NCBI RefSeq assembly: GCF_029223865.1
Contig: NZ_CP119520.1
Coordinates: 2,976,001 to 3,040,000 of the forward strand
DNA: 64,000 nucleotides
Direction of reading: 5' to 3'
Source of the DNA: Telluria mixta
GTDB lineage: Bacteria; Pseudomonadota; Gammaproteobacteria; Burkholderiales; Burkholderiaceae_D
Part shown: positions 1-64,000 of the stretch, one piece after another
Layout of the letters: each line of letters begins with the position of its first letter
Numbering within the stretch: the first letter of the stretch is position 1
Program-made: the position numbers and the translations under genes
Notes under the pieces: model-generated
Database searches by the model: none
What the model was told of the DNA's origin: nothing
What the model saw: the letters and a program-made list of their open reading frames with translations, nothing else

Positions 1-996
1 GGCTTCTTTCGGCGCAGCGCACTCGGTGGCGCTGGCCGGCAGCAGCACCTTCTCCTTGCGCCATTTTTCGATCGCGCTGTCGGGCTGGTAATTGACGAGT
101 CCCATGCCCATGTCGGGCAGTTCGCTCGACGTCCAGTAGACCAGTTCCATGTCGTTGTCGCCGCCATGGCCCGTGTCGCGCATGCCCATCGCCTGGACGA
201 ACCAGGCCGTCGCCTGCGGCATCGCTTTCCACTTGAACAGTACACCCTTGCCATCGTCGCTGCGGGTCGCTTCCACTGCCGGCATCAGGTCGTGCGCGGC
301 GTCGATGTTGAACTTGAAACCGTCCACGATGCCGTCCCCGGCAAACGCATGCTCGCCCGCCATCGACGCGCCTTCCGGCAGCAGGCGCGCATCGGTCTTG
401 TTCGGCCATGCCGGGCGGCCGGGGACGGGCGTCGGGACGCGCGCCGTGGCGCCGCGATTCTGGAAGAACTTGTTGTACTGCGTGACGTCCATCCTGGCGA
501 AATCGATGACGAGAGGCTGGCCTTTACGGACTTCCGTGCCGCATCCCCAGTACAGATACATCTTCCCCTTCGGCATCTCGAACTTGGCCGGCTCGTCATC
601 CGGAATATTGCGCTCGGGCGCCTGGTGCGGTTGCGGTTCCGGCGCGAGCAGGTTCAGCGTCGGCGCCAGCCGGGAGCCGGCCGGTACGCTCTGGGTCGCC
701 GTTTTCAGATTGGTGTTATTCCGCGTCAGCAGGACGACGTCCATCCAGCGGCCCTGGCTCTGGCCCTGCGTCTGGCCAAAGGTATTGCCCCCTCCGTTGC
801 CCTTGTTGAACAGGCTACCCAGCATGCCGGCCGCGCCGCCGCCCGGCATCGCCGGCATCCCGCCCGAGAAGGTCGCGAGGTCGACATAGGCCTGGCTGAC
901 GGGCGGCTTGACTTTCTGGACGAGGTCCGCGGCCAGCGCGGGCGTCAGGGCGAACAGGCCGGACACGGCCACTGCGAGCGGTTTGAGCGAAGACAT
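1..996 (-). CDS. Secreted hypothetical protein, truncated at window edge
   Basis: The reading frame stays open from an ATG at 994-996 to the left edge, so the C-terminus is missing. A good ribosome binding site (AAGGAG) lies just upstream. The first 22 or so residues form a signal peptide ending in ALAA, so the product should be exported to the periplasm or envelope. After it comes a glycine-rich low-complexity stretch (about residues 45-75), then a region with many Pro, Lys and Met residues and a WGCG motif. I do not recognise the family. The gene is divergent from the diguanylate cyclase pair to its right. The export call is firm; the function is unknown. Confidence 0.75.
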   Translation of the reverse strand, partial: MSSLKPLAVAVSGLFALTPALAADLVQKVKPPVSQAYVDLATFSGGMPAMPGGGAAGMLGSLFNKGNGGGNTFGQTQGQSQGRWMDVVLLTRNNTNLKTATQSVPAGSRLAPTLNLLAPEPQPHQAPERNIPDDEPAKFEMPKGKMYLYWGCGTEVRKGQPLVIDFARMDVTQYNKFFQNRGATARVPTPVPGRPAWPNKTDARLLPEGASMAGEHAFAGDGIVDGFKFNIDAAHDLMPAVEATRSDDGKGVLFKWKAMPQATAWFVQAMGMRDTGHGGDNDMELVYWTSSELPDMGMGLVNYQPDSAIEKWRKEKVLLPASATECAAPKEA

Positions 997-1220
997 GGGC
1001 ACTCCTTGAGAGAAGGCCGCCATTATCTCGGCAGGTACCGCCCCGAAATAGCCCCCTCGGTGTGGGGCTCGTCATTGCCGGTCGTCGACACGGCGTCACA
1101 CAATTTGTTCGCCATCCGCACCAATTGATACCGAATGGCAACACTGCTTTTCAGTTTTATTGCATGCACCTAAACGGTGAGGTATCTTGCTGTATCGCAA
1201 GAATCTCTAAAAAACTCACC

Positions 1221-2579
1221 ATGTCGGTGTCCTCCACTGAAACCTCGCTGCAGCCCCTTGTCCGGCTCCTCGGCTATGCCCGCTATGTCTTCGCGGGCTT
1301 GCTGGTCGTCACGGTCGTCCTGCTCGTATGGCAGCGCTATGGCATGGAAAAGGTTGTCGAGTTGACCGGCGATCACTTTCCGCTGTGGGTAGAGGATGAC
1401 CGGTCAGGCGGTGGCGCTTCTGTGGCCTCGCTCGAGCGCAAAGGGCAGGATCTCATCGTGCACTGCCATATCTCGTCGAAGAGCCCGTGGCCGTACTGTA
1501 AGTTGAGTTTCAATTTCCTCAAGGAGGAGATGGGCATGGACATGTCCCGTTTCGACTTCTTGACCATCGAGGGGCGATATGCTGGGCCGGGGTCGTCGAA
1601 ATTCGGCCTGGTGCTTGCGGATATCGAAGAAGGGCTGACCCGCCTCGACCAGTGGCAAACCTACAAGATCAACCAGATCGATGCGCTCGACCTGCCGCCC
1701 GATGGCAAAGTCTTCGTGATACCGATCAAGTGGTTTGGCGTGGCGCAGTGGTGGAAGGACATGACAAAGCCGACGCTGGCGCATTCCGCAGTCAATGTCG
1801 ACAACGTCGCGCGCGCGGAATTGATGATCAATGGCGGTGGCAAGGAAGGCGAGCACGTATTCACCCTGCACGCCCTGCGCCTGCACGGCAAGATGATCAG
1901 CCGCGACACGCTGCTGATGTGGATCGTGGCCGCATGGGTGTCGTGCGCGGTCGGCTGGCTGGCGATTCTCACGCTGTCGCTGCGCACGCAACTTGCGGAC
2001 AGCCGGGCGGCTGTCGCGCTGCTCAGGACGGTCAACAAGGCGCTGGAACTCGAAGCGCGCGACCTGGCCGGACAGGCACACATCGATCCGCTCACGGGCG
2101 TGCTGAACCGGCAAGGCCTGCGTGCGGCGCTGATGAGCACGTCGAGCCTGCTGACCGATCCGATGGCAGTCGTTTTCATCGACATCGACCACTTCAAATC
2201 CATCAATGACACGCATGGCCATGATGTGGGCGACGATGTCCTGCGCAAGTTCGCCAACGTCATCTCGTCCGGCATCCGGTCGTCGGACCGCCTCGTACGC
2301 TGGGGCGGCGAGGAATTCCTTATCGTGTGTCCGATGACCAATGTGTACCAGGGACGGATTCTCGCGGAAAACCTGCGCCATGCGCTGCACCAGCAGGCGT
2401 GGCCGGCGGGCTTGCGCGTCACGGCATCGTTCGGCGTGGCGCAGCATCACGAGCGGGACGAGGTCGGCGTGGTCATCAAACATGCCGACGAGGCGCTGTA
2501 TCGCGCCAAGCAGGACGGCCGCGACCGCGTATGCGCGCACATCCCGGCGGACATGATCGCGAATGCCAAGGCGGCCTGA
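1221..2579 (+). CDS. Membrane diguanylate cyclase (first of tandem pair)
   Basis: The protein has 452 residues. A transmembrane helix near residues 20-42 is followed by a roughly 200-residue periplasmic region of no family I recognise, a second helix near residues 230-255, a short coiled linker and a C-terminal GGDEF domain. The active-site motif is GGEEF at residues 362-366, and an RSSD inhibitory-site motif lies exactly five residues before it. By family knowledge it should make c-di-GMP with product inhibition. The start at 1221 was chosen over an in-frame upstream start because it matches the start of the downstream paralogue. The neighbour 21 bp downstream has the same length and architecture, so the two are a tandem duplication and probably co-transcribed. 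The signal sensed is unknown. Confidence 0.9.
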   Translation: MSVSSTETSLQPLVRLLGYARYVFAGLLVVTVVLLVWQRYGMEKVVELTGDHFPLWVEDDRSGGGASVASLERKGQDLIVHCHISSKSPWPYCKLSFNFLKEEMGMDMSRFDFLTIEGRYAGPGSSKFGLVLADIEEGLTRLDQWQTYKINQIDALDLPPDGKVFVIPIKWFGVAQWWKDMTKPTLAHSAVNVDNVARAELMINGGGKEGEHVFTLHALRLHGKMISRDTLLMWIVAAWVSCAVGWLAILTLSLRTQLADSRAAVALLRTVNKALELEARDLAGQAHIDPLTGVLNRQGLRAALMSTSSLLTDPMAVVFIDIDHFKSINDTHGHDVGDDVLRKFANVISSGIRSSDRLVRWGGEEFLIVCPMTNVYQGRILAENLRHALHQQAWPAGLRVTASFGVAQHHERDEVGVVIKHADEALYRAKQDGRDRVCAHIPADMIANAKAA

Positions 2580-2600
2580 CGTCACTCGCGTATAACAATC

Positions 2601-3959
2601 ATGTCCGCGTCTATCGCTTCGCTTCAGCCGTTAGCCCGTATCGTCGGATATGCCCGTTACGTGTTCGGTGGACTGCTGCTGCTGACGATAGTTCTGCTCA
2701 CCTGGCAGCGCGTTGGCATGGAGACGGTGGTCGAGCTGACCAGCGATCATTTCCCGGTCTGGATCGAGGATGATCGCAGCAGCAGCAGCGAAGGCGGCGC
2801 CTCGGTCGGGTCGATCGAAAAGAAAGGGCGCGACCTGGTCGTTCATTGCCATATCGTCCCGAAGTACGGATGGCCGTATTGCAAACTCACGTTCAATCTT
2901 CTCAAGGGGAATGTGGGTATGGACATGTCAACGTTCGATTACATGACCATCGACGGACACTATGCCGGCACCGGGAACCCAGGCTTCAGTCTGGCCCTGG
3001 CCCAGGTCGAGGAAGGATTGACGCGGCTCGACCAGTGGGAAACCTTCAAGGTCCACCAGGTCGATAAGCTCGATTTGCCGGCCGACGGCAAGTTGCTGAT
3101 TCCGCTCAAATGGTTCGCTGTGGCACCGTGGTGGAAGGACATGGTCAAGCCGTCGATGGAGCACGCGGCCGTCAATGTCGACAATGTCGCGCGCGTCGAG
3201 TTGCTGATCAGGGGCGACGGCAAGGACGGCGAGCACGTGTTCACGTTGCGCCGGCTGCAATTGCACGGCAAGGCGATCGCCTTGAATACATTGTTGATGG
3301 GACTGGTGAGCGCCTGGATCCTGTGCGCCGTCGGCTGGCTGGTGGCCGTCACGCTGTCGTTGCGTACGGAATTGAAGGACCGGGAGACGGCCATCACATT
3401 GCTCAAAGAGGTCAACAAGGCGCTGGAGCTCGAGGCGCGCGACCTGGCCGGGCAGGCGCACATCGATCCGCTGACAGGCGCGCTGAACCGGCAAGGCCTG
3501 CGTGCGGTGCTGATGAGTACGTCGAGCCTGCTGGCCGATCCGATGGCCGTGGTCTTCATCGACATCGACCACTTCAAATCGATCAATGACACGCATGGCC
3601 ATGACGTGGGCGACGATGTGCTGCGCAAGTTCGCCAACGTCATCGCGTCCGGCATCCGTTCGTCGGACCGCTTCGTGCGCTGGGGCGGCGAGGAATTCCT
3701 CATCGTCTGTCCGATGACCAACGTGCACCAGGGACGGACCCTCGCGGAAAACCTGCGCCGCGCGCTGCACCAGCAGGCGTGGCCGGCCGGCCTGCGCGTC
3801 ACGGCGTCGTTCGGCGTGGCGCAGCATCACGAGCGCGACGAGGTCGGCGTCGTCATCAAACATGCCGACGAGGCGCTGTATCGCGCCAAGCAGGGCGGCC
3901 GCGACCGTGTATGCGCCCATCTTCCGGGCGACATGATCGCGTCCGCCGAAGCCGCCTGA
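2601..3959 (+). CDS. Membrane diguanylate cyclase (second of tandem pair)
   Basis: A 452-residue paralogue of the preceding gene, with the same order: helix, periplasmic sensor region, helix, GGDEF domain with GGEEF at 362-366 and the RSSD inhibitory motif. The periplasmic half has diverged clearly, while the last 180 or so residues are almost identical, also at DNA level. The likely explanation is gene conversion or selection for one catalytic module behind two different sensors. It starts 21 bp after the first gene's stop without a convincing ribosome binding site, which fits translation as part of the same transcript. The periplasmic region carries an extra serine-rich insertion (SSSSEGG). 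Confidence 0.9.
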   Translation: MSASIASLQPLARIVGYARYVFGGLLLLTIVLLTWQRVGMETVVELTSDHFPVWIEDDRSSSSEGGASVGSIEKKGRDLVVHCHIVPKYGWPYCKLTFNLLKGNVGMDMSTFDYMTIDGHYAGTGNPGFSLALAQVEEGLTRLDQWETFKVHQVDKLDLPADGKLLIPLKWFAVAPWWKDMVKPSMEHAAVNVDNVARVELLIRGDGKDGEHVFTLRRLQLHGKAIALNTLLMGLVSAWILCAVGWLVAVTLSLRTELKDRETAITLLKEVNKALELEARDLAGQAHIDPLTGALNRQGLRAVLMSTSSLLADPMAVVFIDIDHFKSINDTHGHDVGDDVLRKFANVIASGIRSSDRFVRWGGEEFLIVCPMTNVHQGRTLAENLRRALHQQAWPAGLRVTASFGVAQHHERDEVGVVIKHADEALYRAKQGGRDRVCAHLPGDMIASAEAA

Positions 3960-3973
3960 CGTTACAGCGCGAA

Positions 3974-4555
3974 CTACAGCGTTATTTCGGTCCCGAGCCG
4001 CTTGAGGAATTGCGCGATCCATTGCGGATGCGCGGGCCAGGCAGGGGCGGTGACGAGGTTGCCGTCGGTGACCGCCTGGTCGACCGGGATGTCGGCGTAT
4101 TCTCCGCCGGCCAGCTTGACCTCCGGCGCGCACGCGGGATAGGCCGATACGCGCTTGCCGCGGATGACGTCGGCTGCCGCCAGCAGTTGGGCGCCGTGGC
4201 AGACCGCGGCGATGGGCTTGTCGGCGTGGGCAAAGCCCCGCACCAGCGCGATCACTTGCGGATCGAGGCGCAGGTATTCCGGTGCGCGGCCGCCCGCGAT
4301 GACGAGGGCGTCGTAGTCGTCGGCGCTCGCTTCGGAAAAATCGGCGTTCAGCGCGAACTGGTGGCCGGGCTTTTCCGTGTAGGTCTGGTCGCCTTCGAAA
4401 TCGTGGATCGCGGTCTTGACCTTGTCGCCCTTCTTCTTGCCGGGGCAGACGGCGTGCACCGTGTGGCCCACCGCCAGCAGTGCCTGGAACGGCACCATGG
4501 TTTCGTAATCTTCCGCAAAATCGCCGGTCAACAACAGGATCTTTTTCGCTGCCAT
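3974..4555 (-). CDS. DJ-1/PfpI family protein
   Basis: The 193-residue length is typical of single-domain DJ-1/PfpI proteins. The N-terminus [18 protein letters not shown] matches the Rossmann-like opening of the family. The nucleophile elbow AVCHGAQLL puts the reactive cysteine at residue 119, followed by His120. Family members act as cytoplasmic deglycases, glyoxalase-like enzymes or stress chaperones; the sequence alone does not say which. AAGGAG stands upstream of the ATG, which supports this start over a longer in-frame extension. The gene converges with the diguanylate cyclase pair, 14 bp from its stop, and appears to be a single transcription unit. Confidence 0.9.
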
Positions 4556-4684
4556 CGTGTGTTCTCCTTAAAGAGGTTCCCCTGGACTTGCCTCGACAAG
4601 ATACCATCGTCGCGCGGGCGCCGTAAGGCTTGATGTTCGGCACGGTTTGTTGCCGGAATCGGACCCGCAGCTATGGAGCTTTCG

Positions 4685-5068
4685 ATGACCGTGGATGAAC
4701 TGAAATCGCTCGCCGACGCCTCGGCCGCCGTGACGCAGCCGTGCGCCTGCGCCATCGACACCTATCGGGAATGGACGCGCGTGCCGGTGGATTTTCCGGA
4801 GTCGCACATGCGCACGGTGGGGACGCTCGTCGACGATCCGTACGGCGAACCCACGTTCGCCGAGTACCATCCGGATGGCACGACGTCCTGGTCGGCGGAC
4901 GCGCCGATCGCGCCGCGCCACTATCCCTACAACCGCGCTCAGGTGATGCAATGCACCGTGTGCGGGCGCTGCGCGTTACGTTATGTGGAGGCGGGCGGCT
5001 ACTACGTCGAGCCGCGGATCCGGGCGCTCGATCCGCGCCTGATCGTGGACGTGCCCGCGCCGGATTGA
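4685..5068 (+). CDS. Hypothetical protein with C-terminal Cys cluster
   Basis: I do not recognise this protein of about 127 residues. It contains CACAID near the start and CTVCGRCALRY near residue 90; the CxxCxxC spacing could bind zinc or an Fe-S cluster. There is no signal peptide or membrane helix, so it is probably cytoplasmic. The ATG at 4685 was chosen because GGAG lies six bases upstream; an in-frame ATG at 4673 would add four residues. It runs divergent from the DJ-1 gene and converges with the GGDEF-EAL gene, ending 7 bp from that gene's stop. Confidence 0.65.
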   Translation: MTVDELKSLADASAAVTQPCACAIDTYREWTRVPVDFPESHMRTVGTLVDDPYGEPTFAEYHPDGTTSWSADAPIAPRHYPYNRAQVMQCTVCGRCALRYVEAGGYYVEPRIRALDPRLIVDVPAPD

Positions 5069-5075
5069 ACGCGGC

Positions 5076-6941
5076 TCAGGCGGCCGGCACGCGCTCCTCG
5101 AGCACGCGCGCACGCAGCGCCGCCAGCGGCAGCGGACGCGCCAGCAGGTAGCCCTGCACGTAGTCGCAGCCCGCCTGGCGCAGCCATTCGAACTGCTCGG
5201 GTTCCTCGACGCCCTCGGCCACCACGGTGAGGTTGAAACCGTGGGCGAGGGCGATCACGGCGCCGGCGATCGTCGTGCCGGACGTGGGCAGCAGGCGGAC
5301 GAAGCTGCGGTCGATCTTGAGATGGTTGATCGGGAAGGTCTGCAGATAGGCGAGCGACGAATAGCCGGTGCCGAAGTCGTCGATCGACAGGCGCACGCCC
5401 AGCGCGCGCACGTTGTGCATGAAATCGACGGCGCCGTCCAGGTCTTCCATCAGCATGCTTTCCGTGAGCTCCAGTTCGAGCCGGTCCGGGGGCAGGCCGG
5501 TCTGCGCCAGCGTGCGCTCGACGACGCCGATGAAGTCGCGGTCGCGCAGCTGGCGCGCCGAGACGTTGACGGCCATGCTGAGCCACGTGCCGGTCTGCCG
5601 GTATAACGCGACGGCGTCGCGGCAGGCGCGTTCCAGCACCCACTTGCCGACTTCGACGATCAAGCCGCTTTCCTCGGCGATGGGAATGAACTCGGCCGGC
5701 GAAATATAACCCTGGTCGGGATGCGGCCAGCGCAGCAGCGCTTCCACGCCGACCATCTTGCGCGAGCCGCAGGCGTATTGCGGCTGGTAGCACAGTTCCA
5801 GCAGGCCGGCCTCGAGGTGGCGGCGCAGGTCGCGGTCCAGGCGAGCGCGCCGCTGCGTGGCGAGGATCATCTCGCGCTCGAACACGGCCACCGTGTCGCG
5901 GCCCTTGCCCTTGGCGCGGTAGAGGGCGGCGTCGGCGTTGCTGAGCAGTTCGCTCATCGTGTGCGCGTCGTCCGGGAACACGCAGGCGCCGATGCTGGCC
6001 GTGGGCGTCACTTCCTGGCCCTCGACCTGCAGCGGCTGGCGCAGGCCGGCCACGATGCGCTGGCCCACGCGTTCCAGCTCGGCCGCATCCTCGAGCGGGG
6101 CGACGATGACGGCGAATTCGTCGCCGCCGATGCGGCCAATGCGGTCGCTGGGGCGTGCCGTCGCGCGCAGCACGCTCGCGACCTGGCGCAGCAGGCGGTC
6201 GCCAGCGGCGTGGCCGGCCGTGTCGTTGACGACCTTGAAGTTGTCGAGGTCGATCAAGAGCAGGCCGATGCGGCCGCCGCTTTCCGTGCGCATGGCGATT
6301 TCCAGCTCCAGCGCCTCGTAGGTGCAGCGGCGGTTCGGCAGGTCGGTCACGGTGTCCGTGTAGGCCAGGTGCTTCAGCTGCGATTCGGCGCGGCGCATGC
6401 GCGCCTTGGAGCGGCGCGTGAGCACCCACGTCGTCACCAGCGCGCCCAGCGAGGCCAGGGCCAGCAGGGCGCCGTAGCGCAGCAGGCCGTTGCGGATGCC
6501 GACCGTGTCGGCCGTCAGCACGACCCGGCCCAGCGCCATGCCGCGATAGCGGATGGGACGCGCCACCGACAGCGGCGTGAACAGCGTCCAGTCGCGCAGC
6601 AGCGACGGCGTGTCGTCGACGGCGCCGTTGCGGTATGCGGCGAATTCGACGTCCTGGCGGTCGTACACGGTGGCAGCGGCCAGGAACGACGAGTGGCGGA
6701 ACGAGCGCAGCATCTCGTGCGCCGCGTCCTGGTCGTGGAACATCAGCGTGGCCGCGACGTTGTCGGCAATGATCGCGGCCTGCACGGTGAGGTCGTCGGT
6801 GAGATTGCGGCGCAGCGCGACGAACTGGTAAGCCAGCAGGATGCAGCAGGCCACGCCGAGCGCGGCGGCCGCGGCCAGCAGCTGGCCCTTGCCGAGCATG
6901 CGGCTCAGTTCCCCGGTGCGGCGTGCCGTCGTCGGGTTCAT
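5076..6941 (-). CDS. Membrane GGDEF-EAL protein with YfiN-like sensor region
   Basis: The protein has 621 residues. A transmembrane helix (about 20-42), a periplasmic region of about 110 residues resembling the CHASE8 sensor of YfiN-type proteins, and a second helix (about 153-175) precede a GGDEF domain and an EAL domain. GGDEF is intact at 272-276 with an RPSD inhibitory site five residues before it. The EAL domain starts at 400-402 and keeps DDFGTGYSS, the KIDRSFV segment and EGVE, so both cyclase and phosphodiesterase activities are possible. I see no clear HAMP domain. Its ATG overlaps the stop of the yfiR-like gene by four bases, so it is the last gene of a three-gene operon. Modelled on YfiBNR, the periplasmic partner probably controls it; that is inference. 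Confidence 0.92.
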
Positions 6942-7426
6942 AGCACGTTCCTCGCCAGGCGCAGCAGGTGGGACGAAAAGCGCAGGCCGCTCTTCGCCGC
7001 TTCCTGCGTGTCGATGTCGAAGCGGATGTGTTCATCATCCTCGACGAGCGTGATGGCGGCCTTGCTGCCGGCACCGTCGCGCACGACGAGCACGCCCCCC
7101 GTAAGCAGCGCCGGCCGCTCCATGGCGCGCGGCAGCACGGCGATGTCGCAGCGCGCGGCTTTCGGATGCGCGAGTTCGGTCACGGTCCAGGGTCGGCCGT
7201 TGACCGGCTTGCCGTTCAGGGCGTTCAGCCCGGACCAGAGCGGGTTGTCGGGATTCGTGCACACGAACAGCGGCCCCTTGCCGGCGGCATCGGGCCAGGT
7301 CGTGAACATGGCGAAGTTGAAGATGTACGCCGCCTTCAGGTCCTTGCCGTCGACCTGGGCGCGGCACATGCCGGCCGCCAGGCCCAGGCCGGCTACGATC
7401 GCAAGGAAGGAGAGGGCGCGGACCAT
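6938..7426 (-). CDS. YfiR/DUF4154 family periplasmic protein
   Basis: A protein of 162 residues with an N-terminal signal peptide (cleavage near CRAQ). The core begins [15 protein letters not shown], a hallmark of the YfiR/DUF4154 family, and ends with the typical conserved segment [17 protein letters not shown]. Two conserved-looking cysteines (in VCTNP and ARCDIAV) could form a disulfide. YfiR in Pseudomonas is a periplasmic inhibitor of the diguanylate cyclase YfiN. Here the gene sits between a TonB-dependent receptor (2 bp gap) and a membrane GGDEF-EAL protein (4-base overlap). That context supports a similar periplasmic relay role, by inference. Confidence 0.9.
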
Positions 7427-7428
7427 CG

Positions 7429-9450
7429 TCAGAACCGCCAGTCGAGTTTCGCGGCCAGCGTGCGGCCTTCGCGCGCGAGCGCGGTCTGCACGAATGCGGG
7501 GCCGGCCACGTCGGCATAGTGCTTGCCGGTGGCGTTGTAGGCGGAGAGCGACAGCTCGGCGCGCGGCAGCAGCCGCAGCGCGGAGAGCGTGACGTTGGCG
7601 ACGCAGTACCCGCCGGCCGCGCCCTGGTCGGCCAGGCGCTTGCCGCTGCACAGCAGCTCGGCGCCGACGCGGCCGCCGCGCCAGCCCAGCGGCGCCGTGA
7701 GGTTCGCCTTGGCCAGGTGGCGCGGGGAATCGATCAGGGGTACGCCGCCGGTGCCGCGTGCCAGCTGCCAGGAATAGCTGGCGCGCAGGCGCACGGCGCC
7801 GAAGTCGCGGTCGAGCGCGGCCTCGAGGCCGCGGGCGTCGGCATGGTCGATGTTGCGGAAGATGAGCATGCCCGTGCCCGGGTCGATCTGCTGGCTGATC
7901 AGGTCGTCCACGGCGTAGCGGAACAGCGACAGCGTCGCATGGCCGCCGCCCGCGAGCATGTGTTCCAGCACCAGTTCGCGCGTCGCGATCTTTTCCGGGC
8001 GCAGGTTCGGGTTGGGGAGCAGGCCGCCCGCCATGTCCGGCAGCGCGTAATACATCTCGTAGGCGTTGGCCGCGCGGAAGGCGCTGCCCGCGATCAGCTT
8101 GACGGTGTCGGCCGGCGTCGCCTTGTACACGACGGCCACACGCGGGCTGAAGCGATGCATCTCCGGGTCTTCGCGGTTGTCGTAGCGCACGCCGGCGTTG
8201 ACGAGGAAGCCGGCCGGCAGGCGGATCTCGTCTTCCACGAACACGGCGCGGCGCATCGCGTCGCGGTGGTCCTGCAGCAGCAATTCGTAGGGCTGCTCGT
8301 TGTAGTTGACCTGGTCGCGGTGCGCATCGCGACCCAGCTCGGCGCCGATCACGATCTTCTGGCCCGGCAGGTTCGTCAGGGTCGCATGCGCGCTGGCGTC
8401 GTACCAGCGCGCGTGGGCGCCGTCGATGTTCAGGCGCGGCACGCCTTCGGTGTCCGGATACCAGCCTGGGCCGCGATAATCGGCCTGGCCCGACTGCAGC
8501 TGCACCGCGAGCGCCAGCGCCGGTGCGAGCTGGCGGTTCCACGCCACGCCGATGCTCGTCTGCGTGTCGCGCGTGCTGTCGGGCGCGTTGAAGACGGCGC
8601 CGAACGAGGCGGTCGGGACCCCTTTGGTGCGCGCGACGTGGCTCGCCGACAGCGTCACGCCGCCGTAACTGCCCTTGACGAGGAAGTTCTGGGCGCGGTC
8701 CCAGTCGAGGTGGCGGGCGATGCCGCCGTTGGTCTCGGGGGTGTCGAACTCCGGGTAATACAGGTCGCGGCCCGTGCGGTTGAAGGCGCTGGCGGACAGC
8801 AGCAGGTCGGCGCCGTTCTGGCCATGCCAGCCGTAGCTGGTGCGGGCCTTGCGCTCGCCCTGGCCGGCCACGGTGACGGCGCCCTGGATGCCGGACATGC
8901 CGCTGCCGTCGCGCGTGACGACGTTGATCACGCCGAACAGCGCGTTCGAGCCATACACGGCCGAGCCGGGGCCGGGCACGAATTCGATGCGCTTGACCAT
9001 GTCCATGTCGATCAGGCCCTCGGTGCCGATGAGGGCCTGGTCGTACACGGCGTCGTTGATGCGCATGCCGTCGACCAGCAGCAGGAAACGGCTGTTGTAG
9101 TCGCCCGGACGCAGGAAGCCGCGCGCGCCAAGGTACGTGTAGTTGCGGTCGTTCGTCACGTACAGGCCGGGCAGCGTGGCCAGCGCGTCGGCCAGCGTGC
9201 GCCAGCCATGGTCGCGGATGTCGGACGCCGTGAGCACGACCACGGACGATGGCGCATCGCTGATCGGCTGGGCGAATTTCGAGGCGGCCGTCACGACCCG
9301 CATCTGCATCAGTTCCTCGAGGGGAATCGTGCTCAGCGTACGGATGTCGCCAGTGTCCGTGTCCGCGCCGGCGAACGCCACGGTGGGGCAGGCCAGTATG
9401 GCGGTGCAGACGATGACGGGCAGGGTACGTGACGACATGGATGTGGACAT
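7429..9450 (-). CDS. TonB-dependent outer-membrane receptor
   Basis: The protein has 673 residues: a signal peptide ending in VAFAGA, a plug domain (about residues 55-175, with SVVVLTASDI, ALATLPGLYVT and GPGSAVYGSNALFGVINVVT) and a beta-barrel ending in a terminal phenylalanine (KLDWRF). It would import or sense a ligand across the outer membrane using TonB. There is no extended N-terminal signalling domain of the FecA type. It is the first gene of an operon with the yfiR-like and GGDEF-EAL genes, so it may report ligand binding to c-di-GMP turnover rather than only transport. The substrate cannot be read from the sequence; metal, siderophore and other small ligands are all possible. Confidence 0.93.
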   Translation of the reverse strand: MSTSMSSRTLPVIVCTAILACPTVAFAGADTDTGDIRTLSTIPLEELMQMRVVTAASKFAQPISDAPSSVVVLTASDIRDHGWRTLADALATLPGLYVTNDRNYTYLGARGFLRPGDYNSRFLLLVDGMRINDAVYDQALIGTEGLIDMDMVKRIEFVPGPGSAVYGSNALFGVINVVTRDGSGMSGIQGAVTVAGQGERKARTSYGWHGQNGADLLLSASAFNRTGRDLYYPEFDTPETNGGIARHLDWDRAQNFLVKGSYGGVTLSASHVARTKGVPTASFGAVFNAPDSTRDTQTSIGVAWNRQLAPALALAVQLQSGQADYRGPGWYPDTEGVPRLNIDGAHARWYDASAHATLTNLPGQKIVIGAELGRDAHRDQVNYNEQPYELLLQDHRDAMRRAVFVEDEIRLPAGFLVNAGVRYDNREDPEMHRFSPRVAVVYKATPADTVKLIAGSAFRAANAYEMYYALPDMAGGLLPNPNLRPEKIATRELVLEHMLAGGGHATLSLFRYAVDDLISQQIDPGTGMLIFRNIDHADARGLEAALDRDFGAVRLRASYSWQLARGTGGVPLIDSPRHLAKANLTAPLGWRGGRVGAELLCSGKRLADQGAAGGYCVANVTLSALRLLPRAELSLSAYNATGKHYADVAGPAFVQTALAREGRTLAAKLDWRF

Positions 9451-9721
9451 GGGATGACGAAGGCCGGCGGTGACGCCCCGTCTTTTGTAAATTGTTTCAA
9501 ATAATCACATGTCAGTACTATAGAGAAACTTTCGCAATGTGGCACCGAAAAGTTGCATCAAAAAGACAGAATAGCGTATTTATGGCAAGCATCATTCCAT
9601 ATTGCACCAAAACTGGGCGGTTACACTCACTTGCAATTGATACTGTTTCACTCTTTCCACATCCGGGCATGACCGTTACTCTGTACACATGTTTGTTACA
9701 ACGATATGTAAGGGGAACACC

Positions 9722-10168
9722 ATGCAAGCATTTTCGATCCGTCATACGGCCCGTGCCGCCCTCGTCGCCGCAGTCCTCGCCGCGCCATTCGCGGCCCAGG
9801 CCGCACCCGACCACCACCCGCGCGCCGAAGCGCAGTGCCGCAACTGCGCCACGGTCGTCTCGAACCATACGTACAAACGTGAACCCGAGCGCGCCAGCGG
9901 CGTCGGTGGCGTGGGCGGTGCCGTCGTCGGCGGCCTGCTGGGCAACCAGGTCGGCAGCGGCCGCGGCCGCACGCTCGCCACGGTGGCGGGCGCGGTGGGC
10001 GGCGCCTATGCCGGCAACCGCATCGAGCGCAACATGAAGGCAGAAACCTATACGGACGTGCGTGTGAAGATGGCGGCCGGCGGTTATCGCACGTTCACCG
10101 AGAAGGGCGCGCCGCGCTTCCGCAATGGCGAACGCGTGCGCGTGCTGGATGGGCGCCTCGTACGCTGA
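9722..10168 (+). CDS. Glycine-zipper 2TM domain outer-membrane protein
   Basis: The protein has 148 residues with a signal peptide ending in AAQA. The mature part has two cysteines (CRNC), then a glycine-zipper region of alternating Gly/Ala (about residues 60-105, GGVGGAVVGGLLGNQVGSG and AGAVGGAYAGN) typical of the Rick_17kDa/SlyB-like 2TM family. A basic C-terminal tail follows. There is no lipobox cysteine at the signal-peptide junction, so it is not obviously a lipoprotein. The ATG follows an AAGGGG ribosome binding site; an in-frame start 33 bp upstream lacks one. The AT-rich region 9451-9721 between this gene and the divergent TonB receptor must hold both promoters, but I cannot place them with confidence. 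Confidence 0.85.
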   Translation: MQAFSIRHTARAALVAAVLAAPFAAQAAPDHHPRAEAQCRNCATVVSNHTYKREPERASGVGGVGGAVVGGLLGNQVGSGRGRTLATVAGAVGGAYAGNRIERNMKAETYTDVRVKMAAGGYRTFTEKGAPRFRNGERVRVLDGRLVR

Positions 10169-10193
10169 CCATCGCGATACGAAACCTCAAAAC

Positions 10194-10279
10194 CGTCGTT
10201 CCCGCGCAGGCGGGAACCCAAGTTTCAGGCGTCGTCGAGACGCAAACAAAATTGGATCCCCGCCTGCGCGGGGATGACG
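10194..10279. repeat. REP-like inverted repeat
   Basis: Two 28-base arms (10194-10221 and 10252-10279) are inverted copies with about four mismatches, separated by 30 bases. Each arm contains a smaller palindrome around CCCGCGCAGGCGGG. Similar short palindromes are, as I recall, dispersed between genes in many Burkholderiales genomes. The element lies between two convergent genes, where it could also end transcription or stabilise mRNA 3' ends. There is no T-tract. Confidence 0.75.
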
Positions 10280-10292
10280 TCGTTTGAGTGCG

Positions 10293-11579
10293 TCAGGTAT
10301 TCACCGGCCGCACGTTCTTGATCACGAACCCGCTCGCCGGCAAGGTCGGAATCCGCCGCATGCTCACCGTCAGGTCCTGCGGCGGCACATCGTAGGCGAT
10401 CTCGCCGGCGAACAGCTGCAGGGCCGACTTCACCAGGTCGCCGGTGACGAATTCGCCCGGGCAGCGGTGGCCCGAGTAATGGTCGCCGCCGCCGTGCGGC
10501 ACGAAATCGAAGCCGCTGCTCTGCCAGCGGTCGAAGCGCTCCGGCCGGAACACGGCCGGGTCACCCCAGATCCCGGGGTGGTGGTTCGTGCCGTACAGAT
10601 CGAACAGCACCCACGTCCCTTTCTTCACATGCATCCCGCGCCAGTCGAAGGCATGCAGGGCGCGGCCGCCCATCGCCGGGATGAACGGGTAGTAGCGCCG
10701 CACTTCCTGCATGAACCACGTCGCGTACGCATCGTCGCCTGAGGCGATGCGCGTGCGGCATTGCGGGTGTTCGTGCAGCGCCAGCAGGCCGAAGACGATA
10801 TAGCGCGCCACGGCCACCGTCGGGCGCAGCAGGTTGATGAGTTCCACGCCCGCGTGCTTGCGGTGCATGAGTTCCCCATTGGCGTCGCGGTGGCGCGCGA
10901 TCACGTTCAGCGGGCTGTCGAACGGCGGCTGGATCTGGCCGGCGCGCACGGCGTCGACGAGGGCGCGCGCCCATTGCTCGGTGCGGACGCGCGCGAGGTG
11001 GCCGCGCCAGTTGCGCGGACCCGCCGAACCGGCGCCGGCGATCATCCGCGCGAATTCGCGCGTGCGCTCCTGCGCTTCCGCCGCGCTGACCGGAATCCCG
11101 GCCCAGTGGCACACGGCGCGGCACAGCACTTCCTGCGCGGCGTCGTGCATGACGATTTGCGAATTGCCCGTCCATTGCGCGAAGCGCGTGCGCCATTCGG
11201 CCGCGGCCAGGCCGACGAGGCGCTGCCGCTCCAGGGGCCCGAACAGCGACATCAGCATGGCCTTGCGCTTCCTGTGCGCTTCGCCGTCGAGCGCCATCAC
11301 GCTGCCGAAGTCCTGCAGCAAGGCCATCGTCGTCGCCGGCAGCGCGTGGCGGCGCGTGAAGCGGCCGGGTTGGTAAAACATGCGGCCGGCGTCCTCGCCG
11401 CGCACGCACAGCACGCGCTGCAGCATCAGGCGGGTCGCGAACATGTCGCTGCCCAGGGCGGCGTAACGGCGCGGCATGAACTCGTAGCCTTGCGCGAGGA
11501 AGGCGATGGACAGGTCGAAACCCGGGGCACGCGGTACGGCGTCGAGGGCGTCGGCGTGGTGTTGGTCGGTATTGCTCAA
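10293..11579 (-). CDS. CYP152-type cytochrome P450 (fatty-acid peroxygenase)
   Basis: The protein has 428 residues. The haem-binding loop [16 protein letters not shown] places the thiolate ligand at Cys373. Arg252-Pro253 ([11 protein letters not shown]) occupy the I-helix position where ordinary P450s carry an acid-alcohol pair. This Arg-Pro signature marks the CYP152 peroxygenases, which hydroxylate or decarboxylate fatty acids with H2O2 and need no redox partner. No ferredoxin or reductase gene lies nearby, which fits. The start codon is TTG, with GGAG a few bases upstream; the next in-frame Met is about residue 35 and would cut the fold. It lies 30 bp downstream of a CHASE histidine kinase on the same strand and may be co-transcribed with it. 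Confidence 0.9.
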
Positions 11580-11609
11580 AACTTCTCCTGCGGTGGTGAT
11601 ACCAGATAC

Positions 11610-13895
11610 TCAGTGCGGCACGGGCGCGAAGGCGGGATCGGGCGTGTCCTGCAGGGCGCGCGGCAGGTAGATCGTGACGGTCGTGCCTTCTCCCTCCCTG
11701 CTCGCGAGCCGGATGTGGCCGCCGCTCTGCTTGACGAAACCGTGCGCCATCGACAGGCCCAGGCCCGTGCCCTTGCCCTCGGGCTTGGTCGTGAAGAACG
11801 GTTCGAAAGCCCGCTCCATCACGTCGGGCGGCATGCCGCTGCCCGTGTCGCTGACGGCGATCGTGACGAATTCGCCGGGACGGATGCCGGAATAGGCCAG
11901 TGGGTCGGCCGGGTCGATCGTCGCATTGGCCAGCGTGATCGTGACATTGCCGCCGCCCTCCATCGCGTCGCGCGCGTTGATCACGAGGTTCAGCAGCACG
12001 TTTTCCAGCTGGTTCGGATCGACGAGGACGTTCCACAGGTCGGGCGCGATGGTCAACCGGATCGCGACGCTGTCGCCGACGGCGCGGTGCAGCAGCGTGT
12101 CCATGCGTTCGATGAGCTGCGCCAGGTTGACGACGCTCGGGTGCAGCGGCTGGCGCCGCGCGAAGGCGAGCAGCTGGGCGGCCAGCTTCTTGCCCCGTTC
12201 GACGGCGTCGAGGATGTTCAGGAGGCGCTTGCGGCCATTGTCGTCGCTGCGCAGCATCAGCTGGACGTTGGCGCTGATGATGTGCAGGATGTTGTTGAAG
12301 TCGTGCGCCACGCCGCCCGTCAGCTTGCCGACGGCCTCCAGCTTCTGCGAGCGCAGCAGCGCGGCGCGCGCTTCCTCCAGCCGCTGCTGGCGCTGCTGCT
12401 CGCGCTCCGCCGCCTCCTTGCGCGGACGGATGTCGCGCACGAATGCCGTGATGCCATAGCCTTGCCTGGTCGCCAGCGGCGTGATCGCGACTTCCACCGG
12501 GATCGCGGGGCCGTCGCGCGTCAGCGCCGTCGTTTCCGTAGGACCCGTCAGCATCGCGCAGGCGCCGCTCTGCGCGAAGTGCGCCAGGCAGTCGCGCCAC
12601 TCCTCGCGCTCCGGTGCGGGGATCAGGAGGTCGAGCACGTCGTGCCCCACCGCCTCGTCCTCGCGCCAGCCGAACAGCTTGCAGGCCTGCAGGTTCCAGT
12701 CCGTGATGCGGCCGTCGGGCGCCACCGCGATGAAGGCGTCGTACGCCGTCTGCAGGATCAGGCGGACGCGTTCGCGTTCGGCGTCGATGCGGTCGCGCGA
12801 CGCGCGCAGCTCCACCGTCATCCCCTGCGCCAGCTGCAGCGCGCGGCGGCGCTCGGAGGCGAGCAGCCACACGACGAGCGCCAGCAGGATGCCCAGGCCA
12901 ATGCCAGTGAGCGTGATCGCGAGCGTCGTACGGCGGTCGAGCGCCTCCTCGAAGCGCGGCGCCGAGTGGAGGACGACGGTCCATGTGCGGCCGGCGCTGT
13001 CGACCGTCGTCTGGTAGCTCAGCAGGGGCTTGCGGCTGACGGGGCCGCCACGGGAAGACCGGTAGAGCAGGGCGTCCGCGGTGGGCGCGAGGCCATCGTA
13101 GATCTCGACCTGCAGGTCGTCCGCATGCTCGCCGCCCAGTCCGCGCATCAGGTCGCTCATGCGGAACGGCGCGTACACCCAGCCGATGATGGCGGCGCGC
13201 CGGGCCGGGACCGAGTCGTGCGTCAGGCCGGCCTCGTACACGGGCACGTACATCAGGAAGCCGGGCTGGCCGCCATGACCGCCTTCCTGCACCAGCACGA
13301 CCTTGCCGGTGGCGGCCGCGTGCCCGGTATCGCGCGCCTGCTCCATCGCCGTGCGCCGCGACGGCTCGCTGAACATGTCGTAGCCGAAGGCGCGCAGGTT
13401 GCGCCCGGAGAACGGTTCGATGCGGGTGATCGACGTGATCACGGGACGCGGCCCGGGCGGCTTGACCGCATAGTCGCGAAAGCCTTCGGCACGCATGGCC
13501 GCGACGTGCGCGTCGAGCCGGCCGGGCGGAATGATCGCGGCGATGCCCAGCGCCTCGATGCCGGGGAAGTGTTCGTTCAGGCGCAGCAGCTCGTAGTACT
13601 CGGCAAATGCGCCGCGGTCGATCTCGACCGAGCCGCGCAGGAAGCCGCTCGTGGCCAGCAGCACTTCCTCGTAGACGTCCAGGCGCCGGTCGATACTGGC
13701 GGCCATGTCGCGTGCGCGGAAATTGAAATTACCTGCCAGTTCGCCCGCCGCGGTCCGCTGTGCGTTGCCGGCCACCATATAGGTCACGATCAGCGCGGCG
13801 AGGAACGCGAGCGCGGCCAGGAGCAGGGGAAGGTGGACCGGGCTGCGCGGCGAAGAGCTGTTGGATGGAATGGACGATGGGTCTGGACGCGGCAT
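11610..13895 (-). CDS. CHASE-PAS sensor histidine kinase
   Basis: About 761 residues from the chosen ATG (in-frame starts up to 14006 exist; no candidate has a strong ribosome binding site). A transmembrane helix close to the N-terminus, a large periplasmic CHASE domain, a second helix and a coiled linker precede a PAS domain and a HisKA/HATPase core. The H-box is [11 protein letters not shown]; the N-box [17 protein letters not shown] and [12 protein letters not shown] are all present. No receiver domain is attached and no response regulator is adjacent, so the partner is elsewhere. CHASE domains bind small extracellular ligands, but which one cannot be told. It precedes the P450 gene by 30 bp. 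Confidence 0.9.
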
Positions 13896-14047
13896 GAAGG
13901 CAGTACGCTGTACTCGACAAGGGAAAAGGTGGCAATGGTCCATTGCCGGCATGGCAAGCGCGCCGTCATGACAGGATACCGGTGTATGGCCGGAATCGGC
14001 GCACAACAGGGCGGCGAACGGTCCGGCTACAATGAGCGTTTTACGCC

Positions 14048-14521
14048 ATGCCCATGCCTTTCCACTTCTCCACGATGAGCCTGCTGCAGCGCGTGCGCTG
14101 GGGTGCCGCGCTGGCCCTCGTCGCCGTCCTGCTGTGGGCCGCGCTCGCGCCCGTGCGCTACCCGACGCGCGAGCGCACGTTCGAGTTCCCGCGCGGCGCC
14201 GCGGTCCTGCGCGGGGAACAAGCGGGCCTGGTACCGGCCGAGGTGCGCCTGACCCTGGGCGTGCGCGACGTCCTGCTGCTGCATAACCGCGACATCGCGC
14301 CGCACGTGTTCGGCCAAGTGCTCGTGCTGCCGGGCCATGCGTTCCGCCTGCCGTTCGAGCAGGCCGGCGACTATGTGTATGCCTGCGACGCGGCGCCCGG
14401 CCATGCCGTCACGGTGCGCGTGGGGACTCATCCCGATCCCGGCTGGGCGCGCCTGGGGTGGCGCCTGCGCGTCCTGGCCGAGGCCGTGCGTACCCTGCCG
14501 ATCGTCGGCCCGGGCGACTGA
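14048..14521 (+). CDS. Membrane-anchored cupredoxin-like protein
   Basis: The protein has 157 residues with one N-terminal hydrophobic helix (about 17-35) that could be an anchor or uncleaved signal. The rest looks like a single cupredoxin fold: HNRDIAPHVFG supplies a candidate His ligand, and YACDAAPGH supplies Cys and His in the order expected for a type 1 copper site. I see no Met ligand in the usual place, so the site could be two-His/one-Cys or non-metal. It might carry electrons or handle copper in the periplasm. Other start codons (14054, 14075) are possible. It stands divergent from the CHASE kinase and 53 bp before the LON-domain gene. Confidence 0.7.
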   Translation: MPMPFHFSTMSLLQRVRWGAALALVAVLLWAALAPVRYPTRERTFEFPRGAAVLRGEQAGLVPAEVRLTLGVRDVLLLHNRDIAPHVFGQVLVLPGHAFRLPFEQAGDYVYACDAAPGHAVTVRVGTHPDPGWARLGWRLRVLAEAVRTLPIVGPGD

Positions 14522-14574
14522 AACGGCGCGCAATCGTGCTCCGTCCCGCGCGGCGAATCTGTCATCATGCGCGC

Positions 14575-15192
14575 ATGGCCACGATCACGTTACCCCTGTT
14601 CCCGCTCAGCACGGTCCTGTTTCCGGATGGCGTGCTGCCGCTACAGATCTTTGAGGTACGCTACCTCGACATGATCAGCCATTGCCTGACGGAAGACGAG
14701 CCGTTCGGCGTCGTGCTGCTGACGCACGGCCAGGAAGTGCGCACCCCGCAGGGGCAGGAAAAATTCGCACCCGCGGGCACACTGGCGTCCGTGCAGGACA
14801 CGACGGCATCCACGCCGGGCCTGCTGCAGGTGGTGTGCCGCGGCGGTGCGCGTTTTAACGTCCTGGAAAGCGAACGCCGCACGAACGGCCTGTGGATGGC
14901 CGAGGCGGAGTTGCTGGAAGACGACCATATCGTGCGCATCCCGTCCGATTTGAAAGGGGCGGCCGACGCGCTCGACCGCGTGCTCGCGTCGCTGCACGAC
15001 GTGCCGCAGAGCCGCTGGCCCGTGCAGCCGCCGTTCCGCCTGGACGATTGCGGCTGGGTGGCCAACCGCTGGTGCGAGCTGCTGCCGCTGCCGAATCACC
15101 AGAAGCAGAGCATGCTCATGCTCGACAATCCGATGATCCGGCTGGAGCTGCTGCACGACGTGCTCGACGAGCACGGCCTGATCACATCCTGA
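14575..15192 (+). CDS. LON substrate-binding domain protein
   Basis: 205 residues made up only of the N-terminal LON domain. The opening MATITLPLFPLSTVLFPDGVLPLQIFEVRY is characteristic, and the ATPase and protease parts of Lon are absent. Stand-alone proteins of this type are common in proteobacteria and are usually annotated as peptidase S16, although they have no catalytic residues. They probably bind unfolded or specific proteins. The ATG at 14575 was chosen because the LON fold begins there; the frame stays open upstream to 14458 but overlaps the cupredoxin gene. The stop is one base from that of the convergent EF-hand gene. Confidence 0.88.
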   Translation: MATITLPLFPLSTVLFPDGVLPLQIFEVRYLDMISHCLTEDEPFGVVLLTHGQEVRTPQGQEKFAPAGTLASVQDTTASTPGLLQVVCRGGARFNVLESERRTNGLWMAEAELLEDDHIVRIPSDLKGAADALDRVLASLHDVPQSRWPVQPPFRLDDCGWVANRWCELLPLPNHQKQSMLMLDNPMIRLELLHDVLDEHGLITS

Positions 15193-15193
15193 G

Positions 15194-15916
15194 TCAGGCC
15201 GCGACGCTGACGCTGCTGCTGGTCGACGCCGTGTCGCTGTCGTCGGAATATGCCTTCAGTAACTGCAGCGCATGGGCGAATTCGCGCATCGGATCGCGTT
15301 CGTGGTGGGTTTTGGACGTCGCGCTGCCGGTGGACTCGCCGGTTTCGCTTGCCTGCTTCGCGTCGTACGCCGCCTGCTCTTGCGCGCTGACGGTGCCGTC
15401 GCCGTCGGCATCCGCCGCTTCGGCCGTGCTGCTGCTCGTGCTGTCGGTGGAGTCGGCCGAGTCGGCGCCGCCGCTGCCGCGCGGGCCGTGCGGGCCACCC
15501 GGCGGCGGACCGCCGGCGCCGCGCGTGCCTTGCGTGCTGTCGCTGCCGCTGGCGGCGTCGATGCTTCCCTGATCCTGGGCATCTTCGGACGGCGGCGGAC
15601 CCGGCGGGGGACCGTCCGGCCGCATGCCGCCGCCGTTGACGCGCGCTGCATCGAACTGAGCGTTCAGCTGGTCGGACAGCTTGGTCATCGCATCCGTCAG
15701 CTCGCTCTTGGTGACCTTGCCGTCGCTGTCGCCGTCGAGGGCGCCGAAGGCGTCGTCGATGTCGCTCGACTGCGTGGTGCTCCCATCCGTGCTCGACAGC
15801 GCGCTCTGCAGGTCGCTTTTCTCGATGTAGCCCTGGTTCTTCGTATCCAGTTTGGAGAAGACGGAATCGGCCCATTTGGACAGGCCGCCGGAACTGCTGC
15901 TGATGCTCGCTACCAT
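15194..15916 (-). CDS. EF-hand calcium-binding protein
   Basis: A 240-residue protein with at least three EF-hand-like loops: DTKNQGYIEKSDL (about residue 24), DGDSDGKVTKSEL (about 61) and DADGDGTVSAQE (about 168). The middle is rich in Gly and Pro (GPPPGPPPS), flanked by Asp/Ser-rich stretches. There is no classical signal peptide; the N-terminus is MVASISSSSGG. The layout resembles proteins annotated as XopAW-like calcium-binding effectors in xanthomonads, but secretion here is only a guess. AAGGA precedes the ATG, and a sigma-28-like promoter lies just upstream. Confidence 0.85.
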   Translation of the reverse strand: MVASISSSSGGLSKWADSVFSKLDTKNQGYIEKSDLQSALSSTDGSTTQSSDIDDAFGALDGDSDGKVTKSELTDAMTKLSDQLNAQFDAARVNGGGMRPDGPPPGPPPSEDAQDQGSIDAASGSDSTQGTRGAGGPPPGGPHGPRGSGGADSADSTDSTSSSTAEAADADGDGTVSAQEQAAYDAKQASETGESTGSATSKTHHERDPMREFAHALQLLKAYSDDSDTASTSSSVSVAA

Positions 15917-15956
15917 GATGGAATCCTTTGCTAAGCGGAATGTTTTATTGAGTAAA

Positions 15957-15983
15957 TTATCGGCCTAACTGAAGGTTTCTATA
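15957..15983 (-). promoter_or_regulatory. Possible sigma-28 (FliA) promoter for EF-hand gene
   Basis: On the minus strand, an exact GCCGATAA (15964-15957) is preceded at the canonical 11-base spacing by TATAGAAA (15983-15976), which matches the FliA -35 consensus TAAAGTTT at four of eight positions. The start of transcription would lie about 35 bp before the ATG. The -10 match is strong and the -35 match weak. Confidence 0.4.
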
Positions 15984-16239
15984 TGTAAAGCGGAGTAAAG
16001 CCAGGTAAAGAACGGCTGATGAAAAGATTGCAATTTGCCGCCAAAAACGCGGATTTCATATACAGGGGGTACGATTTGAGGTAACCTTGAGCGCGATTTA
16101 GATTCTCTACGTCAGCCAAAGCCGCCGCTCCCGGCCAAGCCCGCGCGAAGCGCGTCCCGTCACCCCGGTTTTCCCGCGTTGGCCCTCCCAGGCAGCAGCC
16201 CGGCCGTAGAACGCAACGATTCACTGCCCGAAAGAAAAC
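15984..16239. other. Long leader region before rhlE
   Basis: Together with the promoter stretch to its left, this makes a gap of 323 bases without a gene. It must hold the rhlE promoter and 5' leader. I find no convincing -35/-10 pair and no riboswitch I recognise. The half next to rhlE is C/G-rich with short self-complementary stretches (around 16140-16150, GCGCGAAGCGCG). Cold-inducible RNA helicase genes often have long regulated leaders; whether that applies here is inference. Confidence 0.4.
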
Positions 16240-17700
16240 ATGTCTGAAACACCGACCACCATTGAAGATGGCGGCGCGCCGACCGTGCGCTTTGCCGATT
16301 TCGGCCTCGCGCCTGAGATCCAGCGTGCGCTGTCGGACCAGGGCTATGTCCATCCGACCCCGATCCAGGCCAAGGCGATCCCCATCGTCCTGCAGGGCCG
16401 CGACGTCATGGGCGCGGCCCAGACCGGCACCGGCAAGACGGCGAGTTTCTCGCTGCCGATCATCCAGCTGCTGCTGCCGCATGCCAATACCAGCATGTCG
16501 CCGGCGCGCCATGCCGTGCGCGCCCTGGTGCTGACGCCGACGCGCGAACTGGCGATCCAGGTCGCCGAGAACGTCAAGGCCTATGCCCAGCATACGCCGC
16601 TGCGCTCCACCGTCGTCTTCGGCGGCATGGACATGAAGCCGCAGACCGAGATCCTGCGCCGCGGCGTCGAGATCGTCATCGCTACGCCGGGCCGCCTGCT
16701 CGACCACGTGGAGCAGAAGAACATCAGCCTGGCCCAGGTCCAGATGCTCGTGATGGACGAAGCCGACCGCATGCTCGACATGGGCTTCCTGCCCGACCTG
16801 CAGCGCATCATCAACCTGCTGCCGAAGAAGCGCCAGAACCTGATGTTCTCGGCCACGTTCTCGCCCGAGATCAAGAAGCTGGCGTCGAGTTTCCTGAACG
16901 ACCCGCTGACGATCGAAGTCGCGCGCAGCAACGCCACGAACACGTCCATTACCCAGGTGCTGTACAAGGTCGACGAAGAGCAGAAGCGCAACGTCGTCGA
17001 GCACCTGATCCGCGCGCGCGACCTGAAGCAGGTCCTCGTGTTCTCGAACACCAAGATCGGCGCGTCGCGCCTGGCGCGCTACCTCGAGCAGGCCGGCATC
17101 AAGGCCTCCGCCATCCACGGCGACAAGACGCAGCAGGAACGCATCGCCGCGCTGGACGCCTTCAAGAACGGCGAGATCGACGTGCTCGTCGCGACCGACG
17201 TCGCGGCGCGCGGCCTCGACATCACCGACCTGCCGTGCGTGATCAACTACGACCTGCCGTACAACGCCGAGGACTACGTGCACCGCATCGGCCGCACGGG
17301 TCGCGCCGGCGCCACGGGCGATGCGCTGTCCGTGTATTCGGACAAGGACGAGCGCCTGCTGGTCGACATCGAGAAGCTGATCAAGCAGACCATCACGCGC
17401 GGCGAGCTGACGGGATTCTCCCCGTCGCGCGGCGTCGAGCGCAGCGAGCGCCCGGGCGACCGCCGCGGCGGCCGCCGCGAATCGGACAGCCCGCGCGCCG
17501 AGCGTGGCGAGCGTGCCGAGCGCACCGACCGCGGCCCGCGCAGCTACGGCGCGCCGCGCCGCGAGAAGATCGATCCGTGGTTCCTCAAGCCGTACGAACC
17601 GGCGGCGGCCCCGCGCAAGGACACGTCCGCGGCACCGGCTGCATCGAGCAAGCCGAAGCCGAAGCTGGCGGCGCTGCTCGGCGGACTCCCCAAGCAGTAG
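16240..17700 (+). CDS. rhlE: DEAD-box ATP-dependent RNA helicase, RhlE-like
   Basis: The protein has 486 residues. The Q motif (FADFGLAPEIQRAL with HPTPIQ), Walker A AQTGTGKT, PTRELA, the DEAD box, SAT, the ARGLDI motif and HRIGRTGR are all intact and in order. After about residue 390 comes a basic, Arg/Gly/Ser-rich, disordered tail, ending in a short conserved-looking LAALLGGLPKQ. This matches RhlE-type helicases, which remodel RNA during ribosome assembly and mRNA decay and favour growth in the cold. No specific RNA-binding domain is visible in the tail. The stop codon forms the left edge of a perfect inverted repeat shared with the LOV kinase gene. Confidence 0.92.
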   Translation: MSETPTTIEDGGAPTVRFADFGLAPEIQRALSDQGYVHPTPIQAKAIPIVLQGRDVMGAAQTGTGKTASFSLPIIQLLLPHANTSMSPARHAVRALVLTPTRELAIQVAENVKAYAQHTPLRSTVVFGGMDMKPQTEILRRGVEIVIATPGRLLDHVEQKNISLAQVQMLVMDEADRMLDMGFLPDLQRIINLLPKKRQNLMFSATFSPEIKKLASSFLNDPLTIEVARSNATNTSITQVLYKVDEEQKRNVVEHLIRARDLKQVLVFSNTKIGASRLARYLEQAGIKASAIHGDKTQQERIAALDAFKNGEIDVLVATDVAARGLDITDLPCVINYDLPYNAEDYVHRIGRTGRAGATGDALSVYSDKDERLLVDIEKLIKQTITRGELTGFSPSRGVERSERPGDRRGGRRESDSPRAERGERAERTDRGPRSYGAPRREKIDPWFLKPYEPAAAPRKDTSAAPAASSKPKPKLAALLGGLPKQ

Positions 17701-17726
17701 CGTGGACGGCATAGCCGTCCACGCTA
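17698..17726. repeat. Perfect 13-bp hairpin bounded by two stop codons
   Basis: Arms 17698-17710 and 17714-17726 are exact reverse complements around a 3-base loop. The left arm starts with the TAG of rhlE, and the right arm ends with the reverse-strand TAG of the LOV kinase. It could serve both convergent transcripts as a 3' hairpin; there is no T-tract. The core GTGGACGGC palindrome may be a dispersed repeat in this genus. Confidence 0.8.
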
Positions 17727-19400
17727 CGTCCCCAGCGCCGCCTCCACCCGCTCCAGCAGATCGCCATGCTTGTACGGCTTGGCGAGGATATTCAGACGCT
17801 GGCCCTGACCGCGTTCCGGCAACTCGTCCATGTAGCCCGTCGTGACGAGCACCGGCACGCGCGGACGCAGCCGCCGGACTTCATCGACGAGCTGCAGCCC
17901 GTTCATCCCGCCCGGCATGATCACGTCCGTGAACAGCAGGTCGACGCGCGCACCCTCGCGCAGCAGATCCAGCGCCTGTTCGCCGCTGGCGGCCGCCAGG
18001 ACCGCGTAGCCGGCCATGCCCAGCACGCTCTCGGCCAGTTCGCGCACGTCGTCGTTGTCCTCGACGACGAGCACGCTGGGCCGGCTGCCCGCCAGGTCGT
18101 CCGCGTCGGGCGGCGCGGCGTCCTGGTCCGGGCCCGTGCCGCCGGCACCGTCCTGGCCGTTGTCGGCCACGGGGAAGATCATGCGCACCGTCGTGCCTTC
18201 GCCCGGCTTGCTGTCGATTTCCAGGCGGCCGTGCGACTGCTGCACGAAGCCGTGGACCATCGCCAGGCCGAGGCCCGTGCCCGGTCCCTTGGTCGTGAAG
18301 AAGGGCTCCGTCGCGCGCTGCAGCACCTCGGGCGGCATGCCGATGCCTTTATCCACCACGCACAGGTCGACGTAGGGGATGCGCTCTTCGCCGCGCACGA
18401 TGGCCGTCCCGACTGTGACGGTGCCGCCTTCCGGCATGGCGTCGCGGGCGTTGATCAACACGTTCAGCAGGGCCATCTCCAGGTGCGTCGGGTCGAGGTG
18501 GCACAGCGGCAGGCCGGGACGCAGGTCGAGGCGCAGGTCGACCTTGTCGCCCAGCGTGCGCACGAGCATTTCGGAAAATTCCACGACGAGGGTGTTGATG
18601 TTGACGGGCTTGGGTTCCAGCCGCTGCTTGCGTGCGAACGTCAGCAGCTGCTGGGTGAGTTTACCGGCGCGCATCGCCGCGCGCTGCGCCCGTTCCAGTG
18701 CGCCGCGCGCCATGTCCGGCTTGTCGAGACTGATCAGCGCGACTTCCAGGTTGCCGTTGATGACCTGCAGCAGGTTGTTGAAGTCGTGCGCCATGCCGGC
18801 CGTGAGCTGGCCGATGGCTTCCATCTTCTGCGCCTGCAGGTGCGATTCCTGGCTCGTGCGGCGCTCCGTGATGTCCATCTGCGACGCGAAGAAATACAGC
18901 AGCTGGCCGTCCTGGTCGAAGATCGGGCCGATGAACAGGGCGTTCCAGAACGGCGTGCCGTCCGCCTTGTAGTTCAGGATGTCGACGGCGACGGCGCGTT
19001 GTTCACCGACGGCCTTGCCCACCTCGTCCACCGTGCGGCGGTCCGTCTCGGGACCCTGCAGGAAGCGGCAGTTGCGGCCGACGACGTCGTCTTCCTTGTA
19101 CTGCGTGAGATCGAGGAAAGCACCGTTGCAGAACACGATCGGGTTGTCCGGCTGGCGCGGATCGGTGATGACCATCGGCATGCGCGTCATCTCGACGGCG
19201 GCGAAGAAGATGTTGCCGCGGTCTTGCAAGCCATCGCGCTTGATGTAGGTGGCCTGCCAGTGGTTGACGCCGGGGCTGCCCATCGGCTCGTAGGCATTGC
19301 CCTCGATCTCGCCGTCGGCGCGCACGCCGAAGCTCTGGCCGCCGCCTTGCTCCTCCAGTCCTTTCCTGAATACCTCTTCCTTGTCCGGGCCCATCACCAT
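17724..19400 (-). CDS. Blue-light LOV sensor histidine kinase with receiver domain
   Basis: The protein has 558 residues: a LOV domain (about 65-178), HisKA/HATPase (about 190-415) and a C-terminal receiver (about 440-556). The flavin-binding motif GRNCRFLQGP carries the adduct-forming Cys111. The other hallmark residues are present: Asn143 (NYKADG), Asn153 (FWN) and Gln174 (FASQMD). The H-box is GMAHDFNNLL (His205), and GPGTGLGLAMVHGF and the receiver phosphoacceptor Asp492 (FTDVIMPGG) are intact. This is the hybrid LOV-HK-response-regulator layout described in Pseudomonas syringae, so it should autophosphorylate in response to blue light. The start has AAGGA seven bases upstream. The output partner is not in the neighbourhood. 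Confidence 0.93.
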   Translation of the reverse strand: MVMGPDKEEVFRKGLEEQGGGQSFGVRADGEIEGNAYEPMGSPGVNHWQATYIKRDGLQDRGNIFFAAVEMTRMPMVITDPRQPDNPIVFCNGAFLDLTQYKEDDVVGRNCRFLQGPETDRRTVDEVGKAVGEQRAVAVDILNYKADGTPFWNALFIGPIFDQDGQLLYFFASQMDITERRTSQESHLQAQKMEAIGQLTAGMAHDFNNLLQVINGNLEVALISLDKPDMARGALERAQRAAMRAGKLTQQLLTFARKQRLEPKPVNINTLVVEFSEMLVRTLGDKVDLRLDLRPGLPLCHLDPTHLEMALLNVLINARDAMPEGGTVTVGTAIVRGEERIPYVDLCVVDKGIGMPPEVLQRATEPFFTTKGPGTGLGLAMVHGFVQQSHGRLEIDSKPGEGTTVRMIFPVADNGQDGAGGTGPDQDAAPPDADDLAGSRPSVLVVEDNDDVRELAESVLGMAGYAVLAAASGEQALDLLREGARVDLLFTDVIMPGGMNGLQLVDEVRRLRPRVPVLVTTGYMDELPERGQGQRLNILAKPYKHGDLLERVEAALGT

Positions 19401-19484
19401 CGCGCCATCCTTTCGCTCCAGACGATGGAGCTCGATGATGGAATTCTAGGGCGCACGTTTGGGGTGAACTGTTCGAAAGCGCAC

Positions 19485-20966
19485 CTAGCGCGCCGGCATG
19501 CAGCGCGGTTCGCCGTCGAGGTAGCGCCAGGTCTGGGCGCTCTTGACGATGCGATTGCCCGGCGCCAGCGTCCGGCCCGGGCCGCACAGCTGTTCTCCTG
19601 CGCGGGGATTGGTCGCGTTGAACAGTGCCTTGGGCGGTAGGCCGGCCGGGCGGTAGACATAGACCTTGTCCGGGTGGATGTAGTCGTCGTTGCCCGCCAT
19701 GCGTTCCGCGAAGATTTCCGGTTCCGGGTGGTAGTGTTCCGGGATGTGGGCCAGCACGAAGCGGGCGGCGGGGCTGAATTCCACGTACGAGTAACGACTC
19801 GCATTGACCATCGCCGCGCCCTGCGCCAGCACCAGCCACAGCGCCAGCAGCGGCGGCCAGCGCCCGTGCGTGCGCACGCGCAGCAGCAGCGCGAGCACGA
19901 GCGGCATCCCGGCCCAGAATGCATACCGCATGACGCCGGCCGCGCCGGAATTCCAGTTCAGGACGGCCAGCGCGGGCCCGATCAGCGCCAGCACGAGGGC
20001 CAGGCACACGGCCGCCGTCGCGGCCGACCGGCGGCGCCAGCCCCACGCGAGCAGCGCCGCGGCCACGCCGGGCAGGGCGACGATCGCGCCCTGGTTCAGG
20101 TCGAAGAAGAACGAGACGAGGCGCGTGCCGCTGACGAGCCCCGGGTTGGAGAATTTGTTCGCGATGATGTTGGGGACGCCGAACTGCACGAGATTGAACA
20201 GCGGCGGCAGCGCAAACAGGGAGAGACCCGCGGCCAGGCCGGCGATGTTCGCGCGCGTGAGCTGGGTCGTCACGTTCGTCCTGACATCCGCGTCGCGCCG
20301 CCAGTCGGCGCACAGTTTCAGCAGCGGCGCGAAGACGAAGAACATCACGATGGTGGGATTCTGCTGCGCCGCGAGGCCGGCCATGACGCCGCCGGCGAGC
20401 GGCGCGCCGCCCAGCCAGAACAGCAGGCCGGCCAGCAGCGACGCGGCGCCGACGCACTCGGGGCTCGTCTGGTTCATGTACAGCACGCCGCCGCAGCCGA
20501 GGAACAGCAGCACGCCGAGGCTCGCGCCCGGCGCCGAGCGAAAGAAGCGCAGCAGCGCGAGGCCGAGCACGAAGATGGCCGCGTAGTTCGCGGCCTGGAA
20601 CGCTTTCAGCGGCGGGATGCCGGTCGCCTCGAACACGCGCAAGGGTAACGCGGCCAGCGCGGGATAGCCGAAGAAGTGGATCGGAAAGACGTCGCCGGAT
20701 CGCCCGCGCGCGAAGGCGGGATAGACGTTCTGCACGCCGTTGCGCATGTCCTGTTCCAGCGGATCGAACGCCCAGCCCAGTTGCGGCACGAGCTTGCGCA
20801 CGGCCGCGATGTCATCGAGGCGGATGTCGGGCGTGCCGTGGTGCGCGATGGCGACGGTGTCGAGCGTGTACTCGAGCATGTCGCCGCCGAGGATGGGCTG
20901 GTTCAGGCAGAACAGCACGGTCAGCGCGGCCAGCAGCGCCAACGGAAAACGCCAGGCGGGCCGCAT
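19485..20966 (-). CDS. Polytopic membrane protein of surface-polysaccharide operon
   Basis: 493 residues with about ten hydrophobic helices and, after the first helix, an exposed loop that includes GGDMLEYTLDTVA. The overall look (a first periplasmic loop with acidic residues, many helices, a soluble C-terminal tail from about residue 390) resembles GT-C type glycosyltransferases that use lipid-linked sugars. I cannot name a family with certainty. It is the last gene of the wzm-wzt-fkbM-GT operon, 6 bp after the double glycosyltransferase gene, so a role in making or decorating the exported glycan is likely. A 17-codon stretch near the C-terminus is Pro-rich. Confidence 0.75.
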   Translation of the reverse strand: MRPAWRFPLALLAALTVLFCLNQPILGGDMLEYTLDTVAIAHHGTPDIRLDDIAAVRKLVPQLGWAFDPLEQDMRNGVQNVYPAFARGRSGDVFPIHFFGYPALAALPLRVFEATGIPPLKAFQAANYAAIFVLGLALLRFFRSAPGASLGVLLFLGCGGVLYMNQTSPECVGAASLLAGLLFWLGGAPLAGGVMAGLAAQQNPTIVMFFVFAPLLKLCADWRRDADVRTNVTTQLTRANIAGLAAGLSLFALPPLFNLVQFGVPNIIANKFSNPGLVSGTRLVSFFFDLNQGAIVALPGVAAALLAWGWRRRSAATAAVCLALVLALIGPALAVLNWNSGAAGVMRYAFWAGMPLVLALLLRVRTHGRWPPLLALWLVLAQGAAMVNASRYSYVEFSPAARFVLAHIPEHYHPEPEIFAERMAGNDDYIHPDKVYVYRPAGLPPKALFNATNPRAGEQLCGPGRTLAPGNRIVKSAQTWRYLDGEPRCMPAR

Positions 20967-20972
20967 CGTCGC

Positions 20973-23870
20973 TTACGCGTCCGTGCCGGGCAGCGTGCGA
21001 TACCAGCGCCCGCCGATAACCGTATCGATCACCTGGCGCGCGCTGCGGTCCCACGTCAGCCACGGCATGCCCGTCGAGACGGGGGCGTTGCCGGCGCGGT
21101 GCAGGGCGAGCCAGTCCTCGATGGCGCGGGCCAGGTCGGCGGGCGCGAGGCCGTCGAAATAATAGGCGTGGTCGCCCGCGACTTCGCGGAACACGGGCAG
21201 GCTGCGCGCGATGATCGGGATGCCGTGCTGCGCCGCCTCGATCAGCGGCAGGCCGAAACCTTCGCCTTCGGACGCGGCCAGCAGCGCCGCCGAACCGGCA
21301 TACAGCTTCAGCAGCATCTCGTCCGAGATCCCGGCCAGCCAGAACATGCGCTTGCCCTTTTCCGGGTGATTCGCCATGCGCGCGGCGAGCTGCTCGACCA
21401 TCCAGCCTTCCTTGCCGACGATGACGAGGTTGACATCGACACCGCGTTCCCACAAGGCTTCGAACGCGGCCAGCGCCTGGGCCTGGCCCTTGCGCGGTTC
21501 GACGGTGCCGACCATCAGGAAGCTGGGGCGCGCGGCCAGCGCATTCAGCACGACGTGGGCGTCGGGCGGCATGCCCGTGCTCGGGGCGCTCGCGTCGATG
21601 TCGGCGCCCAGGTGGAACCAGCCCAGTTGCAGCGGCAGCCGGCGGCGCAGGCCTTGTCCCTCGTACCAGTCCGCCAGCTCGTCGGCGACGGCGCGCGAGA
21701 TGCAGATCACGCCGTCGGTCACGGCGTGCACGGTGCGCAGGAAGTCGCCGAAGTATTGTTCGGTCCCGAACGGGAACACGTCCGGCCGCAGCATCGGCAA
21801 CAGGTCGTACACGACGAAGTGGATGGCGACGCCCCGGTCCGACATCGACCGCAGCAACGCCTCGTTCTGCGACGTGCCGTTCGTGAACAGGTCGAGGCCG
21901 AGGAACACGTCGCCGGGACGCAGGTCGGCGGGCGCGTCTTCCAGCGCGAGGCCGGTGGTGCCCGTCAGGTTCAGCGCGAACTGGCGCGCGTAGCGGTACG
22001 GGTTGCCGCCGCCGTGCGAGAACACGGGCTCGATGCGGAATCCCGGCGGCGGATCGTTCAGCATCGCCAGCAGGACGCTGCGCACGACGCGCTGGATGCC
22101 CGTCTTGAGGTCCGACTGCACGAGGGCCGACACGTCGACCAGAAGCTGGCGCGGTGCGACCGGCGCGCGGTTGAACGCGATGGCCGCGGCGAGCGGGGCC
22201 AGTTCATTGTCCGGGCACACGGGCGCCGCGGCGCGCACGACCTGGCGGTAATGCGCCTGGCTGCCGTGCTGCGTGAAGTGTTCGATGGCGTCCACATACA
22301 TCCGGCCCACGCGCGCCGGCGCATGTTCGGCTTCCATGTGGGCGAGGGCTTTCTGTGCCAGCGCCGTGCGCGCGCCGGCGTCCCCGTGCAGGTGCGCGAG
22401 CGCGTCCGCCAGTTCGGGAACCGTGAAGTCGTCGCGCAGCTTGACGAGCAGCTCGTCGTCAATGGAGGCGGTGGAGCCGTGCGCGTTGACGACGGTGGGC
22501 AGGCCGTACAGCAGGCAGTCGAGCACGGAGGCCGACGTCTCGCCGCGCGTCGACGTGCGCAGCTGCACGGCGCAGTCGGCGGCAGCCAGCCAGTCGGCGT
22601 AGGTCGCCGCGTCGACGAAGCCCGTGATGCGGATGCGGTCCTTCGCCGCGCCGGCGTTCGCCTTCTGTACGAGTTCGCCGCCGTACAGGCCGGGGTCGTT
22701 CTCGCCCACGAACACCAGCCTGCAATGCGGGTCCAGCGCGAGGGGCGACGCGAGGAAGGCGTCCAGCAGTTCGTCGTTCAGCTTCGTGCGGCCCAGCATG
22801 CCGAACGTGCACACGACGTAATCGTCGCGCGCAAGACCCAGGCGCACGCGGGCGTTCGCGCGCGCGTCCGGGCCAATGCTGCCCTCGGGCCGGCCGCGCA
22901 GCAGCGGAATCGTGCGCCAGCCGGCGGCCGTTTGCGGGCCGTACCAGGTCGTTGCCAGCGTCTTCGAAAAATCCGAGTGCACGATCACGCCGGCGGCCGC
23001 ATCGAGCACGCCCTTGTTGACGGGGTACTTCCAGATCGCCGCATGGCGGCCGTTCCTGGCGTGGTCGAGCAGGCCGGGGAAGCCGTGCGATTCGTACAGC
23101 GCGTGCAGGAACGCCTGCTGCAGGTAGCCCTCGTTCTCCAGGTTGTCCAGCACGCCCGAGAAAAAGAAGTCGTGCAGCACGACGATGCCGGGCACGTCGC
23201 GGATCAATTCGAACATGTGCTGGTGCGCGTGCGAATTGCCGAAGTGGTAGACCACGCGGTCGAACGCATGCGCGTTGGCGCGCAGCCAGTCGGGAGACCG
23301 CTGCGGGAAGCCGGCCACGCGCGGGTCATCCACGCGTTCCTGGTCGACGACGAGGTCGATCTCGTAATGCTTCGCCAGCTCCGGCAGCAGTTCCGCGCTG
23401 TAGTCGGCGATGCCGGATTTCACGGGCGGCAGCGGCGAGACGTACGCCAGTTTCGGCCGCGCTTGCGGCGCGGGCGGCGCCACCGCCACTTCGGCGGCGC
23501 TGGCCGCGATGCGGGTCCACAGCGTGGCGGCGCTCTCCATGCCCGGTGCGGACACGACGTGCGCAAACGGCGCGCCCGGCATGGGACGCACGCGGCCGGC
23601 CCGGCCCAGCGACACGACGACGTCGGGCGCGAGATCGGCGAACGCGTGGATGCGCACGGCGGCCGCGTAGCGCGCATTGTTCGGGAAATCGAATGTGCGC
23701 AGTGGCTGGCTGAACGTGGCGCGCAGCGTCTCCACCGCCGTGTGTGCGCGGCTCGATGCGCTCAGGACGATCTCGTGGCCGTCGGCCATGCGGATCAGTT
23801 CCTGGGCGAGCAGCAGGGCCGCGGGGTCGATGCGGCCGTCGCCGTCGTCGAAGTCGATCACGATGCGCAT
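20973..23870 (-). CDS. Two-domain glycosyltransferase (tandem GT-B)
   Basis: A 965-residue protein with two GT4-like GT-B modules. The first, about residues 135-510, has the N-terminal signature PVKSGIADYSAELLPEL, VLHDFFFSG and a nucleotide-sugar domain with CTFGMLGRTKLND. The second, about 555-955, has the TGIQRVVRSVLLAM opening, VGTVEPRKGQ and EGFGLPLIEAAQ. The first 120 residues form a further Rossmann-like stretch. It probably adds two sugars in turn during assembly of an ABC-exported glycan, at the inner face of the membrane. The genes are tightly packed, with a 3 bp gap to fkbM and 6 bp to the membrane protein gene. Confidence 0.88.
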   Translation of the reverse strand: MRIVIDFDDGDGRIDPAALLLAQELIRMADGHEIVLSASSRAHTAVETLRATFSQPLRTFDFPNNARYAAAVRIHAFADLAPDVVVSLGRAGRVRPMPGAPFAHVVSAPGMESAATLWTRIAASAAEVAVAPPAPQARPKLAYVSPLPPVKSGIADYSAELLPELAKHYEIDLVVDQERVDDPRVAGFPQRSPDWLRANAHAFDRVVYHFGNSHAHQHMFELIRDVPGIVVLHDFFFSGVLDNLENEGYLQQAFLHALYESHGFPGLLDHARNGRHAAIWKYPVNKGVLDAAAGVIVHSDFSKTLATTWYGPQTAAGWRTIPLLRGRPEGSIGPDARANARVRLGLARDDYVVCTFGMLGRTKLNDELLDAFLASPLALDPHCRLVFVGENDPGLYGGELVQKANAGAAKDRIRITGFVDAATYADWLAAADCAVQLRTSTRGETSASVLDCLLYGLPTVVNAHGSTASIDDELLVKLRDDFTVPELADALAHLHGDAGARTALAQKALAHMEAEHAPARVGRMYVDAIEHFTQHGSQAHYRQVVRAAAPVCPDNELAPLAAAIAFNRAPVAPRQLLVDVSALVQSDLKTGIQRVVRSVLLAMLNDPPPGFRIEPVFSHGGGNPYRYARQFALNLTGTTGLALEDAPADLRPGDVFLGLDLFTNGTSQNEALLRSMSDRGVAIHFVVYDLLPMLRPDVFPFGTEQYFGDFLRTVHAVTDGVICISRAVADELADWYEGQGLRRRLPLQLGWFHLGADIDASAPSTGMPPDAHVVLNALAARPSFLMVGTVEPRKGQAQALAAFEALWERGVDVNLVIVGKEGWMVEQLAARMANHPEKGKRMFWLAGISDEMLLKLYAGSAALLAASEGEGFGLPLIEAAQHGIPIIARSLPVFREVAGDHAYYFDGLAPADLARAIEDWLALHRAGNAPVSTGMPWLTWDRSARQVIDTVIGGRWYRTLPGTDA

Positions 23871-23873
23871 GGT

Positions 23874-25100
23874 TCAACCGCCTGTGTGCTTGCGGGCGCG
23901 CTGCAGGTCGGTCAGCACGTTGCGGACCGAGACCGGCAGGCCCCTGAGTTCTTCGGGGACGTCGATGTTCACCACCGGGTGCGGCAGGCTGCCCTTGACG
24001 GCCTGCAGCATGCCGGCCACGCGCCGGTTCAGCGCGGGATGGCGCAGCAGGAACGGGATCAGGGTGCGGCGCAGGCGCTGGTTCTTCGTCACGCGCGTCA
24101 GCAGGCGGCGCGCGAGGCCGGGCCGGCGCACGCGCTGCACGAGGGCGCCGGCCATGCGCAGCGGGCGCGTCACCTTCCACGACGTGCTGTTCAGGGTTGC
24201 CGTCAGGCGCTGTTCGAGGTCGAGCGCCCACATCTGGACCTGCGCCAGTTCGTGCCGCTGCTGCGCGGCCAGGGCCAGCGCGTCCTGCTTTTCCAGCTCC
24301 AGCGCTTCCGCGAACTGGATCATGTCGTGCAGTTCCGTGCGTGCGGCATCGAGCTCCCTCTCCTGCGCCTGCAGCGCTGCCGTCGCCTCGCCGTTCGCGG
24401 CCCAGGCCTTGTCCAGGTGGTGCGAGATGTAGTCGTCGAACACGTTCGGCTGGATGCCGAAACTGGCCAGCAGTTCCGCATGTTCCTCGGCCACGTAGTA
24501 GCGATTCAGGCCGTCGAACCACGCGTAGCGGTAGCGCCGGCTCGTGACCAGGTGTTCCCAGCTGGCGTGGTTCGTTTCGCGGCTGTTCGGCTGGGTCGCC
24601 TCGATCACGAGCACCCACGGCCGCCACCGCTCGAAGTCCATGCCGCGCAGGACGTCGCCCTCGAAGCCTTCGACGTCGATTTTCAGGAAGTGGACGTCGC
24701 CGCGCACGTGCTCTGCGCACACGTCGGCCAAGGTGCGCACGGGCACGGTGAGTTCGGCCACGGTGTGGCCTTCGGCGCGGTGCAGGTCGGCGACCGACTT
24801 GTCGGGCGAGGCCCAGCCGCGCACTGCCGGCACGTCGTACAAGGTGAGCGTACCGGCTGCGCTGCCGGCGGCGACGGCCAGATTGATGTCGCCGGGACGC
24901 TGCTCGTCGAAGGCGGCGATGTGCGCGGGCAGCGGTTCGATGTTGATGCCGCGCCAGCCGGCGTCGTAGAACGCTTTCGTGACCGAATGCTCGACCGGGT
25001 CGTTGGCGCCCACGTCGATGTAGAAGCCGTCCCGGACGTGGCCGAGCGCGCGCCACAGCAGCACGTCCTCGTTGTTCTGGGCGTAGGAGATGAATCTCAT
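23874..25100 (-). CDS. FkbM-family methyltransferase with coiled-coil C-terminus
   Basis: The protein has 408 residues. It opens with MRFISYAQNNEDVLLWRAL and DGFYIDVGANDP, typical of FkbM-type SAM-dependent methyltransferases. FLKIDVEGFE completes the methyltransferase core (about residues 1-215). Residues 235-300 look like a coiled coil, and a basic tail with a possible membrane-associating segment follows. It may methylate the non-reducing end of the glycan, a known way to set chain length for Wzm/Wzt export. The ATG at 25098-25100 overlaps the wzt stop by four bases and was preferred to a longer in-frame start inside wzt. Confidence 0.88.
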   Translation of the reverse strand: MRFISYAQNNEDVLLWRALGHVRDGFYIDVGANDPVEHSVTKAFYDAGWRGINIEPLPAHIAAFDEQRPGDINLAVAAGSAAGTLTLYDVPAVRGWASPDKSVADLHRAEGHTVAELTVPVRTLADVCAEHVRGDVHFLKIDVEGFEGDVLRGMDFERWRPWVLVIEATQPNSRETNHASWEHLVTSRRYRYAWFDGLNRYYVAEEHAELLASFGIQPNVFDDYISHHLDKAWAANGEATAALQAQERELDAARTELHDMIQFAEALELEKQDALALAAQQRHELAQVQMWALDLEQRLTATLNSTSWKVTRPLRMAGALVQRVRRPGLARRLLTRVTKNQRLRRTLIPFLLRHPALNRRVAGMLQAVKGSLPHPVVNIDVPEELRGLPVSVRNVLTDLQRARKHTGG

Positions 25101-26317
25101 GTGCGTTGGATGTCGACGGCCGGGTCGAGCCAGGCCGATCCTTCGAAATACGGACGGCGCATGTTCACGACCGTGAACACGAGCGCCAGGTCGCGCCATT
25201 CATAGTTGTTGACGAGGTGGGTCTCGGTGCTGACGATGGCCGTCGCCACCGAATAACTGCCCGGCCCCAGGTTCATCGGGAAGGCGAAGCGGTACACGAC
25301 TTCCTCGCCGGCGGCCACGTCTTCCAGCGGCAGCTCTTTCAAGTGCGTGTTGGTGCCGTACATCGGCTGGCCCAGACGGTCCTTGATCATGTAGCCGAGG
25401 ACCATGCGCGGGATCGCGGCGCTGGTCCTGACCGTCACCTGCAGCGTGACGGACGCGCCGACGTCGACGACTTCCACGCGCTCGCCGTGTTCGTCCAGCA
25501 GGGCGATGTCGGCCACCGTCGCCTCGCCCGTGCCGGACACCGTCTGCACCTTGCCCGTCTCCGTCGCCTGCAGGCGCACCGTGGCATTTTCCCGTTCCGC
25601 GATCAGGGCGTTGTAGTAATCCATGATCTCCTCGGGTGCGCCTTCCTTCGTCAGGCGGCCGCCGTCCAGCAGCAGGGCGCGGTCGCACACGGACTGGATC
25701 GCCTGCTTGTCGTGCGAGACGAGCAACAGCGTCGTGCCCTGCTGGCGGTAGCGGCGGATGCGGTCGAAGCTCTTGTGCTGGAAGTAGGCGTCGCCCACGG
25801 ACAGCGCTTCGTCGACGATGAGGATGTCGGGCCGGCGCGCGGTGGCGACGGAGAACGCCACGCGCATCTGCATGCCGCTCGAGTACACGCGCACGGGCTG
25901 GTCCATGTAGTCGCCGATCTCGGCGAACGCCTCGATCTCCGGCATCAGGGCCGTGATCTCCTCGACCGTCATGCCGAGCAGCTGGCCGGCCATGTAGACG
26001 TTCTGGCGGCCCGTGAAATCGGGGTGGAAGCCCATGCCCAGTTCCAGCAGCGCGGCCACGCGGCCTTCCATGTAGACGGTGCCCGTCGTCGGCTGCGTCG
26101 TGCCGGTGATGAGCTTCAGCAGCGTGCTTTTACCGGCACCGTTGATGCCGATGAGGCCCACGGCTTCGCCCGGCTTGACGGAAAAGCTCACGTCGCGCAG
26201 CACCCATTTCAGCTTGTGGCGCGGGCGGCCGGGAAAGACCCACTCGGCCAGGCGCGACCAGCGCGTCGGATACTGTTTATAGGCCTTGCCCAGGCCTGTG
26301 ACGACGATCGCGCCCAT
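25097..26317 (-). CDS. wzt: Polysaccharide ABC exporter, ATPase subunit (Wzt)
   Basis: The protein has 406 residues. The ATPase domain (about 1-245) has Walker A GINGAGKST, signature YSSGMQMR and Walker B ILIVDEALSVGD. A C-terminal beta-sandwich domain of about 150 residues (about 255-400) matches the carbohydrate-binding domain of Wzt proteins, which read a terminal modification on the finished O-antigen. With Wzm it exports undecaprenyl-linked glycan across the inner membrane. Its start overlaps the wzm stop by one base. The adjacent fkbM methyltransferase could make the cap that this domain recognises. Confidence 0.93.
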   Translation of the reverse strand: MGAIVVTGLGKAYKQYPTRWSRLAEWVFPGRPRHKLKWVLRDVSFSVKPGEAVGLIGINGAGKSTLLKLITGTTQPTTGTVYMEGRVAALLELGMGFHPDFTGRQNVYMAGQLLGMTVEEITALMPEIEAFAEIGDYMDQPVRVYSSGMQMRVAFSVATARRPDILIVDEALSVGDAYFQHKSFDRIRRYRQQGTTLLLVSHDKQAIQSVCDRALLLDGGRLTKEGAPEEIMDYYNALIAERENATVRLQATETGKVQTVSGTGEATVADIALLDEHGERVEVVDVGASVTLQVTVRTSAAIPRMVLGYMIKDRLGQPMYGTNTHLKELPLEDVAAGEEVVYRFAFPMNLGPGSYSVATAIVSTETHLVNNYEWRDLALVFTVVNMRRPYFEGSAWLDPAVDIQRT

Positions 26318-27120
26318 CAGAGTTCATCCACCATCTCGCCGGCGCGGCGGCGGAACAGGCGCAGGCCGAACAGGCACAGGACCACGGCCAGCACGAACAC
26401 GGGGAACAGGGAACGCCAGTCGGGCGTTGCACCCTGCACGAGGACGGCCTGGTACGCGCCAATGATGCGCGCCATCGGGTTCCACTCCAGCAGCGGACGC
26501 ACGTCGGCCGGCAGGATCGTGGCGGGATAGACGATGGGCGTGAGCCAGAACCAGAACTGCATCGCGATCGTGACGAACTGGCCCACGTCGCGGAAGAACA
26601 CGTTCAGCACGCCGGCGATCATGCCGAGGCCGATCGCCAGCAGCACCTGCACGACGAGCACGGGCAGGATCGACAAATAGATCCAGCCGGGGAAGGAACC
26701 GGAGGCGACGAGGAAGACGGTGAACAGCCCGAAGATGATGGCGAAGTTGAGCGTCGCGGAGAGCACGATGATGAGGGGCAGACAGATGCGGGGAAAGCTG
26801 ACCTTCTTGATCAGGTTCGCCTGCTCGATGAACATGCCCTGGGCGCGCGCGACGATTTCCGCGAACAGGCCCCACGTGAGCACGCCCGCGCACAGCCAGA
26901 CGCTGTAGGCGTAGTGCGAATCGACTGCTCCCGGCAGCTTGCTGTGCATGACTTCGGAAAAGATCACCGTGTACACGACGATCATCGCGAGCGGCGACAG
27001 CAGGGACCACAACGCCCCCAGCACCGCATTGCTGTACTTCGACTGGAATTCGCGCTTGACGCTGCCCAGCACGAAGCCGCGGTAGGCCCAGAGGCCGCGC
27101 AGCATCAGCGGAGAGATCAT
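26317..27120 (-). CDS. wzm: Polysaccharide ABC exporter, permease subunit (Wzm)
   Basis: 267 residues from the chosen start MISPLMLRGLW. It has six predicted helices of the ABC-2 permease family, the amphipathic N-terminal segment FVLGSVKREFQSKYSNAVLG and the conserved GALWSLLSPLAMIVVY motif. It pairs with Wzt to form the glycan exporter. An in-frame start 63 bases upstream exists, but it would leave almost no leader behind the TATAAT promoter at 27201-27206. This is the first gene of a five-gene operon running to 19485. Confidence 0.92.
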   Translation of the reverse strand: MISPLMLRGLWAYRGFVLGSVKREFQSKYSNAVLGALWSLLSPLAMIVVYTVIFSEVMHSKLPGAVDSHYAYSVWLCAGVLTWGLFAEIVARAQGMFIEQANLIKKVSFPRICLPLIIVLSATLNFAIIFGLFTVFLVASGSFPGWIYLSILPVLVVQVLLAIGLGMIAGVLNVFFRDVGQFVTIAMQFWFWLTPIVYPATILPADVRPLLEWNPMARIIGAYQAVLVQGATPDWRSLFPVFVLAVVLCLFGLRLFRRRAGEMVDEL

Positions 27121-27200
27121 GGCGCGGTCCCGGCAGGCCGCGCCTCGGCAGAGTACGTCGGGTGGTTCTTCATAAAGTGGCAAGGCCCAGTGAGCGCAAG

Positions 27201-27228
27201 ATTATACTCTACGGTTCCGCCACACAAA
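27201..27228 (-). promoter_or_regulatory. Promoter of the wzm-wzt operon
   Basis: On the minus strand, a perfect TATAAT (27206-27201) is preceded by a weak -35 (TTTGTG, 16-base spacing). The start of transcription would fall near 27194, which gives a leader of about 75 bases before the wzm ATG. The region is AT-rich compared with its surroundings. Confidence 0.6.
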
Positions 27229-27249
27229 TTAACAGAGTTGTAATGAAAT

Positions 27250-28371
27250 TCAGCCCTGATGTAAGCCCGCGGGCTGTCTTTGATCTCCCTCGGACGGGCT
27301 CGCGCGGCGCAGCCGGCGCCGGATCGCGCGCAGGGCCGGGGCTTCGACGAAGTGCCAGCTGAGCACGGCCAGCACGCCCGTCACGACGAGACCCAGCGCC
27401 AGCAGGCGCCAGTGGCCGAGGGGCGCGAACGCCGTCCGCAGCGCCAGGAGCACCGGCCAGTGGTAGATGTAGATGCCGTACGAGTAATCGTGGCGCTGCA
27501 GGTGGCGGGCGAACGGTAGCCGCGCCGTGCCGACGGTGAGCGCGAGCGTGCCCGCCACGAGGAAGATGCCGAACCATGTGAGCGGATTCGGGGTGAGGGC
27601 CTGCGAGCGGGTCCAGTCCAGCGCCACGAGCGCGAGCGCGCACGCGACGTGGCGCCAGCCGATGCGCAGGTCGCGTCCCAGCGTATGGATCAGCATGCCG
27701 GTCAGGAACAGCGACCACAGCCGCACTTCCCAGATATAGCCGGACAGCACGTCCGGAAACAGGTTCGCCGCCGCCAGCAGGAACAGCGCGGCGCCGCGCA
27801 TCCACGTGCGCAGCGGCAGCGCGGCGGACAGGCCCACGAGCGCGACGACCACGTACATGCGGCCTTCCCAGTACAGCGTCCACAGGGGACCGTTCAGCGT
27901 TTCGCCGCTGAACACCCCGGGCAGTTTCAGTTCTTCCGGCGGGATGATGTAGCGCAGCCAGTGCAGCACGGTATTGCCGAAGATGTAGCGCCACGGCGCC
28001 GGGTCCAGCAGGCCGCGCCAGCCCGTGCCTGAAAACAGACACACGGCGAGCACCGTCATCACGAGCAGGCACACGAACAGGCCGGGCACGATGCGCGCCA
28101 CGCGGCGCAGCACGTAGCGGCCGAGGTGCGGATCGCGTTCCCAGCTCTGGCTGATGAAGATGCCGCTGATCAGGAAAAAGACGCCGACGGCCAGCGCGCC
28201 GAGGTCCGTGTGCGGCGCGAGCAGGGGGCTGACGGGGTCGGACGCGCCGGGGCGCGCCGAATTCATCGGGAAGGCATGGAACACGACGACGAGCGTCGCG
28301 CAGACGAGCCGGACGAGATTGAAACCGTTGTCGTGCGAGGCGGTGGCCTGGTCGAGGGTGCGTGGATTCAT
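27250..28371 (-). CDS. Acyltransferase 3 family membrane protein
   Basis: The protein has 373 residues with about ten helices. The opening FNLVRLVCATLVVVFHAF gives the catalytic-type histidine of OafA/YrhL-like acyltransferases. ISGIFISQSW and RRVARIVPGLF are further family motifs, and SYGIYIYHWPV lies near the C-terminus. Such enzymes O-acylate surface sugars from the membrane. It starts one base after the stop of the CRP-like gene, so it is the last gene of the cyclase-barrel-CRP operon, and it also borders the Wzm/Wzt glycan operon. An attractive but unproven role is acylation of the surface glycan or its anchor. Confidence 0.88.
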   Translation of the reverse strand: MNPRTLDQATASHDNGFNLVRLVCATLVVVFHAFPMNSARPGASDPVSPLLAPHTDLGALAVGVFFLISGIFISQSWERDPHLGRYVLRRVARIVPGLFVCLLVMTVLAVCLFSGTGWRGLLDPAPWRYIFGNTVLHWLRYIIPPEELKLPGVFSGETLNGPLWTLYWEGRMYVVVALVGLSAALPLRTWMRGAALFLLAAANLFPDVLSGYIWEVRLWSLFLTGMLIHTLGRDLRIGWRHVACALALVALDWTRSQALTPNPLTWFGIFLVAGTLALTVGTARLPFARHLQRHDYSYGIYIYHWPVLLALRTAFAPLGHWRLLALGLVVTGVLAVLSWHFVEAPALRAIRRRLRRASPSEGDQRQPAGLHQG

Positions 28372-28372
28372 C

Positions 28373-29110
28373 CTAGGCGCCCTGCACGAGTTTCTGCAGG
28401 GCGGCGGGATCCAGGATGACGAGGCGGTTCGATTCCTTCTGCACGATGCCCTGCTGGACGAGGCTCAGCAGGGCGCGGGTGACCGTCTCGCGGCTCGTGT
28501 TGATCATGTTCGCGACGTCCTGGTGCGTGGGCAGGTTGTCGATCACGGCCTTGCCGTTACCGTCCGGCTTTTGCAGCAGCGACAGGTACGTGTAGATGCG
28601 GCGCGCCGTGTTGTTGATGCTGAGGACCGCGCGGAATTCCGAGTCGCGCTGGATCTTTTGCGCGAGGTGGCGAAGCATCAGGTTGGCCACGCTGGGCGAG
28701 TGCGAGAACAAATGCAGCGCGGTGGCGGCGGGCAGGAAGGCCACCAGCACGTCGCTCGTCGCCACCACCGAGGCCGAGCGGGTCGAGTCGTTGATCAGGG
28801 CGATTTCGCCGAAGAAGTCGCCCGGGGCGAGCATGCGCAGGCCGATCGCGCGGCCGTCTTCCGTGATGTCGACCACCTGCAGTTGGCCGGACAGCAGGAA
28901 CAGCAGGGCGTCGCCGCTGCCGCCCTTGTGCAGCACCACTTCGCGCTTGTCGTAGTGGCGGATGCGGATCTCGGCGTTCACGCGGCGCATCTCGTCTTCG
29001 CTCAGGCCGGCCAGCAGCGGGATCTTGCGCAGGTTGATCTGGATCTGGCTCGCCTCGACGGCCGCGCCGGAAGCGTAGGGAGTTGCCAGGGTCTTGCTCG
29101 CGGACGTCAT
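28373..29110 (-). CDS. CRP/FNR-family transcription regulator
   Basis: A protein of 245 residues: a cyclic-nucleotide-binding domain (about 30-150), a dimer helix and a C-terminal helix-turn-helix (about 190-235). The cAMP pocket keeps Gly101-Glu102 (FFGEIAL) and Arg111-Ser112 (TRSASV), the counterparts of the CRP residues that hold the cyclic phosphate. The residue aligned with CRP Thr127 appears to be Asp, so ligand preference could differ. The recognition helix TSRETVTR has Arg207, Glu208 and Arg212 as in CRP, which predicts binding to TGTGA-N6-TCACA. There are no FNR-type N-terminal cysteines. It lies 28 bp after the barrel gene in the cyclase operon. Confidence 0.92.
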   Translation of the reverse strand: MTSASKTLATPYASGAAVEASQIQINLRKIPLLAGLSEDEMRRVNAEIRIRHYDKREVVLHKGGSGDALLFLLSGQLQVVDITEDGRAIGLRMLAPGDFFGEIALINDSTRSASVVATSDVLVAFLPAATALHLFSHSPSVANLMLRHLAQKIQRDSEFRAVLSINNTARRIYTYLSLLQKPDGNGKAVIDNLPTHQDVANMINTSRETVTRALLSLVQQGIVQKESNRLVILDPAALQKLVQGA

Positions 29111-29138
29111 CGATGATCCTGTTAGGTGCGCGGCGCGC

Positions 29139-30413
29139 TCACGGGAGCTGCCACTGCAAGCTCAGCTGCAAAATCCGGTTATTGTACTGAAAGATCGATA
29201 TGTTCTCGTTGTTTCGGACGGCGCGCGCTTCCAGGTGTAGCGTTTGTCCCTTGCCTAACTGATAAGACAGGTCGGCCCGCACCATCTGCGTACGCTGGGC
29301 ACGTACGGCGTCGATCAGCAGTTCGGGCGCATAGGGCAGGGCGCTGTTCCAGGTCTGGCGTGTATAGCCGAGTTCGCCCGTGACGTTCTCGGACAGCGTG
29401 CGCTTGAGCATCAGGCTGGCGAAGTTGCCGTGGCGGTTGCCGCCGGGACGCTGGTCGCGCGCCTGGTCGGTCATCAGGCCGGCGGTGGCGCTGGCCACCA
29501 GCGGGCCCTCCCGCCAGGTCAGCAGGGCGCGTCCCTCCAGCATCAGGGAATTGAAGTTGGTCAGCGTCAGGTAATCGCTGTAGGTGGCGCCGGCGATCAG
29601 GTTGAGTTGCGCGCCGGCCGGCAGCGGCAGGCCCGGATTCACCCGCGCCTGCACCTGGCCCTGGCGCTGGTACATGTGGCCCCCCAGGCTCACCGCGCCC
29701 AGCGCGCCGCTGGCGTGCACGGTCCAGCGCCCGACGCGCCACGGCGACTCGACCCCGGCATACACGGCGGCGCTGTCGTACTGGCGCAGGGCGTCGTTGC
29801 GCCGCACCTGGTATTGCAGGTAGCCGATGCTGCCGTTGGGCGTCAGTTCGCGCAGGTGGTCCACGCCGATCACGCTGTACTGGTCGGCGTGCGGCTGGAA
29901 TTCCGGCAGCAGGGGCAGTTCGATCGGCCCGCCCCGGTCGACGATCAGCGACGATACGCTGGTGCCCTGGTTGACGTTGCGGTCGAAGCCCCGCCCGAGG
30001 GTCACGACGGTTGACCTGGACGGCACCCACTGCTTGCAGCCGGCTTCGCGCGTTTCCGCGATCAGGGTCAGCAGGTCGCGCGTCGGGCTGAAGCGGGTTT
30101 CGATGATCGCGAACAGGCGCTCGGCTTCGTCGGCGTTGCCCAGGCTGCACTGGGTCAGGGCCAGTTCGAGGAAGGCGCCGGCGTGCAGCGGCGCCTGTTC
30201 GACGAGGCGGCGCAAGGTGGCCGACGCATCGCTGCGACGCCCTTCGGACAGGGCCTCGAGGGCCTCGCGGTACAGTGCCTGTTCGGGGTTCTCGGCGGCG
30301 GCGTCGCCGCTGTCGGCCAGGTTTTCGACGTTCTCGGCCGCCAGCGCCGGCGCACACGCCAGCGCGCACGCCAGCATGGCCGCCAGCCAGGTGTCCTTGC
30401 GTAGAAATGTCAT
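29139..30413 (-). CDS. TPR plus outer-membrane beta-barrel protein
   Basis: The protein has 424 residues with a signal peptide ending in ALAA. Residues 40-125 contain TPR-like helices (EALEALSEGRRSDASATLRRL, ELALTQCSLGNADEAERLF). From about 135 to the end the sequence alternates in beta-barrel style and finishes QLSLQWQLP. The layout is that of DUF560/surface-lipoprotein-assembly-modifier-like proteins, which sit in the outer membrane with the TPR part in the periplasm. The barrel could be a channel or sensor. Its ATG overlaps the cyclase stop by four bases, so the two are translationally coupled. The function here is unknown. Confidence 0.8.
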   Translation of the reverse strand: MTFLRKDTWLAAMLACALACAPALAAENVENLADSGDAAAENPEQALYREALEALSEGRRSDASATLRRLVEQAPLHAGAFLELALTQCSLGNADEAERLFAIIETRFSPTRDLLTLIAETREAGCKQWVPSRSTVVTLGRGFDRNVNQGTSVSSLIVDRGGPIELPLLPEFQPHADQYSVIGVDHLRELTPNGSIGYLQYQVRRNDALRQYDSAAVYAGVESPWRVGRWTVHASGALGAVSLGGHMYQRQGQVQARVNPGLPLPAGAQLNLIAGATYSDYLTLTNFNSLMLEGRALLTWREGPLVASATAGLMTDQARDQRPGGNRHGNFASLMLKRTLSENVTGELGYTRQTWNSALPYAPELLIDAVRAQRTQMVRADLSYQLGKGQTLHLEARAVRNNENISIFQYNNRILQLSLQWQLP

Positions 30414-32326
30414 GCCGCCGGCCCCGTCGTGAGGGAGGCTGCCGTGTTCTCGGTACTGCCCGGTTGATGCATGCTGTCTTGCAAAGTGAAAACGTTAATC
30501 AGGTGTTCCTTGCCGCGCAGGCGGCGCTCGCCCAGCGGCAGGAAACGATGTCGTTGCGCCCGTGCCACCGTGCCCGGGCCGATGATGACGTCGTGGGGGT
30601 AGTCGCGCGCCGCCTGCTCCAGGCGCGAGGCGGTGTTTACGCTGTCGCCCACGGCAGTATAAATGCTGCGGAAGCTGGTGCCGAAATCGCCGGCCATGGC
30701 CGGGCCGCTTTCGATGCCGATGCGCACCCGCAGCGGCGGGTGGCCCAGGCGTTCGCGCGCCGCGCTGAATGCGCGCACCCGCGCGACGATCGCGCGCGCG
30801 GCGTCCAGCGCCAGGTCGGCGTGCTCGTCGAGCGGCAGCGGCGCGCCCCAGAACGCCACCAGGCCGTCGCCGGTGTACTTGTCGAGCGTGCCCTGGCGTT
30901 CGATCACGGGACCGGTCAGGCAGTCCAGGAAATCGCGCGTGAGCCGCGCCGCGTCCTCGACCGGCAGCGACTCGACCTGGGCGGTATAGCCTTCCATGTC
31001 GGCGATCAGCGTGGTCACGTCGAGCTGGCGCGGCTGCAGCGGATCCTCGAGGTCGCTGCGCAGCAGTTCCGCGACCACCGCGGGGGCGACGTACTGGCGC
31101 AAGGTCAGCAGCAGGCTGCGCGACCGGCGCTGGGTCTGCTGCCACTGGTAGGGCACGGCCACCGCGAGCAGCAGCAGGTTGCTGGCCAGCGGCGCGACGG
31201 TGCTGAAATCCGGATCGTGCGGCGCCGCGAGCCAGGCCAGGCTCGTCCAGCCCAGCGAACTCGCGCCCAGCAGGCCCACGCTGGCCAGCGCCGACAGGCG
31301 CGGGAAGGCGAGCGGCACCAGCAGCGCCGTCAGCAGGGTCCAGCCCAGCGCAAGCAGGGCGCCGGGCCAGCGCGCCGGGGCGCGTCCGGCCTGCAGGTCG
31401 AGCAGGGTCGACAGCATGGCGGCCTGCACGCCCAGGCCCGGACGGCTGGCCGCCAGCGGCGTGGCCACGCGGTCGCCCATGCCCAGCGAGGACGAGCCGA
31501 CCAGCACGAGGCGGCCGTGCGCACTGGCCGGGTCGATCGCCTGGTCGAGGATGTCGGCCGCGCTGACGACGGTATAGGCATTCCAGTCCCGCTGGAAGGC
31601 GACGCGCATCGGGCCGCCGTCCGCCAGCGGCAAATTGCCGCGCCCGTTGCAGCAGTTGACGAGGGCCAGGGCCAGCGCCGGGTAGGCGCGGCCTTCGTAG
31701 CGGGTGATCAGGGGCACGCGGCGCAGCGTGCCGTCCGGATCGGGGATGAAGCCGATCGCGCCGATGTGCGGCGCCTGGGCCAAGGCCGGATAGTTGGCGA
31801 TATAGCCCGTGGCCTCGACGCCGCCGGCATAGCCCGTGACCGCGCCGCCCAGGTGGCCGTCGAGCACGGGTTCCGGCCGCAGCCGCGCCAGGTCGAAGTC
31901 GAACGCCTGGGCCGGCACCACCGGGCCGTGGCGCGCGAGCAGGGCCAGGCGGGTATCGCCCGGACCGCCATCGGCCTTGGGCAACAGGATGTCGAGCGCG
32001 ACTCCGCGCGCTTCATAACGGCCGAGCAGAATTTCGACCAGGTCGGCCAGGCGTTCGCGCGGCCACGGCCAGGGGCCGATACGGGTCAGGCTGGCCTCGT
32101 CGATATCCACCACCAGGACGCGCGGTTCCGGCGCATTGCTGACCTGCAGGCGCAGGAACGCATCGCGCATCCATTCGTTGGCGATGAAGGCCAGGCGCGG
32201 CGCGGGCGCCCACTGCATCCAGGCGGTCAGCAGCACGGCCGCGATGGCGATCAGCCAGCGGATCGGCAGGCCCGCGCGCCTGATTGGCGATGGCGCGGCA
32301 GCGGATTGTGGAAGGAATTCTGCCAC
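30410..32326 (-). CDS. CHASE2-domain class III adenylate cyclase
   Basis: The protein has 638 residues: a signal-anchor helix (about 22-40), a periplasmic CHASE2 domain (about 45-310, with VVDIDEASL, GRLVLVGSSS), three helices (about 322-395) and a class III cyclase domain (about 430-620). The catalytic set is complete: metal-binding Asp443 and Asp487 (DMEG, TGDG), Lys483 (LDKYTGDG), Asp561, and Asn564/Arg568 (GDSVNTASRLE). The Lys/Asp pair is the adenine-selecting form, so cAMP rather than cGMP is expected. It is the first gene of the operon with the barrel and CRP-like genes and is divergent from the FecR gene. The 193 bp between them holds a CRP-type site. Confidence 0.93.
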   Translation of the reverse strand: MAEFLPQSAAAPSPIRRAGLPIRWLIAIAAVLLTAWMQWAPAPRLAFIANEWMRDAFLRLQVSNAPEPRVLVVDIDEASLTRIGPWPWPRERLADLVEILLGRYEARGVALDILLPKADGGPGDTRLALLARHGPVVPAQAFDFDLARLRPEPVLDGHLGGAVTGYAGGVEATGYIANYPALAQAPHIGAIGFIPDPDGTLRRVPLITRYEGRAYPALALALVNCCNGRGNLPLADGGPMRVAFQRDWNAYTVVSAADILDQAIDPASAHGRLVLVGSSSLGMGDRVATPLAASRPGLGVQAAMLSTLLDLQAGRAPARWPGALLALGWTLLTALLVPLAFPRLSALASVGLLGASSLGWTSLAWLAAPHDPDFSTVAPLASNLLLLAVAVPYQWQQTQRRSRSLLLTLRQYVAPAVVAELLRSDLEDPLQPRQLDVTTLIADMEGYTAQVESLPVEDAARLTRDFLDCLTGPVIERQGTLDKYTGDGLVAFWGAPLPLDEHADLALDAARAIVARVRAFSAARERLGHPPLRVRIGIESGPAMAGDFGTSFRSIYTAVGDSVNTASRLEQAARDYPHDVIIGPGTVARAQRHRFLPLGERRLRGKEHLINVFTLQDSMHQPGSTENTAASLTTGPAA

Positions 32327-32452
32327 GCGGGAAAGAAGGATGGAAAAATTGCAAGCAAAGAAACATTATAGCGTCGCGCTGTTGCTAGTGCGCACTGTTC
32401 ATAATTTTAGAGACAAATTAGCGACAGGCGAGCCCTGGCGTTTGCATATAAT

Positions 32453-32468
32453 TGTGACCGTCGTCACT
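32453..32468. promoter_or_regulatory. CRP-type operator upstream of FecR gene
   Basis: TGTGA-N6-TCACT has one mismatch to the symmetric consensus TGTGA-N6-TCACA. Its centre (32460.5) is about 42 bases upstream of a start site predicted from a poor -10 (TAAGCT, 32491-32496), close to the class II CRP position. It lies in the divergent region and could also affect the cyclase operon. Confidence 0.6.
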
Positions 32469-32519
32469 TTCTACCGTCCTGCCCGCACGTTAAGCTCGGG
32501 GCAGGAGAGGAACCCATTT

Positions 32520-33881
32520 ATGCCGCGCTATCTGCTTGCCACCACCCTGTTCGCCGGCGCCTGTATCGTTCAGGCGGCCCAGGCCGCCGACGCCGGGCGC
32601 ATCATCTTTGTTGCCGGCAAGGCGAGTGTCGGCGACCAGCCGGCCGTCGAGGGCGGCAGCGTGCGCGAAGGCGAGCTGCTGTCCACTGGCAGCGACGGCT
32701 ATATCTATGTGAAGACGGTCGACAACGGCCTGTTCATCCTGCGTCCCGCAACCCGCGCGCGGATTACCGCCTACCACGTCGACACGGCCAACCCGGCGAA
32801 TACCCGGGTCAAGTTCGAGCTGCTGAGCGGCGTGGCACGCAGCAAGTCGGGCGAGGCGGTCAAGCAGGCGCGCCAGAACTTTCGTTTCAACACCCCGGTG
32901 GCGGCCATCGGCGTGCGCGGCACCGACTTCACCGTGTTCACCGACGACCACACGTCGCGCGTGGCGGTGCTGACCGGCGGCGTGGTGGTGAGCGGCTTTG
33001 CCGGCGCCTGCCGGCCGGAAGGCGGCGGGCCCTGCGAGGGCACCATGAGCCGCGAGCTGTCGGCGGCCCAGCGCGGCCAGCTGCTGCAGGTGACGCGCGG
33101 CCAGGTGGCACCGCAGCTGCTCAGCGGCAGCGCGCTGTCTCCCGACCTGGTGTCGCCGCCGCGCACCGACGAGCCGGTTGCCAAGACCGATGCCACGTCG
33201 GGTGTGACGACCAATGGCGGCACCCCGAATCTCGAGGTCAAGAAAGTGGTGGCCCTGACGGCCGTCAACGAACAGCCGAAGCCGCCCGTATTGCCGGCGC
33301 CGGAAACGCCGGTGCCGCCGCCGGCCGTCGATCCGGTGCCGCCGCCGGATCCGTCCAGGCCGGAAAGCCGCATCGTGTGGGGACGCTGGGTGCAATTCGA
33401 CGCGTATTACGCCAAGCTGAATTTGCCGACGGAAATGCAAAATGCCGAGTTACTGGCGACGAATGGCGATTACGCGCTGCTCCGTACGCCCGGCCGCCAA
33501 TTCGTTACACCGAATAATGGCAGCATGGGTTTCGCGCTGCGTGATTCCGATGCGGTGATTTATACGGATTACGGCTATGGTTCGCGCACGATCGCGCCGG
33601 CAACCGTGTCGAATGGCTCGCTGAACGTAGATTTCGGTAGCCGGACCTTCGCCACCAATTTCACCGTCCTGTCGAAGGACGAATCATTCCCGTTCCAGGC
33701 GACGGGTGCGGTGGGCAGCGATGGCCGCCTGTTCGGCGACGAAGCCAAGGGACGGCCGGGTTATCTCAACGTACAGGGGTTGCTGAGTAACGACAAGGGT
33801 GGCAGTGCCGCATATATCTTCGATGGTCGCATTGACGCCTTGCGTACGGTGAATGGCGCGACGTATTGGATGCGCAGGTAA
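32520..33881 (+). CDS. Periplasmic FecR-domain protein
   Basis: The protein has 453 residues with a signal peptide ending in AAQA. The FecR domain (about 30-160) includes GRIIFVAGKASVG, RFNTPVAAIGVRGTDFTV and VAVLTGGVVVSG. A proline-rich linker (about 255-285, PPVLPAPETPVPPP) leads to a beta-rich C-terminal domain. Unlike FecR itself, it has no cytoplasmic anti-sigma part and no sigma-factor gene nearby, so it is a fully exported FecR-like protein. Stand-alone FecR proteins beside CHASE2 cyclases are a recurrent pairing in my recollection. The start has AGGAGAGG upstream; the frame is open much further upstream, but only this start gives a signal peptide. Confidence 0.87.
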   Translation: MPRYLLATTLFAGACIVQAAQAADAGRIIFVAGKASVGDQPAVEGGSVREGELLSTGSDGYIYVKTVDNGLFILRPATRARITAYHVDTANPANTRVKFELLSGVARSKSGEAVKQARQNFRFNTPVAAIGVRGTDFTVFTDDHTSRVAVLTGGVVVSGFAGACRPEGGGPCEGTMSRELSAAQRGQLLQVTRGQVAPQLLSGSALSPDLVSPPRTDEPVAKTDATSGVTTNGGTPNLEVKKVVALTAVNEQPKPPVLPAPETPVPPPAVDPVPPPDPSRPESRIVWGRWVQFDAYYAKLNLPTEMQNAELLATNGDYALLRTPGRQFVTPNNGSMGFALRDSDAVIYTDYGYGSRTIAPATVSNGSLNVDFGSRTFATNFTVLSKDESFPFQATGAVGSDGRLFGDEAKGRPGYLNVQGLLSNDKGGSAAYIFDGRIDALRTVNGATYWMRR

Positions 33882-33900
33882 ATCGTATTATCCCCGTATA

Positions 33901-33927
33901 AAACCCCGGTATTGCCGGGGTTTTTTT
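33901..33927 (+). terminator. Rho-independent terminator after FecR gene
   Basis: A 9-bp perfect stem (AAACCCCGG paired with CCGGGGTTT) with a 5-base loop is followed by a run of T, 20 bases after the FecR stop codon. With it, the FecR transcript should end before the S-layer-like gene. Confidence 0.9.
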
Positions 33928-34193
33928 ATATGCATGAGAAACGCCGGTCCAATGCCGGTTTTTTGTGCAGTCGTGAATATTGTTGAGATAATTGGAGAGA
34001 ATTGACGGGTAATGTCAACTGAAGTGTCAAAAATTTGTATGAATTTTGAACGAGTTTTTTATTTTTGTGATGGCTGTCACATCGCCATGCTTGTGCGATC
34101 TGTCATGATTCGGCCCGTTGGACAGCAAAGGCATTCCCGAGGCTGCACAATCTAGAGACATTCATCGATCGATCGATCTACTTGGAGCATTAA
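33928..34193 (+). promoter_or_regulatory. Promoter region of S-layer-like gene with CRP site
   Basis: With the terminator to its left, this is a 312-base gap without a gene. A perfect CRP consensus TGTGA-N6-TCACA lies at 34066-34081. A CATGAT -10 hexamer lies at 34104-34109, predicting a start near 34116, which puts the CRP centre about 42 bases upstream, the class II arrangement. The stretch before the operator (33960-34065) is strikingly AT-rich, and a GATC tetranucleotide repeat lies near 34165-34178. The gene itself has a good GGAG ribosome binding site. Confidence 0.7.
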
Positions 34194-36194
34194 ATGGCAA
34201 CGACCTACTACGAAAACATCCAGAAGCTGTACGTGGCATACTTCAACCGTCCGGCTGACACCGCTGGCCTGGCATACTGGGAAGGCGTCGTCGAAGCCGC
34301 CAAGGGCGACACCGCCGCTGTTTCGGCCGCTTTCGCTGCTGACACCGAGTACAAGGCTGCTTACAAAGACCTGTCGAACGCCGACATCGTCAACAAGGTT
34401 TACCAGAACCTGTTCGGCCGTGACGCCGAAGCCGCTGGCAAGGCTTACTGGGCCGACCTGCTGGACAAGAAGACGATCACCATCGACGCAGTCGTGACCG
34501 CTGTCGCTTCCGGCGCACAAGGCTCCGACCTGACCGCGTACAACAACAAGGTCAAGGCTGCCACCGCCTTTACCGCTGCTCTGGACACCGCTACCGAACA
34601 GAAGGGCTACAGCGGCGACGCAGCTAACGCCATCGCCAAGACCTTCATCTCGGGCGTGACGACGGATGCATCGCTGGCCGCTGCCATCGCTCCGGCAACC
34701 CTGGGCGCCACCGTCGCCAAGTCGGTTGCTGCCGGCACCGCCTTCTCGCTGGCTTCGGGCCTGGAAGCCCTGAACGTCGCTACCGTGGCTAAAGCCGATT
34801 TCCTGGCTGCTGCTGACGGTGACAACAATGCCAAGACCTCGACCACTGATGCCGCTATCGGCACCAAAGTGACCACCGCCATTACCGGCGTGGACACCCT
34901 GGTCGCTGGCGACTACACCGGCGCTACCGCTGGCGTCCGTTCGGTTCTGCTGCAATCGCAGATGTCGCTGAATGCGGCTACGCTGGCTGACGCACAAGCT
35001 GCTGTGGCTACGGCAAACGCCAACATCGCCAAGGTTGCAGGCCTGACCGATGCGATCAGCGCACTGGAAACCGCCGAGACCGCTACCAAGGATGCGCAAA
35101 CCGCCCAGATCACCAAGGAAGCTGATCTGGCTGCCAAGGTTGCTTCGTACAATGTCGTCAATCCGACCAAGACGGCTGTTGTTGCTGCCAACGGCGAAAT
35201 CACCATCAACGGCACGAAAGTTGTCACCCTGGACGCTGACGGCAAGCTGGTCCTGGCTACCGATGTCACCGAAACGACCAACCCGGGCGTGACCACGCTG
35301 CTGAACGCAAGCGTCGCTACCGAAGCTGCTCAGAAGGCGACTGCCGACGCAGTGACGGCACAAGCCAACGCACAAGCCGCGGTTGACACGCTGGATCTGA
35401 GCGCTGCAGCGCAAACCAAGCTGAAGGATGTGGCTGCCGCGATGACCATCGTTGATCTGGCTGACGGCGCAACCCCGACCTCCGCTCAGATCAAGACCGA
35501 ACTGAGCCAGCTGGATGCCATCAACAAGTCGGCCGCTGCAGTCGCAGCCCAAACCGGCGCTACGCAAGCTCAGAAGGACGCTGCCGCTGCTGCTGCTAAA
35601 GCGTACACCGACTTCAAGGGCCTGGTTGACGCATTCGTGGCTGCCGATACCGACAATCCGCTGATCGCCAAGCTGGACACTGCTAATGACGCTGTGACCG
35701 CCGCTCAGAAGAGCGTCACCGACCTGACCAAGGCAGTGACTGCTCTGGACGCCGCCAACGCAACGGCTGCTCAACTGGCTGCTGTCAACGGTCAAGTGAA
35801 AGCTGCCCAGGACGCCTTCACCACCAACAAGCTGATGCTGCCGGTCACCCTGGATGCCACCCACACCTCGGCTGTGGCAACCGCTGACGCCGACATCTTC
35901 GTCGTCGCCAAAGGTGCAAAGGATTCGACCATCACCAACTTCGGCCTGCTGGGCTCCGACTCGCTGTACATCGGTACCCAATACACGCTGAACACCGGTG
36001 ACTACACCAAAGGCGCCGGCAACAACGCAGTGCTGGAAGCTTTCCTGGTGAAGAGCGGTTCGGACACCAAGCTGGTTCTGGAAACCTCGGCCTTCGGCTC
36101 GAATGCAGCAACTCCGGAAATCGTCACCATCACCCTGACCGGTGCTGACTCGACCAAGGTGCACCTGACCAACGGCATCATCACCGTGGCCTAA
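34194..36194 (+). CDS. S-layer-like DUF4214 protein, type I secretion substrate
   Basis: The protein has 666 residues and no cysteine; it is Ala/Thr-rich (long runs such as AAAAAAKAYTD). Residues 1-135 hold a DUF4214 repeat pair (QKLYVAYFNRPADTAGLAYW and VYQNLFGRDAEAAGKAYW). A long helical or repeat-rich middle follows, then a beta-rich C-terminus with IVTITLTGADSTKVHLTNGIITVA-like hydrophobic strands. There is no signal peptide, as expected for type I export. The strongly biased codon use (GCT/GCC, CTG, AAC) suggests very high expression. A terminator follows, then the exporter operon. A surface layer or abundant adhesin is the best guess; no RTX nonapeptides are visible. Confidence 0.82.
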   Translation: MATTYYENIQKLYVAYFNRPADTAGLAYWEGVVEAAKGDTAAVSAAFAADTEYKAAYKDLSNADIVNKVYQNLFGRDAEAAGKAYWADLLDKKTITIDAVVTAVASGAQGSDLTAYNNKVKAATAFTAALDTATEQKGYSGDAANAIAKTFISGVTTDASLAAAIAPATLGATVAKSVAAGTAFSLASGLEALNVATVAKADFLAAADGDNNAKTSTTDAAIGTKVTTAITGVDTLVAGDYTGATAGVRSVLLQSQMSLNAATLADAQAAVATANANIAKVAGLTDAISALETAETATKDAQTAQITKEADLAAKVASYNVVNPTKTAVVAANGEITINGTKVVTLDADGKLVLATDVTETTNPGVTTLLNASVATEAAQKATADAVTAQANAQAAVDTLDLSAAAQTKLKDVAAAMTIVDLADGATPTSAQIKTELSQLDAINKSAAAVAAQTGATQAQKDAAAAAAKAYTDFKGLVDAFVAADTDNPLIAKLDTANDAVTAAQKSVTDLTKAVTALDAANATAAQLAAVNGQVKAAQDAFTTNKLMLPVTLDATHTSAVATADADIFVVAKGAKDSTITNFGLLGSDSLYIGTQYTLNTGDYTKGAGNNAVLEAFLVKSGSDTKLVLETSAFGSNAATPEIVTITLTGADSTKVHLTNGIITVA

Positions 36195-36234
36195 TTCAGG
36201 CTGGATCCAGCCCGGGCAACCGGGCTGTTCCCGG

Positions 36235-36266
36235 AAACCCCGCTGCCGCAAGGCAGCGGGGTTTTT
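36235..36266 (+). terminator. Rho-independent terminator after S-layer-like gene
   Basis: A 10-bp perfect G+C-rich stem (CCCCGCTGCC with GGCAGCGGGG) closes a GCAA tetraloop and is followed by five T residues. It lies 40 bases after the stop and separates the abundant substrate transcript from the exporter operon. Confidence 0.93.
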
Positions 36267-36317
36267 CATTTGGCTTACCAGGTGTCTGTGACCCGGACGC
36301 GACTCTTGTTCAAAATT

Positions 36318-36360
36318 TGTGACGCACATCACATTTTTGAATGTTTTTGATAGATAATAT
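36318..36360 (+). promoter_or_regulatory. CRP site and promoter of type I secretion operon
   Basis: A perfect TGTGA-N6-TCACA lies at 36318-36333. A GATAAT -10 (36353-36358) follows, predicting a start near 36365 and placing the CRP centre about 40 bases upstream, near the class II position. The region is AT-rich. The leader before the exporter ATG (36428) is about 63 bases and has no obvious ribosome binding site. Confidence 0.72.
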
Positions 36361-36427
36361 GCGCGGGCAAATTTCTTTAGGTTATGGCGTGCTTCGGTGA
36401 CGAAACAACGTCGATACGCAATCCGCT

Positions 36428-38239
36428 ATGAAAAAACTGTTAGAAAAAAAGAGCGAAATCCAGCTGGTGCTCCGGTCGTTCAAAAGCACCTTCTTCACGG
36501 TGGGCGCGTTCAGCGCGATCGTCAACCTGCTGATGCTGGCGCCCTCGTTGTACATGCTGCAGGTGTACGACCGTGTGCTGGGCAGCCGTAACGAGATCAC
36601 GCTGCTGATGCTGACCCTGCTGATCATCGGCGCGTACCTGTTCATGGGCGGCCTCGAACTGATCCGTTCGTTCGTGCTGGTGCGCGTGGGCGCGAAGTTC
36701 GACATGCAGCTCAACAAGCGCATCTACACCGCCGCCTTCGAGCAGAACCTCAAGCAGGCGGGCGGCAATGCCGGCCAAGCGTTGGCGGACCTGACGAACC
36801 TGCGCCAGTTCCTCACGGGCAGCGCACTGTTCGCCTTCTTCGACGCACCCTGGTTCCCGATCTACCTGATCGTCATCTTCATATTCGAGCCGGTGCTGGG
36901 CATGTTCGCGCTGGCCGGCACCGTCGTGCTGATCATCCTGGCCATCGTCAACGAGCGCGTGACCAAGCAACCGCTGGCCGAAGCGAACTCGATGTCGATC
37001 CAGGCCAATACCCTGGCCACGAACAACCTGCGCAACGCCGAAGTCATCGAATCGATGGGCATGCTGCCCAATCTGATCGGCCGCTGGTTCAAGCTGCACG
37101 GAAAATTCCTCACGCTGCAGGCGGATGCCAGCCAGAAGGCCGGCCTGATCACCGCCGTGACCAAGTTCGTGCAGGTGTCCATGCAGTCGCTGGTGCTGGG
37201 CCTGGGCGCGCTGCTGGTCCTGGAGCACAAGATCACCCCGGGCATGATGATCGCCGCATCGATCCTGCTGGGCCGTACGCTGCAGCCGGTGCAGCAGGTC
37301 ATCGCGGTCTGGAAGAGCGTCAGCGGCGCACGCAGCTCCTACGAGCGCCTGGAAGCCCTGCTGGAAGCCAATCCGGCGCGCGAGGCGGGCATGGCCCTGC
37401 CGGCCCCGCAAGGTACGCTGCTGCTGGATAACGTGACGGCCGCGCCGCCGGGCGTCAAGGTGCCGATCGTGAAGGGCGTGTCGATCGCGATCACCCCGGG
37501 CGACGTGCTGGGCGTGCTCGGCCCGAGCGGTTCCGGCAAGTCGACCCTGGCGCGCCTGCTGGTAGGCGTGTGGCCGACCATGATCGGCAAGGTGCGCCTG
37601 GACGGCGCCGACATCTACCACTGGAACAAGGCCGAGCTGGGCCCGCACGTGGGCTACCTGCCGCAGGACATCGAACTGTTCGCAGGCAGCATCAGCGAAA
37701 ACATTGCCCGCTTCGGCGAGGTCGACGCGGAGAAGGTGGTGCAGGCGGCTAAGCGCGCCGGCGTCCACGAGATGATCCTGCAGTTCCCGGAAGGCTATGA
37801 CACGAAGCTGGGCGACGGCGGCGCGGGCCTGTCGGGCGGCCAGAAGCAGCGCCTCGGCCTGGCGCGCGCCATGTACGGCGACCCGGCCCTGCTGGTGCTG
37901 GACGAGCCGAACTCGAACCTCGACGACGTCGGCGAAGCGGCCCTGCTGGCCGCTGTGACCGACCTGCGCGCGCGCGGCAAGACCATCGTGATGATTACCC
38001 ACCGCCCGAACGTGGTGCAGGTGACCACCAAATTGCTGCTGATGCGCGACGGTACCGTGCACATGTTCGGCCCGACCAACCAGGTGCTCGCCGCCCTGCA
38101 GGAAGCCAACAAGAAAGCGATGGAAGCCCAGGCCGCCGCTCAGGAGCAGGTCGCGCAGGCGCAGGCCGCTGCCCAGCGCGCTGCTGCAGCCGCCCAGGCG
38201 GCCCAGGCCGCCAGTGCCACCACTGGAGAAGGAAAGTAA
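36428..38239 (+). CDS. Type I secretion ABC transporter (PrtD-like)
   Basis: The protein has 603 residues. Five to six helices (about 20-310, opening with the family segment FSAIVNLLMLAPSLYMLQVYDRVLGSRNEITLLMLT) are followed by an ATPase domain with Walker A GPSGSGKST, signature LSGGQKQR and Walker B LLVLDEPNSNLD. The missing N-terminal C39 domain and the lengths match PrtD/RsaD-type exporters, which move signal-peptide-free proteins straight to the outside. The C-terminal 50 residues are an Ala/Gln-rich helix. The first two genes overlap by one base (TAATG), so exporter and adaptor are translationally coupled. The likely substrates are the DUF4214 proteins on either side. Confidence 0.94.
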   Translation: MKKLLEKKSEIQLVLRSFKSTFFTVGAFSAIVNLLMLAPSLYMLQVYDRVLGSRNEITLLMLTLLIIGAYLFMGGLELIRSFVLVRVGAKFDMQLNKRIYTAAFEQNLKQAGGNAGQALADLTNLRQFLTGSALFAFFDAPWFPIYLIVIFIFEPVLGMFALAGTVVLIILAIVNERVTKQPLAEANSMSIQANTLATNNLRNAEVIESMGMLPNLIGRWFKLHGKFLTLQADASQKAGLITAVTKFVQVSMQSLVLGLGALLVLEHKITPGMMIAASILLGRTLQPVQQVIAVWKSVSGARSSYERLEALLEANPAREAGMALPAPQGTLLLDNVTAAPPGVKVPIVKGVSIAITPGDVLGVLGPSGSGKSTLARLLVGVWPTMIGKVRLDGADIYHWNKAELGPHVGYLPQDIELFAGSISENIARFGEVDAEKVVQAAKRAGVHEMILQFPEGYDTKLGDGGAGLSGGQKQRLGLARAMYGDPALLVLDEPNSNLDDVGEAALLAAVTDLRARGKTIVMITHRPNVVQVTTKLLLMRDGTVHMFGPTNQVLAALQEANKKAMEAQAAAQEQVAQAQAAAQRAAAAAQAAQAASATTGEGK

Positions 38240-39591
38240 TGAAACTGATTGCGAACAAGGCGCAGGACGTCGTCGCGCACGACGTCACGCCGATCGAAGT
38301 GAATACGGATGCCCGCGTCTATGCGCGCCTGGGCTGGATGATCGTGCTGCTGGGCGTCGGCGGCTTCCTGCTGTGGGCGCTGCTGGCGCCGCTCGACAAG
38401 GGCGTGCCGATGGGCGGCACCGTCGCCAAGGAATCGAACCGCCAGGCCGTGCAGCACCAGACCGGCGGCACCATCCAGCAGATCCTCGTGCGCGACGGCG
38501 ACGTCGTCAAGGCCGGCCAGGTGCTGGTGCGCATGAACCCGATCGTGGCCCAGTCGGCCGTCGAGATGACCGACAGCCAGTACCTGAGCGCGCGCGCCGT
38601 CGAGGCGCGCCTGATCGCCGAACGCGACGGTGCCAAAACCATCAAGTTCCCGGCCGAGATGGAACAGCGCCGCAGCGATCCGCGCGTGGCTGAGATGATG
38701 AGCCTGCAGAACCAGCTGCTGGCGTCGCGCCAGGGCTCGCTGCAGAACGAGCTGGGCGGCGTGGACGAAAGCATCGCCGGCCTGAAGGTGCAGATCCAGG
38801 GCCTGCAGGAGTCGCGCGACGCCAAGAAGGAGCAAGTGAACATCCTGAAGGAGCAGCTTGCCGGCATGCGCGACCTGGCCAAGGAAGGCTATGTGGCGCG
38901 CAACCGCCTGCTCGAACTGGAGCGCACGTATGCCCAGCTGAACGGTTCGATCTCGGAAGACATCGGCAACATCGGCCGCGCCCAGCGCCAGGTGACTGAA
39001 CTGACGCTGCGCAAGGCCCAGCGCGTGCAGGACTACCAGAAGGAAGTCCGCACCCAGCTGACCGACGTGCAGCGCGAAGCCGAAGCCCAGCAGGCCCGCC
39101 TGCAGGCGCAGAAGTTCGAGCTGTCCAACGTCGAGGTCAAGGCGCCCGCCGACGGCACCGTGGTCAACCTGGCCGTGTTCACGCCGGGCGGCGTGGTGCC
39201 GGCGGGCTTCAAGATGATGGACATCGTGCCCAGCAACGATCCGCTGGTGGTCGAAGGCCAGTTGCCGGTCAACCTGGTCGACCGTGTGCACGCGGGCCTG
39301 AAGACCGAACTGATCTTCTCCGCCTTCAACGCCAACCGCACGCCGCACATCGAAGGCGTCGTCGAGCAGGTGGCGGCCGACCGGGTCGTGGACGAGCGCA
39401 CCGGCGCAGCCTTCTACAAGGTGCGCGTGAAGGTGACGCCGAAGGGCGCGCAGATGATCGCCGCGCACAAGATGGACATCCGTCCCGGCATGCCGGTCGA
39501 GCTGTTTGTGAAGACGGGCGAGCGCACCATGATGAACTACCTGCTCAAGCCGGTACTGGACCGCGCCGGCTCGGCGCTGAGCGAGGAGTGA
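38239..39591 (+). CDS. Type I secretion periplasmic adaptor (HlyD/PrtE-like)
   Basis: 450 residues with a single helix near residues 32-50, a biotinyl-lipoyl-like barrel half around GGTIQQILVRDGDVVKAGQVL, a long alpha-hairpin (about 105-290) and the returning barrel half VKAPADGTVVNLAVFTPGGVV. It spans the periplasm between the ABC transporter and the TolC-like channel. Its start overlaps the ABC gene by one base, and its stop overlaps the TolC gene's GTG start by four bases. Confidence 0.94.
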   Translation: MKLIANKAQDVVAHDVTPIEVNTDARVYARLGWMIVLLGVGGFLLWALLAPLDKGVPMGGTVAKESNRQAVQHQTGGTIQQILVRDGDVVKAGQVLVRMNPIVAQSAVEMTDSQYLSARAVEARLIAERDGAKTIKFPAEMEQRRSDPRVAEMMSLQNQLLASRQGSLQNELGGVDESIAGLKVQIQGLQESRDAKKEQVNILKEQLAGMRDLAKEGYVARNRLLELERTYAQLNGSISEDIGNIGRAQRQVTELTLRKAQRVQDYQKEVRTQLTDVQREAEAQQARLQAQKFELSNVEVKAPADGTVVNLAVFTPGGVVPAGFKMMDIVPSNDPLVVEGQLPVNLVDRVHAGLKTELIFSAFNANRTPHIEGVVEQVAADRVVDERTGAAFYKVRVKVTPKGAQMIAAHKMDIRPGMPVELFVKTGERTMMNYLLKPVLDRAGSALSEE

Positions 39592-40940
39592 GCGTGGTAG
39601 GTACGATGATGAAACGCGGCGTCGTGGCGCTGGCCGTGGCGCTGGCTGCCGGACAAGCAGGAGCGGTCACCCTGCAGCAGGCCTACGAGGCGGCGCTGAA
39701 GAACGACCCGACCTACCGCATGAGCTTCTACGACAAGGAGGCGGCCCAGGAAAACCGCATCATCGGCCGGTCTTACCTGATGCCCAGCGTGTCGGCGAGC
39801 CTGTCGAGCAGCCGCAACGTCGCCGACATCGACAATATGGGAACCGACATCCTGGGCCGGCCGGCGCGGAGCATCACGCATCCCCGCTACATCAGCCGCT
39901 CCAACGTCGTGCAACTGCGCCAGCCGATCCTGAACCTGGACGGCGTCGCCCGCTACCGCCAGGGCAAGGTGCAGGCCCAGCAGGGCGAAGCCGCGTTCGC
40001 GGCGGGCACCGACGAGGTCACGGTGCGCGTCGTCAGTGCCTACATGGACGCGCTGTTCGCGGACGACCAGGTGGCGCTGTCGAAGGTGTCGCGCGACATG
40101 TACCTGGAGATGATGAAGGTGAACCAGCGCCTGTTCGAAAAAGGCGAGGGCACCAAGACGGACATGCTGGAAACCCAGGCCCGGCTCGACCTGGCCGAAG
40201 CCCAGCTGACGGAGGCGAAGGACAATGCCGTGGCCGCGCGCGAAACGCTGGCCGGCATCATCGGCATGGATCCGGGCCCGCTCGACCGGCTCGGCGACGG
40301 CTTCAAGCCCGCTACCGCCCAACCCGGCACGTTCGAGGACTGGGAAAAGATCGCGCGCGAACACAATCACGAACTGGCGGCCGCGCGCCTGGCCACCGAA
40401 AACGCCCGGCTCGACATCGACCGCAACCGCGCCGGCCACTACCCGCGTGTGGACTTCGTCGCCGCGTATAGCAAGGGCGACGCGGAATCGATCAACACGT
40501 ACACCCAGAATACGGTGAACCGGACGATCGGCGTGCAGGTCAGCATTCCGATCTACCAGGGCGGCGCGATCAATGCGACCACGCGCCAGGCGGCCGCGAA
40601 CTATGCGCGCGCCCAGGCGGATGTGGACGCGCGCACGAGCAAGGTCCTCGTCGAACTGCGCAAGGCGCACAGCCTGGTCATGTCCAGCGTGCACAAGATC
40701 GAGGCGCTGGAAAAAGCCGTTGCTTCCGGCAAGCTGTTGATGACTGCCACCGAACAGAGCATCAAGGGCGGGGTGCGCATCAATCTCGACCTGCTGAACG
40801 CCCAGCAGCAGTTGTACACGAGCCAGCGCGACCTGGCCCAGGCCCGCTATACCTACATGATCGGCCTGTTGCGCCTGCGCGCGGCGGCCGGCACGCTCGA
40901 CAGCAGCGCCGTGCGCGAAGTGGCTGCCTACTTCCGCTGA
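39588..40940 (+). CDS. TolC-family outer-membrane channel of type I system
   Basis: 450 residues from a GTG that overlaps the adaptor stop (GTGA). An ATG at 39606 is an equally possible start and leads straight into the signal peptide MMKRGVVALAVALAAGQAGA. The mature protein shows two TolC-like repeats with long helices (TLQQAYEAALKNDPTYR, TAYSKGD-like strand regions, SLVMSSVHKIEALEKAV). It completes the three-gene exporter. A strong terminator follows 20 bases downstream. Confidence 0.92.
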   Translation: MSVVGTMMKRGVVALAVALAAGQAGAVTLQQAYEAALKNDPTYRMSFYDKEAAQENRIIGRSYLMPSVSASLSSSRNVADIDNMGTDILGRPARSITHPRYISRSNVVQLRQPILNLDGVARYRQGKVQAQQGEAAFAAGTDEVTVRVVSAYMDALFADDQVALSKVSRDMYLEMMKVNQRLFEKGEGTKTDMLETQARLDLAEAQLTEAKDNAVAARETLAGIIGMDPGPLDRLGDGFKPATAQPGTFEDWEKIAREHNHELAAARLATENARLDIDRNRAGHYPRVDFVAAYSKGDAESINTYTQNTVNRTIGVQVSIPIYQGGAINATTRQAAANYARAQADVDARTSKVLVELRKAHSLVMSSVHKIEALEKAVASGKLLMTATEQSIKGGVRINLDLLNAQQQLYTSQRDLAQARYTYMIGLLRLRAAAGTLDSSAVREVAAYFR

Positions 40941-40960
40941 TCCGATCCGCGCGTCTGACG

Positions 40961-40993
40961 AAGCCCTGCCGCTCATGCGGCGGGGCTTTTTTT
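40961..40993 (+). terminator. Rho-independent terminator of secretion operon
   Basis: A 12-bp stem with one G-T pair (AAGCCCTGCCGC against GCGGCGGGGCTT) has a TCAT loop and is followed by seven T residues. It lies directly downstream of the TolC-like gene. Confidence 0.92.
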
Positions 40994-41170
40994 ATGCGCA
41001 AACCGATGCTTCGGACTGTGCGGTATCTAACTCATGTTGACCGCCAGTTTCCTAGAAAAATCTTTTTCTATTCAATAACTTACGCACGTTACACATCAGT
41101 TTGGTGCGCCCATCTTTAAGCAATTGGGGTATATTTTTTTACCACTTAACCCATTGCAGAGGAGCCCATC

Positions 41171-41785
41171 ATGGCGACAGCGACCGAAACAACAGTGCAG
41201 AAGCTTTACGTGGCGTATTTCAGCCGCCCGGCGGACGTGGCGGGTCTGGCGTACTGGACGAATATCCTGGCCAGCAATCCGGACGGCTACCAGATGATTT
41301 CGGCGAACTTCGCCTCGTCGGCGGAGTACAAGGCCATGTATGCGGGCCAGGACAACCGCGCCGTCGTCAGCACGGTCTACGAGCACCTGTTCGGTCGTCC
41401 CGCGGAAACTGCCGGTGTCGATTACTGGGCCAAGATGCTGGACCAGAAAGTGATCACGGTCGACAACGTCGTCACCCAGATCGCGGCCGGCGCGCAAAGC
41501 ACGGACAAGATCGCCTACGACGGCAAGGTGGCGGTGGCCGCCGTGTTCACGGAGCACCTGGACCTGGCATCGGAACAGGCAGCGTATGCGAAGCCGGCCG
41601 GCATGAAGGTCGCCTCCGATTACATTGCCAGTATCAAGGACCTGCTGTCCGCCTCGCTGGCGCGCGATCCGGGCAATATCGACATCACGATCGACAAGAT
41701 GGTGTCGGCTGCCGCCACCGGTACCGATGGCCATGCGCAAGTCGTCGGCGTGTCCGACGCAGGTTTCACGCCGCTCCACGGCTGA
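41171..41785 (+). CDS. Short DUF4214 protein, paralogue of S-layer-like protein
   Basis: The protein has 204 residues. The first 135 or so align closely with the large DUF4214 protein on the other side of the exporter: QKLYVAYFSRPADVAGLAYW and VYEHLFGRPAETAGVDYW correspond to QKLYVAYFNRPADTAGLAYW and VYQNLFGRDAEAAGKAYW there. It has neither the long repeat region nor the beta-rich C-terminus, and no signal peptide or cysteine. It may be a second, smaller substrate, or a module that caps or anchors the larger protein. AGGAG lies seven bases before the ATG. The promoter region 40994-41170 contains no CRP consensus that I can see. Confidence 0.82.
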   Translation: MATATETTVQKLYVAYFSRPADVAGLAYWTNILASNPDGYQMISANFASSAEYKAMYAGQDNRAVVSTVYEHLFGRPAETAGVDYWAKMLDQKVITVDNVVTQIAAGAQSTDKIAYDGKVAVAAVFTEHLDLASEQAAYAKPAGMKVASDYIASIKDLLSASLARDPGNIDITIDKMVSAAATGTDGHAQVVGVSDAGFTPLHG

Positions 41786-41806
41786 GCGTCGCGCCCCGTA
41801 CACGGT

Positions 41807-42745
41807 TCATTGCACGCGAGCCGCGTGAATGACAAAAGTAAAAGGCACTACCGCGGTAGTGCCTTTTTGCTGGAACTCAGGCGGCGGCGCCGTCTTCGGA
41901 CATGTGGTCCGCGCGCTCCTTGCCCCCGCGCAATGCGGACACGACTTCCCGACGACATATTCCGGCGACAACTGCTGGCGCGGCGTCACGACGGCGCGGC
42001 ACGCGAAGCACTGCACGGTCTCCGTCGGCTCCAGCTTCGGATTGAGGGCGGTACGGTAGTCGAACACGAAGCAGTCGCCCGAGTAGTGGTCGCCGCCCAC
42101 TTCCTCGAAATACTTCAGGATGCCTCCATCGAGCTGATAGACGCGGTCGTAGCCGATGTTCTGCATGTGGATCGCGGCTTTTTCGCAACGGATGCCGCCC
42201 GTGCAGAACGTCACGACGGTCTTGCCTTTCAGCTCATCCTTGTGTTTCTCGACGACGTCCGGGAATTCGCTGAATTTTTCGATGCGGTAATCGAGCGTAT
42301 TCTCGAACGTGCCGACGTCGACTTCGAACGCGTTGCGGGTTTCCATCATGACGACGGGGACGCCGTCATCGTCATGGCCCTGGTCGAGCCAGCGCTTGAG
42401 TGTCTTCGGCGCCACGGACGGTGCGCGGCCCAGTTCCGGCTTGATCAGCGGCATCCGCATCGTAATGATTTCCTTCTTGATGCGGACCAGCATGCGGCGG
42501 TGCGACTGTTCATTCGACACGCTTTCCTTCCATTCCAGGTCGGCCAGGCGTGCGTCGCTGCGCACCCATGCCAGGTACTGGTCGATCTGTTCGCGCGGGC
42601 CGGACACGAACATGTTGATGCCTTCCGGCGTCAGCAGGACGGTGCCTTTCAGGCCCAGCTCGTTGCACAGCGCCTGGTATTGCGGGCGCATCTCTTCGAG
42701 GTTGTCGAGGCTGACGAACTTGTAGGCGGCGATATTGACGTGCAT
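41807..42745 (-). CDS. trhO: tRNA uridine(34) hydroxylase TrhO (rhodanese family, YceA)
   Basis: The protein has 312 residues. An N-terminal ferredoxin-like part ([33 protein letters not shown]) is followed by a rhodanese domain with the catalytic Cys loop [12 protein letters not shown] (active-site Cys in CTGGIRC), then a zinc-type tail ([18 protein letters not shown]). Family members hydroxylate U34 of certain tRNAs with O2. The C-terminal 20 or so codons run through a palindromic terminator at 41840-41868, which is unusual. The ATG at 42743-42745 was chosen because it begins the conserved domain. Confidence 0.9.
41840..41868. terminator. Bidirectional terminator inside the 3' end of trhO
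   Basis: A perfect 28-base palindrome (centre CCGCGG) is flanked by A on one side and five T residues on the other. It lies 55 bases after the stop of the short DUF4214 gene, so it terminates that gene. It also sits inside trhO, whose stop codon is about 30 bases further on. Confidence 0.85.
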
Positions 42746-42871
42746 GATCGTTAATGCGGAGGAACGTGAAATGAAGCCCTCTATTATAAGACAGCTGAGC
42801 CCTGAAGACGTCATCTTCGCGGCAATTGGCATTACAATGCTTTTCTTTCGCGCAAGCCTTCCGGCCCTCCC

Positions 42872-44005
42872 ATGCAATCGCTGAACCTGCAATACAACCC
42901 GCGCATCGACCAGTTGCGCTGGCTGGCCGCCACCATCGTGTTCCTGTTCCACTTTCACCTGGAATACCGCGGGCTGGGCGGGACGCCGCTGGTCAGCAAC
43001 TGGGCGGCGCTGATCACGGAAGGACATACGGGCGTCGGGCTGTTCTTCACCCTGTCGGGCTTCCTGTTCATGCAGATCGCGCTCGCGCAAAAGACCATTG
43101 TCTACCGCGATTTCGTGCGTAACCGCGTGCTGCGCATTGTCCCGCTGTTCCTGACGATCTTTCTCGTGGCCACGTCGATCGGCCGCGACAACTTCCAGCC
43201 GCAGGACATCCTGTACCTGTTTGCGACCAACCTCGGCCACGCGCCCACGTCCGGCACGGTGATCACGGGCGCTGCCTGGACGATCTCCCTCGAATTCCTG
43301 TTCTATCTCGTGTTTCCGTTCCTCGCGCGCTTCGCGCTGGAGCGGGGCAAGCGCTACCTGCTCGAACTGCTCGCGCTGATGGCGTTTTTTAAACTGGCCG
43401 CGTACACCGTCAACGACAACAGCACGCTGATGTATTTCTGCACGTTCGTCGGCCGTTTCGACCAGTTCCTGATCGGCATGCTGGCGGCGATGCTGTACCA
43501 GCAATACCAGCCTGCGCTGCAACGCCTCGCGCCATGGCTGCTCATGGTGGCGGCCGCGCTCGTCGTGTGGGACACGGCCGCGATGCACCGCCTGGCCCCG
43601 TTCGGCGCAACGCCGAAATCGTCGTTCTGGATCTTCTGGTCGATGGCGGAAAGTACCGGCTGGGCCTTGTTCATCGTCGCGTGGGTCGGATTCCGCCCGC
43701 GCCTGCCGGGACCGGTGGAGCGCGTGCTGTGCCATGGCGGCAAGGTCAGCTTTTCGTTCTACCTGCTGCACATGGGCCTGCTGCACCTGCTGGCGCAGCG
43801 CGTCGGCCTCGTGCATCCGACCGGCCGCGGCTGGCTCGACGCCGCCATCATGGTGGCCGTCAGCTATGGCGCGACGTGGGCGCTGGCGACGCTCAGCTAT
43901 AACAGCATCGAGGAACCGTTCCTGCGCATGCGCCGCCGCTACGGCGCGCAGCGCGGCGCAGCGGCGGCGGAACTGGAATCGATCAGAACCAGTAGCCGAG
44001 ATTGA
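42872..44005 (+). CDS. Acyltransferase 3 family membrane protein
   Basis: The protein has 377 residues and about ten helices, opening with [28 protein letters not shown] gives the characteristic histidine, and [23 protein letters not shown] and [15 protein letters not shown] complete the OafA/YrhL pattern. It probably O-acylates an envelope or LPS sugar. It differs clearly from the acyltransferase at 27250. Its last 23 bases overlap the 3' end of the convergent outer-membrane protein gene. Confidence 0.88.
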
Positions 44006-45206
44006 GCGTCAGCCCGCGGGTGACGTTGCTGCGCACGTAAGAGACGCCGGCGCGCAGGAAGCTGTGGCGGTTGGTCGCATTGCGGTTGGTGCCGACCGTC
44101 ACGCCGATTTCCTGGCTGTTGCTGACGAAAGGTTTGTCGCCCAGGTAGCGGGTGTCGATCAGCGAGAATTCCGCCGCCGTGTCGCTGCCGAAGATGGTCG
44201 TCGGGATGGATGCCATCAGGCCGTTGCGCGTCATCTTCAGTTTGATGTCCGGGTCGAACGAATAGTCGCCGCTCCGGAACTTGCCCGTCTTGTACAGGGC
44301 GATCATGTTGCCAACCGCGAGATCGAAGCCGTTCATCGGGATGACGTACGTGCTCATCAGCGAGCCGGATGCGACGGTGGACACGGTGGCGCGGTCGAGC
44401 GATGCGACGGCGGAGTAGCGCACGCCCGGCGTCAGCGTCCAGTGGTCGCTTACCGGGAGGCGCACTGCGACGCCGATGCCGAAGTTGTAGGCATGGGCGT
44501 TGCCGGTCTTGGCATCCATGATCGGCATGCTCAGCACGACCTGGCGGCGCGCGTCACTGTCACTCCGGTACGTGTAGGACAGGGGCAGGCTGGTGGTCTT
44601 GACCTGTTCGCCGCCACCGCTCACGTTGTAGGTCGAATAGCCCAGGCCGACGCCGATCAGGTTGTTCGGCGTCCCCGCCGTGCCGCCGGTGGCGATCTTG
44701 CTGGCCGTATCGAAGCCCGTATTGAAGTCGGCGGTGCCGAGCATCGGGATCAGGCCTCCGGCACCGGTCAGGGCGCTCGAGGCCGAATGCTTCGCTTGGT
44801 AGCGCAGGATCTTGCCCAGGATGTCCGATTTTTTCAGGAATTCGACGAGTTGCTCTTCCGATTCATCGCGCGTTGCGCCCGTGAAAGAGCCACTCATGCC
44901 CAGTTCCGGGAAGGCATAGCTCAGCGTGGTGGACGTGGTGGTGTAGCGCAGGACGACGTTGAGGTCGTCGAAGCGGCCCTGGGCCTGGGCAACCGAGTTC
45001 TGCGAGTAGCCGCTATTGCTCAGCGTGAAGTTTTTGGCCGAATCGATGAACGCGTCGACATTCGACGCGCACAGCGTTTTTCCTGTGGAGCCATTAACGT
45101 CCGCGCGAAAACCGAACGATTTCTGGCAGTCCAATTGTTGGGCGTGCGCCGGCAGCACCACGGTGCCGGCCAGTGCGACGATAAGAGTCGTTTGCTTCAA
45201 ATGCAT
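43983..45206 (-). CDS. Outer-membrane beta-barrel protein of unknown function
   Basis: 407 residues with a signal peptide ending in PAHAQ. After a short N-terminal part with two cysteines (about residues 27 and 46, probably a disulfide), the protein alternates in beta-barrel fashion and ends LNLGYWF, with the terminal aromatic expected for BAM substrates. I do not recognise a named family. It is transcribed alone; the upstream 230 bases to the MipA-like gene are AT-rich. The 3' end overlaps the acyltransferase gene on the other strand. Confidence 0.75.
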
Positions 45207-45438
45207 TACTTTAACCCCTAGTTAATAATTGTTGTGGTGCAGCATTATATTTACTGAAATGGCAATGTTGGTCATAATTTAATACCGACTGTTGTTATTT
45301 GGTCACGATGTTTGGTTGTCGCGTTCGTCGGGACAAAGTCGATTCATAAAAGTTCGATGGCGCATATGAGCCGCCGCAAACGACCGTATTGACGTCTCCC
45401 CTTAGGATGGTTCGCATCTTTCCACCGAGGGGTGAATC

Positions 45439-46317
45439 ATGACGAAGCCAACGTTGTTCAAGGCCGGTCTCGCGATGTCCGGCGCCTTGCTGTTCGCGGC
45501 GCATGCGGGCGCGCAGGAAGTGATCCCGGTCGAGATGCCGCAGGAAATCAATATGGTGGGGGCGGGCGCGTTCGGGTTGCCGGACTTTCCCGGTTCCGAG
45601 GATTACCATCCCGAAGGGGCCGGTTTCCTGCATGCGAACTTCGGCAACGGCATGTGGCTGCGGGTGATCGGGCCCGAAGTCAAGCTGAACGTACTGCCGT
45701 CCGACATGAACCTGCCGGAGACGTTTGCCCAGCTCAAGAGCCTGCGGGCCGGCTTCCTGTACCGGGCGCGGCCCACACGCGACACGGACGTCGACGATGC
45801 CATCGTCCGCCAGATGCGCCGGATTCCGGCCGCGTCCGAGCTGGGCATCTTTGCGAGCTACGATATGCCGATGTCCGGCGATCCCTTGCACAAGATCGTG
45901 TTCAGTGGCGACGTCGCGTGGAACACGAACAACCTGTACACGGGTGCCACCGGCAGCATCAAGGCGACGTATTTCTATCCGTTCCCGCAAGGCCTGGGCG
46001 GGCGGCCGCTGCTCGGTTCGGCCGGCTTCAGCCTGTTTTTCGCGAGCGACCATTTCAACGACCGTTATTTCGGCATCAACGGCGCGGATCTCGCCGCCTT
46101 CCCGGAGCGGGGCGGGACGCCGTACCGGGCCGAAGGCGGGCTGACGTCGATCCGGGTCCCGTTCCAGCTGACGTCGCAGTTCGACCGGCACTGGGGGCTG
46201 ACCCTGGCCGGGCGCTATGAACGGCTGCTGGGGGATGCGAAGGACAGCCCCATCGTGGACCGGCGCGGGAGTCCGAACCAGTGGGTGTTCGGCGGGGCCA
46301 TCAACTATGCATTCTGA
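45439..46317 (+). CDS. MipA/OmpV family outer-membrane protein
   Basis: The protein has 292 residues with a signal peptide ending in AHAGAQ. The first mature segment (NMVGAGAFGLPDFPGSEDYH) and the end (NQWVFGGAINYAF) fit the MipA/OmpV family, which forms 10-14-stranded barrels; MipA scaffolds murein synthases, and OmpV-like proteins are porins. GAGGGGT precedes the ATG. The upstream region has a TTGACG that might be a -35, but no matching -10 that I trust. Confidence 0.83.
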   Translation: MTKPTLFKAGLAMSGALLFAAHAGAQEVIPVEMPQEINMVGAGAFGLPDFPGSEDYHPEGAGFLHANFGNGMWLRVIGPEVKLNVLPSDMNLPETFAQLKSLRAGFLYRARPTRDTDVDDAIVRQMRRIPAASELGIFASYDMPMSGDPLHKIVFSGDVAWNTNNLYTGATGSIKATYFYPFPQGLGGRPLLGSAGFSLFFASDHFNDRYFGINGADLAAFPERGGTPYRAEGGLTSIRVPFQLTSQFDRHWGLTLAGRYERLLGDAKDSPIVDRRGSPNQWVFGGAINYAF

Positions 46318-46400
46318 GATCACGCATCGGCGTCTTGTCAAGAGCATCACCGTGCCTGGATGCAACCCTCCGATTCGGCCGTCCGAGGTAAAATGACAGG

Positions 46401-49400
46401 ATGACTTCACCGATCTTCACCCACCTCCGCGTCCATACCGAATACTCGATCGTCGACGGCCTCGTCCGCATCGACGACCTCGTGGCTGCTGCCGTCAAGG
46501 ACCAGCAGCCGGCGGTGGGTGTCACCGACCTGGCCAACGCCTTCTGCCTCGTGCGCTTCTATAAGGCGGCGCGCGGCAAGGGTGTCAAGCCGATCGTCGG
46601 GGTCGATGCGTGGATCACGAACGACGAGAACCGCGACAAGCCGTTCCGCCTGCTCATCCTGTGCAAGAACAAGACGGGCTACCTGCAGCTGTGCGAACTG
46701 GTGTCCAAGGCGTGGCTCACGAACCAGTACAAGGGCCGGGCCGAGATCCGCGTCGAGTGGCTGGAAGCGCTGGCGACCTCCGTCTCCACGCTGGAGCCGG
46801 ACGTGCCGCAATCGAACGGCCTGATCGTGCTGTCCGGCGCGCAGTTCGGCGACATCGGCCAGGCCATCGACAACGGCGACCTGGACAAGGCCGAGGCGTG
46901 CGCACGGCGCTGGGCGCAGAGCTTCCCCGGTCACTTCTACGTGGAGATCCAGCGCGCCGGCCAGCCGAACCAGGAACAGCAGGTGCGCCATTCGGTGGCG
47001 CTGGCGAACCGGCTCGGGCTGCCGGTCGTCGCGACGCATCCGGTGCAGTTCATCAGCAAGGACGAGTTCATCGCCCACGAGGCGCGCGTCTGTATCGCCG
47101 AGGGCGAGATGCTGGCCAACGCCAAGCGCGTGCGCCGCTTCAATGAGGGCATGTGCTTCAAGTCGCAGGCCGAGATGGCCGAGCTGTTCAAGGACTTGCC
47201 GGGCGCGCTCGCCAATTCCGTGGAAATCGCCAAGCGCTGCAACGTGACGCTCACGCTCGGCAAGCCGCAGCTGCCGAATTTCCCGACGCCGGGCATGACG
47301 ATCGATGAATTCCTCGTCGCGGAAACGAAGAAGGGCCTGGAAGAGCGTCTCGTCGAGCTGTACCCCGACCCGGTGCAGCGCGAGAAGGAGCGCCCGCGCT
47401 ACGAAGCGCGCCTGGAGTTCGAGAACAACACCATCATCAAGATGAAGTTCCCGGGCTACTTCCTCATCGTGGCGGAGTTCATCCAGTGGGGCAAGAACAA
47501 CGGCGTGCCGATCGGCCCGGGCCGCGGCTCCGGTGCGGGTTCGCTCGTCGCGTACGCGCTCAAGATCACCGACCTCGATCCGCTGAAATACAACCTGCTG
47601 TTCGAACGTTTCCTGAATCCGGAACGCGTCTCGATGCCCGACTTCGACATCGACTTCTGCCAGGAAAAGCGAGAGCTGGTGATCCAGCACGTGAAGGACC
47701 TGTACGGGCGCGACGCCGTGTCGCAGATCGCCACGTTCGGTACGATGGCGGCGAAGGGCGCGATCCGCGACGTGGGCCGCGTGCTCGATTTCGGCTACAA
47801 CTTCTGCGACGGCATCTCGAAACTGATTCCGTTCAAGCCGGGCAAGCAGGTGTCCATCGCCGAGGCGATCGAAGAAGAGCCGATGCTGAAGGAACGCCTC
47901 GAGAACGAGGAAGAAGTGAAGCAGCTGATCGAGCTCGCGCAGCAGGTCGAAGGCATCACCCGCAACATCGGCATGCACGCGGGCGGCGTGCTGATCGCGC
48001 CCGGCAAGCTGACCGACTTCTGCCCGCTGTACACGCAGGGCGGCGACGCCGGCGTGGTGTCGCAGTACGACAAGGACGACGTGGAGGCGGCCGGCCTCGT
48101 GAAGTTCGACTTCCTGGGCCTGACCACGCTGACCATCCTCGACCGTGCCGTCAACTATATCCGCGCGCTCGATCCGGCCGACAAGGATTTCGAGCTGTCC
48201 AAGCTGCCGCTGACGGACCGGCCGACGTACAAGCTGCTCACCGACGCGAAGACCGTCGCCGTGTTCCAGCTTGAAAGCCGCGGCATGCAGGGCATGCTGA
48301 AGGATGCGCGTCCCGACCGCTTCGAGGACATCATCGCGCTCGTGGCGCTGTACCGTCCGGGCCCGATGGACCTGATTCCGGACTTCTGCAAGCGTAAGCA
48401 CGGCGAGAAATTCGATTACCCGGACCCGCGTACCGAGTCGATCCTGTCCGAGACCTACGGCATCATGGTCTACCAGGAGCAGGTGATGCAGATGGCGCAG
48501 ATCGTCGGCGGCTACTCGCTGGGCGGCGCGGACATGCTGCGCCGCGCGATGGGCAAGAAGAAGGCCGAGGAAATGGCCGAGCACCGCGCGATCTTCCGCG
48601 CCGGCGCCGCGAAGGACGGCCTGACGACCGAAAAGGCCGACGAGATCTTCGATCTGATGGAGAAGTTCGCGGGCTACGGCTTCAACAAGTCGCACGCGGC
48701 CGCGTACGCGCTGCTGTCGTATCACACGGCGTACCTGAAGGTTCACCACACCGCCGCGTTCATGGCAGCCAACATGTCGCTGGCCATGGAAGACACGGAC
48801 AAGATCAAGATCCTCGTCGAGGACTCGATCGACATGTGCAACCTGACGATCCTGCCGCCGGATGTCAACGAATCGCAGTTCCGCTTCACGCCGGAAGGCC
48901 CGCCGCCGTCCGTCACGGGCAAGCCGGTGAAGAACATCCGCTATGGCCTGGGTGGCGTGAAAGGTGCGGGGCAGGGCGCCATCGAGGCGATCATCGCCGC
49001 GCGCGAAGAGGGCGGCAGGTTCAAGGATCTGTTCGACTTCTGCAAGCGCGTCGACCGCAAGCAGATCAACCGCCGCACGATCGAATCGCTGATCCGCGCG
49101 GGCGCGATGGATTGCTTCGGCGTCGACCGCGCGATCCTGCTCGCGTCGGTCGCGTTCGCGATGGAAGCGGCGGGCCAGGCGGCGGCGGCGGCGAACCAGG
49201 TCAGCCTGTTCGGCGGCGACGATTCCGATCTCGTCGCGCCGCCGGACTACGTGAAGGCAACGCCGTGGACGGACCGCCAGAAGCTGGCCGAGGAAAAGAC
49301 GGCGCTGGGCTACTACCTGTCGGGCCATATGTTCGACTCGTACGCGCAGGAAGTGCGCCGGTTCGCCAAGACCAAGCTGAAGGACCTGGAGCCGTCGCGC

Positions 49401-49895
49401 GACCCGCGCATGCTGTGCGGCGTGATCACGGGCGTGCGCACGCAGCTCACGCAGCGCGGCAAGATCCTCATCGTATCGCTGGACGACAAGTCCGGCGTCG
49501 TCGAGGTCACGATCTACAACGAGCTGTTCGAACAGCACAAGAACATCTTCCGCGAGGACGAGTTCCTGCTCGTCGTGGGTAAAGTGTCGGAAGACCGGTT
49601 CAACGGCGGCCTGCGCATCACGGCCGAGAAGGTGTTCGACATCGCGACGGCGCGCATCCAGTACGGCCACAAGCTGGAGATGGACGTGGCGTGCACGATC
49701 GCACCGGCGAAGCTGGCCGAGATCCTGCAGCCGTACCGCCACGAGAACGGCCTGCCGGTCAGCCTGCGCGTGACGCCGCAGGGCATCCCGTGCACCCTGC
49801 AGCTGGGTGATGCCTGGCGCGTGGCGCCGTCGGACGAACTGAAATACGCGCTCGAGCTGCACCTCGGCGCGAAAGAGGTCGCGGTCGAGTACTGA
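46401..49895 (+). CDS. dnaE: DNA polymerase III subunit alpha
   Basis: The 1164-residue length is normal for proteobacterial DnaE. The PHP domain opens FTHLRVHTEYSIVDGLVRIDDLV. The polymerase active site is present: PDFDIDFCQEKR carries the two catalytic aspartates, and KFDFLGLTTLTIL carries the third. GPGRGSGAGSL, the conserved YQEQVMQMAQ segment and a C-terminal OB fold (VITGVRTQLTQRGKILIVSLDDKSGVVEV) follow. It is the replicative polymerase of the cell, so this is ordinary chromosome rather than a plasmid or island. A large inverted repeat follows the stop. Confidence 0.98.
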   Translation: MTSPIFTHLRVHTEYSIVDGLVRIDDLVAAAVKDQQPAVGVTDLANAFCLVRFYKAARGKGVKPIVGVDAWITNDENRDKPFRLLILCKNKTGYLQLCELVSKAWLTNQYKGRAEIRVEWLEALATSVSTLEPDVPQSNGLIVLSGAQFGDIGQAIDNGDLDKAEACARRWAQSFPGHFYVEIQRAGQPNQEQQVRHSVALANRLGLPVVATHPVQFISKDEFIAHEARVCIAEGEMLANAKRVRRFNEGMCFKSQAEMAELFKDLPGALANSVEIAKRCNVTLTLGKPQLPNFPTPGMTIDEFLVAETKKGLEERLVELYPDPVQREKERPRYEARLEFENNTIIKMKFPGYFLIVAEFIQWGKNNGVPIGPGRGSGAGSLVAYALKITDLDPLKYNLLFERFLNPERVSMPDFDIDFCQEKRELVIQHVKDLYGRDAVSQIATFGTMAAKGAIRDVGRVLDFGYNFCDGISKLIPFKPGKQVSIAEAIEEEPMLKERLENEEEVKQLIELAQQVEGITRNIGMHAGGVLIAPGKLTDFCPLYTQGGDAGVVSQYDKDDVEAAGLVKFDFLGLTTLTILDRAVNYIRALDPADKDFELSKLPLTDRPTYKLLTDAKTVAVFQLESRGMQGMLKDARPDRFEDIIALVALYRPGPMDLIPDFCKRKHGEKFDYPDPRTESILSETYGIMVYQEQVMQMAQIVGGYSLGGADMLRRAMGKKKAEEMAEHRAIFRAGAAKDGLTTEKADEIFDLMEKFAGYGFNKSHAAAYALLSYHTAYLKVHHTAAFMAANMSLAMEDTDKIKILVEDSIDMCNLTILPPDVNESQFRFTPEGPPPSVTGKPVKNIRYGLGGVKGAGQGAIEAIIAAREEGGRFKDLFDFCKRVDRKQINRRTIESLIRAGAMDCFGVDRAILLASVAFAMEAAGQAAAAANQVSLFGGDDSDLVAPPDYVKATPWTDRQKLAEEKTALGYYLSGHMFDSYAQEVRRFAKTKLKDLEPSRDPRMLCGVITGVRTQLTQRGKILIVSLDDKSGVVEVTIYNELFEQHKNIFREDEFLLVVGKVSEDRFNGGLRITAEKVFDIATARIQYGHKLEMDVACTIAPAKLAEILQPYRHENGLPVSLRVTPQGIPCTLQLGDAWRVAPSDELKYALELHLGAKEVAVEY

Positions 49896-49904
49896 ACGCC
49901 ATCG

Positions 49905-49962
49905 GGCGGCGCAACAATACGCACAAGGCAAGACACTTTGCCAACTGCGTTGTAGCGCCGCC
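49905..49962. terminator. Imperfect inverted repeat after dnaE
   Basis: GGCGGCGC (49905-49912) pairs with GCGCCGCC (49955-49962), ACGCA with TGCGT further in, and GGCAA with TTGCC at the centre. It forms a long, bulged hairpin about 10 bases after the dnaE stop. There is no T-tract, so its role as a terminator is uncertain. An alternative pairing of CAATACGC with GCGTATTG also exists. Confidence 0.5.
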
Positions 49963-50013
49963 GCGTATTGGTGGTCGAAATATGGTTATTTAGGTGTAAT
50001 TGCACTTTTACCA

Positions 50014-50040
50014 TTGAGTTTGATCCGCTCCCGACGGTAA
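50014..50040 (+). promoter_or_regulatory. Sigma-28 (FliA) promoter of chemoreceptor gene
   Basis: TTGAGTTT (six of eight matches to TAAAGTTT), a spacer of exactly 11 bases, and GACGGTAA (six of eight matches to GCCGATAA). It lies 33 bases before the ATG of a chemoreceptor, the class of gene normally transcribed by FliA. Confidence 0.55.
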
Positions 50041-50073
50041 ATATTGGTCTACGGAAATCCCAGGCTGACCAAT

Positions 50074-51693
50074 ATGAAAATTACATTTCGCCAAAAACTC
50101 TTCCTTCCCTTGTTCCTGAGCTGGATCTGCCTGCTGGCCGTGTTCAGCGTGCACGCCCTGCAAAGCCGCGCGCTGCGTCTCGAGGAACGCAAGACCCAGT
50201 TGTCCAATGCCGGCGAGATGGCCGCGTCCATCGCCAAGGAATACGCGGCCCTCGCCGCCGCCGGCACCTTGCCGCTCGACGAGGCGAAAAAGCAGGCGCT
50301 GGCGCGCACCCGGGCGCTGCGCTTCGGTACCAGCGGCTACCTCGTCATCTACGACGACAAGGCCGTGCTGATGCATCCGATCAAGCAGGAACTGGTCGGC
50401 ACCGCGATCGACCAGACCGTCGATCCGGAAGGCCATAAACCCTACGTGGACGGCATCGCCTCCACCCGCGCGAACGGTGCCGGCTTCATCGAATACCTGT
50501 GGGCCAAGCCGGGTTCGCAACAGCCCGAGCCCAAGCTCACGTACATCCAGGCGTATCAACCGTGGGGCTGGTACGTCATGACCGGCCTGTACATCGACGA
50601 CCTCGATCACGCCTTCCACGCCCAGCTGGCCGGCGCGGCCGGTTGGCTGGTCGTGATCGGCGCGCTGCTCACGGCGCTGGTCTGGGCGGTGGTGCGCAGC
50701 GTCGAGCGCTCGATCGGCGGCGATCCGGAAGATGCCGTCGCGGTTGCTCAGCGCATCGCGGCCGGCGATCTCGGCATGGACGTGCCCGTGCGCGCCGGTC
50801 TTGATGCGAGCCTGATGGCCGCGATGAAACGCATGCGCGACGCGCTGGCCGGCATCGTCGCCGACGTGCGCACGGGCACGGACCTGATCGCCACGGCATC
50901 GCGCGAGATCGCCAGCGGCAACCTGGACCTGTCGAGCCGCACGGAAGAACAGGCCAGCTCGCTCGAAGAGACGGCCGCGTCGATGGAAGAATTGACGTCG
51001 ACCGTGAAGAACAGCGCCGAGAACGCACGTGAAGCGAGCCGTCTCGCCGATTCCGCCGCCGAGGTGGCGGGCCGCGGCGGCGAAGTCGTCGCGCGCGTGG
51101 TCGATACGATGGCGTCGATCAACGACTCGTCGAGCAAGATCGTCGACATCATCGGTGTCATCGACGGCATCGCGTTTCAGACGAATATCCTCGCGCTGAA
51201 TGCCGCGGTGGAAGCTGCCCGCGCGGGCGAGCAGGGCCGGGGCTTTGCCGTGGTGGCGAGCGAAGTACGCAACCTCGCTCAGCGTTCCGCCACGGCCGCC
51301 AGGGAAATCAAGGCCCTGATCGGCGATTCCGTGGCGCGCGTGGACGATGGCGCCAAGCTGGTGGAGGAAGCGGGCGCGACGATGCAGGAGATCGTCGCCA
51401 GCGTGAACAAGGTCAGCACGATGATCGGCGCCATCAGCAACGCCACGCAGGAGCAGGGCGAGGGCATCGAGCACATCAACCAGGCCATCGCCCAGATGGA
51501 CCAGGTGACCCAGCAGAACGCGTCGCTCGTCGAGGAAGCGGCGGCGGCGTCGGAAGCGATGCAGGAGCAGGCCGCGAAGCTGGCGCAGGTGGTCAGCGTG
51601 TTCCGCGTCGAGGCCGCGGCGCCGGCCGATACCCGCCGGTCCGCTATTGCGCCGGCTGCGCGTGTTCGCGCAACCCGATCGTTGCCTGCGTAA
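50074..51693 (+). CDS. Methyl-accepting chemotaxis protein
   Basis: 539 residues from the ATG at 50074. A helix (about 7-28), a small periplasmic Cache-type sensor (about 35-175, with [15 protein letters not shown] and [17 protein letters not shown]), a second helix and a HAMP-like linker precede the long helical signalling domain. The hairpin tip [43 protein letters not shown] is canonical, so it couples to CheA/CheW. No C-terminal NWETF pentapeptide is present. The 3' end overlaps the convergent GT2 gene by 50 bases. The sCache type suggests small organic acids, but the ligand cannot be inferred. Confidence 0.95.
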
Positions 51694-52480
51694 CCTTGTT
51701 AGCGGCGCGTTCGAGGACGACCTTGCGGTTGCTGGTCTCCTGATCGCGCTGCGCCTCGCGGTGCCACAGGTGGAATACCTCGGTGGCGAAGGCGCCGTCC
51801 TTGCGCCGCACGCCGGCGTGGAACAGCCGCACGACGAGGTCGGAATCTTCATGGCCCCAGCCCGTGAAGCTCTCGTCGAACCCGTTCACCTTTTCCAGGT
51901 CGCTGCGCCAGACGCCCAGGTTGCAGCTCTTGATGCGCCGCCAGGTGAACTTGCGCGACGTGCGGCCCAGGTCGGGCCAGCGCAGCCCCAGCGGCTGTAA
52001 AGTCTTGTTCAGATCGCCCCGCAGCCGCCATTGCAGGCGCCTCAGCGCCGACGTGGCGGTCACGTCGATCCCGTCTTCCAGCACCCGGCGCGTCAGCGTC
52101 TCCGACATCAGGATGCGGCTGCCCGACACGAGGCAGCCGGGTTCGGAAAGCTTTCGATGGCGCGCGATGAAATCGCGTTGGGGAATACAGTCGCCGTCCA
52201 GGAAGATGATGTAGTCGCCCGTGGCGGCCAGGGTGCCGCGGTTGCGCGCCATCGCGGCGCGAAAACCCAGGTCGGGTTGCCAGACGTGGCGCAGAAGCAC
52301 CGGTGACGCCACGGCGAGCCGCTCCACGCAGGCACGCGTGTTGGCAGTCGAGCCATCATCAGCGATAATGATTTCGAAATTCTTGTCGTTCTGCATAAAA
52401 CATGCCCGCACCACCGCCTCCAGCGCGTCTGGCCGGTTATAGGTGGTGATCACGACCGAGATTGTCTGTGCGTGAAGCAT
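51644..52480 (-). CDS. Glycosyltransferase family 2
   Basis: The protein has 278 residues. It is GT-A type: [18 protein letters not shown] at the start, DDGST, the metal-binding DGD in FLDGDCIP, and [18 protein letters not shown], which resembles the galactosyltransferase C-terminal motif. It has no membrane segment, so it works on the cytoplasmic face. It lies 55 bp from the divergent O-antigen ligase gene and begins the lipopolysaccharide cluster, so it probably adds a core or O-antigen sugar. Its last 50 bases overlap the chemoreceptor gene on the other strand. Confidence 0.9.
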
Positions 52481-52535
52481 AAGGTCCAGTGTACACTGCC
52501 GTATTCAGGGGCAAGAGTATCCCACAAGAACATCG

Positions 52536-53760
52536 ATGAACAGCAATCCGACGAACACGAGGGAGCCGATGCGGGTCTGGATCGGCGCCCTGGCCTTCCT
52601 GTTACCCTTTTTGAGCCTCGTCACCTCGTTCGGCGTGAATCTTGCGAGTTTCCTTTTCCTGGCCAGCGCTTTGATTTTCTTCAAACCGAGCCGTGATGCG
52701 CTCGTGCGCCACTGGCCGCAGGTGCGCTGGGTCGTGTTAGCCTTTCTGCTGCACTTCCTGTTCGTGCTTGCCTGCGCGCTGTTGCGCGGCGAGCGGCTGA
52801 GCGTGCAGGAAAAGCCGTTGCGCATGCTCCTGTCCGTCAGCGCGCTGGTCCTCGTCGTGGCCGTGCGCGCACCGCGCCGGGCGCTGTGGTGGGGTGCGAG
52901 CGCGGGTGCGGTGGCGGCGCTGCCGTTCATCGCCTGGCAGCGCCTCGTGCTGCACATCGAGCGGCCGGGCGGATTCATCAATTCGATCACGTTCGGCGAC
53001 CTGGCGATGCTGCTGGGGCTGCTGTCATTGGCCGGCGCGATCGACATGCGCGACCGCCGGCGCGACGTGCTGCTGGCCGGCGCCGGCGCGCTGGCGGGAC
53101 TCGCCGCGTCCGTGCTGACCGGCACCCGCGGCGGCTGGGCGTCGCTCGTCCTGGCGGCGCTGGTGCTGGGGCGCCACGCGGGCCGGATCGACGGCCGCCG
53201 GGCGCGTGCACTGCTGGCCGCCGGCGTGGCCGTGCTGGCCGCGGCCTGGTTCACGCCGGCGCTGGGCGTGCAGGAGCGCTTCGCCGAAGGCGTGCACGAA
53301 GCGCGCGCCTGGTACGAGGGCGGCACCGTGTGGACCAACGTCGGCACCCGGCTGGAATTGTGGAAAGGCGCCGCGATGCTGATCCGCGAACACCCGGTGC
53401 TGGGCATGAGTTTCGACGCCTGCCGCCTGCGCCTGGCCGAGTATGCGCAGGCCGGCCGGCTCGATCCGATGGTGCTCGAGCTCCCGCACCTGCATAATGA
53501 CGGGTTGCAGGCGCTCGCGACCGGCGGCGTCATCGGCTTCGTGATCTGGGCCGCCACGCTGTACGCGCCCCTGCGCTTCTTCCTGCGCCGGCTGGCACAG
53601 GATACGGAACAGCGCGGACCGCAGTTCGCGGTCGCGCTCGGCGGGGTGTTCGTGGTGCTCGGCTATGTCGGCTTCGGGCTGACGGAAGTGATTTTCTGGT
53701 CTATGAAGGGCAGTCTGTTCTATGCGCTCATGGTGTTTTTGCTCATGGGCTTCTGCCTGA

Positions 53761-53783
<23 letters not shown>
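52536..53783 (+). CDS. waaL: O-antigen ligase-like protein (WaaL/Wzy family)
   Basis: 415 residues with about ten to twelve helices. The conserved large periplasmic loop comes after about residue 215 and contains NVGTRLELWKGAAMLIREHPVLGM and LPHLHNDGLQALATGGVIG, the Wzy_C signature with its essential histidine region. It would join O-antigen to lipid A-core in the periplasm, or alternatively polymerise O-units. The stop lies inside the start region of msbA (23-base overlap), so the two are coupled. I use waaL because of the LPS context; wzy cannot be excluded. Confidence 0.82.
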
Positions 53784-55502
<1,719 letters not shown>

Positions 55503-55506
<4 letters not shown>

Positions 55507-56567
55507 CCACGGAACGAGACGAGCGCGACCGCACACTGGTCATCTCGCCGAACTGGATCGGCGACGCCGTGATGGCCCAGCCCCTGCTGCGCCTGCTCAA
55601 GCAGGCCCATCCGGAACGCGCCATCGACGTGCTGGCGCCGCCGCAGGTGGTGCCCGTGTGGCGCCGCATCCAGGAGGCGGACGACATCCTCGTGACGCCG
55701 TTCCGCCACCGCGCGCTGCAGCTGGGCGAACGCTGGCGTTATGCGCGGATCCTGAAGGAGCGCGGCTACAGCGACGCCTACGTGCTGCCCAATACCCTGA
55801 AATACGCGCTGATCCCGTGGCTCGCGCGCATCCCGCGCCGCATCGGCTACAAGGGAGAAATGCGCTACGGGATGGTCAACGTCATGCACCATGACGAGAA
55901 GCCGCGCCGCTCGATGGTGCCGTTCTACGCGGCCCTCGCGCGCGAGCCCGAGGTGCCGCTGCCGGGCAAGCTGGTGCGTCCCTACCTCGTCGTCGGCGGA
56001 GAAGAAACGGAACAGGTCGGCAAGCGTCTCGGCGTGGACTTGTCCCGCCCCCTCGTCGCGTTCGCACCCGGTGCCGAATTCGGCATCGCCAAGCGCTGGC
56101 CGCCCGCGTACTACGGACAGCTTGCCGCGAAGGTCGTCGACGCCGTGCCGGGCGTACAGGTGGTGCTGCTCGGTTCCCCGAACGATCGCGAGACGTGCGA
56201 CCAGGTCCTGCGGCATGTGGGCGTGGCCGGCGGGGCGGTGCGCAGCCTGGCCGGCCTGACGTCGCTCGACGACGCCATCGCGCTGCTGGCGCGGGCGAGC
56301 GCCGTCGTCTCCAACGACTCCGGCCTGCTGCACATCGCGTCGGCGCTGAACCGGCCGGTGGTGGCCCTGTACGGCTCGACGGATCCGGATTACGCGCCGC
56401 CGCTGTCGGAAGTGGCGCGGACGGTGTCGCTGCGCCTGGAATGCTCGCCGTGCCGCAAGCGCGAGTGCCCGCTCGGGCATCACGACTGCATGAACAAGAT
56501 GAGTGTGGAGAGGGTGTGGAGCGAGCTGGTGCCGATCCTGGTGCCGGCCAGCGCCGTTCGCGCGTAA
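55503..56567 (+). CDS. waaF: ADP-heptose:LPS heptosyltransferase II
   Basis: The protein has 354 residues and is of the GT9 family. The N-terminal SPNWIGDAVMAQPLLRLL, the central FAPGAEFGIAKRWP, and the sugar-nucleotide-binding SNDSGLLHIASALNRPVVALYGSTDP are all canonical for WaaF. It transfers the second heptose onto the inner core in the cytoplasm. It overlaps the msbA stop by four bases (ATGA) and converges on the VirK/YbjX gene one base away. Confidence 0.93.
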
Positions 56568-56568
56568 C

Positions 56569-57510
56569 CTACCGGGCTCTCAAGCCTTCACATACAGCGT
56601 CGGCGAGCTTGCTCACGACTTCATGCCGCTTGCGCGCCTCCGACCGCTTCTTCGACGGGATGCTGTCCAGGTCCGGCGCCGCCACCGGCGCGCAGTCGAG
56701 TTCCCAGTCGCCGTCCGCTCGCCTGCGGGCGCCCAGTTCTTCCCACAGCTGGTCGTAGTCGGCCAGCACGCGGCCGTTGCGGATCGCCTTGTAGATCACG
56801 CGGTTGCGGTTCGACACCATCACCATCCGTTCGCAGCCGTACTCGTGGCCCAGCTGGCGCACGAGCGTCGCCATCAGCTGTTTCGGGCGGATGCCGTGCA
56901 GGTCGCGCGTGGCCGTGCGGATCGCCTCGCGCGCATCGCTCGTCTTGCCGCCCTGGATGCAGCCGATGTTGACGGCCGGGCGGCCATCGCGCGGCGCCAC
57001 CGTGAACGCCACCGTATACAACGCTTTGTCGTCCTGGGTCAGTTGCAGCACCAGTTCGCCCTCGCGGTCGAACATGTTCACGGTGCGCAGCTGGATCTGG
57101 TAGGGCAGGCCGCTTTTACCTTCCGCTTCGGCCAGCACGACGGGACCCAGGCTGGCGCGCGCCAGCACCTGGCCCAGCCCGTGACGGAACATGACATCGT
57201 AGTGCGCGCGGATCGCGTCCAGCCGCGCGCCGGCATCCAGCGCATGGCTGATGTACGGGCGGTAGATCTTGTACAGGAAGCGCGGGCAGTTGCGCACGTA
57301 TTCCGAGAACGCCGGATGCGAGTTGAGCAGGTGCAGCCACTGCGGCGTCTGGCGCGGGTGCAGCGCGGCACGCATGCAGATCTTGGCGTATTCGCGGGTG
57401 GACTTGAAACCCGCCAGGTGCGGCGGCACGGCCGAGCGCAGCGTGACGGAAGGGATGGCGGAGGCGATCAGCCGCTCGGCCCAGCCCTGTTCTTCGCGAT
57501 AGAGTTTCAT
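56569..57510 (-). CDS. VirK/YbjX family protein (DUF535)
   Basis: 313 residues without a signal peptide or clear membrane helix. HPAFSEYVRNCPRFLYKIYRPYI and NIGCIQGGK are typical of the VirK/YbjX family. VirK-like proteins affect resistance to envelope stress and antimicrobial peptides, often under a two-component regulator; the molecular role is not known. The ribosome binding site before the ATG is poor. Instead, a 32-codon open frame ends by overlapping the ATG, which suggests translational coupling, and direct repeats lie upstream. It converges with waaF. Confidence 0.85.
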   Translation of the reverse strand: MKLYREEQGWAERLIASAIPSVTLRSAVPPHLAGFKSTREYAKICMRAALHPRQTPQWLHLLNSHPAFSEYVRNCPRFLYKIYRPYISHALDAGARLDAIRAHYDVMFRHGLGQVLARASLGPVVLAEAEGKSGLPYQIQLRTVNMFDREGELVLQLTQDDKALYTVAFTVAPRDGRPAVNIGCIQGGKTSDAREAIRTATRDLHGIRPKQLMATLVRQLGHEYGCERMVMVSNRNRVIYKAIRNGRVLADYDQLWEELGARRRADGDWELDCAPVAAPDLDSIPSKKRSEARKRHEVVSKLADAVCEGLRAR

Positions 57511-57605
57511 GCCGGCCGTCCGGCGGCGGCGTGGAGGGAAAGCGGGCGGTAGCCTGCGTACATACCGGTCACCGCGGGTAGCGGCTGGCGAAGGAAGTCG
57601 GACAT
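57507..57605 (-). CDS. Small upstream ORF coupled to the VirK/YbjX gene
   Basis: A frame of 32 codons: ATG at 57605-57603, TGA at 57509-57507 overlapping the YbjX ATG. AAGGTG lies seven bases before its start, better than the site in front of YbjX itself. The peptide (MSDFLRQPLPAVTG...) has no known motif. It may be a leader whose translation drives or regulates YbjX, or simply a chance frame. The length is too short for codon statistics to help. Confidence 0.45.
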   Translation of the reverse strand: MSDFLRQPLPAVTGMYAGYRPLSLHAAAGRPA

Positions 57606-57629
57606 GTAGTCACACCTTGGTTGCGTAAA

Positions 57630-57654
57630 GTAACGCTAAGTAACGTAGTGTAAC
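57630..57654. promoter_or_regulatory. Three phased GTAAC direct repeats, putative operator
   Basis: GTAAC occurs at 57630, 57640 and 57650, spaced exactly one helical turn (10 bases). Read on the YbjX strand this is GTTAC-N5-GTTAC-N5-GTTAC, similar in layout to the operators of OmpR-family regulators such as PmrA or QseB. It lies about 25 bases upstream of the small ORF and about 120 upstream of YbjX. Confidence 0.5.
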
Positions 57655-57704
57655 TAAAGAAATTCCGCCGGTAAATACACCTTGATAAGATTAATGTAGC
57701 GGTA

Positions 57705-57736
57705 ACACAGCCGCACGCGGAGGCGCGCGGCTGTGT
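57705..57736. terminator. 10-bp perfect hairpin after the GH1-RmlD gene
   Basis: ACACAGCCGC (57705-57714) and GCGGCTGTGT (57727-57736) are exact inverted copies around a 12-base loop, about 16 bases after the GH1-RmlD stop on the minus strand. No T-tract follows. Confidence 0.55.
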
Positions 57737-57751
57737 GTCATCCAGCGTGGA

Positions 57752-59995
57752 TCAGCTGGCGTAATGCGCGTCGTTCGCCCGTTGCGCGACCAGTTCGCGG
57801 TCGCGCAGGTAGCGGGCCAGCGCATCGTCGAACGACGGCAGCAGCAGGCCGCGTTCGCTGCTCATCGCGCTGTTGCGGGGACGGGCGGCGCGCAGGCCGA
57901 GTTCGACGGTGGTGCGCTCTTCCAGCCGGCTGGCGTCCACGCCGGCCGCCGCGCACGCCTGGCGCGCCAGGTCGGCCCAGCTCATCGCGGCGCCATTGGT
58001 CAGGTGCCAGAGGCCGCATTCGCGGTCGATCAGCAGGTCGAGGCAGGTATTCACCAGGTCCGGCACGTACGTCGGCGACACGACCTGGTCGGCCGCCGCG
58101 GCGAACGGCCGGCCCGCGTCGAGCGCGTCGAGGGCTTGCGTGACGAAATTGTGCTCGTCCCACGGACCGAAGAAGGCGCTCGTGCGGATGACGAGGGCCT
58201 GCGGGTCGGAATCGAGCACGCGCCGTTCCGCGTCCGCCTTGCTGCGGCCGTACACGCCCAGCGGCGAGGCCTTGTCGGATTCCACGTACGGGCGGTCGAG
58301 GGTACCGTCGAACACGAGGTCGCTGGAGAAGGTCATGAAACGCAGCGCGTGGCGGATGGCGGCCAGCGCCAGCACGGTCGGGCCGTGCGCGTTCTCGCGC
58401 ATGCAGCGGTCGATGTCGCCCTCGGCATCGTCCACGCGCACGTAGCCGCCCGCGTTGATGATGGCCCACGGCTTGAAGCGCACGATCGCCGCCTCGACGG
58501 AGGCCGGATCGGCGATGTCCATCTCCTGGCGCGTGAGCACGTGGTACGCGAGGTTGCGCCGCTCGCAGATGCGGGCGAAGGCGCGGCCCAGGGTGCCCGT
58601 CGCGCCCGTGATCAGGATCGGCTGCGGGAAGGTCGAGCGGAACGCGCCGCGCTCGGCGATGTCGGCGACAGCGGTGCGGGTGGCGACAGGCTTCGCGAGG
58701 AAGCGGCCCGGACGGCGCCACCAGCCCTGGCCCTGCAGCACGGGGTGCGAAAGCGGCCGGCCGCTGGCCAGTTCGCGCATCAGGTTCGCAACCGCGGTCG
58801 GACGCGGCTGCGGGCCGCGCACGTCGAACGGGCCCGGCTCGTAATAGCCGCGGCATTCGGTGACGAGGCAGTTCCAGTCGAACGAGCCGAGCAGCGCCCA
58901 CACGGTGACGGCGCGGATGTCGGCGCCGCCCTGCTGGACCTTCTTTGCGGCGTTCCAGATCTCCACGAGCCAGCGCAATTGATCTTCGCGGTTGGCGTCG
59001 ATGTGCGCCTCGGTGACGGCGACCGGCAGGCCGTAGCGGTCCCACGTTTCCTGCAGCAGCGGGCCGATGCCGGGCGTCGGCGTGGCCAGCACGCGCGGGC
59101 ATTCGATGTCGGCGTGCGGGACGCCGCGGTAATTGGTGCGGTGGCTTTCCGGATAGCGTTCGACGCGGTGGTCGAGCCAGCGCTCGCTCGTGATGTAGTA
59201 GTTGACGCCGATGATGTCCGGCGGGCAGGTATTGTCCTTGAACCACAGGAGCTCGTCGGCGCCGGCGCCGTTCTCGAGCAGATAGTCCCACAGCGCGTGG
59301 CCGGGGTCGATTTTCCCGCACAACATGTCCCACGCCAGCCAGCGGCGTTCGTTGAAGAAATTCGCGATCTCCGCCATCTCCGGCGTGCCGTAAGTGCGCG
59401 ACAGGTCGTCGGTCTGGACGAGCTTCGCGTTCGGGTTGACTTCGCGGATCGCGCGCATCGACAGCACGACGGCGCGGCACTGGTTGATGAGGGCGCGGAT
59501 GAAACCTTGTTCGCTCGTGTCGTGCGGATACCAGACCCCGTTGAGGCCGGAGAAGCGCGCGGTCGTGCACGGTTCGTTGACGGGCGTCCAGTACTCGACC
59601 CAGGGATAGCGGCGCGCGACGGCGCCGGCGTATTCCGCCAGTTTCTCGGCGAAGTCGGGGGACACGAGGCTCGTGTGGCGCGGGCCGCTGCCGTGGTGGA
59701 CGAGGCCGACGATGGGCGTCACGCCCAGTTGCTGCAGCACGGGCAGGCGTTCGTCGGACCACGACCAGTCGGCCGAGTCGATGCCGTCGGGAGCGGTGCG
59801 CTCCCACAGCACGGGGTAGCGGATGGCGCGGATGCCGAGCGAAGCGAACCGCTCCAGGTCCTGAAGCCGTTCGGCATGTCCGTTGCGTTCCATTTGGGAG
59901 AAGTACTGATCGCGTACGCGGTTGACGGTGCATTCGAGGCCGCCCCAGAGCTGGAGTGGCGAGCTTGCTGGCTGGATATGGTTGTTGAGATTCAT
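57752..59995 (-). CDS. Fused GH1-like glycosidase and RmlD-like reductase
   Basis: About 747 residues from the ATG at 59993-59995 (an in-frame TTG at 60019 is less likely; GCAGGA stands before this ATG). Residues 1-420 are a family 1 glycosidase barrel: TPVNEPCTTARF holds the acid/base Glu, and VAVTEAHID holds the likely nucleophile in place of the usual ITENG. Residues 450-745 are an NAD(P)-binding RmlD-like short-chain dehydrogenase with GATGTLGRAF and the YGRSK catalytic pair. RmlD reduces dTDP-4-keto sugars to rhamnose. The fusion would link sugar removal with dTDP-sugar reduction. Both active sites look intact. It is a single-gene unit. Confidence 0.85.
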   Translation of the reverse strand: MNLNNHIQPASSPLQLWGGLECTVNRVRDQYFSQMERNGHAERLQDLERFASLGIRAIRYPVLWERTAPDGIDSADWSWSDERLPVLQQLGVTPIVGLVHHGSGPRHTSLVSPDFAEKLAEYAGAVARRYPWVEYWTPVNEPCTTARFSGLNGVWYPHDTSEQGFIRALINQCRAVVLSMRAIREVNPNAKLVQTDDLSRTYGTPEMAEIANFFNERRWLAWDMLCGKIDPGHALWDYLLENGAGADELLWFKDNTCPPDIIGVNYYITSERWLDHRVERYPESHRTNYRGVPHADIECPRVLATPTPGIGPLLQETWDRYGLPVAVTEAHIDANREDQLRWLVEIWNAAKKVQQGGADIRAVTVWALLGSFDWNCLVTECRGYYEPGPFDVRGPQPRPTAVANLMRELASGRPLSHPVLQGQGWWRRPGRFLAKPVATRTAVADIAERGAFRSTFPQPILITGATGTLGRAFARICERRNLAYHVLTRQEMDIADPASVEAAIVRFKPWAIINAGGYVRVDDAEGDIDRCMRENAHGPTVLALAAIRHALRFMTFSSDLVFDGTLDRPYVESDKASPLGVYGRSKADAERRVLDSDPQALVIRTSAFFGPWDEHNFVTQALDALDAGRPFAAAADQVVSPTYVPDLVNTCLDLLIDRECGLWHLTNGAAMSWADLARQACAAAGVDASRLEERTTVELGLRAARPRNSAMSSERGLLLPSFDDALARYLRDRELVAQRANDAHYAS

Positions 59996-60184
59996 GTGCA
60001 TGTCCTGCTGTTGATCCAAGGTGTAAGCCTAGACGCCGATGCCGGCTTCTTGTGTGGGATGGCGAACATATAGGCTCGATTTAGGACAAGTCCTACGTAC
60101 TATCGGTCTTTGCTATAACGCCTGGACGTGTACGTCTTGACAGACCATGCGGGCGCCCACACGATGCAGGCAGGAGGACGCACG

Positions 60185-60421
60185 ATGTATATGGTCTACT
60201 GGACGATCGAAGAAGATGGGCGCCAGGCCCCGCACGCGCAGCCGTTCGACACGACCGCGATGGTCGAGGCAATGCGCTTCATGGAAGACCTGCGGCGGCG
60301 CCAGCGCGAAGGCGAGGGCGTGCGCTTCGTGACGATGTGCTCCGAGCACCCGGACGTGGTCGGGCATCCCGGGGTGGACGTGACGGGGCCGGCGTACAAC
60401 TGGAAGAAGAGAAGACGCTGA
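60185..60421 (+). CDS. Small hypothetical protein
   Basis: 78 residues from the ATG at 60185, chosen for a strong AGGAGG seven bases upstream; the frame is open to 60128. The sequence MYMVYWTIEEDGR... is acidic at first, then has a helical charged stretch (MRFMEDLRRRQREGEG) and a basic end (KKRRR). It has no signal, helix or known motif. The gene is transcribed away from the GH1-RmlD gene, 190 bp distant, in an AT-richer gap. Confidence 0.6.
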   Translation: MYMVYWTIEEDGRQAPHAQPFDTTAMVEAMRFMEDLRRRQREGEGVRFVTMCSEHPDVVGHPGVDVTGPAYNWKKRRR

Positions 60422-60529
60422 TTTCGACGGCCTGGCGTACGAATCGGGCGTTCCGTCGCAATGCCGTCGAGCCGGGCATCCCCTTTCGCTACAGTCCCGC
60501 TATCGAGGACATGACGAAAGGACGGCACG

Positions 60530-61624
60530 ATGCAGAGCGCACAACGACGACGCGCCACGGCCCTGTTGCTGGCGCTGCCGCTGCTGGGCGTGTTCAGGGG
60601 CGCGCAGGCGGCCGATGCCATTGCCGATGCGGCCGCGGGCTTCATGGCCGACCCGCGCGCCGCCGGCCTGTCGGTCGGCGTGATCCGGGCCGGGACGGCA
60701 TCCACCCACCACTACGGGCGCCCGCTTCCCGACGACCGCACGCTGTATCCGATTGCCTCGCTGACCAAGACCTTCACGGGCACGCTGCTCGCGCAGGCGC
60801 AACTCGACGGCAGGCTGGCGCTGGACGACGACATCCGCCGCCACCTCGACGGCGACTATCCGAACCTGGCGTTCGAAGGCCAGCCGATCCGCATCCATCA
60901 CCTGGTCAACCACGTGTCCGGCCTGCCGCGCCTGTTGCCGGACATGCCGGACGGCCCCGGCGATATCCCTTATCCCCAGCGCCTGCGCGCCTTTGTCGCC
61001 GGATCGACCCGCGCCGGTTTTTACGCGGCGCTGCACCGTGTCGAGTTGACCGCGCCGCCGGGGACGCGCTTCAGCTATTCGAACGCGGCGGCGCAACTGG
61101 CCGGCGACATCCTGGAGCGGATCTACGGGGCGCCGTTCGAGACGCTGGTACGCACGCGTATCGCCGCGCCGCTGGGCATGCCTGATACCTGCATCACGTT
61201 GACGGCCGGGCAGCGGGCGCGGCTGGCCACCGGCTACGAAGGGGGCGTGCCGCAACCGGATTTTCCGAACCAGATGCAGGCCGCCGGCGCGCTCAAGTCG
61301 ACCCTGGCGGACATGCTCGCCTATGCCCGCTGGCACCTGGCGGAACAGGATCCGGCCGCGCGGCTCGCCCACCAGCCGACAGACCGCGCCGACCGCTACA
61401 CGGCCGGCCTGAACTGGCAGATCCAGCGGCCGGGCGGGCGCCGCGTGCTGTTCCAGGACGGCACGCTGCCCGGTTACGCCAGCATGCTCGTCCTCTACCC
61501 GGACAACGGCATGGCCATCGTTGTGTTGTCGAACGAAATCGATGCCGGCACGGTGGGGCGCCTGCGCACGCTCGTCAACGGCATCGCCCAGGCGCTGGAT
61601 GCGGAGGCGCCGGCCGTGCCCTGA
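60530..61624 (+). CDS. Serine hydrolase (class C beta-lactamase family)
   Basis: The protein has 364 residues with a signal peptide ending in AQAADA. The SxxK motif is SLTK (Ser77, Lys80) and the YxN motif is YSN (183-185). FQDGTLPGYAS occupies the place of the third (KTG/HxG) motif. The family includes esterases, D-amino-peptidases and beta-lactamases; the motif in the third position is more like an esterase or peptidase than AmpC. It is exported to the periplasm and converges on the acyl-CoA synthetase gene one base away. Confidence 0.87.
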   Translation: MQSAQRRRATALLLALPLLGVFRGAQAADAIADAAAGFMADPRAAGLSVGVIRAGTASTHHYGRPLPDDRTLYPIASLTKTFTGTLLAQAQLDGRLALDDDIRRHLDGDYPNLAFEGQPIRIHHLVNHVSGLPRLLPDMPDGPGDIPYPQRLRAFVAGSTRAGFYAALHRVELTAPPGTRFSYSNAAAQLAGDILERIYGAPFETLVRTRIAAPLGMPDTCITLTAGQRARLATGYEGGVPQPDFPNQMQAAGALKSTLADMLAYARWHLAEQDPAARLAHQPTDRADRYTAGLNWQIQRPGGRRVLFQDGTLPGYASMLVLYPDNGMAIVVLSNEIDAGTVGRLRTLVNGIAQALDAEAPAVP

Positions 61625-61625
61625 T

Positions 61626-63137
61626 TCAAGCCATCCCTTTGAGGACGTGCTTGAGCACCTTGCCGTTCGCCGCCGCCGGCAGGGCATCCATCATGACGAT
61701 GCGCGCCGGCCGTTTATAGGGCGCGAGCCGCTCGGCGGCCCACGCGCGCAGCTCGGCTTCCGACGGCGTGCGGCGCGGATCCGGCTGCACGAAGGCGACG
61801 ACTTCCTCGTTGCCGTCGGCGACCAGGCGGCCCACGACGGCCGACTGCGTCACACCAGGGTGCGCGTTCAGCACGGTCTCCACTTCCAGCGGATAGACGT
61901 TGAAGCCGGACCGGATGATCAATTCCTTCGTGCGTCCGACGATGAACAGCGCGCCGTCCGGGTCCTGGCGCGCCATGTCGCCCGTGTTCAGCCAGCCGCC
62001 GGGACGCAGCCCCGCGGCGGTCGCTTCCGGATTGCGGTAATAGCCGCGCATCAGGTTCGGCCCGCGCACCCACAATTCTCCCGCCGCGCCGCCGGCGACG
62101 TCCCGCCCGTCCTTGTCGACGACGCGCACCTCGACGCCGGGAATCGGCAGGCCGACGGACGTGTCGGACCGCGGCGCGTCCAGGCGGGTCTGGCTGACCG
62201 TGGGCGCGGCTTCCGACAAGCCGTAGCCGTTGTGCAGCGGCACGCCCAGCAGGCGCTCGACGGACGCCTTCAACGCCGGATCGAGGGGCGAACCGCCGGC
62301 GTAGGCGAAGCGCAGGCGCGTGGGCAACGGTCCACTGTCGCCGACATGCTCCAGCAGCCGCGCATACATCGCGGGCACGCCCTGCACGATCGACAGGCCG
62401 TCGTCGCGGATGGCCGCGAGCATCCCTTCGGGCGTGAAGCGGGGCGTCAGGTGCAGGCAGGCGCCGGCGCTGAGCGTGCCCAGCATCACCGACGTCAGGC
62501 CGTACACGTGCGAGATGGGCAGCACGCCCCAGGCATTGTCGGCCGGCGTGAGACCGCGCAGCCCGCTGGACACGGCGGCCACGAACAGCAGGCTGCGGTG
62601 GCTCAGCATCACGCCTTTCGGCTTGCCCGTGGTGCCCGTCGTGTAGAGCAGGGCGGCGACGTCCGTATCCTGTTCGGGTGTGCAGTCGTCGTTCAGCGGA
62701 CCCACCATCAGGCCGTCGTCGAACGTGGCGCCCGCACGTGCCGCGTGCGCCTCCGCTTCCGGCGACACGGCCGCCGTGTACACCGCGAGGCGCGCGCTGG
62801 CGTGGTCCCGGATCGCGTCCAGCTCGGGCGCGGTCAGGCGCGGGTTGACGTTGACGATCCACGCTTTGAGGCCCGCCGCGGCGAAGATGAGCGCGATCTG
62901 GTCCGCGCAGTTTTCGCTGGCCAGCAGTACGCGGTCGCCGGGACGCACGCCTCGCGCGCGCAATTGGTCGGCGCGGCGGTCGACGAGGTTTGCCAAATCG
63001 CGGTACGTTAGCGTACGGCCGGCGTCGACGAGGGCGGGTGCGTCGGGTGTGCGCGCCGCCGCGTTGCGCAGGATGGAGTCGATGCGGGCGTCGATACGGG
63101 CGGGAAGCGAGGCCAGCAGGGAGTGAGTGTCAATCAT
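61626..63137 (-). CDS. AMP-forming acyl-CoA synthetase (class I adenylating enzyme)
   Basis: The protein has 503 residues. The P-loop LLYTTGTTGKPKGVMLSH, YGLSEAAP, GWLNTGDMARQDPDGALFIVGRTKELIIRSGFNVYP and the C-terminal catalytic Lys (NGKVLKH) are all in order. It activates a carboxylic acid with ATP and CoA. The acid is not readable from motifs. Because a formate-dehydrogenase-like gene starts 60 bp away on the other strand, an oxalate- or short-acid-CoA ligase is one possibility, at low confidence; a fatty acid is another. Confidence 0.9.
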   Translation of the reverse strand: MIDTHSLLASLPARIDARIDSILRNAAARTPDAPALVDAGRTLTYRDLANLVDRRADQLRARGVRPGDRVLLASENCADQIALIFAAAGLKAWIVNVNPRLTAPELDAIRDHASARLAVYTAAVSPEAEAHAARAGATFDDGLMVGPLNDDCTPEQDTDVAALLYTTGTTGKPKGVMLSHRSLLFVAAVSSGLRGLTPADNAWGVLPISHVYGLTSVMLGTLSAGACLHLTPRFTPEGMLAAIRDDGLSIVQGVPAMYARLLEHVGDSGPLPTRLRFAYAGGSPLDPALKASVERLLGVPLHNGYGLSEAAPTVSQTRLDAPRSDTSVGLPIPGVEVRVVDKDGRDVAGGAAGELWVRGPNLMRGYYRNPEATAAGLRPGGWLNTGDMARQDPDGALFIVGRTKELIIRSGFNVYPLEVETVLNAHPGVTQSAVVGRLVADGNEEVVAFVQPDPRRTPSEAELRAWAAERLAPYKRPARIVMMDALPAAANGKVLKHVLKGMA

Positions 63138-63197
63138 GGACGCCCTTGAGTTTCCAACAGTATATTATTCCAGAAATTCATCCGCACAGGAGGAGAC

Positions 63198-64000
63198 ATG
63201 GCAGAACCCATGGCACCCGCGGCCGGCAAGACGGTGATCCCGATTGCCGCCCAGGGCCCGAGCCGCCAGCGCAAGCGCGAGGCGCCGAAGGGCCGCCGCG
63301 TCGATCCGCAGGCGCTCGCCGACGTGCAGGCGGCGCTGGGTGAAGCGCCGCGCAGGCGCGACCTGCTGATCGAGCACCTGCACAAGATCCAGGACCGCTG
63401 GGGCGCGCTCTCCGCCGCGCACCTGGCCGCGCTGGCGCAGGAGCTGAAGCTGGCGCAGTCCGAGGTCTACGAGGTGGCGACCTTCTATCACCACTTCGAC
63501 GTGCTGCGCGACGGCGAGGCTGCGCCGCCGGCACTCACCGTGCGCGTGTGCGCGGGCCTGTCGTGCGAGCTGGCCGGCGCGCGCGACCTGCTGGACCGTT
63601 TGCCCGCGATCCTCGGCACCGGCGTGCGCGTGCTGGCCGCGCCGTGCATCGGCCGCTGCGACAAGGCGCCGGCGGCCCTCGTCGGCCAGCGGCCCGTCGC
63701 GCACGCGAGTGCCGAGTCGGTGCTGGCCGCCGTCAGCGCGCGGGCCATCACCGACGTGCACACGGGCCACCTCGACTACGACGCCTACCGCGAGGCCGGC
63801 GGCTACCAGCTGCTGCGCGCCTGCACGGAATGGCGCTTCGACCCCGAAAGCGTGATCGTGACCCTGATGGCGTCCGGCCTGCGCGGCCTGGGCGGCGCCG
63901 GCTTCCCGGTCGGGCGCAAGTGGCGCATCGTCAGGAACGAGCCGGGACCGCGCCTCATGGCCGTCAACATCGACGAAGGCGAACCGGGCACGTTCAAGGA
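63198..64000 (+). CDS. NuoE-NuoF fusion, NAD-linked flavoprotein (partial)
   Basis: The frame is open from an ATG with AGGAGG upstream to the right edge. Residues 20-160 are NuoE-like: [11 protein letters not shown], then CAGLSC and CIGRC supply the four ligands of a [2Fe-2S] cluster. From about residue 215 the sequence turns into Nuo[17 protein letters not shown] (FMN site) and [11 protein letters not shown]. Such fusions belong to NAD-dependent formate dehydrogenases or hydrogenases as often as to complex I. The rest of the gene and its partners lie outside the window. The start has a clear ribosome binding site. Confidence 0.88.

Follow-up and report, generated by a model that had tools for sequence, protein, structure and literature searches.

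Does the gene cluster described here form a self-contained circuit, in which the state of the cell envelope of Telluria mixta sets the expression of a surface protein and its exporter? The cluster lies within a stretch of 64,000 nucleotides (the window) and comprises two divergent sets of genes. On the reverse strand are genes for a CHASE2 receptor-type class III nucleotide cyclase (30410-32326; PF05226 and PF00211), an outer-membrane barrel protein with TPRs and 14 strands (29139-30413; assigned from its structure model and from fold and profile comparison), which the cyclase gene overlaps by 4 bp, a local CRP-family regulator with cNMP_binding and HTH_Crp_2 domains (28373-29110) and an acyltransferase (Acyl_transf_3; 27250-28371; PF01757, E 5.5e-25). 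On the forward strand are genes for a protein with a FecR/CSS domain and a C-terminal handle and 8-strand barrel (32520-33881; domain scan and fold), a DUF4214 secreted surface protein of 666 aa (34194-36194; PF13946), a type I secretion (T1SS) operon (36428-40940) with PrtD-type ABC (TIGR01842, E 1.1e-233), HlyD-type (TIGR01843, E 6.9e-119) and TolC-type (TIGR01844, E 6.7e-96) components, and a short second DUF4214 protein (41171-41785; PF13946). The reverse strand also carries a predicted polysaccharide ABC exporter, whose ATPase (25097-26317) and permease (26317-27183) genes we take, from the type of sequence and without a family scan, to be wzt and wzm. Family scans matched the gene set and order given in an earlier note on this sequence, with fecR divergent from the cyclase, barrel, crp and acyltransferase genes.

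The earlier note had proposed looking for the same neighbourhood in relatives, and we found it to be conserved. All 28 same-genus relatives holding the cyclase carried crp, barrel, cyclase and fecR together; DUF4214 was present in 27 of these loci, wzm in 28 and wzt in 27 (fetched stretches of up to 20 kb), and the T1SS was seen in 23. Of the five stretches where it was not seen, two end too early (L054, L066), one ends less than 1 kb after the DUF4214 gene (L065) and two have no T1SS behind DUF4214 within the stretch, though more than 1 kb remained (L060, L061); tblastn matches of the T1SS ABC protein in L061, L065 and L082 were to wzt-type genes and were excluded from the count. The acyltransferase is present as first described, but as a constant part of the cluster it was rejected, being found in the loci of only 10 of the 28 relatives, and we class it as accessory. 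Outside the genus 20 CRP loci were found, of which 19 were compared (G254 was left out); in 8 of the 10 cyclase-bearing loci a FecR protein with a cargo-type C-terminus and a T11SS-like barrel stood beside the cyclase. The same trio is also found in further Burkholderiales and on plasmids of Paracoccus and Shinella, and was absent from the stretch fetched around several distant CHASE2 cyclases. A tblastn search of plasmids with the barrel protein itself matched nothing.

We searched for CRP boxes with the pattern TGTGA-N6-TCACA, using the pattern read backwards as a control. Sites of this type had been claimed before the FecR, DUF4214 and exporter genes and all three were found on the forward strand, with one mismatch before fecR (32453-32468) and as exact matches before DUF4214 (34066-34081) and the T1SS operon (36318-36333). 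These two are the only exact boxes in the 7.44 Mb genome. Raw counts were not above chance, either in the window with up to two mismatches (10 matches versus 16 expected) or in the genome (exact, 2 versus 2 for the control; up to one mismatch, 29 versus 24), and the signal beyond chance comes instead from position, both exact sites lying in the named promoters, and from repetition across genomes. In the same-genus loci the fecR box has at most one mismatch in 28 of 28 and is exact in 18, the DUF4214 box is exact in all 27 loci holding the gene and the T1SS box is exact in all 23 loci whose stretch shows the gene. The short DUF4214 gene has no box with up to two mismatches nearby. Candidate -10 elements were an extended CATGAT (34104-34109) for DUF4214, GATAAT (36353-36358) for the T1SS operon, where a count by eye put ATAAT at the identical position in 23 of 24 promoters, and GTTAAG (approximately 32489-32494) for fecR, its position set through alignment with relatives. 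Their distance from the box centres is 30-33 bp, the spacing of class II CRP-activated promoters, and this geometry, as read from the sequence, fits activation by CRP. It should also be noted that the fecR promoter in the window combines a weak -10 element with a one-mismatch box, which counts against the activation reading.

With moderate confidence, we read the locus as a self-contained envelope-to-gene cAMP circuit, in which the state of the surface sets cAMP and the local CRP activates the surface protein and its exporter. The T11SS-like outer-membrane barrel with its periplasmic TPRs would pair with the FecR protein bearing the cargo-type barrel, and this pair would report to the CHASE2 domain of the neighbouring cyclase on how the cell surface stands, most likely on the surface protein or the polysaccharide carrying it. 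cAMP from the cyclase would load the co-encoded CRP, and CRP-cAMP would bind the three class II sites, turning on the type I exporter and the abundant DUF4214 surface protein together with fecR, the last as a feedback. Within this chain the signal, the production of cAMP and the dependence on cAMP are steps that we infer. The local CRP could also activate the surface-protein locus while the cyclase answers an unrelated cue, such as a host or plant protein or a nutrient, with no surveillance of the surface layer; we consider this unlikely. The NsrA-CyaK-Clr pathway of S. meliloti, whose receptor NsrA was established genetically, does sense an external protein (PMC7529298, in the part available), and the stretches shown for the trios of Paracoccus and Shinella contain no annotated S-layer gene. 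However, in all 28 same-genus loci the sensor genes stand next to the surface-protein locus, though linkage alone leaves the cue unset.

The residues of the regulator bear on whether cAMP is its ligand. Its recognition helix had been called CRP-type, and this was borne out by R180, E181 and R185, which are kept in the window protein and in all 28 orthologues. Of the residues that contact cAMP, E72, S128 and the phosphate-site pair R82 and S83 are likewise kept, while position 123 has K in place of R and position 127 has D in place of T throughout the same set. In E. coli CRP Thr127 contacts cAMP; Asp at this position may mean a different ligand or weak activation. The catalytic motifs of the cyclase are well kept, DK..GD in 30 of 30 sequences and YT..GD.VN..SRLE in 29 of 30. 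A CRP that is constitutive or answers another ligand, with a cyclase that acts elsewhere and is a mere neighbour, would suit the T127D replacement, and would also suit loci L137-L139, which have no cyclase in the stretch and yet keep CRP and the boxes before the T1SS genes (L139 also the box before DUF4214). We regard it as improbable, since R82 and S83 are kept in every same-genus orthologue and the T. mixta genome has just two class III cyclase-domain matches, in a search limited to class III. Moreover, the 19 CRP loci compared outside the genus divide into 10 with a cyclase nearby, 9 of which retain R82, and 9 without one, of which 3 retain it and 6 have lost it (Fisher p 0.02). The exceptions are one locus with a cyclase and no R82 (L149), two with R82 and no cyclase in the stretch (L145, L151) and one with R82 and no cyclase within its 4.8-kb contig (L146).

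Profile comparison indicates that the barrel protein is a distant relative of the T11SS (Slam/DUF560) outer-membrane proteins. Its predicted structure (pLDDT 90.5) has the T11SS/Slam architecture of N-terminal TPRs and 14 strands, and hhalign against 23 PF04575 proteins gave a probability of 99.8 over the full length and 98.6 (E 5.7e-16) for the barrel alone, with reversed and four block-shuffled controls at 4 or below. Against single PF04575 sequences the probability exceeded 50 for 8 of 23 and was at most 50 for the remaining 15, and the top PF04575 scorers, L153-L156, reached at most 4.7. PF04575 had no match in the T. mixta genome at E ≤ 0.001 and was not among the matches listed (25 of 42 families) for 48 barrel orthologues, where TPR_Slam matched 3 of the 48 (best E 0.017 among those listed); because it misses the Pfam cut-off for PF04575, we call the protein a distant relative and not a family member. 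Searching PDB sequences with the profile of the barrel protein yielded four weak matches, with E of at least 0.02 and all in the TPR part. No Slam/T11SS outer-membrane protein was among the structure-search matches listed, an absence that proves nothing, and the first Foldseek match of the model was the polysaccharide channel BcsC. This match and the Wzm/Wzt-type exporter within the locus would be expected if the protein were a channel of the BcsC/PgaA kind (TPR plus barrel) which serves the linked exporter, is unrelated to T11SS and does no sensing. Such a channel is very unlikely given the 14 predicted strands, the PF04575 probability for the barrel alone compared with at most 0.2 for the barrels of E. 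coli PgaA and BcsC (a weak control, with a single sequence for each; 15 of the 23 Slam sequences likewise gave 50 or less when used one at a time) and three loci (L134, L141, L147) which have a TPR-barrel beside FecR and cyclase with no wzm or wzt in the stretch shown.

The partner proposed for this barrel has a FecR/CSS domain fold and, at its C-terminus, a predicted handle and 8-strand barrel of the T11SS-cargo (TbpB-like) fold. The cargo family PF01298 matched 2 of 45 FecR orthologues (best E 0.0012) and not the window protein, the Paracoccus protein gave E 2.3e-4, below the cut-off, and a PDB search with the FecR-protein profile returned three short matches. No title or abstract among the literature matches listed joined FecR with T11SS or DUF560, and the word 'FecR' is absent from the main texts of two T11SS/DUF560 papers (PMC8406197, PMC12282271). 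The T11SS-like barrel, the cargo-type barrel on the FecR protein and the Wzm/Wzt-type exporter as a conserved part of the cluster had all escaped the earlier note.

A more specific form of the circuit, which we offer tentatively, is an export checkpoint, in which a channel of the T11SS/Slam type has been turned into a surface receptor for the cyclase and the FecR protein is its cargo. The cargo barrel would be threaded into or held by the channel, so that release would mean a free surface and block a complete surface layer; the FecR domain would read release or block and pass it to CHASE2, and thus through cAMP to the surface-layer output. If the checkpoint holds, it would represent a general receptor design for CHASE2 cyclases, of which NsrA would be the fused version. 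For the way in which CHASE2 cyclases receive signals, the recurring trio of cyclase, FecR-cargo protein and T11SS-like channel suggests a concrete receptor model, testable at one locus.

The box set appears and vanishes with the co-encoded CRP. Within the one genus, whose genomes are not independent samples, all 44 genomes with the local CRP have at least two exact boxes (132 in total versus 15 control matches), whereas the 17 genomes without it all have at most one and 11 have none (6 in total versus 2 control matches). Of the 88 exact boxes in 28 genomes, 68 lie inside the locus stretch of up to 20 kb. We read the CRP regulon, on these sequence patterns, as private and nearly confined to a single locus, where it would switch on FecR, surface protein and exporter. 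A possibility raised in the earlier note, that an unlinked housekeeping CRP reads the sites while the local CRP does something else, is hardly credible and was rejected, because, although the genome holds other CRP/FNR-family genes, the box set follows the co-encoded CRP across the 44 and 17 genomes, and the paralogue nearest to E. coli CRP (at 3.736 Mb, 29%), the one paralogue whose helix was compared, reads LTLETVSR where E. coli CRP has CSRETVGR and so lacks R180.

The DUF4214 protein had been called S-layer-like and highly expressed. The family alignment matches RsaA (E 1.5e-9) through the long orthologues, and GGxGxD is present in 13 of 27 orthologues; the window protein has no Cys, no GGxGxD and thus no RTX repeats, so that 'S-layer-like' holds by way of the long orthologues. 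As for expression, codon use, the sole support for that claim, was at the ribosomal level: DUF4214 scored 0.75, ABC 0.72 and HlyD 0.77, the 19 ribosomal genes averaged 0.73 (range 0.64-0.81), and the other 12 genes tested in the window fell at 0.51-0.70. The polysaccharide that anchors the protein probably comes from the adjacent Wzm/Wzt-type exporter. The locus offers a linked genetic handle on surface-layer control, and a CRP with a regulon of essentially a single locus is a simple setting in which to see how a global regulator family turns local.

Several known systems share parts of this arrangement. In the Caulobacter RsaA S-layer, too, a PrtD-type T1SS is linked to the secreted surface protein, but the DUF4214 protein in the window differs from RsaA in having no RTX repeats, and we know of no linked cyclase-CRP pair that controls RsaA. 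With FecIRA (FecR/PupR) the locus shares a FecR/CSS domain adjoining an outer-membrane barrel; unlike FecIRA, it has no ECF sigma factor or TonB-dependent receptor among the ten proteins scanned at 27250-41785, and its output is a cyclase. T11SS/Slam systems with TbpB-like cargo also pair a TPR and 14-strand barrel protein with a neighbour that ends in an 8-strand barrel, but here the cargo-like protein has an N-terminal FecR/CSS domain and the barrel gene is overlapped by that of a cyclase.

The earlier note knew of no described system of this composition, but there are two close precedents. In Campylobacterota, genes for CHASE2 cyclases cluster with those for TPR-domain and FecR-domain proteins and also for a phosphodiesterase; no regulator or target is named in the available part of the source (PMC9239204). 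On S. meliloti pSymB, a FecR domain, TPRs and a C-terminal remainder form one chain of 1219 aa directly before a CHASE2 cyclase, where the T. mixta locus has two genes; this chain matches NsrA. The nsrA gene is presumably directly upstream of cyaK in S. meliloti. Of the NsrA-like chain the barrel profiles matched the TPRs alone, so that a kinship of the NsrA barrel with SlamC is conjectural. The S. meliloti cAMP pathway, in which CyaD1/CyaD2/CyaK and Clr act with NsrA and the FecR-domain protein SMc02177 (PMC5498481, PMC7529298, PMC13001267, in the parts available), has in common with our locus CHASE2 cyclases, a CRP-family activator, an outer-membrane barrel, a FecR domain and cAMP-controlled surface genes. 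In the available parts of these accounts SMc02177 is dispensable for perception of the plant signal (PMC5498481), which tells against the circuit proposed here, although NsrA is required; the Clr box is TGTT-N8-AACA (PMC5498481) as against TGTGA-N6-TCACA here, the regulon is about 150 genes (PMC10463352) as against essentially one locus, and no T1SS or DUF4214 target is mentioned. Since a similar circuit has already been described in S. meliloti, the T. mixta locus is a variant of it and not a new kind.

The genes listed in the earlier note were found to be correct when those between 25097 and 41785 were checked. On the minus strand these encode a Wzm/Wzt-type exporter, an acyltransferase, a CRP-family regulator, a TPR-barrel protein and a CHASE2 cyclase, and on the plus strand a FecR protein, a DUF4214 protein, a PrtD/HlyD/TolC-type type I exporter (T1SS) and a short DUF4214 protein. 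The genome containing this locus is a single contig of 7.44 Mb. Close relatives of the cyclase in the named collection came from Massilia (for M. phosphatilytica the best segment reached 89%), Telluria, Duganella and Pseudoduganella. An orthologous cyclase (≥ 59% identity) was present in 28 of the 36 same-genus relatives searched and absent from 8. The neighbourhood for which a search in relatives had been suggested was recovered with it: crp, barrel, fecR and wzm in all 28 stretches, DUF4214 and wzt in 27 each, T1SS in 23 and the acyltransferase in 10. Of the five stretches in which T1SS was not seen, two (L054 and L066) stop short of where it would lie, L065 has < 1 kb remaining, and L060 and L061 have more.

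CRP-consensus sites (TGTGA-N6-TCACA) had been reported before the FecR, S-layer-like and exporter genes, and these are present, with exact boxes at 34066 and 36318 and a box with one mismatch at 32453. Box counts were not above chance in the window (≤ 2 mismatches: 10 vs 16 expected) or genome-wide (exact: 2 vs 2 for the backwards pattern; ≤ 1 mismatch: 29 vs 24). The genome's only two exact boxes both lie in two of the promoters originally named, and this pattern recurs in relatives: fecR was preceded by a box (≤ 1 mismatch) in 28/28 loci, exact in 18, and exact boxes preceded the DUF4214 gene in 27/27 loci and the T1SS operon in 23/23. The 28 cyclase-holding genomes contained 88 exact boxes, 68 of them inside the fetched stretch; some of the remainder are probably T1SS boxes that the stretch stops just short of or that sit on the following contig (G020 and G016 among the matches listed). 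Across 61 genus genomes, including our own, an orthologue of the local CRP was present in 44 and absent from 17. All 44 contained at least two exact boxes each (132 in total vs 15 for the control), compared to at most one in each of the 17 (none in 11; 6 in total vs 2). This split is complete (Fisher: P = 1.9e−15, a value which overstates independence through shared ancestry).

Two exact boxes < 500 bp apart (G073:C8:299178 and 299662), on a different contig from the CRP gene of that genome, may be an extra target. The palindrome TGTGAAAATTTTCACA, identical outside the locus in three genus genomes (G022, G032 and G036), is possibly the site of another regulator. In both G061 and G084 the local CRP occurs twice, as close copies.

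We aligned promoters on the box and counted shared elements by eye. ATAAT was found at one common position in 23 of 24 T1SS promoters (exception: locus L069), DUF4214 promoters had a CTGTCATGAT-like or CTGGCAATAT-like sequence in common, and many fecR promoters contained GATAAT or GACAAT, the −10 of the window fecR promoter being weak. No comparable promoter element was identified for the leftward cyclase operon. The −10 centres lie approximately 30–33 bp from the box centre, placing the box near −40 to −43, which is the class II geometry of activation by E. coli CRP; hence the local CRP would act as an activator at these promoters.

All 28 CRP orthologues retain the cAMP-pocket residues E72, R82, S83 and S128 and the recognition-helix residues R180, E181 and R185. 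Positions 123 and 127 of the local CRP are K123 and D127; in E. coli CAP, cAMP is contacted by T127 and S128, according to excerpts of PMC10127613. In an order-level draw the local CRP was found in 24/300 genomes (E ≤ 1e−30), 20 of them outside the genus, of which 19 loci were analysed. R82 was kept in 9 of the 10 loci with a cyclase nearby and in 3 of the 9 without one in the stretch (P = 0.02; loci are not independent and cyclases were counted in the stretch only). In L137–L139, which have no cyclase in the stretch, a box still precedes the T1SS ABC gene, with one mismatch in the case of L137 and L138; L139 has a further box before a DUF4214 gene. From these boxes and the R82 pattern, we read the exporter and its surface protein as putative old CRP targets, with cAMP control apparently tied to the cyclase. 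However, L149 has a cyclase but lacks R82, while R82 is kept in L145 and L151 without a cyclase in the stretch and in L146 without one in its 4.8-kb contig.

The DUF4214 protein of the window likely has a surface-layer function. The DUF4214, ABC and HlyD genes reach a codon-use level like that of ribosomal genes. The N-terminal DUF4214 is constant and the remainder variable; 13 of 27 orthologues are long (878–1525 aa) with GGxGxD repeats, and 14 are compact and without them, like the window protein. All but one are cysteine-free, and the family alignment matched RsaA (1.5e−9) via the long members. Across L045–L072, compact and long RTX forms alternate between species of one genus with the same kind of promoter.

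Sensor components were also observed elsewhere. In L147 (11939–15133, plus strand), a CHASE2 cyclase and a T11SS-like barrel share one uninterrupted frame of 1065 codons, possibly a fusion or, alternatively, a start codon at 13850 that no stop precedes. L080, from the window's own genome (approximately 3.770–3.790 Mb), contains a second CHASE2 cyclase with a FecR-domain gene approximately 6 kb away; no T11SS-like barrel was found near it in this stretch. On a Shinella plasmid (L186), the trio of cyclase, FecR protein with cargo-type barrel and T11SS-like barrel lies directly upstream of an NHLP-type peptide export operon, which suggests coupling of the trio to exporters of different types.

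Composition, conservation, sites, promoter geometry and predicted folds point, with moderate confidence, to a circuit in which we infer every arrow: surface state would act on the T11SS-like barrel with its FecR cargo, these on the CHASE2 cyclase, and the cyclase through cAMP on the local CRP, which would switch on fecR, surface protein and exporter. In its boldest form, an export checkpoint that senses whether the FecR cargo passes or is blocked, the proposal is compatible with the data and rather doubtful. A single-sequence profile result, the match to BcsC and the stretches lacking the trio slightly lowered our confidence in both.

A chain of 1219 aa encoded on S. meliloti pSymB comprises FecR (85–179), TPRs (397–606) and a remaining C-terminal part, and its coding sequence extends into the start of a CHASE2 cyclase gene. 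Excerpts of PMC7529298 place the barrel portion of NsrA at residues 600–1200, and this unannotated pair would fit NsrA and CyaK. NsrA is needed for signal-dependent output via CyaK, as described in parts of PMC7529298 and PMC13001267. The fusion of FecR, TPRs and barrel in one chain beside a cyclase argues that the separate FecR protein and barrel of the window may act together. For Campylobacterota, a portion of PMC9239204 likewise describes clusters that combine CHASE2 with FecR and TPR proteins. Given these precedents, the core circuit is of a kind already known, but the window system differs from them by its nearly single-locus CRP regulon, its surface-protein and T1SS target and the T11SS reading of its sensor.
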